Shown piece by piece: positions 1-50,738 of a stretch of DNA of 50,738 nucleotides. The translations under genes and the position numbers were made by a program. The stretch lies in contig JAFPZY010000031.1 in the NCBI GenBank assembly GCA_017417025.1, positions 1-50,738 on the forward strand. Direction: 5' to 3'. How positions within the stretch are numbered: position 1 is the first letter of the stretch; every line of letters begins with the position of its first letter. The notes beneath the pieces are model-generated. The model ran no database searches. It was not told where the DNA came from and worked only from the letters and a program-made list of their open reading frames with translations. The stretch comes from Paludibacteraceae bacterium (GTDB lineage: Bacteria > Bacteroidota > Bacteroidia > Bacteroidales > Paludibacteraceae).

Positions 1-458
1 CTGGCACCGATGTCAATCTTGAAGATTAAACGCATTGAACAAACTTATAGCGGGGGAGGGGTATGTTATTTTCTTCCATGTGACTTGGGGGGCTTAGCAG
101 ATATAAAATAAAGATTCGGTTTCTCCCCTCCCCCTTCTTTTTTAATTGATAGTTGATAGTAGATAATTGATAGTAGGACTAGTTCTACTAGTTTGACTAG
201 TTCTACCAGTTTGACTATTTCTACCAGTTCGACTATCCCGACTACCGCCGGCGCAATATAGTGCCGGTGTCGGCATATCATATATCACTAATAACGAGAA
301 CGTTATGCATTTTTTTGAAAAAAAGTGCATTTTTCTGCATTTTCAGGTGATAGATTTCAGCCTTTTTTTGCATATATTATGGAGGGGTATATGTTTTGCA
401 AATAATAAAAGAAAAGGACGGCAAAAATCAATCTTTATACACTTTTTTTGATAAAATG
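1..458. other. Non-coding start of window with an 18-bp tandem array
   Basis: No convincing gene is seen here. Positions 177-248 hold about four copies of an 18-bp unit resembling GACTAGTTCTACCAGTTT, decaying toward the right. Positions 141-175 hold AT-rich words of the type AATTGATAGTTGATAG, similar to a stretch at 33320-33350. Open frames on the minus strand across the array encode only the repeated LVELVK-like peptide and are treated as fortuitous. Confidence 0.6.
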
Positions 459-490
459 TTTGCATACTTGCGCAAAAAGCAGTACCTTTG
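459..490 (+). promoter_or_regulatory. Promoter of hipB-like gene
   Basis: A -33 element TTTG at 459-462 is followed after 20 nt by the -7 element TACCTTTG at 483-490, an exact match to the Bacteroidetes sigma-ABfr consensus. The predicted transcript start is near 495 and the start codon is at 525, which supports the internal ATG rather than the longer open frame beginning at 396. Confidence 0.8.
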
Positions 491-524
491 CGCAAAATTA
501 CGAACATTAGCAACAACCGCCACT

Positions 525-830
525 ATGAAAAGAGCACTTTTGCCTAAGCATGAAAGACTGCTCCGCGGACTGGGAGAGAACATCCGTTTGGCGCGCCTGA
601 GACGCAACTTGTCCTCCGAGCAAGTCGCTGAACGTGCAGGAATTGCGCGCAACACTCTCATCAAAATTGAAAACGGCGACGAAGGTGTGGCCATCGGCTA
701 TTATCTGCGCGTCCTGATTGTGCTCGGTCTGGAAGAGGACTTGCGCAACGTGGCACAGGACGACATTCTCGGGCGCAAACTCCAGGACGCAGGACTGACT
801 GTCGCCAAACGGGTATCCAAAACCAAGTGA
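525..830 (+). CDS. hipB: HipB-type XRE-family antitoxin/repressor
   Basis: A 101-residue helix-turn-helix protein of the Xre/HipB kind. It would bind operator DNA at its own promoter and neutralise a HipA kinase. The HTH occupies roughly residues 14-70, with the HipB-like words NIRLARLRR, VAERAGI and LGRKLQDA. The frame is open upstream to 396, but the promoter at 459-490 lies inside that extension, so the ATG at 525 is chosen. The next frame starts 2 nt after the stop, as expected for a hipBA pair, but that partner is reduced to 49 codons. The protein is intact and may now act as an orphan regulator. Family assignment is firm; present function is inference. Confidence 0.85.
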   Translation: MKRALLPKHERLLRGLGENIRLARLRRNLSSEQVAERAGIARNTLIKIENGDEGVAIGYYLRVLIVLGLEEDLRNVAQDDILGRKLQDAGLTVAKRVSKTK

Positions 831-832
831 CA

Positions 833-982
833 ATGCAAAATATCTATGTTTATTTTGATGATTTCAGGGTGGCTTCCCCCGTATTGATGGGGCATCACAT
901 ATCCGACTGGCGCAAATGGGCAGGACATTACCACATTCCGCGGGAAGAACAGGAACAGATGTCTGCAGCATTTAAGATATAA
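833..982 (+). pseudogene. Internally deleted hipA remnant (49 codons)
   Basis: An ATG 2 nt after hipB opens a 49-codon frame. Its first 20 residues (MQNIYVYFDDF, then PVLMG) resemble the N-terminus of Bacteroidetes HipA-family kinases. The remainder (SDWRKWAGHY, then EEQEQMSAAF) resembles the last helices of such proteins. A normal HipA is about 300-440 residues, so the kinase core would be missing while the frame is kept. I read it as an in-frame internal deletion of the toxin. The match of both ends is from memory of the family, and a short unrelated peptide remains possible. Confidence 0.5.
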
Positions 983-1546
983 CCCGCCGCTCTCTTGCAT
1001 ATCTGCCACTCTCTTGCATAGCGGCACTCTCTTACATCTTCAGTCATATCCGGTTCTGACGACAAAGGGCTGCTAAAAACGCGAATTACGCTTCTCTTTT
1101 TCGGAGCATAGACGGCTTTCCGGTTTGTAAACAAGGCGGAAAAGTTTCGTCTGTTGCGTTCAAATGTGATTTGAACTCGGCTCCGTGAGCCGACTCTGAC
1201 CGGCTGTGAAAAGAAAAAGGGAAAATATGGACATAGAAAGAAAAAAAACAAAAAGAGGGGCTGCGAGGGAATCAAGAGGGGCTGCGAGGGTACTGCGAGG
1301 GAACTGTGAGGAAACTGCGAGGGTACTAAGAGAGTTGCTGACACGGTAGTGATACGGTAGTGACACGGTAGAAACAACAGCAGAAACAACAGCAGAGTCC
1401 GAGAACAGAGCAAGAGCAAAAAAGAACAGGAACAACGGAAGAAACAACAAAAAGAAAAGCGGCAGGAATAGCGGCAGGAACAGCGGCAGGAAAAGTGGCG
1501 GAGCAAGGGCGGAAAAGCGGAAAAGGGAATGAAAGTGAAAAAAAAA
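983..1546. repeat. Degenerate short repeats and purine-rich tract
   Basis: Positions 985-1040 hold three copies of a ~20-bp unit containing CACTCTCTTGCATA. From about 1197 to 1545 the plus strand is strongly purine-rich, with short repeats such as GGGCTGCGAGGG, CAGCAGAAACAA and GGCAGGAA(C/T)AGC. The opposite strand gives open frames rich in Phe, Leu and Ser, which I regard as shadows. No gene is supported. Confidence 0.6.
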
Positions 1547-1577
1547 TTGCATATATGAAAAAAAAGCCGTAATTTTG
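1547..1577 (+). promoter_or_regulatory. Promoter of the 12-gene envelope/parAB operon
   Basis: TTG at 1547-1549, a 20-nt spacer, then TAATTTTG at 1570-1577 fits the Bacteroidetes consensus. Transcription would start near 1585, giving a leader of about 60 nt before the ATG at 1645. It is the only good promoter I see before the closely packed genes up to 15868. Confidence 0.7.
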
Positions 1578-1644
1578 CAGGCTCAATATACGCAAGCGCG
1601 GAAAACAGCATATCATCATACATAAAAAAAACAAAAGAAAAAAC

Positions 1645-3624
1645 ATGAAGAAAACTTATATTATGAAGAAGAATCTGTTTACATTATGCTGCATCTGCCT
1701 GACAGCGGGTGCGGCACTGAGCAGCACTGATGCTTTTGCACAAGGCATGAAAGTCGGAGGCAATGCACAGGACATGAAAGTCGGAGGCAATGCACAAAAC
1801 ATGAAAGTGGCAGGCAAGTCGCAGAACATGAGAGTGTCAGGCGAGGCACAGCAAACAGGCAATGCCGCTATAGCGACCCAAGTGAGGGATGCGGATATTG
1901 CTACAGACCTGCGAGTTGCAGACATGCGGAAAGACCCCGTGCTGATGACCATTGACGGCAAGGAGGTGACGACATCGGAGTTCATGTACATTTACCGGAA
2001 GAACAACAGCGAGAGCACCATCGACCAGAAGAGTCTGGACGAATATTTAGAGCTGTTCACCAACTTCAAGCTGAAAGTGGCGGAAGCCGAGAGCGAAGGC
2101 ATAGACACCACAGCGGCGTTCAAAAAAGAGCTGGCCGGCTACAGGGCGCAGGCAACGCCCAAGTACATGCGCGACGATGCGGCATTAGACAGCCTTGTGG
2201 AGCTGAGCTACAGGCGCATGACCCACATCCGCCGCGCCGCACACATAGCCATTGAGTGCCGTCAGGACGCGAGCGACTCCGCCAAAGCTGCGACCCGCGC
2301 GCTGATAGACGAACTGCGCCAAAAAGCGACCGGAACATACGAGGTGAAAGGCAAAGTGCAGCCCGCAGCCGACTTCTATGAACTTGCCCGCACCTACTCC
2401 ACCGACCCGAGCGCCAAAGAGACAGGCGGCGAACTGGGCTGGATAATCCCCTTCAGATACGTCTATAGCCTTGAGGACGCTATATACAGCACTCCCGTGG
2501 GCGAGATAACGGAAGTTTTCCAGAGCTCCTACGGCTTCCACATCGCGCTTGTAGAGGAAGAGACGGAGACCGAAGAAGTGCATGCCGCCCACATAATGAA
2601 GATGACCTCAAGCAAGGACGAGGCAGTGTCCGCCAGAGCCAAAGAGCAGATTGACAGCCTGTACAATGTTGTGCTCGGCGGGGCGGATTTTGCGGAGACA
2701 GCCGCCTCCTGGTCGGACGACAAAGGGTCGGCACTGCGCGGCGGCGACCTGGGCTGGTTCAGCCGCGGCATGATGGTGAAGCCCTTCGAGGACACGGCTT
2801 TCGGCATGCAGGAAGGCGATATAAGTCTGCCTTTCCGCTCGCAGTTCGGGTGGCACATCATCAAGCTCTACGGGCGCAGACACCTTCTGCCGCTTGACAG
2901 CATGCGCAGCCAGGTGGAGCGCAACGTGCAGAGAGACGAGCGCGCACAGGAGGCCGACAAGTCGTTCCTGCGCAAGACCCGCGCCGAGTACAACCTGCCC
3001 GCCGAAATGAGCGACGAGGATGTACGCGCATACGCCGATGCACACCTGGAGGAGAAATACGAGGACCTGCGCCACCTTGTGCAGGAATACCACGACGGCA
3101 TACTGCTGTTCGAGACAAGCCTGAAGAACGTATGGGACAAGGCAAGCAAGGACACGGCAGGCCTGAAGCGCTACTTCGACGCGCACAAGAAAGACTACAC
3201 ATGGGAGGAGAAACGCTTCAAAGGCTGGATAATACAGGCACAGGACGAGGCGACAGCACGCCGCGCCATGACCATAATAAAAACCGCCAACCCCGACAGC
3301 GTAAACAGCTACATAGCCAAGCGCGTGAACAACGACAGCACGACACTGGTGCGCGTGGAGCACGGCGTATGGAAAAAAGGGCAGAATGCAGCTGTGGACA
3401 AATACGGCTTCAAGCAGAAAAACACGGAGTTCAAGCCCAGAGCCGAGTGGCCCGTTGTCCGGGCTTACGGCAAGCTGCAGAAGGCTCCTAAAGAATACAC
3501 CGACGAGCGCGGCCGCGTGACAAGCGACTATCAGGACGAGCTCGAAAAAGAGTGGATAAAAGAGCTGAAGAAGAAGCATAATGTGGTGATTAACAAAGAA
3601 GTGTTCGAGTCGCTGAAGAAGTGA
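1645..3624 (+). CDS. SurA-like periplasmic peptidyl-prolyl isomerase, two PpiC domains
   Basis: A 659-residue secreted foldase expected to catalyse prolyl cis-trans isomerisation of envelope proteins. Residues 1-33 form a signal peptide ending in a DAFAQ-type site. Residues 35-70 are four 9-residue repeats (MKVGGNAQD-like). A helical chaperone-like segment covers about 95-195, followed by two parvulin (PpiC) domains at about 194-305 and 311-417, each with the typical GGELGW or GGDLGW and a conserved GFH or GWH. The remaining ~240 residues are helical and charged. Bacteroidetes proteins with this order are annotated as SurA-like PPIases. A start at 1663 (second Met) is also possible. The last 4 nt overlap the next start as GTGA. 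Confidence 0.9.
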   Translation: MKKTYIMKKNLFTLCCICLTAGAALSSTDAFAQGMKVGGNAQDMKVGGNAQNMKVAGKSQNMRVSGEAQQTGNAAIATQVRDADIATDLRVADMRKDPVLMTIDGKEVTTSEFMYIYRKNNSESTIDQKSLDEYLELFTNFKLKVAEAESEGIDTTAAFKKELAGYRAQATPKYMRDDAALDSLVELSYRRMTHIRRAAHIAIECRQDASDSAKAATRALIDELRQKATGTYEVKGKVQPAADFYELARTYSTDPSAKETGGELGWIIPFRYVYSLEDAIYSTPVGEITEVFQSSYGFHIALVEEETETEEVHAAHIMKMTSSKDEAVSARAKEQIDSLYNVVLGGADFAETAASWSDDKGSALRGGDLGWFSRGMMVKPFEDTAFGMQEGDISLPFRSQFGWHIIKLYGRRHLLPLDSMRSQVERNVQRDERAQEADKSFLRKTRAEYNLPAEMSDEDVRAYADAHLEEKYEDLRHLVQEYHDGILLFETSLKNVWDKASKDTAGLKRYFDAHKKDYTWEEKRFKGWIIQAQDEATARRAMTIIKTANPDSVNSYIAKRVNNDSTTLVRVEHGVWKKGQNAAVDKYGFKQKNTEFKPRAEWPVVRAYGKLQKAPKEYTDERGRVTSDYQDELEKEWIKELKKKHNVVINKEVFESLKK

Positions 3625-5255
3625 AACCGAGGACAGGCATATTGCTGATAGCCGCTCTTGCCGCTCTTAACGCGGGTCTGCACAGGACGGTGGTGCGCTG
3701 GGACATGACCGGCGACAAGCGTCACACCCTGAGCGCAGAGACAAGAGAAGTGCTCCGCCGTGCAGCGGGGGAGACCGACATCACCGTTTATCTGGAAGGC
3801 GAGATGAACCCTGGATTCCGCAAACTGCGCGGAGCGACCTACGACCTGCTGCAGGAGATGAACGCCGTACACCGCCACATCAGGGTGCACGCCCCCGCCG
3901 ACGAGGACACGGAGCGCGAGCACAAAGCGCTGGAGCAAAGCGGGTTCGGGCCAATCATAGTGCATGAGCGCGCCCATGACGGGCAGACGGTGCAGACCCG
4001 CACCTGGCCCTACGCCAAAGTGCAGCTGAAAGGGCGCAGCACTATAGTGCCGCTGCTGCAGCAGCACCGCGGTCTGTCGGGCGAAGAGAACCTCAACCTC
4101 TCGACGGAGGGACTGGAATATGCCTTTGCCGAGGCGCTGAACACGCTGTGCAAGGACAAAGTGGAGCGCGTGGCTTTTCTGGAAGGACACGGGGAACTGC
4201 CGGCGGAGAACGTGTATGACTGGAGCGCGGCACTGAGCCGCCACTTCCAGGTGGACAGAGGCGTATTGGGGACGGACGCACATATACTGGACGGCTACCG
4301 GGCCGTGCTGATAGCCGACCCGCAGTTGCCTTTTTCGGAGACGGACAAGTACATACTTGACCAGTATGTGATGCGCGGCGGGCGTGTGATGTGGCTGCTC
4401 AACGGTGTGCAGTTCTCGGGCGACATGCTGTCGGACAACGGGGTTACTCCCGCCGTGGCACTGGACCTGCGCCTGACCGACCTGCTGTTCAGGCACGGCG
4501 TGAGGATAAACGCGGCCATAGTGCAGGACCTGCAGTGCCTGATGGTGCCCGTGGACGTGTCGCGCGACCCGCAGAACCCGCAATATCAGCCTATTCCGTG
4601 GACCTACGCACCCCTGCTGCTGCCCTCCGACGAGTCGCCTGTGACGCACAACATAATGCCCGTGAGCGCCACCTTCGCCTCCTGCCTCGACTTTGTAGGC
4701 GGCGATGACGGCCTGAAAAAGCAGGTGCTGCTGTGCACCTCCACCGCCTCCTGCCTTACAGCCACTCCCGCCGAACTCGACCTGAGCGACCTGAGCGCGG
4801 AGAAGGAGATGTTCAGGCGGTCGTATCTGCCTGTGGCGGCAAGCATGGAGGGCGAGTTCACGTCGCTGTATGCGCACCGCAGCGTGCCGGAAGGCGTGGA
4901 GAACGCAGGCGAGACACGGCAGAAAAGCGTAAGGACCAAGCAGATAATAGCCGCAGCGGGCAGCATAGCGCGCAACGAGTGGCAGCAGGGACAGCCCCTG
5001 CCTGCAGGCTACGACAGATACAGCAAGACGCAGTTCGGCAACAGGGATTTTCTGCTTAACGCGGTGCTGTGGCTGACCGACGACCACGGACTGCTGAAAC
5101 TGAAACAGAAAACAGTGGCTCTGCGCCTGCTGAACGACAAACGCGCCCACGAAGACAGGACAAAGATACAGGCAGTGAGCATAGCGGCCCCCCTGCTGTT
5201 GCTGCTGCTGACAGGTGTATGCACAATGACAATACGCAAAAAAAGATATACATGA
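3621..5255 (+). CDS. gldG: GldG-like ABC-associated protein
   Basis: A 544-residue protein of the GldG family (gliding-motility-associated ABC transporter auxiliary component). An N-terminal membrane segment (residues 5-20) is followed by the family signature WDMTGDKRHTLS, a large extracytoplasmic domain with a FLEGHGE motif near residue 190, and a C-terminal membrane helix at about 517-537. The start is a GTG inside GTGA overlapping the previous stop; no better ATG exists and the membrane helix follows directly. GldG normally works with permease GldF and ATPase GldA, neither of which is adjacent. Many non-gliding Bacteroidales keep GldG-type proteins, so gliding should not be inferred. Confidence 0.8.
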   Translation: MKPRTGILLIAALAALNAGLHRTVVRWDMTGDKRHTLSAETREVLRRAAGETDITVYLEGEMNPGFRKLRGATYDLLQEMNAVHRHIRVHAPADEDTEREHKALEQSGFGPIIVHERAHDGQTVQTRTWPYAKVQLKGRSTIVPLLQQHRGLSGEENLNLSTEGLEYAFAEALNTLCKDKVERVAFLEGHGELPAENVYDWSAALSRHFQVDRGVLGTDAHILDGYRAVLIADPQLPFSETDKYILDQYVMRGGRVMWLLNGVQFSGDMLSDNGVTPAVALDLRLTDLLFRHGVRINAAIVQDLQCLMVPVDVSRDPQNPQYQPIPWTYAPLLLPSDESPVTHNIMPVSATFASCLDFVGGDDGLKKQVLLCTSTASCLTATPAELDLSDLSAEKEMFRRSYLPVAASMEGEFTSLYAHRSVPEGVENAGETRQKSVRTKQIIAAAGSIARNEWQQGQPLPAGYDRYSKTQFGNRDFLLNAVLWLTDDHGLLKLKQKTVALRLLNDKRAHEDRTKIQAVSIAAPLLLLLLTGVCTMTIRKKRYT

Positions 5256-6787
5256 TGAACAAGAAACAAGTACAACGTCTGCTGCTCTGCGCAATGCTGT
5301 GCCTGCCTCTGAGCGGGCTTGCAGCCGCGCCGCAGCCGTATCCGATAGACACCGTAAACGGCACCGCCGTATATAAGTACACGCCTGAAAAGAGCATAGG
5401 GCTCTACAGGATAAGCGTGCGTTTCGGCGTTCCGCAGGACGTGATAATACAGTGGAACCCGCAGTTGCAGGAGCGCGGTCCGCAACTTGGCGAGACCCTG
5501 CTCATCCCCGTCAAGCAAAGCAAGAAAGAGGCAGCCGCAGCCGCAAAGGAGCGCAAAGACAAAGAGCAGCCGCCCATGCCGCAGTCGGAAGACAGGGAGC
5601 AGCAGCTGTCGCGCATAAAGCAGGAGCCGCAGGACACCTTGCCGGCAAAGGCGGAGGAGAAAGAACAACCCCTGACAGCCGCGGAACAGCCGAAAGAGGC
5701 AGCGGCGGACAGCCTGACGGACGGCACACAGCCGGCTGACAGCACAGACAACTACATACAGGCGGAAGGCAACGTGCTGCGCATAGGCCTGATGCTCCCT
5801 CTGCGCGCCGATGCAGCCGAGCGCGACGCAAACGACGACCGCTTCTTCGACTTCTATGCAGGCGCACTGCTGGCAGTGAGACGCGCCGAGGCCGCAGGGC
5901 AGGCGATAGAAGTGCATGTGTATGACACCGACAAAGGCTTCAGGAAAATAGACCAGTGCCTGAGCGACAGTTTTCTGCACAAGGCGGACGCGATAATAGG
6001 CCCCGTCTATCCGGCACAGGCCGAATACATGAGCGAGAGCGTGCTGAAAGACAGCGTGCTGATGGTGGTGCCGTTTGCCAACAACATACCGAGCATAGCC
6101 ACCAACCCGTTCATCCTGCAGTTCAACCCCACCCCCGCCATAGAAGCCGAGAAAATGGCGGAATACATAACCGCGCGAGAGAACGAAATCAACTGCGTGG
6201 TGGTGGAAGCGAAAGAAGAGCAGATTCCGCAAAGCATACAACTGCTGCACAAGGCCTTAGAAGCACGAAACGCGCGGATAAGCCGCATCTCGCTGCACGG
6301 AATACTGAACGACTCGTTAGACACGGCACTGAAAGACACGATGGAAAACATACTGATTTTCAACACGGAGAAATACGGCAACCTGCAAGTGCTGCTGCCG
6401 CACGTGACGAGCGCCGGACAAGGACACGTGCTGACCCTGCTGTCGCAGTACTCGTGGCAGAAAGAGAATGTGCCGATGAACCAGATATACACCAGCATCT
6501 TCAGCACCGACAGCATAGAAAACGAGACCAACGCCTACGAACTGGAGTGGGAGCACTATTTCGGCTACCGGCACACAACATCCTACCCCCGCTACGACCT
6601 GCTCGGCTATGACATTACCGCCCAGGTAATCAGCATGCTGCAGCAGTTGCAGGACATAGCCGACCCTGTTTACAGGGAGGTGGTGATGACAAAGACATAC
6701 TACGGCCTCCAGTCGGACATACAGTACAAACGCGCCACTGAAACAGGCGGCTACATAAACCACGGCATCAGGATAGAGACCCGATGA
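5252..6787 (+). CDS. LysM protein with periplasmic-binding-protein fold (LpoA-like)
   Basis: A 511-residue secreted protein: signal peptide (about 1-24), a LysM peptidoglycan-binding domain at about 35-85 ending in ETLLIPV, a low-complexity Glu/Lys/Ala/Gln linker (85-170), then a type I periplasmic-binding fold starting at IGLMLPL. This architecture resembles Bacteroidetes LysM/ABC substrate-binding-like proteins, and the binding-fold domain resembles that of LpoA, an activator of penicillin-binding proteins. A role in wall synthesis is inferred. ATG codons at 5252 and 5255 both overlap the gldG stop, and a much longer upstream frame is rejected because it lies inside gldG. Confidence 0.8.
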   Translation: MMNKKQVQRLLLCAMLCLPLSGLAAAPQPYPIDTVNGTAVYKYTPEKSIGLYRISVRFGVPQDVIIQWNPQLQERGPQLGETLLIPVKQSKKEAAAAAKERKDKEQPPMPQSEDREQQLSRIKQEPQDTLPAKAEEKEQPLTAAEQPKEAAADSLTDGTQPADSTDNYIQAEGNVLRIGLMLPLRADAAERDANDDRFFDFYAGALLAVRRAEAAGQAIEVHVYDTDKGFRKIDQCLSDSFLHKADAIIGPVYPAQAEYMSESVLKDSVLMVVPFANNIPSIATNPFILQFNPTPAIEAEKMAEYITARENEINCVVVEAKEEQIPQSIQLLHKALEARNARISRISLHGILNDSLDTALKDTMENILIFNTEKYGNLQVLLPHVTSAGQGHVLTLLSQYSWQKENVPMNQIYTSIFSTDSIENETNAYELEWEHYFGYRHTTSYPRYDLLGYDITAQVISMLQQLQDIADPVYREVVMTKTYYGLQSDIQYKRATETGGYINHGIRIETR

Positions 6788-7479
6788 GGACGGGGAAAAG
6801 ACACATATTGACCTGCATCGTGCTCCTGACGGCTATGGCGGCATACACGCAGCCCCGCCTGCGCAAGGCGGAGATGTATGCCGGTGTTCACGGCGGCGTG
6901 CTGATGTCCACAGTGATATTCCAGCCGTCGATGAGAAACACAGCCCTCCACTTCAGCGGCAACGGCGGCGCAGTGTTCCGCTACAACAACATGAAGTACT
7001 GCGGCATACAGGCAGAGCTGAACTACATGCAGCGCGGCTGGCACGAGAAGATAAGCTCCACCAACTCCGTTACGGGGAGCAGCGGGATATACTTCCGGCG
7101 GTTAGACTACATAGAACTGCCGGTGCTGATGCACCTGTATGTGGGCAACGAGCACTGGCGCGGGTTCCTTAACGCCGGTCCGCAGATAGGCTACTGCATA
7201 CACGACATGTCGCAAGGCGCGCAGAGCAAGACCGTAACCGCCCAATACGGACGCGTGTATTATCCTTTCGACTGGGGCATAGCGGCAGGCCTGGGGATGT
7301 ACTACAGGAGCAGCAAAGCCGGTGTGTTTCAGATTGAAGCGCGCTTCAACTACAGCTTCGGCGACGTGTTCGACCACAGCAAACAGGCATACTTCAGCCA
7401 GTCGCACGCCATGAACATAAGCGCCAACATAGGGTGGCTGTGGGAGATAAAAAAGACCAAAAACAGGACAGAGCCATGA
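6784..7479 (+). CDS. PorT-family outer-membrane beta-barrel protein
   Basis: A 231-residue predicted eight-stranded outer-membrane barrel of the OMP_b-brl_2/PorT family. It has a signal peptide (about 1-22) and alternating aromatic beta-strands, including LDYIELPVL and a closing strand ANIGWLWEI. The start ATG overlaps the previous stop (ATGA). PorT itself is a T9SS factor, but this superfamily is large and I would not call this the true PorT without an alignment. It sits between a peptidoglycan-binding protein and a glycosyltransferase in the same operon. Confidence 0.75.
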   Translation: MRTGKRHILTCIVLLTAMAAYTQPRLRKAEMYAGVHGGVLMSTVIFQPSMRNTALHFSGNGGAVFRYNNMKYCGIQAELNYMQRGWHEKISSTNSVTGSSGIYFRRLDYIELPVLMHLYVGNEHWRGFLNAGPQIGYCIHDMSQGAQSKTVTAQYGRVYYPFDWGIAAGLGMYYRSSKAGVFQIEARFNYSFGDVFDHSKQAYFSQSHAMNISANIGWLWEIKKTKNRTEP

Positions 7480-8498
7480 CTTACCTTATACTGCGCTTTT
7501 CGACATTAGGCAACGTGGCTATGGCGGTGCCTGTAATAGATTCGCTGAGCAGGCTGCAGAGAGACGACCGCTTTGTTGTGGTGGCAGGAAAGCGGCTCCA
7601 TGCCATGTTCGGCAGCATGGACAACGTGGTGTTCCACGAAGCGCCGTCCCCCATGCGGGCGGCACACCTCCCCGCCCTGCACAGGCAACTGGCAGAGTAC
7701 AAGCCCGATGCAGTGATTGACCTGCAGGGCGACATATACACACGGGCGTTGTGCACATTGTTCAGGCTGGAGAAGACACCTGTGTACACCATACACTACG
7801 GGCGCATGCAGAAACTGGCGGCGACATATCTGCGTAGCGCAGTCGGGACACTGCCAAGCGAGCAGGAGCGATACATGGAGACACTGCACCGTGCAGGCCT
7901 GAAGACCGACACCCTGTTCACGGCTCTGGCAGTAAACGGAACAGCACGGCGGCAGGTGGAAGAGAAATACGGCACCAGCGACTGCCGCCGGATAGGCATA
8001 GCCCCTTTTGCCAAGCACCGCACCAACATACTGCCCCTGCGCACGATGAAGCAGGTGGCAGAGCATTTTGCCAAGTCGGCGGACACCAGGGTTTATCTGT
8101 TCGGCGCAGGCAATATAGAAAGCGAGATGCTGCGGCAGTGGAGCAGCATAATGCCCAACACTTTCTGCATTGCGGGGCAACTGCCTCTGGAAGAGGAACT
8201 TGAGCTGATGCGGCAGTTGGACTTGATGATATGCATGGACTCGGCCAACCAGCACCTGAGTTCGCTGGTAGGGCTCAGGGCATTGAGCATCTGGCTCGGC
8301 ACCCACCCCCGCCTTGGGTTCTACGGCTGGAAGCAACGCGCCGAAGACTGCCTGCAGACACAGCTGCCATGCCGCCCGTGCACAATACACGGCACAGGGC
8401 ATTGCCGCTATCTGAACTTTGCCTGCCACCAGATACAGGCAGAGACAATAATAAAAAGGGCAGAAGATATTCTGTCTGAACAAAAGAACGCCTCATGA
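7476..8498 (+). CDS. Glycosyltransferase family 9 (heptosyltransferase-like)
   Basis: A 340-residue cytoplasmic GT9 enzyme of the ADP-heptose:LPS heptosyltransferase type. The N-terminus ILRFSTLGN matches the family, and the C-terminal half contains the donor-binding region with DLMICMDSANQHLSSL. It probably adds a sugar to the lipid A-core region, though donor and acceptor cannot be told from sequence. The start at 7476 lies in ATGA with the preceding stop; the frame extends farther upstream only through the preceding gene. A Cys-rich end is usual for Bacteroidetes members. Confidence 0.88.
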   Translation: MTYLILRFSTLGNVAMAVPVIDSLSRLQRDDRFVVVAGKRLHAMFGSMDNVVFHEAPSPMRAAHLPALHRQLAEYKPDAVIDLQGDIYTRALCTLFRLEKTPVYTIHYGRMQKLAATYLRSAVGTLPSEQERYMETLHRAGLKTDTLFTALAVNGTARRQVEEKYGTSDCRRIGIAPFAKHRTNILPLRTMKQVAEHFAKSADTRVYLFGAGNIESEMLRQWSSIMPNTFCIAGQLPLEEELELMRQLDLMICMDSANQHLSSLVGLRALSIWLGTHPRLGFYGWKQRAEDCLQTQLPCRPCTIHGTGHCRYLNFACHQIQAETIIKRAEDILSEQKNAS

Positions 8499-9268
8499 AC
8501 AACAAGAATATGGCAAAAATCATTTCATTAGCAAACCAAAAAGGCGGTGTCGGAAAGACGACCTCCGCCATCAACCTGGCCGCCGGCCTCGCCCACGAAG
8601 GCAAACGCGTGCTCCTTATAGACGCAGACCCGCAGGCCAACGCATCTTCCGGTCTCGGCGTGGACATACGCACCGTGGAAAACACCATCTACGAGTGCCT
8701 TATCAACGGCACAGACCCTCACAAAGCAGTGATAAAGACAAGCGAAAAGAACCTGAGCATTATTCCGAGCCACATAGACCTTGTCGGGGCGGAGATAGAG
8801 ATGCTGAACATGCCCGAGCGCGAGACACTGATGAAAAAAGTGACAAGTCTCCTGGCGGACGAATATGACTACATACTGATAGACTGCTCGCCGTCGTTAG
8901 GCCTTATAACGGTGAACGCACTGACCGCCAGCCACAGCATCATAATACCGGTGCAATGCGAGTTCTTCGCGCTTGAGGGGATAGCCAAGCTGCTTAACAC
9001 AGTGAAGATAATAAAGAGCAAACTGAACCCGTCGCTGCAGATAGAAGGTTTCCTGCTGACTATGTACGACAGCCGCCTCAGACTCAGCAACCAGGTCTAT
9101 GAGGAGGTTAAACGCCACTTCGGCAACCTTGTTTTCAACACGGTGATAGCCCGCAACGTGCGTTTGAGCGAAGCACCGAGCCACGGCATGTCGGCACTGC
9201 AGTACGACCCGTCGTCAAAAGGAGCACAGAGTTACATACAACTTGCCAAAGAACTGATACAGAGATGA
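8495..9268 (+). CDS. parA: ParA/Soj chromosome-partitioning ATPase
   Basis: A 257-residue ParA-type ATPase. The deviant Walker A motif KGGVGKTT is at residues 16-23, followed by LLIDADPQ and the Walker B-like DYILIDCSP. With ParB it segregates newly replicated origins. The start overlaps the GT9 stop (ATGA); Met6 at 8510 is an alternative and would give the more typical N-terminus MAKIISLANQ. The parB gene follows with a 4-nt overlap. Confidence 0.97.
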   Translation: MNNKNMAKIISLANQKGGVGKTTSAINLAAGLAHEGKRVLLIDADPQANASSGLGVDIRTVENTIYECLINGTDPHKAVIKTSEKNLSIIPSHIDLVGAEIEMLNMPERETLMKKVTSLLADEYDYILIDCSPSLGLITVNALTASHSIIIPVQCEFFALEGIAKLLNTVKIIKSKLNPSLQIEGFLLTMYDSRLRLSNQVYEEVKRHFGNLVFNTVIARNVRLSEAPSHGMSALQYDPSSKGAQSYIQLAKELIQR

Positions 9269-10092
9269 AAAGGACAACAGGACTCGGGCGCGGACTTGAC
9301 GCGCTGATAGACACACACATAATGACCGACGGGTCGTCGTCGATAAGCGAAGTGGAGTTGTCGCTGATAACAGCCAACCCCGACCAGCCGCGGCGCTCGT
9401 TTGACGAGGACGCTCTGAACGAACTGTCAAACTCGATAAAAGAGCACGGGGTGATTTCGCCCATCACACTAAGGAAAAACGAGGACGGGACCTACATGAT
9501 AATAGCCGGCGAGCGGCGTTTCCGCGCAGCAAAAATGGCAGGTCTGCAGTCCATACCCGCCTACATACGCACCGCCAAAGACGAGCAGGTGATGGAATGG
9601 GCCCTGATAGAGAACATTCAGCGCGAAGACCTTGACGCGATAGAGATAGCACTCGCCTACCAGCGGCTGATGGACGACTACGACCTGACACAGGAACGCA
9701 TGGCCGAGCGCGTCGGCAAAAAAAGAACCACCGTAGCCAACTACCTGAGACTGCTGAAACTGCCCGCCGAAATACAAATAGGCATCAAGGAAAAGAAAAT
9801 TGACATGGGCCACGCACGCGCCATACTCGGGAGCCAGTCAACCGAACAGCAGCTTGACATATACAAGAAAATTCTGACAAACGGGCTGAGCGTGCGAAGA
9901 GTGGAAGAACTGGTAAGCAACAGCAAAACGACAGCGCAACGGCAGCAGAAAACAGCTACAACACGATATGACGACATACAGGCCGAAATGGAGAAGAAAT
10001 TCGGGACAAAAATAAAAATAGGCCTGAACAAAATAACCATCCCCTTCCGCGACCGCGAAGAACTGGAAGCCCTGCTGAAACACATACATTGA
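9265..10092 (+). CDS. parB: ParB/Spo0J partition protein
   Basis: A 275-residue ParB. The N-terminal GLGRGLDALI is the usual ParA-interacting segment, the CTP-binding motif GERRFRAA is at residues 82-89, and the ENIQREDL segment leads into the HTH (about 130-190). The C-terminal dimerisation domain is short. It spreads from parS sites and loads SMC. I saw no parS-like palindrome (GTTTCACGTGAAAC type) within or beside the pair. The start codon overlaps parA as ATGA. Confidence 0.97.
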   Translation: MKRTTGLGRGLDALIDTHIMTDGSSSISEVELSLITANPDQPRRSFDEDALNELSNSIKEHGVISPITLRKNEDGTYMIIAGERRFRAAKMAGLQSIPAYIRTAKDEQVMEWALIENIQREDLDAIEIALAYQRLMDDYDLTQERMAERVGKKRTTVANYLRLLKLPAEIQIGIKEKKIDMGHARAILGSQSTEQQLDIYKKILTNGLSVRRVEELVSNSKTTAQRQQKTATTRYDDIQAEMEKKFGTKIKIGLNKITIPFRDREELEALLKHIH

Positions 10093-10763
10093 AACGCCTG
10101 ATTTCAGTCATATTGCTGCTTGTGTGCCTGCTGCCGGTAAGAGCGGCGGAAAGCACGGCCGGAGTTGCAGAAAACGCTCCGGACACAATAACCATGCTGA
10201 CCAACGTGAACGACCTGCACTCCACCGGCGACACTGCCACCCATGCACCTGCCGCCTACTGGAAACCCGACCCCGCCAAGGCGACATGGTTCGCCGTCAT
10301 TGTGCCCGGACTGGGGCAGATATACAACCGCAGCTACTGGAAACTGCCCATTGTGTATGGCGGGCTGATGGGCTGCCTGTACGCCAGCACATGGAACGGA
10401 AGACTCTACAACGACTACAAAGAGGCGTACCGCGACATACAGCTCGACGCAACCCTGTCAGACGACCCTACACGCTCCTACAACGCGATGCTCCCCAACG
10501 GCTACACGATAGAGACAATGGGCGGACGCTCGCAATACACCAATACGCTGAGCGAGCGCATGAACCTGTACAGGCGCTACAGAGACCTGTCGATAGCCGG
10601 CACAATGCTGCTGTATGTGCTGACAATAATAGACGCATACGTCGATGCACAGCTCTTCGACTTCGACATCTCGCCCGACCTGTCACTGAACATAGAACCG
10701 CAACTCTATCACGACCTGCAACACCAACGGGCTGCAGAAGTTAAAGTTGCAATAACATTCTGA
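10089..10763 (+). CDS. DUF5683 family membrane protein
   Basis: A 224-residue protein with a signal peptide (about 1-18), a low-complexity stretch, then the DUF5683 core starting at PGLGQIYN with two membrane segments (about 95-110 and 170-190). Function is not known; in Bacteroidetes it commonly follows parAB. The start is TTG in TTGA, overlapping the parB stop. It is accepted because the signal peptide MKRLISVILLLVCLLPV begins exactly there and no ATG precedes it. Confidence 0.85.
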   Translation: MKRLISVILLLVCLLPVRAAESTAGVAENAPDTITMLTNVNDLHSTGDTATHAPAAYWKPDPAKATWFAVIVPGLGQIYNRSYWKLPIVYGGLMGCLYASTWNGRLYNDYKEAYRDIQLDATLSDDPTRSYNAMLPNGYTIETMGGRSQYTNTLSERMNLYRRYRDLSIAGTMLLYVLTIIDAYVDAQLFDFDISPDLSLNIEPQLYHDLQHQRAAEVKVAITF

Positions 10764-10773
10764 AAAAAAACAC

Positions 10774-12054
10774 ATGACCTTGAAAAATATAATAATCCCC
10801 CTCTGCCTGTTCAGCGCCGTCTGCTACGCCGGTGAACAGGACAACGACTCGCTGCGCACATCGCCGGTGGCAGTGCCCGACTCCATAATAGCACTCCCCG
10901 ACTCTGCAGAACTGCATCGCGCGGACTCAATAGCAGAAGACTTGTTTTTTGACCAGGCGCTGGCATGGCTCGACACCACCGACTGCACCTCCGACAGCAT
11001 CATACTCGAGATGCCTGATTCGGTGTACAAGGCGCGGCTGCAGGAACTGCCTTTTGTAATAGAAGTGCCTTATAACCAAGTGGTACGCGGCTTCATCAAC
11101 CGCTACATCAAGTCCTCGCAGCGGCTTGCAGGGTTGAGCAGAAAAGCGGAATACTATTTCCCACTCTTCGAGGATATCCTCTGCCAGTACGACCTGCCCT
11201 ACGAACTATGCTACCTCGCCGTGATAGAGTCGGCTCTAAATCCGAATGCCCATTCGCCTATGGGAGCGGCAGGACTATGGCAGTTCATGCCCTCCACTGG
11301 CAAGCTCTACGGGCTGGAAATCAACTCACTGGTGGACGAGCGCATGGATCCGCTGAAGGCCACAGACGCAGCGTGCCGCTTTCTGAAAGCGCTATATGCA
11401 ACCTTCGGTGACTGGAACCTGGCCATAGCCGCCTACAACTGCGGTCCGGGCAACGTGAACAAAGCCATCCACCGCTCGGGCAAACGTGACTTCTGGAGCA
11501 TTTATCCGTATCTCCCGCGCGAGACACGCTCATATCTGCCAATCTTCATAGCCGCCTCATACGCCATGAACTACGCAGACGCGCACGGCATCTGCCCCGC
11601 CGAGACCGACAAGACAATGCGCACTGACACCATCCTGACACACGAGCGCCTGCACCTCAAACAGGTAAGCGACATAATGGGCATCGAACTTGACGAACTG
11701 CGCAGGCTGAATCCGCAATACATGCGGGATATAATCCCGGGCGGGCAGAAAGCATACACACTGTGCCTGCCAATAGAAAAAACAGGCGGCTTCATCGACA
11801 TGCACGACACCATTGTGGCACACCGCGCCGACGAACTTATCAACAACCGCCGGGCCGAAATTGACCTGCTGCACAAACAGGGACTGCACGGCGGCTACAG
11901 CGTTAACGGAGTGACCTTCTACAAGATAAAAAGCGGCGATACACTGGGCGGCATAGCAAAGAAATTCCATGTGTCAGTGAAACAACTGCGCAAATGGAAC
12001 AGACTGAAAAACGACAATATACGTGCCGGAAAGACTTTAAGAATAGGAGGCTGA
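10774..12054 (+). CDS. mltD: MltD-like membrane-bound lytic murein transglycosylase with LysM
   Basis: A 426-residue periplasmic enzyme that cleaves the glycan strands of peptidoglycan to 1,6-anhydro products. It has a signal peptide (about 1-19), a goose-lysozyme-like SLT domain at about 130-265 with catalytic Glu152 in VIESALNP and the signature SPMGAAGLWQF, then a divergent LysM near 290-335 and a clear LysM at about 382-425 (YKIKSGDTLGGIA). A lipobox is not obvious, so membrane anchoring is uncertain. The gene begins 10 nt after the DUF5683 stop. Confidence 0.92.
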   Translation: MTLKNIIIPLCLFSAVCYAGEQDNDSLRTSPVAVPDSIIALPDSAELHRADSIAEDLFFDQALAWLDTTDCTSDSIILEMPDSVYKARLQELPFVIEVPYNQVVRGFINRYIKSSQRLAGLSRKAEYYFPLFEDILCQYDLPYELCYLAVIESALNPNAHSPMGAAGLWQFMPSTGKLYGLEINSLVDERMDPLKATDAACRFLKALYATFGDWNLAIAAYNCGPGNVNKAIHRSGKRDFWSIYPYLPRETRSYLPIFIAASYAMNYADAHGICPAETDKTMRTDTILTHERLHLKQVSDIMGIELDELRRLNPQYMRDIIPGGQKAYTLCLPIEKTGGFIDMHDTIVAHRADELINNRRAEIDLLHKQGLHGGYSVNGVTFYKIKSGDTLGGIAKKFHVSVKQLRKWNRLKNDNIRAGKTLRIGG

Positions 12055-12055
12055 C

Positions 12056-12379
12056 ATGGATAACGAAAAAATATACTCCTCCCTGCAGGAGGTAATAACC
12101 GAAACAGGCCTTCCCGCCTCCACTCTCTATTACTGGGAGCGGCAGTTCCCGCAAATCAATCCGCGCCGAGACGGGCACAACAACAGATATTACAAAAAGG
12201 AGGACATCGACTTCATCAAACAGATAAAGTTCATAAGAGACGACCTGAAGATAACCCGGATAGAGGCAATAAAAAGAGAAATAGCCGACAGCCGGAACAA
12301 CATCGGACAACGGCAGCAAGCAACAGAACTGCTGCAAAAAATAAAAACAGAACTGCTAAACATACGCTCACAATTATGA
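12056..12379 (+). CDS. Small MerR-family regulator
   Basis: A 107-residue MerR-type winged-helix protein, with the HTH at about 9-75 (LPASTLYYWERQF, RYYKKEDI) and a short coiled C-terminal tail (about 80-105) instead of a ligand-binding domain. Such stand-alone MerR proteins often sit beside MltD in Bacteroidales; targets are unknown. It starts 1 nt after mltD and its stop overlaps the next ATG, so it is made in step with the envelope genes. Confidence 0.88.
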   Translation: MDNEKIYSSLQEVITETGLPASTLYYWERQFPQINPRRDGHNNRYYKKEDIDFIKQIKFIRDDLKITRIEAIKREIADSRNNIGQRQQATELLQKIKTELLNIRSQL

Positions 12380-14859
12380 AACAGACAAAATGGAAGACAT
12401 ATATTCCTGACATTATCATCCTTGCAGTCTTTCTGCTTGCTTCCGCCATCTACTTCATGCCGGCACTGCAGGGCAAGGTGGTTTATGCCGTGGACAACAT
12501 CAACGGCACCGCAGCCGTGCATGAGAGCTGGGAATACCACGACCGGACAGGAGAATACACCTACTGGACAGGCAGCATGTTCTCCGGCATGCCCAACTAC
12601 CAGATTGGCGGAAACGGCGGAGGAATGGTGGACCATATACTGCGCCCCGTGCGTATGTTTTTCTCATGGGGGACACGCAACGCCTTCTTTATCCTGCTGT
12701 TTTATCTATGCGCGTTCTTCCTGCTGATGCGCAGCTTCGGCATCGACAAATGGCTGAGCATGGCAGGGGCCTTCGCCATAGCGCTGTCGTCCTACTTCTT
12801 CGTCATTATCGCCGCCTCCCACCACGGGAAGTGCTACTCGATTACATGGATGACACTCGTCATAGTCGGATTCGTACTGACATACAGGAAAAAATATGCC
12901 TGGGGGGTGTTGATTGTAATGTTCTTCACTTATATAGGTTTCTTCCTCCATCCGCAGATGAGTTACTATATCTGCATGCTCATCGGGCTGCTCTTCTTTG
13001 CGGAACTGGCTGTTGCCGCCAAAGAAAAAGAGTGGAAACACTTTGCAGTTGCCTCTCTGATATTCTTTGCCTCGTTTGCCGTCGGCATGGGTATGGGCAG
13101 CACTAACATACTGACCAACAAGGAGTATGCCGCCGAAACGATGCGCGGAGGACATTCCGACCTTGCAAAAGCAACAGACGAGACCAACAAGACCGCCGGA
13201 CTGGACTTGGATTATGCCACAGCCTGGAGTTACGGCATAAAAGAGACCATGACTTTCCTCATTCCAAATTTCATGGGCGGCGCAAGTGGCTACAATGCAG
13301 GCACCAACTCCGTGCTTTACAAGGAACTGGTAGATGCGGGTGTCCCGAAATCGTCATCCAGGCAGTTCTGCCAATCCGCACCAACATATTGGGGCGAAAA
13401 AGCGTTCACGTCAGGCCCCGTCTATATGGGTGCAATTGTATGCTTCCTTTTCCTGCTCGGGCTGCTGGTTGTCACAGGACCTTACAAATGGGCATTGCTG
13501 GCTGCAACGCTGTTCTCGCTGCTGCTCAGTTGGGGGCACAACTTCATGCCGCTGACGGAGTTCTTCTTCCACTATTTCCCAATGTACAACAAGTTCCGCG
13601 CAGTGGAGTCAATACTCATAGTGGCGGAAATAACGATGCCCCTGCTGGCTTTTCTCGCCCTCAAGGAGTTGGGCAACAGCGGGAAAGACGAGCGCCAAAC
13701 AAGATGGTACAAGAAAGCCGTGCTTATCTCCGGCGGCATAACAGGAGGCGTGTGCCTGCTCGTTGCACTCTTTGCAGGGAGCATTGATGTCACCTCCAGT
13801 TATGACCCGCAATGGACTTCGCGCATGCCGGACTATGTGATTGATGCTGTCATGGCGCAGCGCACTGCCATGATAAGTTCAGATGCCTGGCGGTCGCTGA
13901 TATTCATTGTGCCGGCTACTGCACTGACTTTCTGGTACGTGCAACCGGTAAAAATGGACAAAGGGGAGGGTGCAAGCAAGCCTAAGACCATGATTTTCGG
14001 CATTGCACTGTGCGCACTGATTGTGGCAGACATGTGGCCTGTGGACAAGCGTTTCTGCAACGACTCGCACTTCATCAGCAACAGAGACAAGGAGAAGAAC
14101 TTCGCCATACAACCATACGAGAAACTGCTGCTTGACACCGACAAGTCCTACTACCGTGTTTTCAATTTCACCAACAATCCGTTCAACGAAGCGCGGACAA
14201 GCTACCGTCTGCACTCTGTAGGCGGATACTCGGCTGCCAAACTGCGCCGATATCAGGACCTGATTGACGAGCATCTGATGAAAATGAATATGAACGTATT
14301 CAACATGCTGAATACAAAATACTTCATCACACAAGGAAACAATGGCGCACTTGTCGCCCAACGGAATCCGGAGGCTATGGGAAACGCGTGGTTTGTCGAT
14401 TCGGTGCTCGTTGTGGACAATGCCAACGAGGAGTCGGAGGCTCTGCGCACGCTTGACCTGCGGAAAGCGGCGGTAACAGACAAACAGTTTGAAGCTTTTG
14501 CTTCCACGTCAGCCAATGACCCGACTGCGCGAACAGAATTTGTCAGCTATGCCCCCGACAGACTGGAATACAAAGCCTCATGCTCCGTCCCGAAGACCCT
14601 TGTTTTCTCCGAGATTTATTATCCGCACGGCTGGAAAGCCACTGTGGACGGACAGCCTGCAGATATCTTCAGAGTCAACTATATGCTCCGCGCTATCAAC
14701 CTGCCCGCAGGAGAACACTCAGTTGTTATGTCTTTTGCCCCTGACAGCGTGCGTATAGGAAACATTATTTCCGTCAGCTGCCTTATTATCTTCCTGCTGA
14801 CACTTGCCGCCTCCATTGTATTCTCTTTACGCCGCCCGAAAGATGAAAAAGCTGATTAA
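12376..14859 (+). CDS. YfhO-family polytopic membrane protein
   Basis: An 827-residue membrane protein of the YfhO (DUF6541-like/GT-C) group. About a dozen transmembrane helices occupy residues 10-560, followed by an extracytoplasmic beta-rich domain (about 580-790) with YYRVFNF and YYPHGWKATVDG, and one last helix. Firmicute YfhO glycosylates lipoteichoic acid; Bacteroidetes homologues are presumed lipid-linked glycosyltransferases of unknown substrate. The start overlaps the MerR stop (ATGA). Confidence 0.88.
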   Translation: MKQTKWKTYIPDIIILAVFLLASAIYFMPALQGKVVYAVDNINGTAAVHESWEYHDRTGEYTYWTGSMFSGMPNYQIGGNGGGMVDHILRPVRMFFSWGTRNAFFILLFYLCAFFLLMRSFGIDKWLSMAGAFAIALSSYFFVIIAASHHGKCYSITWMTLVIVGFVLTYRKKYAWGVLIVMFFTYIGFFLHPQMSYYICMLIGLLFFAELAVAAKEKEWKHFAVASLIFFASFAVGMGMGSTNILTNKEYAAETMRGGHSDLAKATDETNKTAGLDLDYATAWSYGIKETMTFLIPNFMGGASGYNAGTNSVLYKELVDAGVPKSSSRQFCQSAPTYWGEKAFTSGPVYMGAIVCFLFLLGLLVVTGPYKWALLAATLFSLLLSWGHNFMPLTEFFFHYFPMYNKFRAVESILIVAEITMPLLAFLALKELGNSGKDERQTRWYKKAVLISGGITGGVCLLVALFAGSIDVTSSYDPQWTSRMPDYVIDAVMAQRTAMISSDAWRSLIFIVPATALTFWYVQPVKMDKGEGASKPKTMIFGIALCALIVADMWPVDKRFCNDSHFISNRDKEKNFAIQPYEKLLLDTDKSYYRVFNFTNNPFNEARTSYRLHSVGGYSAAKLRRYQDLIDEHLMKMNMNVFNMLNTKYFITQGNNGALVAQRNPEAMGNAWFVDSVLVVDNANEESEALRTLDLRKAAVTDKQFEAFASTSANDPTARTEFVSYAPDRLEYKASCSVPKTLVFSEIYYPHGWKATVDGQPADIFRVNYMLRAINLPAGEHSVVMSFAPDSVRIGNIISVSCLIIFLLTLAASIVFSLRRPKDEKAD

Positions 14860-15868
14860 AATCAAGTTTGTAGATTTCAACGAAGGGGCGACTGCCGTCA
14901 AAGTATTGCTGCAACACCTGCAGGAGCACTACGAAGTGGAGTTGTCCGACAGCCCCGACTGGCTCTTCTACTCCGTTTTCGGACAGGAGCACCTGGCATA
15001 CAACGACTGCGTGAAGATATTCTTCACAGGAGAGAACCAGGCACCGGACTTCAATCTGTGCGACTATGCCATCGGCTTTGAACATTTGCAATTCGGCGAC
15101 AGATATATGCGTCTGCCATTGTGGATGATTTATCCTGACGATGTACAGCAGATGCAGGCAAAGCACACAGGCCCTGACATATCTGCGAAAACAGACTTCT
15201 GCAGTTTTGTATATTCCAATTCAAACGCTGCGCCTGCCAGACAGCAGTTCTACGATGCCTTGTCCGCCTACAAGCACATCAATTCCGGCGGCAAGTATCT
15301 TAACAATGTAGGCGGACCGGTGAAAGACAAATTATCGTTTCAACTCAAGCACAAGTTCGCCATCGCCTTTGAGAACACTTCTCACTGCGGCTACACGACA
15401 GAGAAACTTGTGCAGGCATTTGCTGCGCAGACGGTTCCCATATACTGGGGGGACCCTGCCATAGCCGACACTTTCGATTCAGGGGCATTCATCAACTGCA
15501 TTGATTTCCCTGATTGGGAAGCGGTTGTAAGCCGTGTGCGTGAGATTGACCAGAACGACAATCTCTGGCTGCAGATGCTGCGCACTCCTGCACTGCGCGA
15601 CCCTGAAGTTGTGACCAAAACAATACAGCAGCTGGATGATTTCCTGCAGCATATCTTCAATCAGGAGCCGTCGGCTGCCAAGCGATATTCGCGCGACTAT
15701 TGGGCTGTAAAGCAACTCCGCATACGCCTGCGCGAGAAACGTGCTTACGAGCGCTCGCTCTTCGGCATTGCGCACAACTTTTTCAACAAGCACATCTATC
15801 CCTCTGCACGGCGGCATCCGCGCGCATGGGCACTGACACAACGCCTGATGCAGGCACTGAAGGTCTGA
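14843..15868 (+). CDS. Glycosyltransferase family 10, alpha-1,3/4-fucosyltransferase-like
   Basis: A 341-residue GT10 enzyme expected to transfer fucose from GDP-fucose to GlcNAc or Glc on a surface glycan. The family signature FENTSHCGYTTEK, followed by VPIYWGDP, is intact, and the N-terminal acceptor domain is present. The C-terminus is basic and amphipathic, as in Helicobacter enzymes, where it helps membrane association. The start at 14843 (MKKLIKIKF) overlaps YfhO by 17 nt and is preferred to 14804. Its stop abuts the stop of the convergent GT2 gene with no base between. Confidence 0.92.
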   Translation: MKKLIKIKFVDFNEGATAVKVLLQHLQEHYEVELSDSPDWLFYSVFGQEHLAYNDCVKIFFTGENQAPDFNLCDYAIGFEHLQFGDRYMRLPLWMIYPDDVQQMQAKHTGPDISAKTDFCSFVYSNSNAAPARQQFYDALSAYKHINSGGKYLNNVGGPVKDKLSFQLKHKFAIAFENTSHCGYTTEKLVQAFAAQTVPIYWGDPAIADTFDSGAFINCIDFPDWEAVVSRVREIDQNDNLWLQMLRTPALRDPEVVTKTIQQLDDFLQHIFNQEPSAAKRYSRDYWAVKQLRIRLREKRAYERSLFGIAHNFFNKHIYPSARRHPRAWALTQRLMQALKV

Positions 15869-16774
15869 CTAACCGCCGAATAATCCGCGTGTTACGTTCT
15901 TGCGGAACGCCACCAGTTTGTTGCCCTTTGAGGGATGAGCGAGCAGGGCGTAATAGCACCACAGCACCATTGTCCCGCCCCATTTGACAGCCTCTTTCAG
16001 GAGTCTGACAACATATTTGCGCTGTGATATTGCCTTAGTGCGCTGATATTCGCTTCTGCCGATTTGCAGTGTAAGGCGGTCAAAATAGTCCTGCTCAAGT
16101 TTCTTCGGGGGAATAAGATGATGCAGTATCATGTCCGGCAGATAGATGTACCGCATTTTCAGAGCGTCCATCTTGTCAAAAATGTCTTTCTCTTCCGCCC
16201 CCATCAGGCTGTCACCTTTCCGCCCTAACGCGGTGTTGAACAGGCCGGTACGCTCAAAGACTACAGCACGATAGGAGGCATTACCCCCTCCCGGGTAACG
16301 CCCGCGCGGAAAGTTCCTTACTTTGCTGCCAAAATAAAGATAGCCACCGAGCAGTTCTTCTGTGTAACGGGTCATCCATGCAGGTTTTGCAGTCTCGTAT
16401 TGCGGAATAATAGGACCACCGACTGCCATAACATGCTCGTTTGCACACATGTAATCACGCACAGTCCGCAGATACCATTTATCCACAAGCGCATCATCAT
16501 CCACATACACCAGCACATCGCCCTTGGCCTCTCTTATGCCCTTGTTGCGGGCCGCCGACAATCCCTGCTCCGGCTCCACACAATAATGAAACGCGATGTC
16601 TTGATGCGCTTGCGCAAAACCATCGCATATCTCACGGGTGTTGTCGGTGCAGTTGTTGTCCACCAGCACGACTTCGTAATCCGCTTTCGACAAATCGTTC
16701 TGCGCAATGCTCTCCAGCAATCCGCCTATATACTTTGCTCTGTTATAAGTACATATAATGACACTCAACATCAT
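15869..16774 (-). CDS. Family 2 glycosyltransferase
   Basis: A 301-residue GT-A fold transferase. SVIICTYNR is at the N-terminus, the nucleotide-sugar DVLVYVDDDA motif (DXD) lies near residue 92, and MGAEEKD serves as the catalytic-base region. It is last in the minus-strand polysaccharide operon; its ATG overlaps the preceding stop (ATGA). Its base composition matches the native flanks rather than the AT-rich genes upstream, so it was probably here before that cassette or came from another source. Confidence 0.9.
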   Translation of the reverse strand: MMLSVIICTYNRAKYIGGLLESIAQNDLSKADYEVVLVDNNCTDNTREICDGFAQAHQDIAFHYCVEPEQGLSAARNKGIREAKGDVLVYVDDDALVDKWYLRTVRDYMCANEHVMAVGGPIIPQYETAKPAWMTRYTEELLGGYLYFGSKVRNFPRGRYPGGGNASYRAVVFERTGLFNTALGRKGDSLMGAEEKDIFDKMDALKMRYIYLPDMILHHLIPPKKLEQDYFDRLTLQIGRSEYQRTKAISQRKYVVRLLKEAVKWGGTMVLWCYYALLAHPSKGNKLVAFRKNVTRGLFGG

Positions 16775-17970
16775 TGGACTATTGTTCCTATTGTTGATTT
16801 GCTATTTAAGACTTTTCGTATAGCACTATAGACACGTTCACAATTATTGTTATCATGATATACAAAATACTCTTTAATTCGTTGCATATAAATGGATTTG
16901 ATATGACAATCATTATCTAAAATAGTATTTAAGCATTTTAACAATTCGTTTTTTGTTGAAACTACAGAGCCTAAAGAATTATAATCAAACCATCCTGCAT
17001 TATAATGATAATTATAAAAATATTCCTTATCAAATTGATAATAAATAACGTTCTTTTTCATATATACAAAATCAAACAATACACTGGAATAATCTGTAAT
17101 TAGAATTATAGACTCTTTTAATAATTGCTGAACATCATATTCATGTTGGTTTGCAATAATAATGTTTTCATGATGAACTTTTTTCAAAAACACATCCAAA
17201 TAAGGTTGCATCTCGTGATGAGGATAAAACACCAGATTCAAATTTTGATGTGCCAATAATCGATGTAAATTGGAATCATTCAAAAAATCCACGTATGTGC
17301 GGACGTAATCAGACAATAGCACGTCATTTGATTTATATAACCATTCTCGCCATGTGGGCATTACTAATATCTGATGTTTTATTTTGTAATGATTAAGTTG
17401 ATCATACCTACAGAAACCTGTTAACGCGAGATGGTCTTCTGGATATAAATATTTTTTTTTGAAGTATTCATATTCAGGACGTGTGGCTGCGATAAGTAAA
17501 TCTAACGTAGTGTTTTTATAATCAAGGAAAGTCGTATAGTTGCATGTCACTCCGTGTTTTAGACTAATATGTGTCTTTCTCCTATAAGACGGACATACTT
17601 TCTTAAACCACAATCCCAAACCTGCAAAAGGGAAATATCCTTGTATATGAGTACTAATCAAACAATTGGCCCGCCATAACATAACATAGTGTTGCATACT
17701 ACGATAATCAATAATACTATCCGTGTAATCGGCCAAACGTTTCCTATCTGAAGACTCTTTACTTATTATGTAATATGATTTTATGTCTGGGTGATTCTTT
17801 TTCAAGTAAACAAAGAACCAATATCCATTATCCCTTGCATCAGTTCCGCGTTCCGTTATCAGCCAAATAGGGCATTTTTTATAAAATATAGATATAATAG
17901 CCGCCAATAGAACTCGGCAGAGTTCAATCATTTGTTGGCAACGAAACCATATTATATGCTCATGTCGCAT
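16771..17970 (-). CDS. CDP-glycerol glycerophosphotransferase-family protein
   Basis: A 399-residue protein of the TagB/TagF family (Glyphos_transf), which moves glycerol-phosphate or ribitol-phosphate from a CDP carrier to a growing glycan. Recognisable features are HISLKHGV near residue 150, FYPHHEM in the second lobe and the donor-site motif ITDYSSVLFDF near residue 300. It is very AT-rich compared with flanking genes. In a Gram-negative this points to a phosphodiester-linked polyol in capsule or O-antigen. It begins 1 nt after the ATP-grasp gene. Confidence 0.85.
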   Translation of the reverse strand: MRHEHIIWFRCQQMIELCRVLLAAIISIFYKKCPIWLITERGTDARDNGYWFFVYLKKNHPDIKSYYIISKESSDRKRLADYTDSIIDYRSMQHYVMLWRANCLISTHIQGYFPFAGLGLWFKKVCPSYRRKTHISLKHGVTCNYTTFLDYKNTTLDLLIAATRPEYEYFKKKYLYPEDHLALTGFCRYDQLNHYKIKHQILVMPTWREWLYKSNDVLLSDYVRTYVDFLNDSNLHRLLAHQNLNLVFYPHHEMQPYLDVFLKKVHHENIIIANQHEYDVQQLLKESIILITDYSSVLFDFVYMKKNVIYYQFDKEYFYNYHYNAGWFDYNSLGSVVSTKNELLKCLNTILDNDCHIKSIYMQRIKEYFVYHDNNNCERVYSAIRKVLNSKSTIGTIVQ

Positions 17971-17971
17971 T

Positions 17972-18910
17972 TTATGCTAAAGATAACATGTTTCCAAAAT
18001 ATGTGTCCCACTCTGAAGGACGGAATTTGTTGTATCCCCCACCATGATGCAATGTTATTTCCCCGAAATATAGTTGACCATCTACGTCGTAATAGTCTAC
18101 TCTAATATATTTAAATTGTTTTGCGATTTCTGCACCAAATTGTTTCATCTTTTCAAAACTGGCAGGAGAAGAAACATCGATTACTCGTTTTTTCAAATGT
18201 TCGTCTTTATCTGAATCCCAATCACATGGCAGAGGTTTCCAGTTCTCATCATAAATATTGCGTACATTTAATCCTTCTCTGTCAATAGATACATAAACAA
18301 ACGCTAGTTTGCCATTGATATAATGTAGTTTATAATCATTAGGGATTTTCCCCTCTCGGGTCTGTAATAATTCTTCTACAATAATCTGACGTGGAATGTC
18401 TTTGTATTGTAATTCCTGAGATTCTGCAAAATAATCTCTATGTAGCCAAAAGCGGCATAATCGCCGCAGTGCCATCCAGTCCACTTCTTGTTCTGAATAG
18501 AATATCATATAATCATGAGAAGAATGATTGGCTTTGACAATGCATGGAAATTTAGTGATGTTTTCTTTTGTGATTTCTCGCCAGTCCGATGTGTGGAATA
18601 TAACCGGCACATTGTATTGATTTCCAAAGCGCTCTGCTATTAAGCTTTTCATGGCATACTTATCCGCGCATATTGTGTAATAGTCATGGAATTCATTTAA
18701 TTTGAGCCATTGTATTTTTTCATTGAGAGTGATTGGATTTTGCAAATCCAAATCTTTCCCAAACGAGTGTTTGTAACGACGGCGCACTATGGCTTCACGA
18801 CTGAACCGTTTGTAATTTTTCCAAAGCCACAAATCATAAATTATGCGACAAATCAAATAATGGATATCACTATGTGTGCAATTCCTCTTGAGAAATTTAT
18901 TTAATTCCAT
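17972..18910 (-). CDS. TupA-like ATP-grasp ligase
   Basis: A 312-residue member of the TupA-like ATP-grasp family. TupA of alkaliphilic Bacillus is linked to teichuronopeptide synthesis, in which amino acids are attached to a uronic acid polymer. Visible family features are PITLNEKIQWLK, the ADKYAMKSLI lead-in, IVKANHSSHDY as the glycine-poor ATP loop, and RVDYYDVDGQLYFGEIT near the end as the metal-binding strand. It most likely forms an amide or peptide-like bond on a surface sugar. AT-rich, with 10 nt overlap with the HAD gene upstream. Confidence 0.85.
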   Translation of the reverse strand: MELNKFLKRNCTHSDIHYLICRIIYDLWLWKNYKRFSREAIVRRRYKHSFGKDLDLQNPITLNEKIQWLKLNEFHDYYTICADKYAMKSLIAERFGNQYNVPVIFHTSDWREITKENITKFPCIVKANHSSHDYMIFYSEQEVDWMALRRLCRFWLHRDYFAESQELQYKDIPRQIIVEELLQTREGKIPNDYKLHYINGKLAFVYVSIDREGLNVRNIYDENWKPLPCDWDSDKDEHLKKRVIDVSSPASFEKMKQFGAEIAKQFKYIRVDYYDVDGQLYFGEITLHHGGGYNKFRPSEWDTYFGNMLSLA

Positions 18911-19569
18911 ATTATTTCTTTTAAATTATTTTGTTTTGCCCATGTTTGATGCTCTTTATGAGAGACTACAATTCCATAATGAACTGTACGTAAAAGGGGT
19001 AAATCCGAGATACTGTCTGAATAGAATATGGTTGTGTTTTCTTGAGCGTTACATATTTTTCTAAAATATGTGACTTTGGCTTTACTCATGCAGTCCTCAC
19101 CTGATATATGCCCTGTACATCGTCCATTTTCGAATTGTATTGATGAAGTTTTCCATCTGGATATGCCAAAATACTCAGCAAAATATTTTATATATATATC
19201 ATATCCCCCGGATAAAATCCATATTTCATCGCCTTGTTGCTTATGCTCGTAGAGTCGTTGTAATATAACATCAATTACGTTTGGCAGTAGTTCTTCTCTA
19301 AAATAATCTTGGGCCATTCGTTCACAATCTGTCTTTGAAACACCTTTCAATTGATACAACACTATTTTTTTATGCAGATTGTTTCTTTTCCAGATTTTAT
19401 TAGCAATTTTGAAGATTCTTAAACGCTCTAAAAGACGAAGTATATAATAACGCCTGTTTATAGATTTATAGCATAGGTGCTTGCGGCAATAATCTACATA
19501 TCGATCCGCTGTTTGAAAACTAATTAAAGTGCCACAAAAATCAAATATTACAATATTTTTCTTGGGCAT
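18901..19569 (-). CDS. HAD-IB type phosphatase with DxC motif
   Basis: A 222-residue haloacid-dehalogenase phosphatase of the phosphoserine-phosphatase-like (IB) subgroup. Motif I reads FDFCGTL, so the nucleophile Asp is kept but the usual second Asp (general acid/base) is Cys. Motif II is ILSGG and motif III/IV is FYSDSISDLPLL. I recall the same FDFCGTL/FQTAD start in HAD proteins of capsule loci, so the Cys may be a family trait and not a defect. It probably dephosphorylates the product of the adjoining aminotransferase. It overlaps that gene by 29 nt. Confidence 0.8.
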   Translation of the reverse strand: MPKKNIVIFDFCGTLISFQTADRYVDYCRKHLCYKSINRRYYILRLLERLRIFKIANKIWKRNNLHKKIVLYQLKGVSKTDCERMAQDYFREELLPNVIDVILQRLYEHKQQGDEIWILSGGYDIYIKYFAEYFGISRWKTSSIQFENGRCTGHISGEDCMSKAKVTYFRKICNAQENTTIFYSDSISDLPLLRTVHYGIVVSHKEHQTWAKQNNLKEIIWN

Positions 19570-20659
19570 AAAATTGTGATATACATTCTATTACACGTTC
19601 CATTTGCTGACAGGTACCACATGTTACCCTGAAACAATTCTCAACACTATGTTCTTGTGTTGTGTCACGAACAAAGATTTTATTATTTGCTAAATGGCAT
19701 AATAATTTCAGTTTTTCCTCATGTGTGGCAAATCGTAATAAGACAAAATTGCCATGCCCTGAGAAAACTCGGATATGTTTGTATTTCTGCAAGCAATTGA
19801 CAAAACGTTCTTTTGCATTTAATACTTCATGGACATAACTCTGCATATAGTCAATATTTTCCAATGCTGCAATTGCTGCTGTTTGCGCTATTGTGCTTAC
19901 ATTCTTCGGATTACGAATGCGATTGACAAATTGTACATTCTCCTTTGACGCTATAAGATAGCCCACTCTGAAATTTGCAAGTGCAAAAGCTTTTGACATT
20001 GTGCGGGATATCAATATATTGTCATATTTCAGTACTAAATCCTTGACTGTCAGCATGGAGAACTCATAATATGCCTCATCTATCAGAAACAATGTGTCAG
20101 AAAACTCCTGCAATAATGATTCTATAAAATCCGAAGAATGTATGTTCCCTGTCGGATTGTTTGGGTTGCATATATAAACAACTGCAGGTTCTATATTTCG
20201 TATATCAGAAATGAACTGTGAAGCATTAAATTCAAAATCATCTGTATAATTGGAGAAGAAAACATTAGCACCGTTTGCTTGGCATGTCAAACGGAAATTG
20301 TCATAAGACGGGCCTAATATCAAAACAGGATCACCAACGCTGATATAAACCTTGCAGATGTATTCATGTAAAGCATCGGAACTGGCAAAATATTGGATAT
20401 ATTCCTTGTCCAATCCCACATAATCAGACAATAATTCTAATAGTCTTTCATTATGTGTTGTAGGATATAAATTGAAGAAATCGGGTCCATTAACTAATTC
20501 CAGCACTTTCTGTTTGACATGAGGAGAAGGTGGAATAGTAGCCTCATTCCAATCCAGTTTCAGAATTTCACATCTTTCCTCCGGCTTTACAGACCATATT
20601 AAATGTGAAGCAAGTTTGTATGGCTTTATATTCCGCAGGTATTTGTTTGGAAATCGCAT
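19541..20659 (-). CDS. HisC-like PLP aminotransferase of the polysaccharide cassette
   Basis: A 372-residue fold-type I aminotransferase close to histidinol-phosphate aminotransferase. NPNNPTG at 165-171, DEAYYEF at 194-200 and the PLP lysine K223 in RTMSKAFAL are all present. It is unlikely to serve histidine biosynthesis: it is AT-rich, alone, and heads a surface-polysaccharide operon next to a phosphatase. HisC-like enzymes in capsule loci, for example Campylobacter Cj1437, make serinol phosphate from dihydroxyacetone phosphate; a similar role is a hypothesis here. The ATG at 20659 follows an AT-rich leader. Confidence 0.82.
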   Translation of the reverse strand: MRFPNKYLRNIKPYKLASHLIWSVKPEERCEILKLDWNEATIPPSPHVKQKVLELVNGPDFFNLYPTTHNERLLELLSDYVGLDKEYIQYFASSDALHEYICKVYISVGDPVLILGPSYDNFRLTCQANGANVFFSNYTDDFEFNASQFISDIRNIEPAVVYICNPNNPTGNIHSSDFIESLLQEFSDTLFLIDEAYYEFSMLTVKDLVLKYDNILISRTMSKAFALANFRVGYLIASKENVQFVNRIRNPKNVSTIAQTAAIAALENIDYMQSYVHEVLNAKERFVNCLQKYKHIRVFSGHGNFVLLRFATHEEKLKLLCHLANNKIFVRDTTQEHSVENCFRVTCGTCQQMERVIECISQFYAQEKYCNI

Positions 20660-20694
20660 AAATATATAATGTCAAAGTTCTGCTTTATAAAACC

Positions 20695-20727
20695 GTATTA
20701 GGCAGGACACATGGTTCTGCCTAATAC
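20695..20727 (-). terminator. Hairpin between enolase and the polysaccharide operon
   Basis: A perfect 11-bp inverted repeat, GTATTAGGCAG and CTGCCTAATAC, with an 11-nt loop, lies 20 nt after the enolase stop. In the minus-strand transcript it is followed by GGTTTTATAA, a weak T-run. It likely ends enolase transcription and separates it from the aminotransferase gene starting at 20659. Confidence 0.6.
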
Positions 20728-20747
20728 CTTATATTCCCTTGTCCTGA

Positions 20748-22094
<1,347 letters not shown>

Positions 22095-22147
22095 CTATTA
22101 TTTCCATCTCTGAAAGGCGCGAGGCACCACTTCAGTCAAAAAGTATG

Positions 22148-22179
22148 CAAAGATAGTACAAAAACGGCATTTTGCCAAA
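22148..22179 (-). promoter_or_regulatory. Promoter of enolase
   Basis: On the minus strand TTTG (22179-22176), a 20-nt spacer and TATCTTTG (22155-22148) match the Bacteroidetes consensus. Transcription would begin near 22140, giving a leader of about 85 nt. Confidence 0.8.
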
Positions 22180-22248
22180 CATTTCCTCAAAAAAATATAT
22201 TTTGACAAGTCCATATACCAATCTGCGCGCGACGGCAGCGGTATATGC

Positions 22249-23040
22249 TCAGTTCATTCCGCGGAGAGTTTTGATGTGCTCATATGCCTCTTTGACGGCG
22301 CGGAACTTCTCAGTCGCCCTCTCGCGGACCTCCGCAGCAGCGCCGGTGACTTTGTCGGGATGATACTTCATCGCCATCCGCCTGTAGGCTTTCCTGACCT
22401 CGTCGTTGGTTGCGGAAGGGCTGATTTCCAGTGCTTTGTACGCCCAGTCTTTTTCTTTTCCGCGCCTGTACAACGCCACGAGAGAGTCGTAGTCGGGGCG
22501 CGAGATGCCAGTACCAGCCACAATCTGCGCTATCAGGGCCTCTTCGCGGGAGTCAAAATCGCCGTCGGCATTGGCAAGTTCAAGCAGCAGGTGCACCAGC
22601 TCGAGGCGGGTGGAATAATTAACGCTGTCTCTTATCTGCCCGCATACTTTGGCGACATCTATGTCCCTATCCAGCAGCGCTTTGAGCAGTTTCAGCGCCT
22701 GCAAAGCCTCCTCTTCGCCGAAGAGTTTTATCAGATACGGCTTCACAAACGCCACCTCCGACTTCAGTACTTTGCCGTCAGCCTTCATCACGCACGCCAT
22801 CAGCACCAGGAGAGAGACGCGGACATCGCCGCCAGTAAGACGGCTGCGCGACGAGCGCCAACTGCCTCCGGCAGAATCCTCATTATCAGCATCATAACTG
22901 CTGTCTTCCTGCTCTTCTCCGCTATCTGCCATGCCTTCGACAGTCTCCCACAACCAGCCGGCAGCGACACCGATAAGCGCGCCAATGGGACCGCCCAACA
23001 TAAGGCCCAGTCCGCCTAACAACCACTTTGAAATTGCCAT
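22249..23040 (-). CDS. TerB/DnaJ-domain protein (DjlA-like)
   Basis: A 263-residue co-chaperone-like protein. A glycine-rich N-terminal membrane segment (LLGGLGLMLGGPIGALIG, residues 7-24) is followed by an acidic linker, a TerB-like helical domain at about 65-175 and a C-terminal J domain with the HPD motif (KYHPDK) near residue 225. This order matches DjlA, a membrane-anchored DnaK partner. The start at 23040 (MAISKWLL) is chosen over an upstream extension that shows no family similarity and runs into repeats. Confidence 0.9.
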   Translation of the reverse strand: MAISKWLLGGLGLMLGGPIGALIGVAAGWLWETVEGMADSGEEQEDSSYDADNEDSAGGSWRSSRSRLTGGDVRVSLLVLMACVMKADGKVLKSEVAFVKPYLIKLFGEEEALQALKLLKALLDRDIDVAKVCGQIRDSVNYSTRLELVHLLLELANADGDFDSREEALIAQIVAGTGISRPDYDSLVALYRRGKEKDWAYKALEISPSATNDEVRKAYRRMAMKYHPDKVTGAAAEVRERATEKFRAVKEAYEHIKTLRGMN

Positions 23041-23192
23041 AATTCTCCCTGCTTCAAGAACAATAATTTTGACGTACATAAATGATGCACAAATATCATG
23101 CCACGCAGTGACAGGCGCATTGCCCGCCAGAGCAGACAAGAGAGGGGGTACAGGAAGGGTGTTTCCGGTGTGTTCTCTGCATGCTAATGGGG

Positions 23193-23258
23193 TAATCACC
23201 CAATAATCACCCAATAATCACTCAATAATCACCCAATAATTACGCGATAATAATTCAA
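23193..23258. repeat. 11-bp tandem array, 6 units
   Basis: Six consecutive 11-bp units of consensus TAATCACCCAA, with units 1, 2 and 4 identical and units 5 and 6 degenerate. Confidence 0.9.
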
Positions 23259-23274
23259 TACATACTGCTGAAAG

Positions 23275-23700
23275 AATAAAGAGGAGGAAGGAATAAGGAA
23301 TGAGGGGTTAGGAATGAGGGGTTAGGAATGAGGAATGAGGAATGAGAAATGAGGAGTGAGGAATGAGGAGTGAGGAGGACGGGAAGAGGATGGAGGAATA
23401 AGGAATAAGGAGTGAGGAATGAGGAATGAGGAACGAGGAATAAGGAATGAGGAGGGAGGAATGAGGAACGAGGAGGACGGGAAGAGGATGGAGGAGGAAT
23501 TAGGAGGGAGGAATTAAGAATTAGGAATTAAGAATTAGGAATTAGGAGTGAGAAGGAAGGAGGAAGGAGGAAGAGTTTTTAAGAAGGAGGGAGGAGAAAG
23601 GGATGAGGAGGAAGGGATGAGGAGGAAATGAGGAAGGAGGGAGAAGGTAGGGGGAGGGAATTAGGAAGTAGGAAGTAGAAAGTATGAGTGAGGGGAGGGA
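23275..23700 (+). repeat. Purine-only minisatellite (AGGAATG heptamers)
   Basis: About 425 bp in which the plus strand is nearly devoid of C. The left half is built from the heptamer AGGAATG and variants, including two 14-bp AGGAATGAGGGGTT units; the right half drifts to GAATTAGGAATTAAG and GGAGGAAGGGATGA. Similar words recur at 47975-48015. It is not coding in any frame. Confidence 0.85.
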
Positions 23701-23855
23701 GAAACATTACTATTTTTTAGATAAAGGTAAGAGAATTGCAGTTTTTGGGCGAAAATTATATTCTCTTTTTTATATTTTCATTAAAAAATACGCAGGACAA
23801 AGTGTAAAAATATGGCAAATTATAACAAATGAATACTTTTTCTAAAAAACAGGTA

Positions 23856-23886
23856 TTTCCGCAATGATAATATAGTAGTACCTTTG
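23856..23886 (+). promoter_or_regulatory. Promoter of the TonB-receptor operon
   Basis: TACCTTTG at 23879-23886 is a perfect -7 element; the -33 element is weaker (TTTC at 23856-23859, 19-nt spacer). Transcription would start near 23893, so the 23/24-bp array that follows would be almost entirely in the 5' leader. Confidence 0.65.
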
Positions 23887-23916
23887 CACCGTTTTTTTGA
23901 TTGGGCAAAAAGGCCT

Positions 23917-24433
23917 CAACAATCATGGGCAAAAAGGCATGAACAGCATGGGCAAAAAACCATGAACAGCATGGGCACAAAACCATGAACAATCATGGGC
24001 AAAAAGGCATGAACAATCATGGGCACAAAACCATGAAAATCATGGGCAAAAAAACATGAACATCATGGGCACAAAGGCATGAACAATCATGTGCACAAAA
24101 CCATGAACATCATGGGCACAAAACCATGAACATCATGTGCAAAAAACCATGAACATCATGGGCAAAAAACCATGAACATCATGGGCAAAAAGGCCTGAAC
24201 ATCATGGGCAAAAAGGCCTGAACATCATGGGCAAAAAGGCCTGAACAATCACGGGCACAAAACCATGAACATCATGGGCACAAAGGCATGAACAATCATG
24301 GGCACAAAACCATGAACATCATGGGACAAAAGGCATGAACAATCATGCGCACAAAACCATGAACAGCATGGGCACAAAAAAAACATGAACACATTGAACA
24401 CAAAATTATGAACATCATCAGACACAGGATTAT
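23917..24433 (+). repeat. 23/24-bp tandem array in the leader of the TonB receptor
   Basis: Twenty-two contiguous imperfect units of consensus GAACATCATGGGCAAAAACC plus AT follow one another with no spacers. Unit lengths are 23 or 24 bp, with a single 26-bp unit at 24361-24386. Most junctions read CCATGAAC or GCATGAAC, so an ATG overlaps a TGA. A 23-bp unit thus encodes an eight-residue peptide (MNIMGKKP) that stops within the next unit's ATG; 24-bp units read through in frame. The last upstream mini-ORF (MNTLNTKL) ends on the ATGA that is the receptor start at 24408. The final unit is inside the receptor frame. Confidence 0.95.
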
Positions 24434-27194
24434 GAACATCAATACACGTTTATTTGCATTTGCCAGCGCCGTCTTGCTGGCTTTGACGGCTCAGGGGCAG
24501 ACAGTGACAGGTATAGTGACCGACGCGCAGACGCGCGAACCTCTTATAGGAGTGACCGTGGTGGACGGTAACAACCCCTCGACGGGCACCATAACCGACT
24601 TTGACGGCGCCTACAAGATAGAGCTTTCCGGCAGCGACAAGCAGAAGAAACTGGTGTTTTCATACGTCGGCTACGACAAAGAGGAGCGCCTGCTCAAGCC
24701 GGGTGCGACGACACTGAACATAACGATGATGCAGCACAACGAGCAGCTGGACGAAGTGGTAGTGACCTCAAGCCGCTTCGAGCAGCGCCAGACGGATGTG
24801 CCTGTATCAATGGCAGTTATAAAGCCGGAGATGCTAAAAGCACAGGCCCCGACCGACCTGACTTCGACCCTTCAGACACTGCCCGGCGTGGAGATAATAG
24901 ACAAGCAGCCGAGCATCCGCGGCGGCGGGGGCTGGACCTACAGCGTGGGTTCGCGGTGCCAGGTGCTGATGGACGAAATGACAATACTGAACCCGAAGAC
25001 GGGCGAGATAAACTGGAACAACGTTCCGCTTGAGAATGTAGCTCAGGTGGAGGTGATAAAAGGCGCGTCCTCCGTTTTGTACGGCTCGTCGGCTCTCAAC
25101 GGCGTTATCAACGTCCGCACCAAACGTCCTAACAGCGAGCCCGTGACCAAGCTTTCGGGCTATGTGGGCGTATATGACAACTACAAGAACTACAAATACA
25201 CCGGTTCGCGCCTGCCTCTGTACTACGGCGCGGAAGTGTCACACTCGCGCCGGATAGGGAACTTCGACGTGTCGGCAGCGCTGAGCGGCTTCAAGGACGA
25301 AGGGTTCAGGCAGCAGAGCTTCAACGACCGCGTGCGCCTCGGGGGCAACATGACCTATCATGCGCCGATGGAGGGAGAGAAGTACCTGAACACAGGTTTC
25401 AACATGAACTACGTAGCCAACCAATACGGCGACTTCTTCATCTGGCGCAGCCCGAAAGACCCGATCCACCCCTCTCCGCTGACTAACATGGGGCGCAAGG
25501 AGCACAATTTCAACATCGACCCGTTCCTCAACTACAACGACACCGAGCGCGGCATCTCGCACAAAGTGCGGACACGCTTCTACCTGACAGCCGACAACCT
25601 CACCACGCCCTCATCAACAATGACGACCGAGGAACTGGTGAAGTGGGGAGTGAAAAGCTTCGACTTCGACAAGCTGAAAGGCTACTACGACAAGATAAAA
25701 AGCTATACGGACAACGGCTCGGCCATAGAGGACGCGCTACTGGTGACCTTTCAGGACGTAGCCATACCGGTGATGGAAGAGCGGTGGCTGGACGCGGTAG
25801 TGAACGGCATTGACCTTGTGAAAAACGGGCTGGGGTACACAGGCACCGTGGCGGAGCTGCAGGACGTGGTGGCATACGCGCTGAACATGGTGACGGACCA
25901 CACCCCCACCCGCCCGGAGATGACATACAACGGCTACATCGACTATCAGTTCGCCAAAGAGTGGGAGTCGGGCGTTCACCTCACGACAGGCGTGACATGG
26001 AACCACATCACCAACACGGCGAACATAACCGGCACTCACGAGACCGACAACCTCGCCGCCTATCTCCAGTATGACCACCGCATAGCCAACCGCCTCACAC
26101 TCAGCGCAGGACTGCGCCTGGAGTACTACAGGATGGACACCTGCTACAAGGAGGCTAACATCCAGTTAGGGAATTGGACATGCCCCGTAAGACCTGTAAT
26201 GCGCGCCGGCCTGAACTGGGAGATATACAAGGCAGGATTCCTGCGCGCCAACTTCGGACAAGGCTACCGCAACCCCTCTATCACCGAGAAATTCGCGCGC
26301 AAAGACATAGGCGGCGTGGGCGTTTATCCGAACCACGACATCAAACCCGAATCGGGCTACAACACGGAGCTGGGCTACAGGCAGTTATACAAGTTCGGGC
26401 CGATAACGGGTATGTTGGATGTAGCAGGGTTCTACACGGAGTACCGCGACATGATTGAATATCAGTTCGGGCTGTTCCGCAACTCCGATTTCAGCATGAT
26501 AAACTCAATGTACGACGTTATAGAAGAGGCCAAAAGCATGATAAACGGCATAGTGGAGACGAAGTCGCTTGCCGGTGCGGGAATAGGCATAGGGGCACAG
26601 TTCGTAAATGTGAACCGCGCCCGTATTTACGGTGCAGAGGTGAGCACAGCGGGCAAGGTGGACATCAAAAAGGACATGGCGCTGACATACAACATCGGCT
26701 ACACCTTCACGGAGCCGGAAGACATAGACAACGCCAAGCGCATAGAGGAGGAAAAGACCTACACCGACCCGCTGCAGATGAAGAACAAGTCGAACGACTC
26801 GAAGTACCTCAAATACCGCAACCACCACTCTTTCAAGGCGACGCTCGACTACAACGTCAAGTGGTTCTCGGTGGGTGTCAATATGATGTACCGCAGCAAG
26901 ATACTGGCGGTGGATTATCTGATGGTGGACGAGCGGGTGAAAGAGCAGCCCGACCTTATGGACTATGCGCGCAAGTTCATCTTCGGATATGAGGACGGTG
27001 TGTCGCTGCACGACTACTGGATGCAGCACAACACCGGCATCTTCACAATGGACGTGCGTGCGTCCGTCATGCTGAAGAACTATGCCGAGGTGCAGTTCCT
27101 TGTGAACAACCTGCTGAACACCGAGTATAGTTTCCGCCCCATGGCCCTGTCTGCTCCACGCACCTTTGTATGCAGACTGAATATTCAATTGTAA
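24408..27194 (+). CDS. TonB-dependent outer-membrane receptor
   Basis: A 928-residue TonB-dependent transporter. After a signal peptide comes a CarboxypepD_reg-like domain (about residues 31-115, TVTGIVTDAQTREPLIGVTV), a plug domain (about 120-225, with VEVIKGASSVLYGSSALNGV) and a 22-strand barrel ending in an aromatic strand (FVCRLNIQL). No SusD follows, so it is more like a siderophore, haem or cofactor receptor than a SusC. Substrate is unknown. Two in-frame ATGs are possible: 24408, coupled to the leader array, and 24432 (MNINTRLFAF), which gives a cleaner signal peptide. Three secreted proteins follow in the same operon. Confidence 0.93.
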   Translation: MNIIRHRIMNINTRLFAFASAVLLALTAQGQTVTGIVTDAQTREPLIGVTVVDGNNPSTGTITDFDGAYKIELSGSDKQKKLVFSYVGYDKEERLLKPGATTLNITMMQHNEQLDEVVVTSSRFEQRQTDVPVSMAVIKPEMLKAQAPTDLTSTLQTLPGVEIIDKQPSIRGGGGWTYSVGSRCQVLMDEMTILNPKTGEINWNNVPLENVAQVEVIKGASSVLYGSSALNGVINVRTKRPNSEPVTKLSGYVGVYDNYKNYKYTGSRLPLYYGAEVSHSRRIGNFDVSAALSGFKDEGFRQQSFNDRVRLGGNMTYHAPMEGEKYLNTGFNMNYVANQYGDFFIWRSPKDPIHPSPLTNMGRKEHNFNIDPFLNYNDTERGISHKVRTRFYLTADNLTTPSSTMTTEELVKWGVKSFDFDKLKGYYDKIKSYTDNGSAIEDALLVTFQDVAIPVMEERWLDAVVNGIDLVKNGLGYTGTVAELQDVVAYALNMVTDHTPTRPEMTYNGYIDYQFAKEWESGVHLTTGVTWNHITNTANITGTHETDNLAAYLQYDHRIANRLTLSAGLRLEYYRMDTCYKEANIQLGNWTCPVRPVMRAGLNWEIYKAGFLRANFGQGYRNPSITEKFARKDIGGVGVYPNHDIKPESGYNTELGYRQLYKFGPITGMLDVAGFYTEYRDMIEYQFGLFRNSDFSMINSMYDVIEEAKSMINGIVETKSLAGAGIGIGAQFVNVNRARIYGAEVSTAGKVDIKKDMALTYNIGYTFTEPEDIDNAKRIEEEKTYTDPLQMKNKSNDSKYLKYRNHHSFKATLDYNVKWFSVGVNMMYRSKILAVDYLMVDERVKEQPDLMDYARKFIFGYEDGVSLHDYWMQHNTGIFTMDVRASVMLKNYAEVQFLVNNLLNTEYSFRPMALSAPRTFVCRLNIQL

Positions 27195-27200
27195 GCAGTT

Positions 27201-29798
27201 ATGAGAATGAAAAGATTTTGTATAGCACTTATTCCGGCACTGTGGTTGGCAGCAAGCGTGTCCGCCGTGTCTGTGAACGATGTGACAGGAGTGTTCCGCG
27301 GCTCGCTGAACATAGCCGGCGACACCTACCAGGGCAAGGAGGTATATATTCTGCCCGGGACAAGCGGCAGTTCGGTGACTTTCGTGCTGCCGGACTTCAG
27401 GTATAATGCAGCCTCGTTGGGCGACATTGTGCTGCCTAATATCCCGATGGGGTCCAACGGCCGCCTGACACTGGAGAAGGCGACGCTGTATATCAAGCCT
27501 ATATCGGAGCGCGCCACCGTGTCCGTCATCAACGGTCTGGAGGAGGGAGGAACGGTTTACAACTCAGAAATCGGCAACTCCTCGGCGCAGGTTCTGCTTA
27601 CGATTGCCGCCCCGTCGCTGCCCGAAGACATATTTGTGCTGTTCAGCGGCAGCAAAGTGACGAACCGCAACTATGCTGTGACCAACGGCGGTTTTGAGGG
27701 CAGCTGGTCAAACGGCGAACCCAGCGGCTGGCACTCGTTCAACAGCGCCACCGGCTCTTTTGTGAGTTTCGTGAAGACGACCGAGCAATTCAAGCAGTCG
27801 TCAGACAAACGCCCCGGGTCGCAAGGCTCGCACAGCGCCATGATTTCGTCGAAGATAGTGGCAGGGGCAAAGGCCAACGGCAACTGCACCAACGGACAAA
27901 TAAACGCAGGGTCTATGACGGCGGATGACGCAAGCGGCAACTACAACTTCTCGGACCCGTCAAACAGCAATTACAACACGCCCTTTGTGGGCAATCCGGA
28001 CTCAGTGGTCTTCTGGGCGAAGTACATCCCCGCCGACAAGAATCCGCAGAACTCGGTGAACAAGGCGCGCGTACATGCAGTGGTAACGACGGCAGCGCGC
28101 TATCAGGACCCCGAGTCGCAAAATTACTCATCGATAAAGATTGCAGATGCGGCACTCAATTATTCCGCCACTTCAAGCATGGGGTGGCAGCGCCTGGCAG
28201 TGCCCTTCAAATATACGTCGGTGAATCCGGCATCGGCGGCATATATGCTCATCACATTCTCGTCCAACCAGTCTCCCGGAGGCGGGTCGTCACATTCAGA
28301 AGGCACTATTTCAAAGACTTACTATTTGGACAATGTTTATATAGACGATGTAGAGATGGTTTATAACCATGCACTCACGTCGCTGACCATGAACGGGAAG
28401 GCTGTGCAGTTTACGGGCAATAGCGCTTCGGTGAAGCAGGTATATAGCGACAGCGACTACGACTTTGTCGCAAAAATGAACGGCAAAGGGGCGAAGTCGT
28501 TTGTGGGATATGATGCCGCTAACGCGCGCGTATATATATATGTAGTAGCCCACAACTACTCCCAGGCGCGGAACTACTCGGTTTACACTCTGCAGATGGC
28601 ACCGCCGAGCAAGGACACGGAGTATGCCTATAATGCGACCACGTGCTCAAACGAGCCATACTCGGATGAGAATTTCTCCGGCTTGAAGAAAAGCGGCACC
28701 TACACAGCCGTTATTCCGAACACACAAGGCGGCGACTCGCTAATAACACTGACGCTGAAAGTGAACACAGCATACACTTTTCCGGTATCGGCCTCAATAC
28801 GCCCCGGGGAGAAATACACATGGCGCGGGAAAGAGTACAGCTATACGGCAGAAGGCGACTACACAGACGCTGTAAAGCTGAAGACAGTTGCGGGCTGCGA
28901 CTCCGTTTACACGCTTGAGCTGTCGGTGCGCGCAGAAGACGCCGTTTATGAGGAAGAGCTTACGGCATGCCGCTATGAGGACATGGTGTGGCACGGCAAG
29001 ACACTTCCGACCGCCGAGACAGGGGTGTTCACCATATATGACTCGCTGAAGTCGGTTTATGGCAAAGACTCTGTACATGTCCTTTCGCTGACAGTGCAGA
29101 CCGCTTACATGCAAGAGCAGACAGCCTACGTGAGCAACGAGAACACCGACTACTATTCATGGGCTGGTCATGCGGACTATGATGTGCAGTATCCATCCGG
29201 CAAGGTGTTTGAGAAGCAGAACTCGGTAATGCTGATTAACGAAGGCGACTATGTGCTGACCGAAAGGCACACAATGAGCAACGGCTGCGACTCTGCCATA
29301 GTACTGCATCTGAAGGTGTCGCCGATTCCGGTGACTTACGGAGATTACACGACCACTTTATGCGAGGGAGAGCAATTCACATACAGCGGGACTGTATATA
29401 CAGAGTCTTTCAACGGCGAAGTGCGCCTGCCGCAGCCAAACATATACGGCGGCGACTCGATAGTCCGTCTGGCGGTGAATGTCCTCCAGTCGCCCAAAGT
29501 GCATGAGTATCAGACCATAACAACCGGCGAAGGCGGCTCTTGGGAAGGATATGATTTGAGCACATTCCCGATTGGCGAGCGCGAGCTGAAAGCATACTAC
29601 TATGCAGCCAACGGCTGCGACTCGGTGATGGTGCTGCACCTGACAGTGAAGCCCGTGGAACTGCCTACAGGCGGCAGCGAGACGCAGCAAGAGAAAGCCG
29701 AAGTGCGCAAGGAAATCCGCAACGGGCGACTCTATATCATCCGCAAGGACGAGAGCGTATATGACTTGCTGGGGCGGAAGATGAGGAAAGAACAATAA
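27201..29798 (+). CDS. Secreted calycin-like/PCMD repeat protein with T9SS-like tail
   Basis: An 865-residue exported protein. It has a signal peptide (1-22), a calycin-like beta-barrel domain (about 23-150), a PCMD-type carbohydrate-binding-like domain (about 155-400, with GGFEGSW, GWHSFNSATG, SPGGGSSHSEG), then four or five beta-rich repeats of 70-85 residues each closing with GCDSVY-, GCDSAI- or GCDSVM-like motifs, and a short C-terminal signal (NGRLYIIRKDESVYDLLGRK). It starts 6 nt after the receptor. Surface exposure via T9SS is inferred. The first 400 residues are paralogous to the next gene. Domain names are from memory of these Bacteroidetes families. Confidence 0.75.
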   Translation: MRMKRFCIALIPALWLAASVSAVSVNDVTGVFRGSLNIAGDTYQGKEVYILPGTSGSSVTFVLPDFRYNAASLGDIVLPNIPMGSNGRLTLEKATLYIKPISERATVSVINGLEEGGTVYNSEIGNSSAQVLLTIAAPSLPEDIFVLFSGSKVTNRNYAVTNGGFEGSWSNGEPSGWHSFNSATGSFVSFVKTTEQFKQSSDKRPGSQGSHSAMISSKIVAGAKANGNCTNGQINAGSMTADDASGNYNFSDPSNSNYNTPFVGNPDSVVFWAKYIPADKNPQNSVNKARVHAVVTTAARYQDPESQNYSSIKIADAALNYSATSSMGWQRLAVPFKYTSVNPASAAYMLITFSSNQSPGGGSSHSEGTISKTYYLDNVYIDDVEMVYNHALTSLTMNGKAVQFTGNSASVKQVYSDSDYDFVAKMNGKGAKSFVGYDAANARVYIYVVAHNYSQARNYSVYTLQMAPPSKDTEYAYNATTCSNEPYSDENFSGLKKSGTYTAVIPNTQGGDSLITLTLKVNTAYTFPVSASIRPGEKYTWRGKEYSYTAEGDYTDAVKLKTVAGCDSVYTLELSVRAEDAVYEEELTACRYEDMVWHGKTLPTAETGVFTIYDSLKSVYGKDSVHVLSLTVQTAYMQEQTAYVSNENTDYYSWAGHADYDVQYPSGKVFEKQNSVMLINEGDYVLTERHTMSNGCDSAIVLHLKVSPIPVTYGDYTTTLCEGEQFTYSGTVYTESFNGEVRLPQPNIYGGDSIVRLAVNVLQSPKVHEYQTITTGEGGSWEGYDLSTFPIGERELKAYYYAANGCDSVMVLHLTVKPVELPTGGSETQQEKAEVRKEIRNGRLYIIRKDESVYDLLGRKMRKEQ

Positions 29799-29835
29799 AG
29801 AGACTATAAATAAACTACATAAAAACAACAAAGCA

Positions 29836-31404
29836 ATGAAAAAACTGTTTCTTACTATTTTGGCAGGCTTGCTGGTATCAGCACAAGTATCTGCCGTATC
29901 GGTGTCTGATGTATGCGGCCGCTACAACGGCAATCTGACTGTTGACGGCGTTGATTTTGCCGATAAGATGATTTATCTGCTGCCCGGGACGGTGAACAAC
30001 AGCGTCACTTTTGTGCTCCCTGATTTCACATACAACGCAGGGAAACTGGGCAATATAGTGCTGCCCAATATCCCGATGGACGACAAGGGACAACTCTCGC
30101 TGGAGAAGGCCACGCTGTACATAGGTGCAAGTCTGGAACAGCGCGCCACCATCGATATCATCAACGGTCTGGAAGAGGGCGGAACAGTGTACAACTCGGT
30201 TGTTTCGGCAGCAGAAGCACAGGTGCTTCTGCAGATTGCAGCCCCCTCTCTGAAAGAGCCTATCTTCGTGTTCTACAACGGCAAATCGGAAAACGGAGCG
30301 AACTACCTTCTGCCCAACGGCGGCTTTGAAGGCGAGTGGAAAGATTCAGAGCCCGCAGGCTGGCACTCATTCAACAGCGCCACAGGCATAATGGTGGATT
30401 TTGTAAAGAAGCCCGACCAGTTTGTACAAGCCACTGATGTACGCCCGGGCTCAGAAGGCTCTGCAAGCGCTTTAATTTCCTCAAAGATGGTGGCAGGCGC
30501 AAAAGCCAACGGCAACTGCACCAACGGCCGCATCAATGCCGGCTCGATGACAGCAGAAGACGCAGCAGGCAACTACAACTTCTCGGACCCTGCAGAGTCA
30601 GGCTTCAACACTCCATTCAACGGCCGTCCAGACTCGATTGTGTTCTGGGCGAAGTACCAGCCCGCCGACCGCAATGCGGAGAACGAAGTGAACAAAGCCC
30701 GCGTGAGCGTAATAATAACCACTGACGCCCGCTATCAGGACCCCGAAGGGGAGAACGACTATGCAGAAATCAAAATAGGCTCGGCTATAAAGAACTACGC
30801 CGCGACCGCCAATATGGACTGGCAGCGCATCTCCGTGCCGTTTGAATATGAAGCAGCCAACGCCGAGAAACAGCCTGCATATATCCTTGCCACATTCACG
30901 ACGAACATGACCCCCGGCGGAGGTTCGTCATATTCAGAGGGCAAACTGACCAAAGTGAACGTGCTTGACAGCGTTTATCTTGACGATGTGGAGCTGGTTT
31001 ACAACCGCGAAATGCTTTCGCTGAGCGCCACCGACAAGAACGGGAAGAGCGACATCAAGTTTGAAAAGGACATCGCCAAGATTGATGCCGAGTACTGCGA
31101 CAGCTGCTACGTGATGGACGCACAGGGCAACGGACAGACCTCGCAAGTGTTCATAGGATATGACGCTGCACACAAATGCGCCTACGCCTATATCATTGCC
31201 GACGACTATGCACAGACAAAGCAATACAGCCTCTACCGCATGGACTTCACAGACAGCCAGACCGACGACCTTGAGCCGATAAAAGAGGGTCTGGCAGAGA
31301 TTCCGGCAGCGGCACTGCAATATGAGAAAGTGATGATTGACGGACAACTGCTTATACGCCGTGGGCAAGCGTGGTATAACGCTGCCGGCGTGCGTATAAA
31401 ATAA
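29836..31404 (+). CDS. Secreted calycin-like/PCMD protein, shorter paralogue
   Basis: A 522-residue exported protein that repeats the calycin-like plus PCMD architecture of the gene before it. The words LPGTVNNSVTFVLPDF, GWHSFNSATG, ANGNCTNGRINAGSMTA and TPGGGSSYSEG align almost residue for residue, but there are no GCDS repeats. It ends in a short tail of the same kind (DGQLLIRRGQAWYNAAGV). The pair arose by tandem duplication, followed by gain or loss of the repeats. It starts 37 nt after its paralogue. A role in ligand capture for the receptor is possible but unproven. Confidence 0.75.
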   Translation: MKKLFLTILAGLLVSAQVSAVSVSDVCGRYNGNLTVDGVDFADKMIYLLPGTVNNSVTFVLPDFTYNAGKLGNIVLPNIPMDDKGQLSLEKATLYIGASLEQRATIDIINGLEEGGTVYNSVVSAAEAQVLLQIAAPSLKEPIFVFYNGKSENGANYLLPNGGFEGEWKDSEPAGWHSFNSATGIMVDFVKKPDQFVQATDVRPGSEGSASALISSKMVAGAKANGNCTNGRINAGSMTAEDAAGNYNFSDPAESGFNTPFNGRPDSIVFWAKYQPADRNAENEVNKARVSVIITTDARYQDPEGENDYAEIKIGSAIKNYAATANMDWQRISVPFEYEAANAEKQPAYILATFTTNMTPGGGSSYSEGKLTKVNVLDSVYLDDVELVYNREMLSLSATDKNGKSDIKFEKDIAKIDAEYCDSCYVMDAQGNGQTSQVFIGYDAAHKCAYAYIIADDYAQTKQYSLYRMDFTDSQTDDLEPIKEGLAEIPAAALQYEKVMIDGQLLIRRGQAWYNAAGVRIK

Positions 31405-31444
31405 AATACGGCGCATGTGCGCCTGCTTATAAACAAACACAAAC

Positions 31445-33331
31445 ATGAAAAAACTTCTTTGGACAAACATCTTTATCTGCTGTCTGGCATCTGTATCCGC
31501 ACAGACTTACAGGGACGGAGTCTGGTACTCCATCTATGACACCGAGACCCACACCATGAACACGCAGGGGGACTACGCTACAGGCGGCATCTTCGCCCCT
31601 ACCGGCGGGCAACTTAACGTGCAATGGAAATATGAGTGGATTGACTTGTTCGGAGCTTTCAGCAAAGTCAATACCCAAGTCCTGGAATCAGCCGACGGCG
31701 GCAAAAACACAACGCAACGCGGCAAGTTACAGGAGAACACAGGTAACAACAGCAACACAACCGAGCATTTTACGGTCAGCCGCAACATCAACTGGATAAA
31801 GTTCAACCGTCCTGATGATGAAGGATTGAACGGTCCGACCCACAAAGTGTCGGTCTATCACATTGATATTCCGCTTGCCAGACACATATTGCTGCCTTCG
31901 GGCAACTACGGCACAACCACAGCTTCGCATGACTTCGACAGTCAGAAGGCTCTATCGGCTTCGTCTGCTTATCATGTGGATCTGCGCTCGTTTCTCTCTG
32001 CGGCGGACATTACAGTAACTTCTTCAGCACCCGAGATTTTCCGTATAGGCTCGGCAGACAACACCGAGGGCCTGAAGTATGCAGTGGGGGCCAATGCCTG
32101 CGCCAGCAGCAACGGCAAGGCCGAAGCAGCAGGCGGCAGTGCGCTGGGCAATATAGCCAACTACGGTTTCGACATCTACTTTGTGCCGCAGGAGGGGAAA
32201 GAGTACAAGGCGACAGTCACTATAACTGACGGAGTGTCAAGTGCATCGGTGGAAGTGACAGGTAAAGGCATAAAGCTTGACCAGTCGATAACCTGGGAGC
32301 AGCAGACAGAGAGTCCTATTCTGTCAAACGGCTCGATTGAGTCGGCGACGGCTTCGTCCGGCTTAGATGTGACATATTCGTTTGACCCAGAGGGGATTGT
32401 GTCCTTCGAGGACGGGATACTGGCTATCAGCGGTCTCGGGCAGGTGTCCATTACCGCTTCGCAGGCAGGCAATGGAGTTTACAATGCCGCAGAACAGGTG
32501 ACCAAAGTGCTGACTATTATTCCGGCTGAGACTTCATACGCCTATACAGCATCTATCTGCGAAGGTGACGCATATTCAGACGAGAACTTTGAGAACCTCA
32601 CGGCCGGCGGTCCGTATTACGACACCATCCCGAACATGTACGGCACTGACTCTGTGATTGTCCTCACGCTGCAAGTCAATCCCGTTTACCTCTTCGACGA
32701 AGGGAGCCGCGAGATTTATCAGGGGACGGAAGAGACATGGCAAGGCGTAGAGCTGAGCCAACTGCCCGTTGGCGACACACTGCTGGTTGCAGAATATGCC
32801 ACAGTGTCCGGCTGCGACTCGGTTTATAAACTCGCTCTGGCGGTTGTAGTCCGCCCGACGACATACGGCAATGAGAACTTTGTCATCTGCGCCGGAGACA
32901 CAGCAGAGTACGCAGGCAAGAAATATACCCGTCCGACAGTTGATGGTCCGATACTGATTGAGGAAAAGAACATCTACGGCGGCGACTCGTTAGTGACAGT
33001 GAATGTGAATGTCCTTCCTCTCAAGCACATAGACGATGCTCCGATGACCATCACAGAGGGGGACGAGGTAGAGTGGCAGCACATAGAACTCAAAGAACTG
33101 CCAGTAGGCGACACCACATTAGTGGCAGTCTATACAGCAGCAAACGGCTGTGACTCAACATATACCATCACTGTCAGCGTAAAAGAGAAAGTGGCTACAG
33201 GCCTCAACCAGAGCAAGGCGAACAGCGAAAGAGTGCGCAAGACTATAATCAATGGCCGTCTGTATATCCGCAAAGGAGAGACCCTGTATGACTGCTTGGG
33301 AGGTAAAGTGACGGGGGATGTTGATAATTGA
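31445..33331 (+). CDS. Secreted GCDS-repeat protein with T9SS-like tail
   Basis: A 628-residue exported protein. After the signal peptide (about 1-19) comes a beta-rich domain with no family I recognise (residues 20-270), a cadherin/Ig-like segment (about 275-360), then repeats with GTDSVIVL, GCDSVYKL, GGDSLVTV and GCDSTYTI like those of the gene at 27201. It closes with NGRLYIRKGETLYDCLGG. It lacks the calycin and PCMD domains. It is the last gene of the receptor operon, 40 nt after the previous stop. Function unknown; adhesion or ligand presentation is plausible. Confidence 0.72.
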   Translation: MKKLLWTNIFICCLASVSAQTYRDGVWYSIYDTETHTMNTQGDYATGGIFAPTGGQLNVQWKYEWIDLFGAFSKVNTQVLESADGGKNTTQRGKLQENTGNNSNTTEHFTVSRNINWIKFNRPDDEGLNGPTHKVSVYHIDIPLARHILLPSGNYGTTTASHDFDSQKALSASSAYHVDLRSFLSAADITVTSSAPEIFRIGSADNTEGLKYAVGANACASSNGKAEAAGGSALGNIANYGFDIYFVPQEGKEYKATVTITDGVSSASVEVTGKGIKLDQSITWEQQTESPILSNGSIESATASSGLDVTYSFDPEGIVSFEDGILAISGLGQVSITASQAGNGVYNAAEQVTKVLTIIPAETSYAYTASICEGDAYSDENFENLTAGGPYYDTIPNMYGTDSVIVLTLQVNPVYLFDEGSREIYQGTEETWQGVELSQLPVGDTLLVAEYATVSGCDSVYKLALAVVVRPTTYGNENFVICAGDTAEYAGKKYTRPTVDGPILIEEKNIYGGDSLVTVNVNVLPLKHIDDAPMTITEGDEVEWQHIELKELPVGDTTLVAVYTAANGCDSTYTITVSVKEKVATGLNQSKANSERVRKTIINGRLYIRKGETLYDCLGGKVTGDVDN

Positions 33332-33365
33332 CAATTGATAATTGATATTTCGTTGCTGATACTTT

Positions 33366-33433
33366 TACCGCAGGCTGGAAGCCTGCGTACCCGGTGGGCA
33401 ATTGATATTATTCCGCAGGCTGCAAGGCCTGCG
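33366..33433. repeat. Two dispersed palindromic elements (CGCAGGC...GCCTGCG)
   Basis: The first copy (33366-33398) has stem CGCAGGC, loop TGGAA and GCCTGCG, then TACCCGGTGGG. The second (33413-33433) has CCGCAGGC/GGCCTGCGG. A near-identical first-type copy occurs at 49471-49506, 16 kb away, which marks it as an interspersed element rather than a local terminator. Confidence 0.8.
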
Positions 33434-33538
33434 GATTGTTTTTGTTTATTAGTAATTCTGCAGACATTAAGTATATATCACCTGCAGGAACTAACTGACA
33501 TGCCGCGAGTCTCTGCAGTCTTATTCGGAAATGATATG

Positions 33539-33604
33539 TTAATGCTGTGTTAATCCTGTGTTAATCCTGTGTTAATCCTGTGTTAATCCTGTGTTAATCC
33601 TGTG
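33539..33604. repeat. 11-bp tandem array, 6 units (TTAATCCTGTG)
   Basis: Six contiguous units; units 2-6 are identical TTAATCCTGTG and unit 1 differs by one base (TTAATGCTGTG). Confidence 0.95.
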
Positions 33605-33659
33605 TTGAAACATGCAGAGTAAAAAAGGAGATGTAGAGGGGAAGGTATAGTTCAAGGGG

Positions 33660-34020
33660 ATAGAGAGAAGAGAGCGTTCAGGATGGAGAAGAAAGTGCTC
33701 AAGGGAGAGAGAGAGAAGAGAGCGCTCTGGATGGAGAATAAAGTACTCAAGGGAGAAAGAGAAGAGAGTGCTCTGGATGGAGAAGATAGTGCTCAAGGGA
33801 GATAGAGGAGAGAGTGCTCAGGATGGAGAAGAAAGTGCTCAAGGGAGAGAGAGAAGAGAGCGCTCAAGATGGAGAATAAAGTGCTCAAGGGAGAGAGAGA
33901 AGAGAGCGCTCAAGATGGAGAATAAAGTGCTCAAGGGAGAGAGAGGAGAGAGTGCTCAGGATGGAGAAGAAAGTGCTCAAGGGGGAGAGAGAGAAGAGAG
34001 TGCTCTGGATGGAGAATTAG
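33660..34020 (+). repeat. Purine-rich ~46-bp tandem array
   Basis: About eight imperfect units with the frame AAAGTGCTCAAGGG, AGAGAGAGAAGAGAG, CGCTC(A/T)(A/G)GATGGAGAA; two adjacent units near 33850-33940 are almost identical. The plus strand is the purine strand. The period is not a multiple of three, so the open frames on both strands are not credible genes. Confidence 0.85.
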
Positions 34021-34312
34021 GAACTGCTCTAAATAGAGGGGAAAAGGAGTGCTCAGGGGCGATAGAAAAAAGAGTACTCCGGATAGAGAGAAAAGGGATA
34101 GTTCAAAGCAGAGAAGAAAGATAAAGCAATCGGAGCGAGGCAGATATATATTATCGGCAGAGAGGAATAGGCCGAGAGGAATTAGGCTAAGAGAAATAAG
34201 GCTAAGATGAATAGGCAGAGATAAATAGGCAAAGATAAATAGGCAAAGATAAATAGGCAAAGAAGATAGCCGAGAAAATTGGCCGAGAAGATTGGCCGAG
34301 AAGATTGGCCGA

Positions 34313-34378
34313 GATTAGGTTGAGATTAGGTTGAGATTAGGTTGAGATTAGGTTGAGATTAGGTTGAGATTAGGTTGA
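34313..34378. repeat. 11-bp tandem array, 6 units (GATTAGGTTGA)
   Basis: Six identical contiguous 11-bp units, directly after three 13-bp units containing GATTGGCCGAGAA. Confidence 0.95.
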
Positions 34379-34449
34379 GAGGAAAACAATAAAGATGAGA
34401 GGTAAAGCAAAGATGAGGGGTAAGGCAAAGATGAGGGGCGCAGTAAAAG

Positions 34450-34587
34450 AAGTTGAGTAAAAATGAGAGGGTGAGCAAAGATGAGTTAAGTAAAGATGAG
34501 AAGTTGAGTAATGATGAGAAGTTAAGTAAAAATGAGAAGTTAAGTAAAAATGAGAGGCTGAGTAAAGATGAGAAGTTAAGTAAAGAT
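34450..34587 (+). repeat. 18-bp imperfect tandem units
   Basis: Units resembling AAAGATGAGAAGTTAAGT repeat about seven times and give a frame coding for a KLSKDE-type hexapeptide repeat. It has no signal peptide, promoter or domain, so I treat it as a minisatellite. Confidence 0.7.
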
Positions 34588-34614
34588 GAGAGTCCGGCGG
34601 GAGGCCGGACTCTC
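34588..34614. terminator. Strong hairpin in the convergent intergenic region
   Basis: A perfect 11-bp stem (GAGAGTCCGGC and GCCGGACTCTC) with a 5-nt loop. No T-run follows on either strand, so intrinsic termination is uncertain; it could also be an interspersed palindrome. Confidence 0.45.
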
Positions 34615-34683
34615 TTGAGGAACAGATATGTTGAGATTTATCTACGCAAATATCTACATCAAGTATTAAGCATTAGCTATGTT

Positions 34684-34829
34684 ATTAACATTAATTAGTA
34701 ACACATTGTTAATATAAAATATCAACTCTGCTATTAACATTAATCAGTAACACATTGTTAATATAAAATATCAGCTCTGCTATTAACATTAATCAGTAAC
34801 ACATTGTTAATATAAACATCAACTCTGAC
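34684..34829. repeat. 49-bp AT-rich tandem array, 3 units
   Basis: Three near-identical units of 49, 49 and 48 bp beginning ATTAACATTAAT and containing GTAACACATTGTTAATATAA, plus a degenerate fourth start, directly beyond the end of the M16 peptidase gene. Confidence 0.9.
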
Positions 34830-34905
34830 ATTAACATCAATCGGGTGCCTAAGTATTAATATTAATTAGTGAGTATAGCATTAACACTTAATATCTGCGG
34901 GAGGG

Positions 34906-37704
34906 TTATTTTTCAGGGAACATGACGACCTCGAACATGTTGCCAGCCTCAACGAGTTTGCGGAGCATTGCCTGCACAGATTCAGCCGTAATGCGCTCAA
35001 CAGCAGGCTTGTAGTCGGTAAGGTTGTTCTCTCCGTACTTGAGGTTGCCCTCTATAGTGCTACGCCACCACCAGTTCTTCTCGAGGTTCTCCTGATAGTC
35101 TTTGAGCATAGACTCTTTCTCTTTTTGGAGGTCGGTTGCGAGTGGTCCGTCCTTAATGATGGTCTGCACCTCTTCGTGGATAATCTGCATCAGCCTCTCC
35201 TGCTTCTCGGGGTCGGTGTCGAACTGCATGACAAGCACAGCGCGCGAAACGGGGAGACGGTCCATCCAACCAGCGCAGCCAACGCCATAGCTGCCTCCTT
35301 CGCGCTCGCGTATAGACTCAAGGTAGCGGGTAGAGAGGATGCGCCCAATCATTTCCATATTCAGTTCGTTGTCAAGTGAATACGGTATGTCGTAGGCGGT
35401 GTATTGTATGCGGTTGGTGGCAGTATGAATCTCCATGTTGCGTGTGAAGTAGTTCTTCTGCACGCCTTTTGGAGCCCGCACGCCGCGGTCGGTCCAGCTG
35501 TCGTGTTTCTTGTTGGTTTTCAGTCCTCCGAGCCACTGGCAGACGGCTTTTTTGACGGCCTCGTCGTCAGGATTGATATTGCCGACGATGATGTAAGTGA
35601 ACTCCGCCGGATTGGAGAAGCGCTCTTTGTATATCTTCATTATCTTGTCAAGCGATATTTCGTCGAGCTTGTCAGAGGTGAGTATGAAGGTGCGGTCGGA
35701 GTGGTCGGAAGCCATGAGGCTGACAGAATCGCGGAAGATGCCTTTGTGATTCATCTCTTTGTTGATGAGGCTGTTGCGTGTGCGGTTCATCCATGTTTCA
35801 AAGGCTTTGTCGTCGCGGCGCGGCGCAGTGAACTTGAGATAGAGGAGCTGCAGCATGGTTTCAAAGTCCTTGACAGACGATGAGCCGCTGACCCCTTTTT
35901 CATAGGTGCCGAGCCATGTCCCCGCACTTGCGCTCTTTCCGGTGAGCACTTTGCCGAGTTCGGCCTGCGAGAAATCGCCCAGGCCCATGAAGTCCATAAT
36001 GCCGCAGGCATAAACGGCCGATGCGAGGTCTTCGGTGTCATAGAGCGAAGTGCCGCCTTTGGCAAAACCTGTGATGCTTATTTCGTCCTCTTTGAACTTG
36101 GTGGGTTTGACGATGATGCGTATGCCATTGGAGAGAGTCCACTCGGTGGTGCCGAAGAGGGGGTTCTTCTTTGTTTTCATTTTGCCGGCTTTCGGGGCTT
36201 TTTTGACGAGTCTGTTATCCATTACTTCTTCAACGGGAGCCTCGACCTGCATCTGCGCCATGCCGTTCATCATAGCGAGAATCTCGTCCTTTGAAGGAAT
36301 CTTAACGCCCTCTTTTTCAGGCCCTGTGACAGAGATGATGGGGTTGGCGTGCATGTAGTGCTTTACCATTTCCGCCAACTCGCCGGTAGTGATAGTGGGG
36401 AGGGTTTTCTTGACAAACTCATACTCCCACTCTATGCCTGGAATGGACTCGCCGTCCTCGAAGTTGCGTATATACTCGCGAGCATAAGAGATGTTGTCGC
36501 GTGTGGTGCGGCTGTTGTATGCGCGCTCTGTGCCGTTGAGGTAATTGATTTTGGCGCGCTCAAGCTCGGCCTGCGTGAAGCCGTAGCGACGCATTTTTTC
36601 GAGCTGGTAGAGGAGGTCGGAGAAAGCAGCAGTCTCGTGCCCCTCTTTGGGGTTGATGACTCCGATGAAAGCATCGCGGAGTTTGACAACCTCGCCATAG
36701 CCTATGCCTCCGCTTGTGAAGTTGGCATCCGGCTCGAGAGAGAGTTCGTGGAAGCGCGTGTCGATGATTTGCGTGATAAGAGACTGGCAGATGCCACGGC
36801 GATAAGAGAACTCGGTATTCTCCATAGCTTCAGGCAGTTGCTCGTGCAGCCACTCGAGTTGGAAGTTGGTGGACTGCGCCTCTTTGTCGGTGACGATGCA
36901 GACGCGGGGCTCTGTGGGGAAAGGCACAGTGTGCAACGGGCGCTCGCCGCGGTTGGCACGCTCGGGAACGTCAGCCCAGAGCTTCTTTATCTTTGCCTCT
37001 ATAGCGTCCACGTCAATGTCTCCGACCACGATGATAGCCTGATTGTCAGGACCATACCATTTTTTGTAGTATGCGCGCAGTGCATCGTAGGCGAAGTTGT
37101 TGATGACGGCAGTGTCGCCTATAACATCGCGCTTGCCGTACTGCGTGCCCGGGTATTTCTGTGCAAGCAGCCTTGACCACATGCGATAGCCCGGCGAATT
37201 GCGTGTGCGCCACTCTTCGCGGATGACCCCGCGCTCGGCATCAATCTCTTCGGGTTCGAGGAGAAGGCCGCATGCCCAGTCGTGCATGACGAGCAGTGCG
37301 GAGTCGATGATGCCCTCGCGGACGGTGGGCACGTCGCTGAGGCGGTAAACAGTCTCATCTATAGATGTATAGGCATTGATATTGCCTCCGAAATTGACAC
37401 CGATGGACTCGAAATACTCAATGATGCCTTTTCCGGCGAAGTGCTGCGTGCCGTTGAAAGCCATGTGCTCGAGGAAGTGCGCGAGTCCGTTCTGGTCGTC
37501 CTCTTCAAGCACCGCCCCGACCGCCTGTGCGATGTGGTACTCGCACCGCTGCTTGGGATATTCGTTGTGGCGGATGTAGTAAGTGAGTCCGTTGTCAAGA
37601 TGCCCGATGCGGACATCCGCTTCAACAGGAAGTTTCTGCGTCTGCTGTGCAGAGCCTGCGAGAACTGCGCAAAGCAGTCCGAAACTAAATATCAGTCTTT
37701 TCAT
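34906..37704 (-). CDS. M16-family zinc metallopeptidase (pitrilysin-like, two-domain)
   Basis: A 932-residue exported peptidase. After the signal peptide (about 1-19) the first M16 domain carries the inverted zinc motif HFLEH at residues 76-80. Two M16_C domains and a second, inactive M16 domain follow, the usual arrangement of Bacteroidetes periplasmic M16 proteins. It would degrade small peptides in the periplasm. The frame stays open to 37896 inside ftsH, but the signal peptide [15 protein letters not shown] starts at 37704, 20 nt inside the end of ftsH. Last gene of the porQ operon. Confidence 0.93.
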   Translation of the reverse strand: MKRLIFSFGLLCAVLAGSAQQTQKLPVEADVRIGHLDNGLTYYIRHNEYPKQRCEYHIAQAVGAVLEEDDQNGLAHFLEHMAFNGTQHFAGKGIIEYFESIGVNFGGNINAYTSIDETVYRLSDVPTVREGIIDSALLVMHDWACGLLLEPEEIDAERGVIREEWRTRNSPGYRMWSRLLAQKYPGTQYGKRDVIGDTAVINNFAYDALRAYYKKWYGPDNQAIIVVGDIDVDAIEAKIKKLWADVPERANRGERPLHTVPFPTEPRVCIVTDKEAQSTNFQLEWLHEQLPEAMENTEFSYRRGICQSLITQIIDTRFHELSLEPDANFTSGGIGYGEVVKLRDAFIGVINPKEGHETAAFSDLLYQLEKMRRYGFTQAELERAKINYLNGTERAYNSRTTRDNISYAREYIRNFEDGESIPGIEWEYEFVKKTLPTITTGELAEMVKHYMHANPIISVTGPEKEGVKIPSKDEILAMMNGMAQMQVEAPVEEVMDNRLVKKAPKAGKMKTKKNPLFGTTEWTLSNGIRIIVKPTKFKEDEISITGFAKGGTSLYDTEDLASAVYACGIMDFMGLGDFSQAELGKVLTGKSASAGTWLGTYEKGVSGSSSVKDFETMLQLLYLKFTAPRRDDKAFETWMNRTRNSLINKEMNHKGIFRDSVSLMASDHSDRTFILTSDKLDEISLDKIMKIYKERFSNPAEFTYIIVGNINPDDEAVKKAVCQWLGGLKTNKKHDSWTDRGVRAPKGVQKNYFTRNMEIHTATNRIQYTAYDIPYSLDNELNMEMIGRILSTRYLESIREREGGSYGVGCAGWMDRLPVSRAVLVMQFDTDPEKQERLMQIIHEEVQTIIKDGPLATDLQKEKESMLKDYQENLEKNWWWRSTIEGNLKYGENNLTDYKPAVERITAESVQAMLRKLVEAGNMFEVVMFPEK

Positions 37705-39721
37705 TTTCTTGTGTATTTTTGTTGTTGTCAGTATCTTCAGAAGCTGTGTTCTTCTGTTTTTCTTCCTCAAGAAGTTCGTCACCGCGGCTTTTCCAGGGTC
37801 GCGGACCGAGCACATTTTCAACATCTTCGGATGTGATGACCTCGCGCTCGATAAGCATCTCCGCCAGTTTGTGGTGGCCTTCGGCGTGCTCTTCAAGGAT
37901 TTGTTTAGCGCGTTTCATCTGCTCAGCAATGATAGCCGCCGCCTCTTCGTCGATGATTTCTGCAGTGTTGTCGCTGTAAGGCTTAGTGAAGCCGTAGTCG
38001 TAACGCCCTGTAGAGTCGTAGAAGCTGATATCCTTCAGGCGGTCGGACATGCCGTAATAGGCGACCATGGCATAGGCCTGCTTGGTTGCCCTCTCGAGGT
38101 CGTTGAGTGCCCCCGTGGAGGTCTGACTGAGGAAGAGCTGCTCTGCAGCCCTACCGCCGAGGAGCGAACAGAGTTCGTCAAGAATGTGCTCTTTGTTGGT
38201 AAGTTGCCTTTCTTCAGGCAGATACCACGCTGCTCCGAGCGCCATGCCTCGCGGGACGATGGTGACTTTGACGAGCGGATTAGCCCAGCGCAGCAGCCAG
38301 CTGATGGTGGCATGCCCCGCCTCGTGGAAGGCGATGGAGCGTTTCTCGTCGTCCGTCATTATTTTGTTGGTGCGCTCGAGTCCTCCAATGATGCGGTCCA
38401 CCGCGTCCATGAAGTCCTGCTTGCCGACCAGTTTGCGGTCTTTGCGCGCTGCGATGAGCGCAGCCTCGTTGCAGACATTGGCTATATCAGCACCGGAGAA
38501 GCCCGGAGTCTGCCTGGCGAGGAAGTTTATGTCAAGCGAGTCGTCGGTTTTGAGCGGGCGCAGGTGCACCTGGAATATTTCCTTACGCTCCTGCAGGTCA
38601 GGCAGTTCGACATGAATCTGTCTGTCAAAACGCCCTGCCCTCAGCAGAGCCGAGTCGAGCACATCGGCGCGGTTGGTGGCAGCCAAGATGATGACTCCAG
38701 AGTTAGTGCCGAAGCCGTCCATCTCTGTAAGCAGCTGGTTGAGAGTTGATTCGCGCTCGTCGTTGCCGCCAGTCATAATATTCTTGCCACGTGCCCGTCC
38801 GACAGCATCAATCTCGTCGATGAAGATGATAGCCGGAGCTTTCTCCTTCGCCTGCCTGAAGAGGTCGCGCACACGGCTTGCCCCTACGCCGACAAACATC
38901 TCCACAAAGTCGGAGCCTGACATGCTGAAAAACGGCACGTCAGCTTCGCCGGCGACGGCTTTAGCGAGCAATGTTTTACCGGTGCCCGGAGGGCCGACAA
39001 GCAGCGCCCCCTTGGGGATTTTGCCTCCCAACTCGGTGTATTTCTGCGGGTTCTTGAGGAAAGAGACAATCTCTTCCACCTCCTGTTTAGCACCCGCCAG
39101 ACCGGCAACGTCCTTGAACGTGACTTTGTCCTTCTTGTCTTTGTCGAAGATGACGGCTTTGGCTTTGCCCACGCCGAAGATGCCTCCGTTCCCCATCGAG
39201 CCAATGCCACGGCTGATAAAGAAGAAAAACACGAAAATCAGTATCCACGGCACGATGTTGATAAGCAGCATGTACCAGATATCCTTCGACTTCTCATAAG
39301 CCACGTCAATCTGCGGTTTGCCTTCCTCGCGGCGTTTGTCATTCACTTTCTGCACGAACTCAGTGAACGAATCCACGGAGGGGACAAATGCAGTAAGATA
39401 GCCTTTGGCCTTTTCACCCTCTTCGCGCCCGCCGAAGACGACGGCATAACTCTCAGGACGTATGTGCGCCTTGGCCTTATTGTCGTCATAGACAACAAGT
39501 TCGCTGACCATGCCCTGCTCGATGTAGGCGGAGAACTTGGTGTAACTCAAGTCCTTCTGCACACCTTTGTCGCCGCCCCAGGGATAAAAGAAGGAGAGAG
39601 CCAGCAGGGCAAAGAGCAAGTAGTAGAAATTGAACCACTTGCGCGGTTTGCGGTCGTTGTTGTTTTTCGGCTGTTGCTTTCCGCCGGATTTATTCGTCGG
39701 CATAATCGGTTCGTTTTCCAT
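37685..39721 (-). CDS. ftsH: FtsH ATP-dependent membrane zinc protease
   Basis: A 678-residue AAA+ protease degrading membrane and short-lived cytoplasmic proteins. Two transmembrane segments (about 30-48 and 148-172) bracket the periplasmic domain. Walker A GPPGTGKT is at 243-250, Walker B IIFIDEID near 298, the arginine-finger region RAGRFDRQ near 361, and the zinc motif HEAGH at 466-470. The tail is Asp/Asn/Lys-rich. ATGs at 39721 and 39703 are both possible; the first overlaps rsfS by 32 nt. Confidence 0.98.
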
Positions 39722-40052
39722 CGCTCCAAAGATTTTCTATGTCATAAAATGCGCGCGGCTCGCGCTGCATGATATGGACAAAAATTGTGCCATAGTCCAT
39801 AGCGACCCACTCGGCATTATCCATTCCGTCCACCGCCAGCGGGTGCACATGCAGCTGTGTGCGCACGTAGCTGTCCACCTCGCCGGCAACGGCGGCAACC
39901 TGGGTTGAGCTGGTGCCTTCGGCTATAACCATGTACTCGACAGGTGCGTCAGTGACTTTCCGGAGGTCGATGGCAGTAATGTTTCTGCCTTTGCGGTTGC
40001 GGATGCCCTCAACAATGGTCTCCACAAGTTTTTTGGTTGATATTTCTTTCAT
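39690..40052 (-). CDS. rsfS: Ribosome silencing factor RsfS
   Basis: A 120-residue RsfS/Iojap protein that binds uL14 and blocks joining of ribosomal subunits when nutrients are short. Family words include KKLVETIVEGI, VIAEGTSSTQVAAVA, EWVAMDYGTIFVHIM and the [10 protein letters not shown] end. It lies directly before ftsH, an order common in Bacteroidetes, and is separated from pfkA by 75 nt without an evident promoter. Confidence 0.96.
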   Translation of the reverse strand: MKEISTKKLVETIVEGIRNRKGRNITAIDLRKVTDAPVEYMVIAEGTSSTQVAAVAGEVDSYVRTQLHVHPLAVDGMDNAEWVAMDYGTIFVHIMQREPRAFYDIENLWSDGKRTDYADE

Positions 40053-40127
40053 AATAAATTAGTTTCATGTTTGCCAATCAGGCCAAAGCGGCATAGGAAC
40101 TGTAATAACAGGCACAAGCAGGGACAC

Positions 40128-41111
40128 TCAGATGCTCAGGACCTGCAGGGCCTGCCATTTGTCGTCCTTGATGTTCTTTTTGTACTTGATAGCCTGTGTG
40201 AGAGGGACATAAACGATTTCGCTGTTCTGCACACCCACCATTATACTGCGCTGTTCGTCGAGCAGTGCCTGAATAGCGGCACAGCCGAGCCGTGAAGCCA
40301 GAATGCGGTCGTAAGCCGTAGGACTGCCGCCTCGCTGCAGGTGTCCGAGGATAGTGACGCGCGTGCCGTATTCGGGGTGCGACTGCTCAATGACCTTAGC
40401 GACGGCCTGCGCCCCACCCTCGATGGCGTGCTCCTGCACAAGCACTATGCTTGAGTTTTTGTGTTTGCGCCGCCCGTGGCCGATGGCAGCCTCAAGCTGC
40501 TCCGCCACAGTTGCTTTCTCCGGAATAATCGCGGCTTCGGCTCCGGCGGCTATGGCAGCGCTGAGCGTGAGGAATCCGGCATCGCGCCCCATGACCTCGA
40601 CGAGGAAGAGCCTCTCGTGGGAGGTTCCGGTGTCGCGCAGTTTATCAACACACTCCATGATAGTGTTGAGGGCAGTGTCGTATCCGATGGTGGCGTCGGT
40701 GCCCCAGAGGTCGTTGTCGATGGTGCCCGGGATACCGATGACGGGGATGTTGTACTCCTGCGCCAGGAGCCGTGCGCCGGTGAAGGAGCCGTCACCGCCA
40801 ATGACAATAAGCGCATCGATTTTCTCCTTTTTTATTGTCGCATACGCGCGTGCACGTCCTTCCTGAGTGCGGAACTCCTCGCTGCGTGCGGATTTGAGTA
40901 TGGTGCCGCCGCGCTGTATGATTCCGGATACGTCCTGACTGGTAAACTCCTGCACTTCGTCGTCCATCAGCCCCTTGTAGCCCCGAAAGACCGCCTTGAC
41001 ACGAATGTTGTTGATTATTGCGGCACGTACCACAGCACGCACAGCCGCGTTCATTCCGGGAGCATCTCCGCCAGAGGTCAGCACCCCGATTGTTTTGATT
41101 GCATATTCCAT
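40128..41111 (-). CDS. pfkA: ATP-dependent 6-phosphofructokinase
   Basis: A 327-residue glycolytic enzyme phosphorylating fructose 6-phosphate. The start at 41111 gives the usual N-terminus, with [13 protein letters not shown] near residue 9. [10 protein letters not shown] (Gly instead of Asp after GGD) and PGTIDND (Gly instead of Lys) mark ATP and not pyrophosphate as donor. VEVMGRDAG and [14 protein letters not shown] are intact. The start lies 34 nt inside the end of ispH; the longer open frame is rejected. Confidence 0.97.
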
Positions 41112-41989
41112 AGTTCTTCTATTTTGCTTTTGCATTTTTCCATAAGCCAAAGCGGAGTGGAGGTGGCTCCGCATATTCCTATTTTTGTATCCGCCCCGAT
41201 ATTCAGTTCACGGATCCATGCCGGTGTGAGTTCGCTTTCGCCGGAGACGAAGACCGTCCTTGTATTTGCATCCCTGCATCGTGCGAAAAGCACCTGCGCA
41301 TTGGAGGATTTGCGCCCTCCGACAAAGACCACTATATCGTTCTGCCGCGCAAAAGTCTGCACGCCCGCCACGCGGCCGGCCACATTGCGGCAAATGGTGT
41401 CGTGCCACTCGAAGACACCTCTCTGCTCTTCCGGCAGTGCTTCGCGCCGCCGTTTTATCGCCTCTACGAGTGAGAGGAAGTCCTCCACCGACTTGGTAGT
41501 CTGCGAGAAGAGGTAGATGTCTTTCCGGCAGTCGATGCCGGCGGCTCCGGCGGTGTTCTCTATGACCACGGCGCGGTTGTCGGTCTGCCCCTGCAACCCT
41601 ATCACCTCCGCGTGCCCGGGTTTGCCGAATATGACTATCTGCGCCGCGGGATGCGCCTCAAAGGTGCTCCGTATGCGGTCCTGCAAGCGTTTGACGACAG
41701 GACAGGAAGCGTCTATGATCTCAATGCCGTTATCGGCCGCGGTTTTGTATGTGGCAGGCGGTTCGCCGTGAGCGCGCAGGAGGACACGCACATTGTGCAG
41801 ACGGCGGAGGTCGTCGTTGTTGATGGTCTGAAGCCCGAGTTTTGCGAGCCTTTCGACCTCCTGCCCGTTGTGTACTATGTCTCCGAGGCAGTACAACTGC
41901 CCGTGCTGCAACTCCTCTTCTGCTTTTTTTATAGCGCTTGTCACGCCGAAGCAGAATCCGCTACCGGTATCTATTCTCACTTCCATCAC
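41078..41989 (-). CDS. ispH: 4-hydroxy-3-methylbut-2-enyl diphosphate reductase
   Basis: A 303-residue iron-sulfur enzyme making IPP and DMAPP in the last step of the MEP isoprenoid pathway. Its three cluster cysteines are C13 (GFCFGV), C96 (DASCPVVK) and C200 (HDTICRN), and the substrate motif SQTTKS is present. The ATG overlaps the cmk stop. The order porQ-cmk-ispH matches what I recall of Porphyromonas gingivalis. Confidence 0.97.
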
Positions 41990-42669
41990 ACACCCGCCGC
42001 CTTGTTGAACAGACCGATGACCACTTTCATCTGCTCCTCGGGAGTCATCTGCGAGTTATCCACCACGACAGCGTCAGCCGCCTGCCGGAGGGGACTTTCC
42101 TTGCGGTGTGTGTCGCGCCAGTCGCGGTCGTTTACATCGGCCAGGACATCAGCGAACACAGGGTCAGCCCCTTTAAGCTGCAGTTCACGGAAACGTCTCT
42201 GCGCTCTCACTTCGGGGGAGGCGGTGAGGAAGAGTTTCAGTTCAGCGTCAGGGAAGACCACCGTGCCAATGTCGCGCCCGTCCATCACAATGCCTTTCTG
42301 CGCCCCCATACGCTGCTGCTGCGCCACAAGATATTCCCGGACCTCCTTTACGGGCGACACTTGCGAAGCCATGCTGCCAACCTCCAGGCCGCGGATTTCG
42401 TTTTCCACGTCACGCCCGTTGAGGATTGTGTGCTGACTGCCGTCCGGCTGAAGGGCAAAGCCGATGTTTATCTGAGGCAGTAGCGGTATGAGGTCTGCCA
42501 CGGGGTTGTCCGTCCGGCAGCGGCTGTCCTGCATCATGAACAGAGCCACAGCCCTGTACATAGCCCCCGTATCAACATAAGTATAGCCCGCATAATGCGC
42601 CAACTGCCTGGCGATGGTAGATTTGCCGCACGACGAATAGCCGTCTATAGCCACTGTTATCTTTTTCAT
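41986..42669 (-). CDS. cmk: Cytidylate kinase
   Basis: A 227-residue (d)CMP kinase. The P-loop GYSSCGKS is at residues 10-17, followed by YVDTGAMYR, the NMP-binding DVENEIRG, MDGRDIGTVVFP and RDWRDTHR. It makes CDP and dCDP for nucleic acid and CDP-linked precursors. It is joined by 4-nt overlaps to porQ upstream and ispH downstream. Confidence 0.98.
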   Translation of the reverse strand: MKKITVAIDGYSSCGKSTIARQLAHYAGYTYVDTGAMYRAVALFMMQDSRCRTDNPVADLIPLLPQINIGFALQPDGSQHTILNGRDVENEIRGLEVGSMASQVSPVKEVREYLVAQQQRMGAQKGIVMDGRDIGTVVFPDAELKLFLTASPEVRAQRRFRELQLKGADPVFADVLADVNDRDWRDTHRKESPLRQAADAVVVDNSQMTPEEQMKVVIGLFNKAAGV

Positions 42670-43748
42670 TTCAGCATGCTGTTAATATCAAAACTCAGAG
42701 ATGCCTGGTATGTCAGGTTGCTCTTGGTGTACTGGCTCAAGGCGAACCCGAGACGCAGCATCTTAATACGCACCCCTGCGCCGAGGGCAAATCCGGCAAG
42801 GCTGCGCTGGTCTTTGAGCTGCATCTCCGCGCGGTGGCGGTGGTTGTAGCTCAGAGTGAGGTAGAAACGCTCGCTCTTGGGGACGATGTCGATGGCGAAG
42901 ACGGTATGCCGGAACATCATGTCGTACCACTTAATATCAGTCTGTCCGTCTTTGGGCACGTTGGTGAGCTCATAGCCGAGGTTCCAGCGCTGCATGTTAT
43001 GTATAGTCATGCTGAAGCGCAGCGGAGCGTGTTTGACGCGGTAAGAGATGCCTATTTCGAGGTTCAGGGGCAGCGACTCGCGCCTCTGCCCGCCCTCAAG
43101 AGTATAGAAGCCTTTGAGCTGCCAGCCCACGTTGCGCAGAGCCAGGCCGACATGCAGGGCGGAATCCCTCGTCTGGAAATGCCCGCCCACATCGGCGGCA
43201 AGGGCAAAAGCCGAGTAACTCTCATAGAACGACATCACCGGTTTCAAGGCGACCCCGACAGTGAACATACTTCCGAGCTGACGGGCGTACATGAGGTTGA
43301 TTTGTATGTCTTTCGCCGTAAAAGTACCGTTAAGGTCGTTGCCCTGCGCATCGGCGTAACGCATCCTGCCGTAGTCCAAGTATTGTATGCCGGCAGCAAA
43401 GCAGTTGGGTTTGTCGGCCGCATCCGGTTTCTTCTCGAAGCCGGCGCGGGCGAAATTATGGCCGTATATAGCAGTACCTCCCATGAGACCGGGGAGATAG
43501 TAGGAGTAGTTGAGGCTCAAGATATTGTGTGTCATGCCGCCGAGCAATGCCGGATTGAGCATAGCCGAGGACAACTCGCCGTCCTTAATAGTAACATTCT
43601 CCCCTCCCAACGCCGCAAGACGCGAGGACACGGGCAGATTGAGGAACCCGTAAACGCTGCTCCCCGCGCCTGTTATTTGTGCTGTTGCCTGCAGTGCGGA
43701 CAAGAAGACAAGCAGCAGAACCGATATTGCTTTGATTTTCTTTGCCAT
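42666..43748 (-). CDS. porQ: Type IX secretion system protein PorQ
   Basis: A 360-residue outer-membrane barrel of the PorV/PorQ family. PorQ anchors the PorZ/attachment complex of the type IX secretion system at the cell surface. It has a signal peptide (about 1-23, ending ATAQ), then GAGSSVYGFLNLPVSSRLAALGG (as separate words: SSVYGFLNLP, SRLAALGG), the usual PorQ N-terminus, and regular beta strands to the end. First gene of a seven-gene operon. It implies that the genome has a T9SS, which fits the C-terminal tails on nearby secreted proteins. Confidence 0.93.
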   Translation of the reverse strand: MAKKIKAISVLLLVFLSALQATAQITGAGSSVYGFLNLPVSSRLAALGGENVTIKDGELSSAMLNPALLGGMTHNILSLNYSYYLPGLMGGTAIYGHNFARAGFEKKPDAADKPNCFAAGIQYLDYGRMRYADAQGNDLNGTFTAKDIQINLMYARQLGSMFTVGVALKPVMSFYESYSAFALAADVGGHFQTRDSALHVGLALRNVGWQLKGFYTLEGGQRRESLPLNLEIGISYRVKHAPLRFSMTIHNMQRWNLGYELTNVPKDGQTDIKWYDMMFRHTVFAIDIVPKSERFYLTLSYNHRHRAEMQLKDQRSLAGFALGAGVRIKMLRLGFALSQYTKSNLTYQASLSFDINSMLK

Positions 43749-43817
43749 AGTTTACAGTTAGATTACAAAAAGGTTGCATCAAGACAACTGACACAGCCTC
43801 ACTTTGTAATGCGGCTG

Positions 43818-43848
43818 CAAAGATACATTATTTTTTTGGAACGTGCAA
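43818..43848 (-). promoter_or_regulatory. Promoter of the porQ operon
   Basis: On the minus strand TTG (43848-43846), a 20-nt spacer, and TATCTTTG (43825-43818) match the consensus. The predicted start near 43811 gives a leader of about 60 nt. No other strong promoter is evident before the M16 gene 9 kb downstream. Confidence 0.8.
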
Positions 43849-44047
43849 CAGAAATCGTGTTTTTTATTTTTTTGCCGCCCGCCCGAACCGTCAGAACATA
43901 TACCCCTCCATTATATATACAAAAAAAGGGGCAAATCTATCACCTTTTTTGCAAGAATTTTTCATTTTTTTGCATTTTTCTTTAATTTTCAGCATGTTAT
44001 CACAGGCGAGCGAATGAGGCGAAAAGGAGCAGGCAGCAAGAAAAAGA

Positions 44048-44074
44048 GCAGGCACGAGGGGTGGTCGTGCCTGC
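44048..44074 (-). terminator. Intrinsic terminator of the cobalamin-riboswitch operon
   Basis: A perfect 10-bp stem (GCAGGCACGA and TCGTGCCTGC) with a 7-nt loop, followed in the minus-strand transcript by CTCTTTTTCTTG. It lies about 70 nt after the stop of the small ORF and is the natural end of the operon. Confidence 0.8.
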
Positions 44075-44140
44075 CGATGCAGGGGCAATACGGTGACAGC
44101 GGGCAAGCGGTGTCAATATATACCCCGCCCTGTTTTTCGG

Positions 44141-44290
44141 TCAGTCGCCGGGGGTGTATGAAATAACTTCCTTAGATACATTCCCGTCAGGAGTTGTTAC
44201 TCCAGGGTTCCCGCTCACGAGCAGGAGTTGTGCCGCCGACAGCGGGGAGATGTCTGTTTGCGGGGCATTATAATACATTTTCATAGTCAT
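44141..44290 (-). CDS. 49-residue protein coupled to the DUF4465 gene
   Basis: A small frame whose ATG forms ATGA with the stop of the DUF4465 gene. The peptide begins MTMKMYYNAPQTDISPLSAA and then runs QLLLVSGNPGV. It resembles the short Bacteroidales proteins with a Y-x-x-P-x-T-x-I start and a Leu-rich motif, a type often left unannotated because of size. No signal peptide or membrane helix is obvious. The 4-nt overlap and a terminator right after it support real translation as the last gene of the riboswitch operon. Function unknown. Confidence 0.65.
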   Translation of the reverse strand: MTMKMYYNAPQTDISPLSAAQLLLVSGNPGVTTPDGNVSKEVISYTPGD

Positions 44291-46446
44291 TTGATTACTT
44301 TTTTTCCGTTAATAATATACACACCCTGATGGTTGACAGCGTTCCCGTTCAAGCGTCTTCCGAGTACGTCATATACTCCTCCGCCGTTACCGGCATCCTC
44401 ACCGTCTGCGGACTGCAGGGCAGTAGGAGTCTTGTCAGGCATTTCGCCGCCGAGCACGATATGTCTGCGTCCGGGAACAGGAGCAGGAGCGCCGGCAGTA
44501 CCTTCTTCAGGCACTTCGTCCATTTTGATATATGCCCTGTTGGCAGCCAGCGAGCAGTTGTCCGCGCAACGATGGAACTTGTTCTCATAAACGATGTAGT
44601 TGCCTTCCAGCTGGTTGCCCAACGAACCGGCATCATGGTCTTGAATCTGCTCAAATGTACCATACAGACCATTCATGTTTTTAGGGGTACTTTCTTCAGA
44701 AGATTTTTGATAAAAGACTTTAATCTCTTCCGCCTCGGGCACAAAGATATAGGGCACGCCGGGTTCGAGTTGTGTTACTTCCTCGAGGGTGATGTTATAC
44801 GGTTCGCCCTCATACAACTGCTTGTACAAGATGCGATAGAAGGTTGCACCTTTATATGAATCGGAAGCCCACGGCAGGCAAATGGTTCCCATACGCCCCG
44901 CAATAAGACCGGTACGTTTATATTCACCCAAGGTTGTCACTTCCATTTCAAGCCACTCGCTAGAATTGTCGGACAAATCAACGGCACGTATTTTGATTGT
45001 ATATGTTTTACCCGGCGCCAATGAAGTATTTGAAGTTTCTTGAGTAATAGTTTTTGACAAAAAAGAAGATGAATAGGTTAATAAGTCAGAGTTTTGTGAG
45101 TTAAATACATTATGGTCGTTAATCTTTATATTGTAACCTTTTATTCCAATATTATCCGTGGCGGCATCCCACTGAAGCCGAATGGAAGTTGTTGTACATG
45201 TCGCCGTCACGTTCTGCGGTTTCGAAGGCGCATGTGTATCCAATGTGCGCGTTTTGGCATAGCCTTTAGGAGACAGAGTTTCATTGTCTTTGGCTGACAC
45301 ACCTTCTACATAAAACTCATACTCGGTGTATGCAGCCAAATCTGAAATAGTGTAAGTATTGTCTTCTCCTTCATTATCAATAGTTACAATCTTATCATTG
45401 TCCATATAAATATTGTAGGAAAAAATATCATCCGTTGACTGGGCATCCCATGTCAGTTCTATTTCTGTTTCGCTAATGGCAGTTGCCACGACATTGGCCG
45501 GACGCGGCACAATCGCGTCATAATCTATCTCCTGAACTTCCAGACCTCCAAGACAGAAATAGGCAGCAGTGTTCATACCGAGAGTCTCGTTTGTCATATC
45601 ATAACTATCCATAGTAAAGAAAAGACCTGCAACAGGGCCGAGTGAAGATATATCCACCCACTTCCAATCGGGCGATATATGCAGATAGTTGTCGTAAAAC
45701 TCTGCCATTGTGACACGTACCGGCTCTCCTGCCTCACTGCCATCAGCATCAATACCATGAATGATAAGTTCGAACTTGGCACCGTTATCTGCCGCAGAGT
45801 GTGCAAAACCGTCATCGTGCTGAATGCCATAATACGCCCACGGATGGTTGCATACGCAGATTCTGAGAGGCTGATAAAGATCGGAAGATTCAAATGCTGT
45901 CGCATTGAATCCGATTGTTAAAGTGTATGTAGTAACATCATCAGGTGTTTCTTGCCCATATCCCCAATACCCGACAAGATACGGATTACCTTTAACGACA
46001 TTACCTTCTTCATCAATTCCTCCGCCGGCCATACAGCCCCATTGATGCAAAGGCCAATCTGTAGAAGAACCTGCATGCCCCCAGTCGGTATTGTCACCAT
46101 TGGTGCAGAAGGTAAAGCCATCCCAATATGCCATTTCGTCGCTGCTTGACATCCCCGGTGCTGAATGAGAGAAAGAAAACGTAAAGGATTTTTCATGATT
46201 TTCATCTTCATAATAAAATGACAACATATCCCCATCAGGACTATATGTTTTGTTCCACTTGCCATCCTCAGTTTCGGACTCATCATCTTCTGTGTCCAGT
46301 ACGATGTTAAACCCCGACTCATCCCGCGCCTCTTTAGTTGCAAGGTCCCATAACTTAAGGCGGAAAATGTCAAGCTCCTGACCGGCGACATGCGGCACAC
46401 CAAGAGAGACAAGGAATGCCATACATAATAAAAAATTCTTTTTCAT
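44287..46446 (-). CDS. Secreted DUF4465 protein with two FN3 domains and T9SS tail
   Basis: A 719-residue exported protein. It has a signal peptide (about 1-22), then a DUF4465 domain (about 25-305) recognisable by YWDGFTFCTN, FELIIHGIDADG, WKWVDISSLG and GMNTAAYFCL, followed by two fibronectin type III domains (about 312-405 and 410-510), a beta-rich region (GTICLPWAS) and a classical type A T9SS tail (GGVYDVLGRRL, GVYIINGKKVIK). Control by the cobalamin riboswitch upstream suggests that it binds or handles corrinoids on the surface. I recall DUF4465 proteins in other Bacteroides cobalamin loci, but that needs checking. Confidence 0.82.
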   Translation of the reverse strand: MKKNFLLCMAFLVSLGVPHVAGQELDIFRLKLWDLATKEARDESGFNIVLDTEDDESETEDGKWNKTYSPDGDMLSFYYEDENHEKSFTFSFSHSAPGMSSSDEMAYWDGFTFCTNGDNTDWGHAGSSTDWPLHQWGCMAGGGIDEEGNVVKGNPYLVGYWGYGQETPDDVTTYTLTIGFNATAFESSDLYQPLRICVCNHPWAYYGIQHDDGFAHSAADNGAKFELIIHGIDADGSEAGEPVRVTMAEFYDNYLHISPDWKWVDISSLGPVAGLFFTMDSYDMTNETLGMNTAAYFCLGGLEVQEIDYDAIVPRPANVVATAISETEIELTWDAQSTDDIFSYNIYMDNDKIVTIDNEGEDNTYTISDLAAYTEYEFYVEGVSAKDNETLSPKGYAKTRTLDTHAPSKPQNVTATCTTTSIRLQWDAATDNIGIKGYNIKINDHNVFNSQNSDLLTYSSSFLSKTITQETSNTSLAPGKTYTIKIRAVDLSDNSSEWLEMEVTTLGEYKRTGLIAGRMGTICLPWASDSYKGATFYRILYKQLYEGEPYNITLEEVTQLEPGVPYIFVPEAEEIKVFYQKSSEESTPKNMNGLYGTFEQIQDHDAGSLGNQLEGNYIVYENKFHRCADNCSLAANRAYIKMDEVPEEGTAGAPAPVPGRRHIVLGGEMPDKTPTALQSADGEDAGNGGGVYDVLGRRLNGNAVNHQGVYIINGKKVIK

Positions 46447-46501
46447 AATAAAAATGTTTTTAATTTGTTTGTTATATTGTTTTTGCTTCAGGCTATATTA
46501 G

Positions 46502-47485
46502 CTATCTGCTTTGGTATTTGCGGCATTCACAACCGGTTGCAATATCTCGCACGAGTCTTACGCTGAACCCCATGTGCCGTTCCTGATAGTCCTGCGGGTA
46601 AACATAGCTGGCACTGAAATGCAGGCGATAGGCTCTATCCGCGTTTGCTGGAACGGACTCCCAATATGAGCCGCCAAATCCGGAGACATACATCAGACTC
46701 GAAGTCAGGTCCCTGTATCCGGCATCCGGCAGAAAGACAGCTCCGAACAACAGTTCCAATTGCCTCCATTGTCCGGCAGTGTAGTTGTTGTGGAAGTAGC
46801 ATCTGCCGTTTCGCAAATAGTAGAAGCCTCCGTTATACCATTCCAGATTTTTTGTTGTGCTTGGCGTGAATCCGATAGAATCCGGTATATGTGTGTTATC
46901 GGGCAGGAGAATCAGCCCGTTTACCCCGTTTACAGTCCCCAAAGCGAATAACAACTCCGCATCCTTGCGTTTGTGCAGCAAGTACAGCCATTCTTCGTTA
47001 GTAAGAAGTCTCCATGTACCGGGAGCATCTGCACCAATCCTGTTGTAACGCCCCCAGTCTGCATAGGCGTAAGCATCAGTAAGTCCGTAAATCAGGTTTC
47101 CGCCCGGATAATAGGCGCTGTTGTTCTCGTTTGTCGCGTATGGCATATACTCTTCTGCGCCACTACTCCACCCGCTTGTTCCCCAGGCGAATAGGTCTAT
47201 CCATCCGTTGTATGAGTTGCTGATATTCTTATTGTCATCGCCAATATAATCCCATTGGTTTTCCGCAAACCTCCATGTTCCGGTTTGGGTTGTTCCGTCA
47301 GCACACTGCCGCTCACCGTTCATGGCATTGAACTGCAGATTACCCGTGGAGAAAGTAACCGCCATGTTTTCCCCAACGGAGAACGGGCCGAGGGCTCTTT
47401 TTGTTTGCGAATCAGCCGCAGCACGCGATAGACAAGCCGCAAGAAGAAGTGACAATATAAGCAACGTCTTTTCCATATCAAACAT
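46502..47485 (-). CDS. Secreted FISUMP-like paralogous-domain protein
   Basis: A 327-residue exported protein of a family abundant in Bacteroidales and related to the Fibrobacter major paralogous domain (FGE/C-type-lectin-like fold). Typical words are TGNLQF, TWRFAENQWDYIG, GWIDLFAWGTSGW, LLTNEEWLYLL, VNGVNGLILLPD, AVFLPDAGYR and MGFSVRLVRD. A signal peptide covers about 4-25. Ligand unknown. First gene of the riboswitch operon, with a 55-nt gap to the DUF4465 gene. Starts at 47485 and 47476 (MEKTLLIL) are both possible. It has no T9SS tail. Confidence 0.8.
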   Translation of the reverse strand: MFDMEKTLLILSLLLAACLSRAAADSQTKRALGPFSVGENMAVTFSTGNLQFNAMNGERQCADGTTQTGTWRFAENQWDYIGDDNKNISNSYNGWIDLFAWGTSGWSSGAEEYMPYATNENNSAYYPGGNLIYGLTDAYAYADWGRYNRIGADAPGTWRLLTNEEWLYLLHKRKDAELLFALGTVNGVNGLILLPDNTHIPDSIGFTPSTTKNLEWYNGGFYYLRNGRCYFHNNYTAGQWRQLELLFGAVFLPDAGYRDLTSSLMYVSGFGGSYWESVPANADRAYRLHFSASYVYPQDYQERHMGFSVRLVRDIATGCECRKYQSR

Positions 47486-47503
47486 TTATTATTCAAAGTA
47501 AAA

Positions 47504-47552
47504 CGGTGCGTCTGCCGAAAGGCAGAAAGAAAAAAGGCAGGCAGACGCACCG
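47504..47552 (-). terminator. Leader hairpin between riboswitch and first gene
   Basis: A 13-bp perfect inverted repeat, CGGTGCGTCTGCC and GGCAGACGCACCG, with a 23-nt loop, followed in the transcript by TTTTACTTTG. It sits between the riboswitch and the start codon and could be the expression platform (conditional terminator), although its T-run is short. Confidence 0.55.
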
Positions 47553-47699
47553 CATATATCCGCTACAAAACGGATACACGCCGGTCTTTCCGCCCGGGAG
47601 CGGAAAGATGAAATGCGCTGACGGTTGTCAGCCTGTATAAGTCACACCAAAGAGGAATGTGTTTGTTTGCATTGTCTCAAGCCGTCCTATCCCACGAGT

Positions 47700-47905
47700 A
47701 CGAATAAAGTGTTCCAGTCATGGCAGGTCTTCCGGCTCGTTTCACGCCCTTCCGCCTTCCCATCCGTGAGGACAGTGACATACATGGAGGACGCTATAGA
47801 AGAAACTTACGGCAGCGTGGACTGCACAGGATTCACACCTGTTTCCCTTTTAATCCGTTGCATGAGAAACATGAACGGAACCACAAGAGGTTGATGGGGT
47901 TATTC
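47700..47905 (-). ncRNA. Cobalamin riboswitch
   Basis: On the minus strand the conserved core reads GGGAAACAGGTGTGAATCC (from 47847), then TGTGCAGTCCACGCTGCCGT, a peripheral stem, GGGAAGGCGGAAGGG, and closes with GAGCCGGAAGACCTGCC (47738-47722). These are the B12-box and core blocks of the adenosylcobalamin-class riboswitch. It lies directly after a promoter and about 215 nt before the first gene, so cobalamin should repress the two secreted proteins and the small ORF downstream. Confidence 0.93.
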
Positions 47906-47917
47906 CCAAAAACGCTG

Positions 47918-47950
47918 CAAAGGTACGCCTTTTTTTTTGGACTGACCAAA
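47918..47950 (-). promoter_or_regulatory. Promoter of the cobalamin-riboswitch operon
   Basis: TTTG (47950-47947), a 21-nt spacer and TACCTTTG (47925-47918) on the minus strand. The predicted start near 47910 is immediately before the riboswitch. Confidence 0.8.
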
Positions 47951-48020
47951 CAAAAGCGAGAAAAGGTGTAAAAAAATGAGGAAAGAGGAGAGTGAGGAGT
48001 GGGGAATTAGGAGTTAGGAG

Positions 48021-49205
48021 TTAGTTGAATAACTTCCGTATGTCTGTTTGGAGAAATGTCTCAACCTCTATTCCTTCATAACCGACGATAAAAGCTAATT
48101 TAGGGTGGTATGCGTTACGGAAAGCTACAAGTCCTGTTGTCGTTTTCTCATGATTGCTTTTAACCTCTATTCCCACGATAGCATCATCCCACTCAACCAC
48201 AAAATCCACTTCTTCATCTTTTTGCCTCCAATACCATATATTCATATCATATAGCTCCGCTTGACTAAGCAGATAAGCACCCACAGCAGACTCCACTTGG
48301 TGTCCCCATAGTTTGGGATCTGTTACCACTTGTTTATACGAATGACGGGAAAAGGTGTTATACAGCGCATTGTTATAGACTTGCAGTTTGGGCACACTCT
48401 GCCGGCGGCGGGCATCATCGTTGGCATATTTATGCAATCCCGCCAAGAGGTTTGCTTCCTTCAAGAGTTGCAGATAAGCCGCAATAGTAGTGACATTGCC
48501 AGCGTCCTGTAATTGCCCCATCAGTTTTGTGAGAGAGAGCAAATCCGATGAATAACTACATCCTATTTCGAATATCTGCCGCAGCAAAGCCGGTTTATAG
48601 ACATTGCTGGTCTGCAGAACATCTTTTGTAATACTGGGTTCGGCTATCGCATCGCGCACATACCTGCGCCAGCGGCGTTCATCATTGATCAAACCGGCAG
48701 CTCCAGGGTAACCGCCAAAATAGATATACTGATTCAGATTGAAGCCAAAAGCCTCATGCATTTCCGAAAATGTCCAGTGGGTCATTTTGATGAGTTCGAA
48801 ACGGCCGGCAAGCGATTCCGTCAAGCCGTGCATGATCATCAGGCGTGACGAGCCTAAAAGTAGTACCTTGATATTGTTTTTATTCCAAGTATCTTCATCC
48901 CACTGTTTTTTGACGAACTCACTCCAATTATGGATTTTCTGAACCTCGTCTATCACCAAAAGACGCTCTTTTTGGCCGGAGAATTGCATCTCTAACCGCT
49001 CACGCTGCCAGATTTCGTTTATCCATGTGCCCTCCTGCTCTGTATCGGCTGTATAGAAGGAATATGGAATAGTGACCTGTTCAAGGACTTGCCTGACCAG
49101 AGTTGTTTTGCCCACTTGACGGGGACCTAAGACAACCTGGATAAATCGCCGCTCTTCCAACAAACGGGAACGCAGCAAATTTTCATAATACGGCCGCTGT
49201 ATCAT
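48021..49205 (-). CDS. AAA ATPase with DUF4143 (archaeal-type ATPase family)
   Basis: A 394-residue P-loop ATPase: Walker A GPRQVGKTT at residues 27-35, Walker B RLLVIDEVQ near 90, a sensor region VLLLGSSRL near 125, then the DUF4143 domain with a nuclease-like fold (EVDFVVEWDDAIVGIEVKS near 350). These proteins are very common in Bacteroidetes and archaea, usually as single genes, and their function is not settled. The D-x13-E-x-K pattern at the end suggests a PD-(D/E)xK-type core. The start at 49205 (MIQRPYYE) is preferred to 49220. It has its own promoter and an unusual 22-bp array upstream. Confidence 0.9.
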   Translation of the reverse strand: MIQRPYYENLLRSRLLEERRFIQVVLGPRQVGKTTLVRQVLEQVTIPYSFYTADTEQEGTWINEIWQRERLEMQFSGQKERLLVIDEVQKIHNWSEFVKKQWDEDTWNKNNIKVLLLGSSRLMIMHGLTESLAGRFELIKMTHWTFSEMHEAFGFNLNQYIYFGGYPGAAGLINDERRWRRYVRDAIAEPSITKDVLQTSNVYKPALLRQIFEIGCSYSSDLLSLTKLMGQLQDAGNVTTIAAYLQLLKEANLLAGLHKYANDDARRRQSVPKLQVYNNALYNTFSRHSYKQVVTDPKLWGHQVESAVGAYLLSQAELYDMNIWYWRQKDEEVDFVVEWDDAIVGIEVKSNHEKTTTGLVAFRNAYHPKLAFIVGYEGIEVETFLQTDIRKLFN

Positions 49206-49238
49206 ACTTTCTTTTCGCAATGATTTTCAAATCCGCTG

Positions 49239-49270
49239 CAAAGGTACAAACTATTCCTGATATGTGCAAA
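49239..49270 (-). promoter_or_regulatory. Promoter of the DUF4143 ATPase gene
   Basis: TTTG (49270-49267), a 20-nt spacer and TACCTTTG (49246-49239) on the minus strand. It lies directly beside the 22-bp array, which begins a few bases upstream of the -33 element. Confidence 0.8.
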
Positions 49271-49272
49271 CA

Positions 49273-49395
49273 TTTACTCAAATCTATCGTTTTTTTTACT
49301 CAAATCTATTGTTTTTTTTTACTCAAATCTATTGTTTTTTTTACTCAAATCTATTGCTTTTTTTACTCAAAAGTTTAGGAAAATTTACTCAAATC
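49273..49395 (-). repeat. 22-bp array upstream of the DUF4143 ATPase promoter
   Basis: Units of the form ACTCAAATCTATTG plus seven to nine T (plus strand) start at 49276, 49298, 49321, 49343, 49365 and 49387, so the spacing is 22 or 23 bp. On the minus strand each reads ATTTGAGTAAA after an A-tract. The fifth unit is degenerate but the sixth keeps the 22-bp phase. Confidence 0.9.
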
Positions 49396-49470
49396 TGCTG
49401 AGATTGGGACTGATAGTCCTGATTGTTTTTATAGTCATAGTAGCTCTTTTAAGCTTATCGGCATTATTGT

Positions 49471-49506
49471 TTACCGCAGGCTGGAAGCCTGCGTACACCG
49501 GTGGGG
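49471..49506. repeat. Dispersed palindromic element, copy 3
   Basis: CGCAGGC, loop TGGAA, GCCTGCG, then TACACCGGTGGG: near-identical to the element at 33366-33398 (one extra base before CCGGTGGG). It stands between the ATPase upstream array and the hypothetical gene. Confidence 0.85.
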
Positions 49507-49591
49507 ACTGCGTGTCAGGCGGGTGGGGGCTGCCACTTCAGGTGCGGAGGTTATGGGCGGAGGCGGGAAAGGTCATGGGCGGGTGTGGAGG

Positions 49592-50026
49592 TTATGGGCG
49601 GGGGCGGAGTTCTTGGGCGAGGGTGGAGAGGATGAAGCCGTAGAGCGTGGTGGGCGGTTTTGGGGTGCGGGCAGAGGCGGGGCGGAAATGGAACGTGGCA
49701 AGGGGATTGGCCAGCGAGCGCGAGCGCTCCTCGCGGATGTAGCGGTTGAGCTGCGTCCGATAGGCGCGTGTGGCGGTGTATGCCTCAAAGCGCGCCTTCC
49801 AGCCGGCGAGCTGCACGGGGTCGGCATAGACGGCCTTGACCTGCTGCGTGAGCGACTTGAAGGAGAGGCGGTTCTGCTCCTGCGCCTCGGAGGGTTTGGC
49901 GGTTTTGTCGCGCTTGATGACATACGCCTGCTGGACTCCGTCGCGGACGCGATAGACGATTTTGTCGCCGCGGCTGAGCGCGCCGCGAATGTCGGCAAGA
50001 TGGGTTGCGGGATTGACTTTTGCCAT
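49592..50026 (-). CDS. Small hypothetical protein
   Basis: A 144-residue basic protein of no function known to me. It starts MAKVNPATHLADIRGALSRG and continues with KIVYRVRDGVQQAYVIKRD, resembling short Bacteroidales proteins that begin MAKV...IRG followed by a beta-hairpin. The middle is helical with many Gln, Arg and Lys. No signal peptide or membrane segment is present. The promoter at 50304-50335 would give a repeat-filled leader of about 270 nt. The 3' end overlaps GC-rich repeats containing TTATGGGCGG, so the C-terminus may be variable. Confidence 0.65.
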   Translation of the reverse strand: MAKVNPATHLADIRGALSRGDKIVYRVRDGVQQAYVIKRDKTAKPSEAQEQNRLSFKSLTQQVKAVYADPVQLAGWKARFEAYTATRAYRTQLNRYIREERSRSLANPLATFHFRPASARTPKPPTTLYGFILSTLAQELRPRP

Positions 50027-50167
50027 AGTATTCAAGAAGTTTTGTTATACCTTTGTTTATGTTTCAGCGCTTCGTTCTTCCGCGCCGATGGTATCAGGCG
50101 CAGGTGAAGAAGCTGCCAAACAGCAGACCGAGCAGGAGAAAGACGGCTGTCAGGAGAGACGGAGGGG

Positions 50168-50233
50168 CGATGTTGTGCCGATGTTGTGGCGGTGTTGTGG
50201 CGGTGTTGTGGCGGTGTTGTCACGGTGTAGTCC
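50168..50233. repeat. 11-bp tandem array, 6 units (CGGTGTTGTGG)
   Basis: Six contiguous 11-bp units from CGATGTTGTGC to CGGTGTAGTCC; units 3 and 4 are identical CGGTGTTGTGG. Confidence 0.9.
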
Positions 50234-50237
50234 CGTC

Positions 50238-50281
50238 TATCCTTCGGTTATCTTTCGGTTATCCTTCGGCTATCCTTCGGT
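50238..50281. repeat. 11-bp tandem array, 4 units (TATCCTTCGGT)
   Basis: Four contiguous 11-bp units with at most one mismatch each, 4 nt beyond the preceding 11-bp array but of unrelated sequence. Confidence 0.9.
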
Positions 50282-50303
50282 TTGACATGCTGATTTCCGG
50301 CTG

Positions 50304-50335
50304 CAAAGGTAATGCTTTTTATGGGAACTTGCAAA
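50304..50335 (-). promoter_or_regulatory. Promoter of the small hypothetical gene
   Basis: TTTG (50335-50332), a 20-nt spacer and TACCTTTG (50311-50304) on the minus strand. The transcript would cross both 11-bp arrays before reaching the start codon at 50026. Confidence 0.7.
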
Positions 50336-50442
50336 CAAAAAGAGCAAGATTTTGTATTTTTTTATGCTCTTTTTTGCGGAAGGCTTTGCGTATATCAAAA
50401 AATATTCCGAACTTTGCAAGCGGAATACAATAAAGACTGCTG

Positions 50443-50738
50443 CGAAGGGACAAGGGGCTGCAAGCGGGACAGGGATAGAAAAACAGAGAAGAGACTGCGA
50501 AGAGACAAGGGGCGGCAAGCGGGACAGGGGTAGAAAAACAACGAAGAGACGGCGGAAGGACAAGGGGCTGTAAGCGGGACAGGGACAGGAAAACAACGAA
50601 AAGACTGCGAAGGGACAAGAGGCTGCAAGCGGGACGGGGACAGGAAAACAACGAAAAGACTGCGAAAGGACAAGGGGCTGCAAGCGGGACAGGGACAGGA
50701 AAACAACGAAGAGACTGCGAAGAGACAAGGGCTGCAAG
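50443..50738 (+). repeat. 55-bp tandem array running off the window end
   Basis: At least five units of 55 bp with consensus pieces GACAAGGGGCTGCAAGCGGG, ACAGGGACAGGAAAACAACG and AAGAGACTGCGAAG. The plus strand is purine-rich. The period is not a multiple of three, so the long minus-strand frames (Leu/Pro/Ser-rich) change frame between units and are not genes. The array continues beyond the window. Confidence 0.92.

Follow-up and report, generated by a model that had tools for sequence, protein, structure and literature searches.

A minisatellite in the leader of a TonB-dependent receptor gene of a Paludibacteraceae genome: most likely a repeat that expanded within one species, not a purpose-built ribosome relay

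Background

Translation in Bacteroidetes starts without Shine-Dalgarno pairing and, as far as excerpts of PMC6847099 go, in Flavobacterium johnsoniae an A at position -3 has a positive influence, with -6 among the positions discussed, and AUG is under-represented near starts across the phylum. Long leaders do occur in this phylum. For example in Bacteroides thetaiotaomicron, 13.5% of the mRNAs have a 5' UTR of more than 100 nt, some of them with several short ORFs, and such leaders as that of BT_4401 (462 nt), with several putative sORFs, are akin to the one described here, but the excerpt of PMC7366714 mentions no repeat array in them.

Repeats or short reading frames next to a gene are described for several other systems. 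The MIRU elements of mycobacteria are minisatellite units with a short ORF whose stop overlaps the following start by 4 nt, which couples the ORF to that gene, and which are apparently mobile and insert at start codons (PMC12548453, in excerpt). The TAACTGA heptamer repeats described by MacGregor in Beggiatoaceae, some Bacteroidetes and Cyanobacteria are intergenic and often lie just 5' of starts; a translational role has been proposed for them, and close relatives are sometimes without them (PMC4679880, in excerpt). The T-tract of sabA is a repeat of variable length next to the promoter of a surface protein gene (PMC4081817, in excerpt), and in leader-peptide re-initiation a short ORF that ends near a start codon has been proposed to raise translation (PMC4833913, in excerpt).

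The locus studied here lies in a draft genome of a Paludibacteraceae bacterium, in a window of 50,738 nt, by which we mean the whole stretch of DNA that was analysed; it is contig C2 of a 2.18-Mb assembly of 64 contigs that is 89% complete, and its promoter type and gene content look Bacteroidetes-like. In this window the leader of a TonB-dependent receptor gene carries an array of about 22 tandem units. MIRU units are about 50-100 bp long, whereas the unit of this array has 23 bp, is seemingly built from its gene's own start and is private to one leader. In fact, the ATGA overlap with the next start, as known from MIRU, is found at 32 of 36 upstream mini-ORFs, but dispersal over several loci is not, as a search for the unit elsewhere in the 89% complete draft gave no second array. 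The TAACTGA repeats, in the excerpt cited above, are one heptamer that recurs at many genes and contains stop codons but no ATG, whereas here a 23-bp unit stands at one gene, and recurrence of the same short repeat at many genes was not found. According to the other two excerpts, the sabA tract acts on RNA polymerase binding and its length variants have been measured, whereas our array is located 3' of the promoter; and leader-peptide re-initiation has one leader gene per structural gene, whereas the array is a broken chain of mini-ORFs. The array has the make-up of a leader VNTR with MIRU-like architecture. Among the papers listed from openly licensed PMC text under the terms used, and as far as their titles and abstract starts go, none reports arrays derived from a gene's own start region.

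The leader array and its gene

The features of the locus are as follows.

23879..23886, plus strand: -7 promoter element TACCTTTG (TANNTTTG consensus), from reading of the sequence
23887..23914, plus strand: short leader before the array, CACCGTTTTTTTGATTGGGCAAAAAGGC; the first half is similar to the leaders of orthologues, and the second half equals the distal half of the unit
23902..24431, plus strand: tandem array of about 22 units of 23, 24 or 26 bp, typical unit ATGAACATCATGGGCAMAAARSC, the outermost units diverged
24195..24264, plus strand: three CTGA units at which the ATGA-linked chain is broken, from the unit alignment and ORF reading
24408..24410, plus strand: upstream ATG in the frame of the receptor, where the last mini-ORF ends, from ORF reading
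24432..27194, plus strand: TonB-dependent receptor of 920 aa, likely true start 24432, from Pfam matches
27201..33331, plus strand: three genes 3' of the receptor, of 865, 522 and 628 aa, from spacing and domain matches

The TANNTTTG consensus for the -7 element follows PMC7366714 (in excerpt), and no TTG was seen at the -33 place of the TACCTTTG promoter when the sequence was read. The receptor has the Pfam domains CarboxypepD_reg_2, Plug and TonB beta-barrel (PF13715, PF07715, PF00593), and no NCBIfam model reached its cut-off among the matches listed, which are 25 of 27. The ATG at 24408 lies 24 nt, or 8 codons, before that at 24432 in the same frame; with its signal-peptide-like MNINTRLFAFASAVLLALTAQGQ, 24432 is likelier to be the start of the receptor than 24408. 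The three downstream genes, as their spacing suggests, are probably in the same operon, and the second of them has a PCMD domain above the cut-off and calycin-like matches below it. Upstream of the receptor promoter, a degenerate 7-bp array (AGGAATG), mostly purine, was also seen at 23289-23684.

The array itself, which the first-pass annotation had given as 22 contiguous units between the -7 element and the receptor, is real. TRF finds it at 23902-24418 with period 23, a score of 585 and 22.0 copies, and again with period 47, a higher score of 648 and 11.0 copies. The head-to-tail units lie within the range of a minisatellite or VNTR (about 10-100 bp), and with the promoter element at 23879-23886, the array reaching to 24431 and the start at 24432, they stand between promoter and gene, downstream of a transcript start that is a prediction. 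Between 23939 and 24432 there are 21 spacings, namely 13 of 23 bp, 7 of 24 bp and one of 26 bp, those of 22 and 25 bp being absent, and TGAA is constant across all units from 23939 to 24408. The rule that units are 23, 24 or 26 bp only, as it had been formulated from the sequence, therefore describes the spacings correctly, but it rests on about four independent events. Among the seven 24-bp units, six have one insertion in common, AACAATC, which seemingly spread by copying, partly as 47-bp dimers, and a count by eye gives about four independent length changes, namely AACAATC and those in units 24033, 24359 and 24408. Assuming for each change of 1-3 bp a chance of 2/3 to avoid 1 modulo 3, the arithmetic gives P ~0.2 that all four do so, and with so few changes the lack of 22- and 25-bp units is unremarkable.

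Upstream of 24408 there are 36 ATGs, and 32 of the 36 ORFs that they open stop at a TGA within ATGA, the linked mini-ORFs being 5 to 24 codons long. The remaining four ATGs (24172, 24181, 24204 and 24227) are unlinked because the units at 24195, 24218 and 24241 begin with CTGA. A relay from the first ATG, 23925, runs for nine steps and ends at 24198, at the three CTGA units, the chain being broken from 24196, and only the ATGs from 24265 on are connected to the receptor frame, via ATG 24408. The arithmetic of the first-pass annotation was right, yet the present array is not a single chain; the break that the annotation placed at about 24197-24266 corresponds to the three CTGA units at 24195-24264. 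Moreover, the last mini-ORF (24385-24411), said to end on the receptor's own ATGA, ends on ATG 24408 and not on 24432. As to the initiation context, an A is present at both -3 and -6 of 31 of the 36 upstream ATGs, or 33 of 38 when both receptor starts are counted.

Orthologous leaders in the genus

By protein search at E <= 1e-100, the receptor was found in 63 of 177 other genomes of the genus (64 of 178 with its own). Leaders were read at 62 loci from 61 genomes, one genome having two loci (L041, L058); the partial orthologues L017 of G012 and that of G186, at a contig end, were left out. From these 62, L080 was removed as it had no match, L049 as it was cut and L029 as it had no in-frame ATG, and the 59 leaders that could be read, with promoter motif and start, are 8-270 nt long with a median of 30. 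The TANNTTTG element lies upstream of all 59, its position being doubtful in L038 and L058, and 44 of the 59 starts are ATGA. A comparable array is present in none of the 59 readable leaders, and a conserved relay is rejected on this ground.

Only three of these leaders exceed 100 nt (L026, L038 and L059), the promoter call being uncertain in L038. The nearest orthologue, L026 in genome G098 with 80% identity, has a leader of about 220 nt in which TRF finds no repeat, as if the receptor leader tolerated insertions. A weak two-copy 23-bp repeat with extra ATGs in the leader of L059, as well as a weak two-copy 13-bp repeat at the start of L066, were not scored as arrays.

Origin and possible function of the array

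Our results make it probable that the array is a lineage-specific minisatellite which has grown from the receptor's own leader and start codon. In the unit alignment, the unit consists of a leader half and a start half: the leader opens like those of the orthologues (GCACCGTTTTTTTGA) and goes on with TTGGGCAAAAAGGC, which corresponds to the unit's distal half, whereas its proximal half, ATGAACATCA, is found at the beginning of the receptor. The earlier suggestion of an amplified initiation site is borne out by this arrangement, in which the pre-array leader holds one half and the receptor start the other; the same picture would, however, be given by an array that simply had its outer limits there, with no such founder event. 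We infer as the founding event a tandem duplication of a 23-24 bp segment made of the ancestral leader tail TTGGGCAAAAAGGC and the receptor start ATGAACATCA, whereby a second, internal ATG would have been made at the duplication junction (ATCA joined to TGGGC). Growth to 22 units would then have proceeded by slippage or unequal recombination, partly of 47-bp dimers, and the mini-ORFs with their ATGA links may be a by-product of start-codon copies and of a unit length of 2 or 0 modulo 3. If the units are transcribed and translated, as we suppose, the mRNA would offer 36 decoy start codons, some of them masked by small hairpins, and the receptor would be translated mainly via direct initiation at 24432 or 24408, re-initiation from the units past the break being a help at most. 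A changed copy number would change the output passively, with a size and sign that are matters of expectation here, and a selected relay would be unnecessary.

How often such a founder yields linkage was read from a simulation in which segments of 15-35 bp spanning the start were duplicated in each usable orthologue, an overlap being of the ATGA or TGATG type. A stop overlapping an ATG resulted from 5184 of 15406 leader-plus-start duplications (34%), and from 3376 of 5504 (61%) when the length was 2 modulo 3. About one founder in three gives linkage by itself, and linkage beyond the chance of a founder duplication is not seen; since a founded linkage is copied along with the unit, the 32 linked ATGs out of 36 count as about one observation. 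Against the founder view, it has to be said that the linkage of 32 in 36 compares with 12 of 93 ATGs in 26 other array leaders of the genus, that as many as 36 upstream AUGs, of which 31 carry an A at both -3 and -6, are odd for a neutral insertion in this phylum, and that the constant TGAA is what selection for linkage would predict, the independent mutations being few. On the same side stand the likeness of start windows to their own leaders, described below, the strong folding of the RNA and the weak two-copy repeats of L059 and L066.

The first-pass annotation had proposed a relay or ribosome-loading device: ribosomes would enter at the first unit, stop and start anew at every ATGA and in this way be handed on to the receptor, the copy number tuning the loading. 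We regard such a relay as unlikely. Coupling at 4-nt stop/start overlaps is known in prokaryotes (PMC12548453, in excerpt), and the stops on an overlapping ATG, the favourable A at -3 and -6 and a linkage denser than in the other array leaders are all in its favour, but the chain from the first ATG halts at 24198 and is broken for the 5' two thirds of the array, so that no unbroken chain leads to the gene; the linkage would be produced by roughly every third founder duplication and then be copied; and conservation in orthologues is lacking in all 59 readable leaders. Furthermore, among 17 other array leaders in the sample of the same genome, 12 have no linked ATG and 9 of 61 ATGs are linked, and repeats are no denser in leaders than in convergent or other divergent non-coding DNA. 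A relay or tuning role is unsupported, though conceivable in view of the A at -3 and -6, as linkage is unsurprising after the founder simulation, other leader arrays are common and starts are not favoured. A different reading concerns effect and is compatible with the minisatellite explanation, which concerns origin: the upstream starts together with the hairpins would draw initiation away from the receptor start and reduce translation of the receptor, and slippage would give cell-to-cell variation as in a contingency locus. This we hold to be possible, though doubtful. The 36 upstream AUGs with 31 in good context speak for it, as do the strong folding of the RNA (z -8.2) and the known tract-length rheostats such as sabA (PMC4081817, in excerpt), but arrays also precede the genes for YchF (L087) and GDP-mannose 4,6-dehydratase (L126), and a focus on surface genes is not apparent. 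With A at -3 and -6 of 33 of the 38 ATGs, the avoidance of AUG in the phylum and the AUG-bearing hairpins, it is a plausible prediction that the leader burdens or tunes translation of the receptor.

In the folding prediction, the leader RNA folds better than 100 of 100 shuffles and its hairpins include AUGs, and this value makes a structural role for the leader RNA conceivable. Most units contain the dyad CATGA-N3/4-TCATG, which might make the array a set of operator or RNA-binding sites, or of weak antisense terminators. In 23200-24700 there are 12 terminator-like sites, all on the minus strand, where shuffles lead one to expect 1.1, and 10 of the 12, when sorted by eye, consist of this dyad, or a sequence close to it, with a run of T behind; we nevertheless take this to be very improbable, as the dyad arises from the duplication junction, is disrupted in the three CTGA units with, by eye, no compensating change, and was not seen by eye in the other leader arrays read. 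The terminator-like sites lie at 23960-24371 of the window on the minus strand. Compensated hairpins are rejected, as the CTGA units are uncompensated by eye, and no Rfam element, be it riboswitch or leader, matched at the gathering score in 22000-28000.

Several other origins were considered besides the leader minisatellite. A phage origin is rejected, as no phage record matched at E 1e-5 and viral contigs gave a single 18-base match. A dispersed element is likewise rejected: the 89% complete draft of the own genome has one array only, and four single unit matches in contigs of unrelated phyla are taken as chance, the contig collection being one that may omit records close to the own genome. 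Loss of repair, either mismatch repair or SbcD, is rejected as a special cause of the repeats. Matches to MutS_V and MutL_C are present; SbcD was not found in the own genome, and its absence is not special since it is rare genus- and order-wide, being above the cut-off in 8 of 61 genomes of the genus and 11 of 40 of the order (own included).

The array is most likely a leader minisatellite that looks like a relay through its founder. In this view the repeat expanded within a single species, whose genome is rich in repeats, and was not built as a ribosome relay. It would illustrate how a gene's initiation region may be drawn into a leader minisatellite and come to resemble a relay made by design, and the 36 upstream AUGs, 31 in favourable context, together with the array-free relatives in the genus make start-codon selection and re-initiation testable in this phylum.

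Tandem repeats in the genome and the genus

In a 709-kb sample of the genome, tandem repeats cover 15.8% of leader DNA, 19.6% of convergent and 17.9% of other divergent non-coding DNA, 8.6% of other co-directional non-coding DNA and 1.3% of coding DNA; leaders are no denser in repeats than convergent or other divergent non-coding DNA. In smaller samples of two relatives, the leader cover is 9.2% in G098 (3 of 20 leaders) and 0% in G196 (0 of 36). Arrays in leaders are abundant: they were found in 17 of 160 leaders of promoter genes within 1.05 Mb, or 48% of the genome, and in 9 of 105 leaders within 0.72 Mb from 22 other members of the genus, the genes being longest-ORF guesses, by which some of these leaders are wrong. 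The 160 leaders had passed a filter that required a TTG close to -33 and a gap below 1500 nt, and the window's own leader is not among them. Some of the arrays have no or few ATGs, for example those of L126 and L087 named above, of L133 (four-helix-bundle protein) and of L088:638 (repeat protein with a signal-like start).

In other cases the unit copies the start. By eye, such units were seen in the same genome in L130 (minus strand), L086 (minus strand, 14 bp) and L088:14301 (58 bp, PepO-like below the cut-off), and in other species in L174 (minus strand, 16 bp) and L120 (25 bp). In L130 (G000:C29, reverse complement 18576-18774), seven copies 27-32 bp apart have the form ATG RAA AAR CAT TGA; they read MKKH-stop or MEKH-stop, and are followed by the true start of a PARCEL-repeat surface protein (MKKHLLLALVC). 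The 14-bp array of L086 (G000:C5, reverse complement ~3869-3959) has TGATG overlaps and ends on the gene's own TGATGAAG start, 3 of its 6 leader ATGs being linked. Other species of the genus have duplicated start regions as well, in L174 (reverse complement, ~5950-5989), L120 (181-231) and L175 (reverse complement, ~17010-17110), the units of L175 having, by eye, GTA in place of the ATG of the true start. Altogether 13 start-aligned duplications were listed (9 own, 4 from others), of which several look spurious. With the window, L130, L086 and L088 in one genome and L174 and L120 in other species as its cases, one may conceive that the genus repeatedly amplifies initiation regions in leaders, and that the number of copies would govern the share of ribosomes that are caught, lose their way or arrive at the gene, as a rheostat of start choice without Shine-Dalgarno pairing; we find this rather improbable.

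Near-duplicates of 24-base windows were counted by position relative to the gene. Of 401 genes in the own genome, 25-30 have one between -96 and -48, compared with 10 at the start codon itself and 0-5 within the gene; for the 224 genes from other species, the counts are 13-17 between -64 and -16 and 4 at the start. Start regions as favoured targets of duplication are rejected, there being no peak at the start codon in either set; arrays spill over into start codons without favouring them. When start windows were compared with their own leaders, 13 of 692 had near-copies at >=18/24, and swapped leaders gave 0, a likeness that matches what a repeat-rich genome would give.

Repeats of other kinds were seen as well. 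The convergent intergenic region at 33537-34862 of the window is packed with several arrays (11, 46, 42, 11, 18 and 49 bp). By eye, the related 11-bp repeats TGTTAATCCTG and AACACAGGATT form arrays at unrelated loci, namely at 33537-33606 of the window, L086 11630, L091 18655, L102 248 and L151 (reverse complement, ~11780-11910), and TATCCTTCGGT likewise occurs at several loci (window 50238, L087 155, L090 8303), which by eye constitute dispersed families of 11/22-bp repeats.
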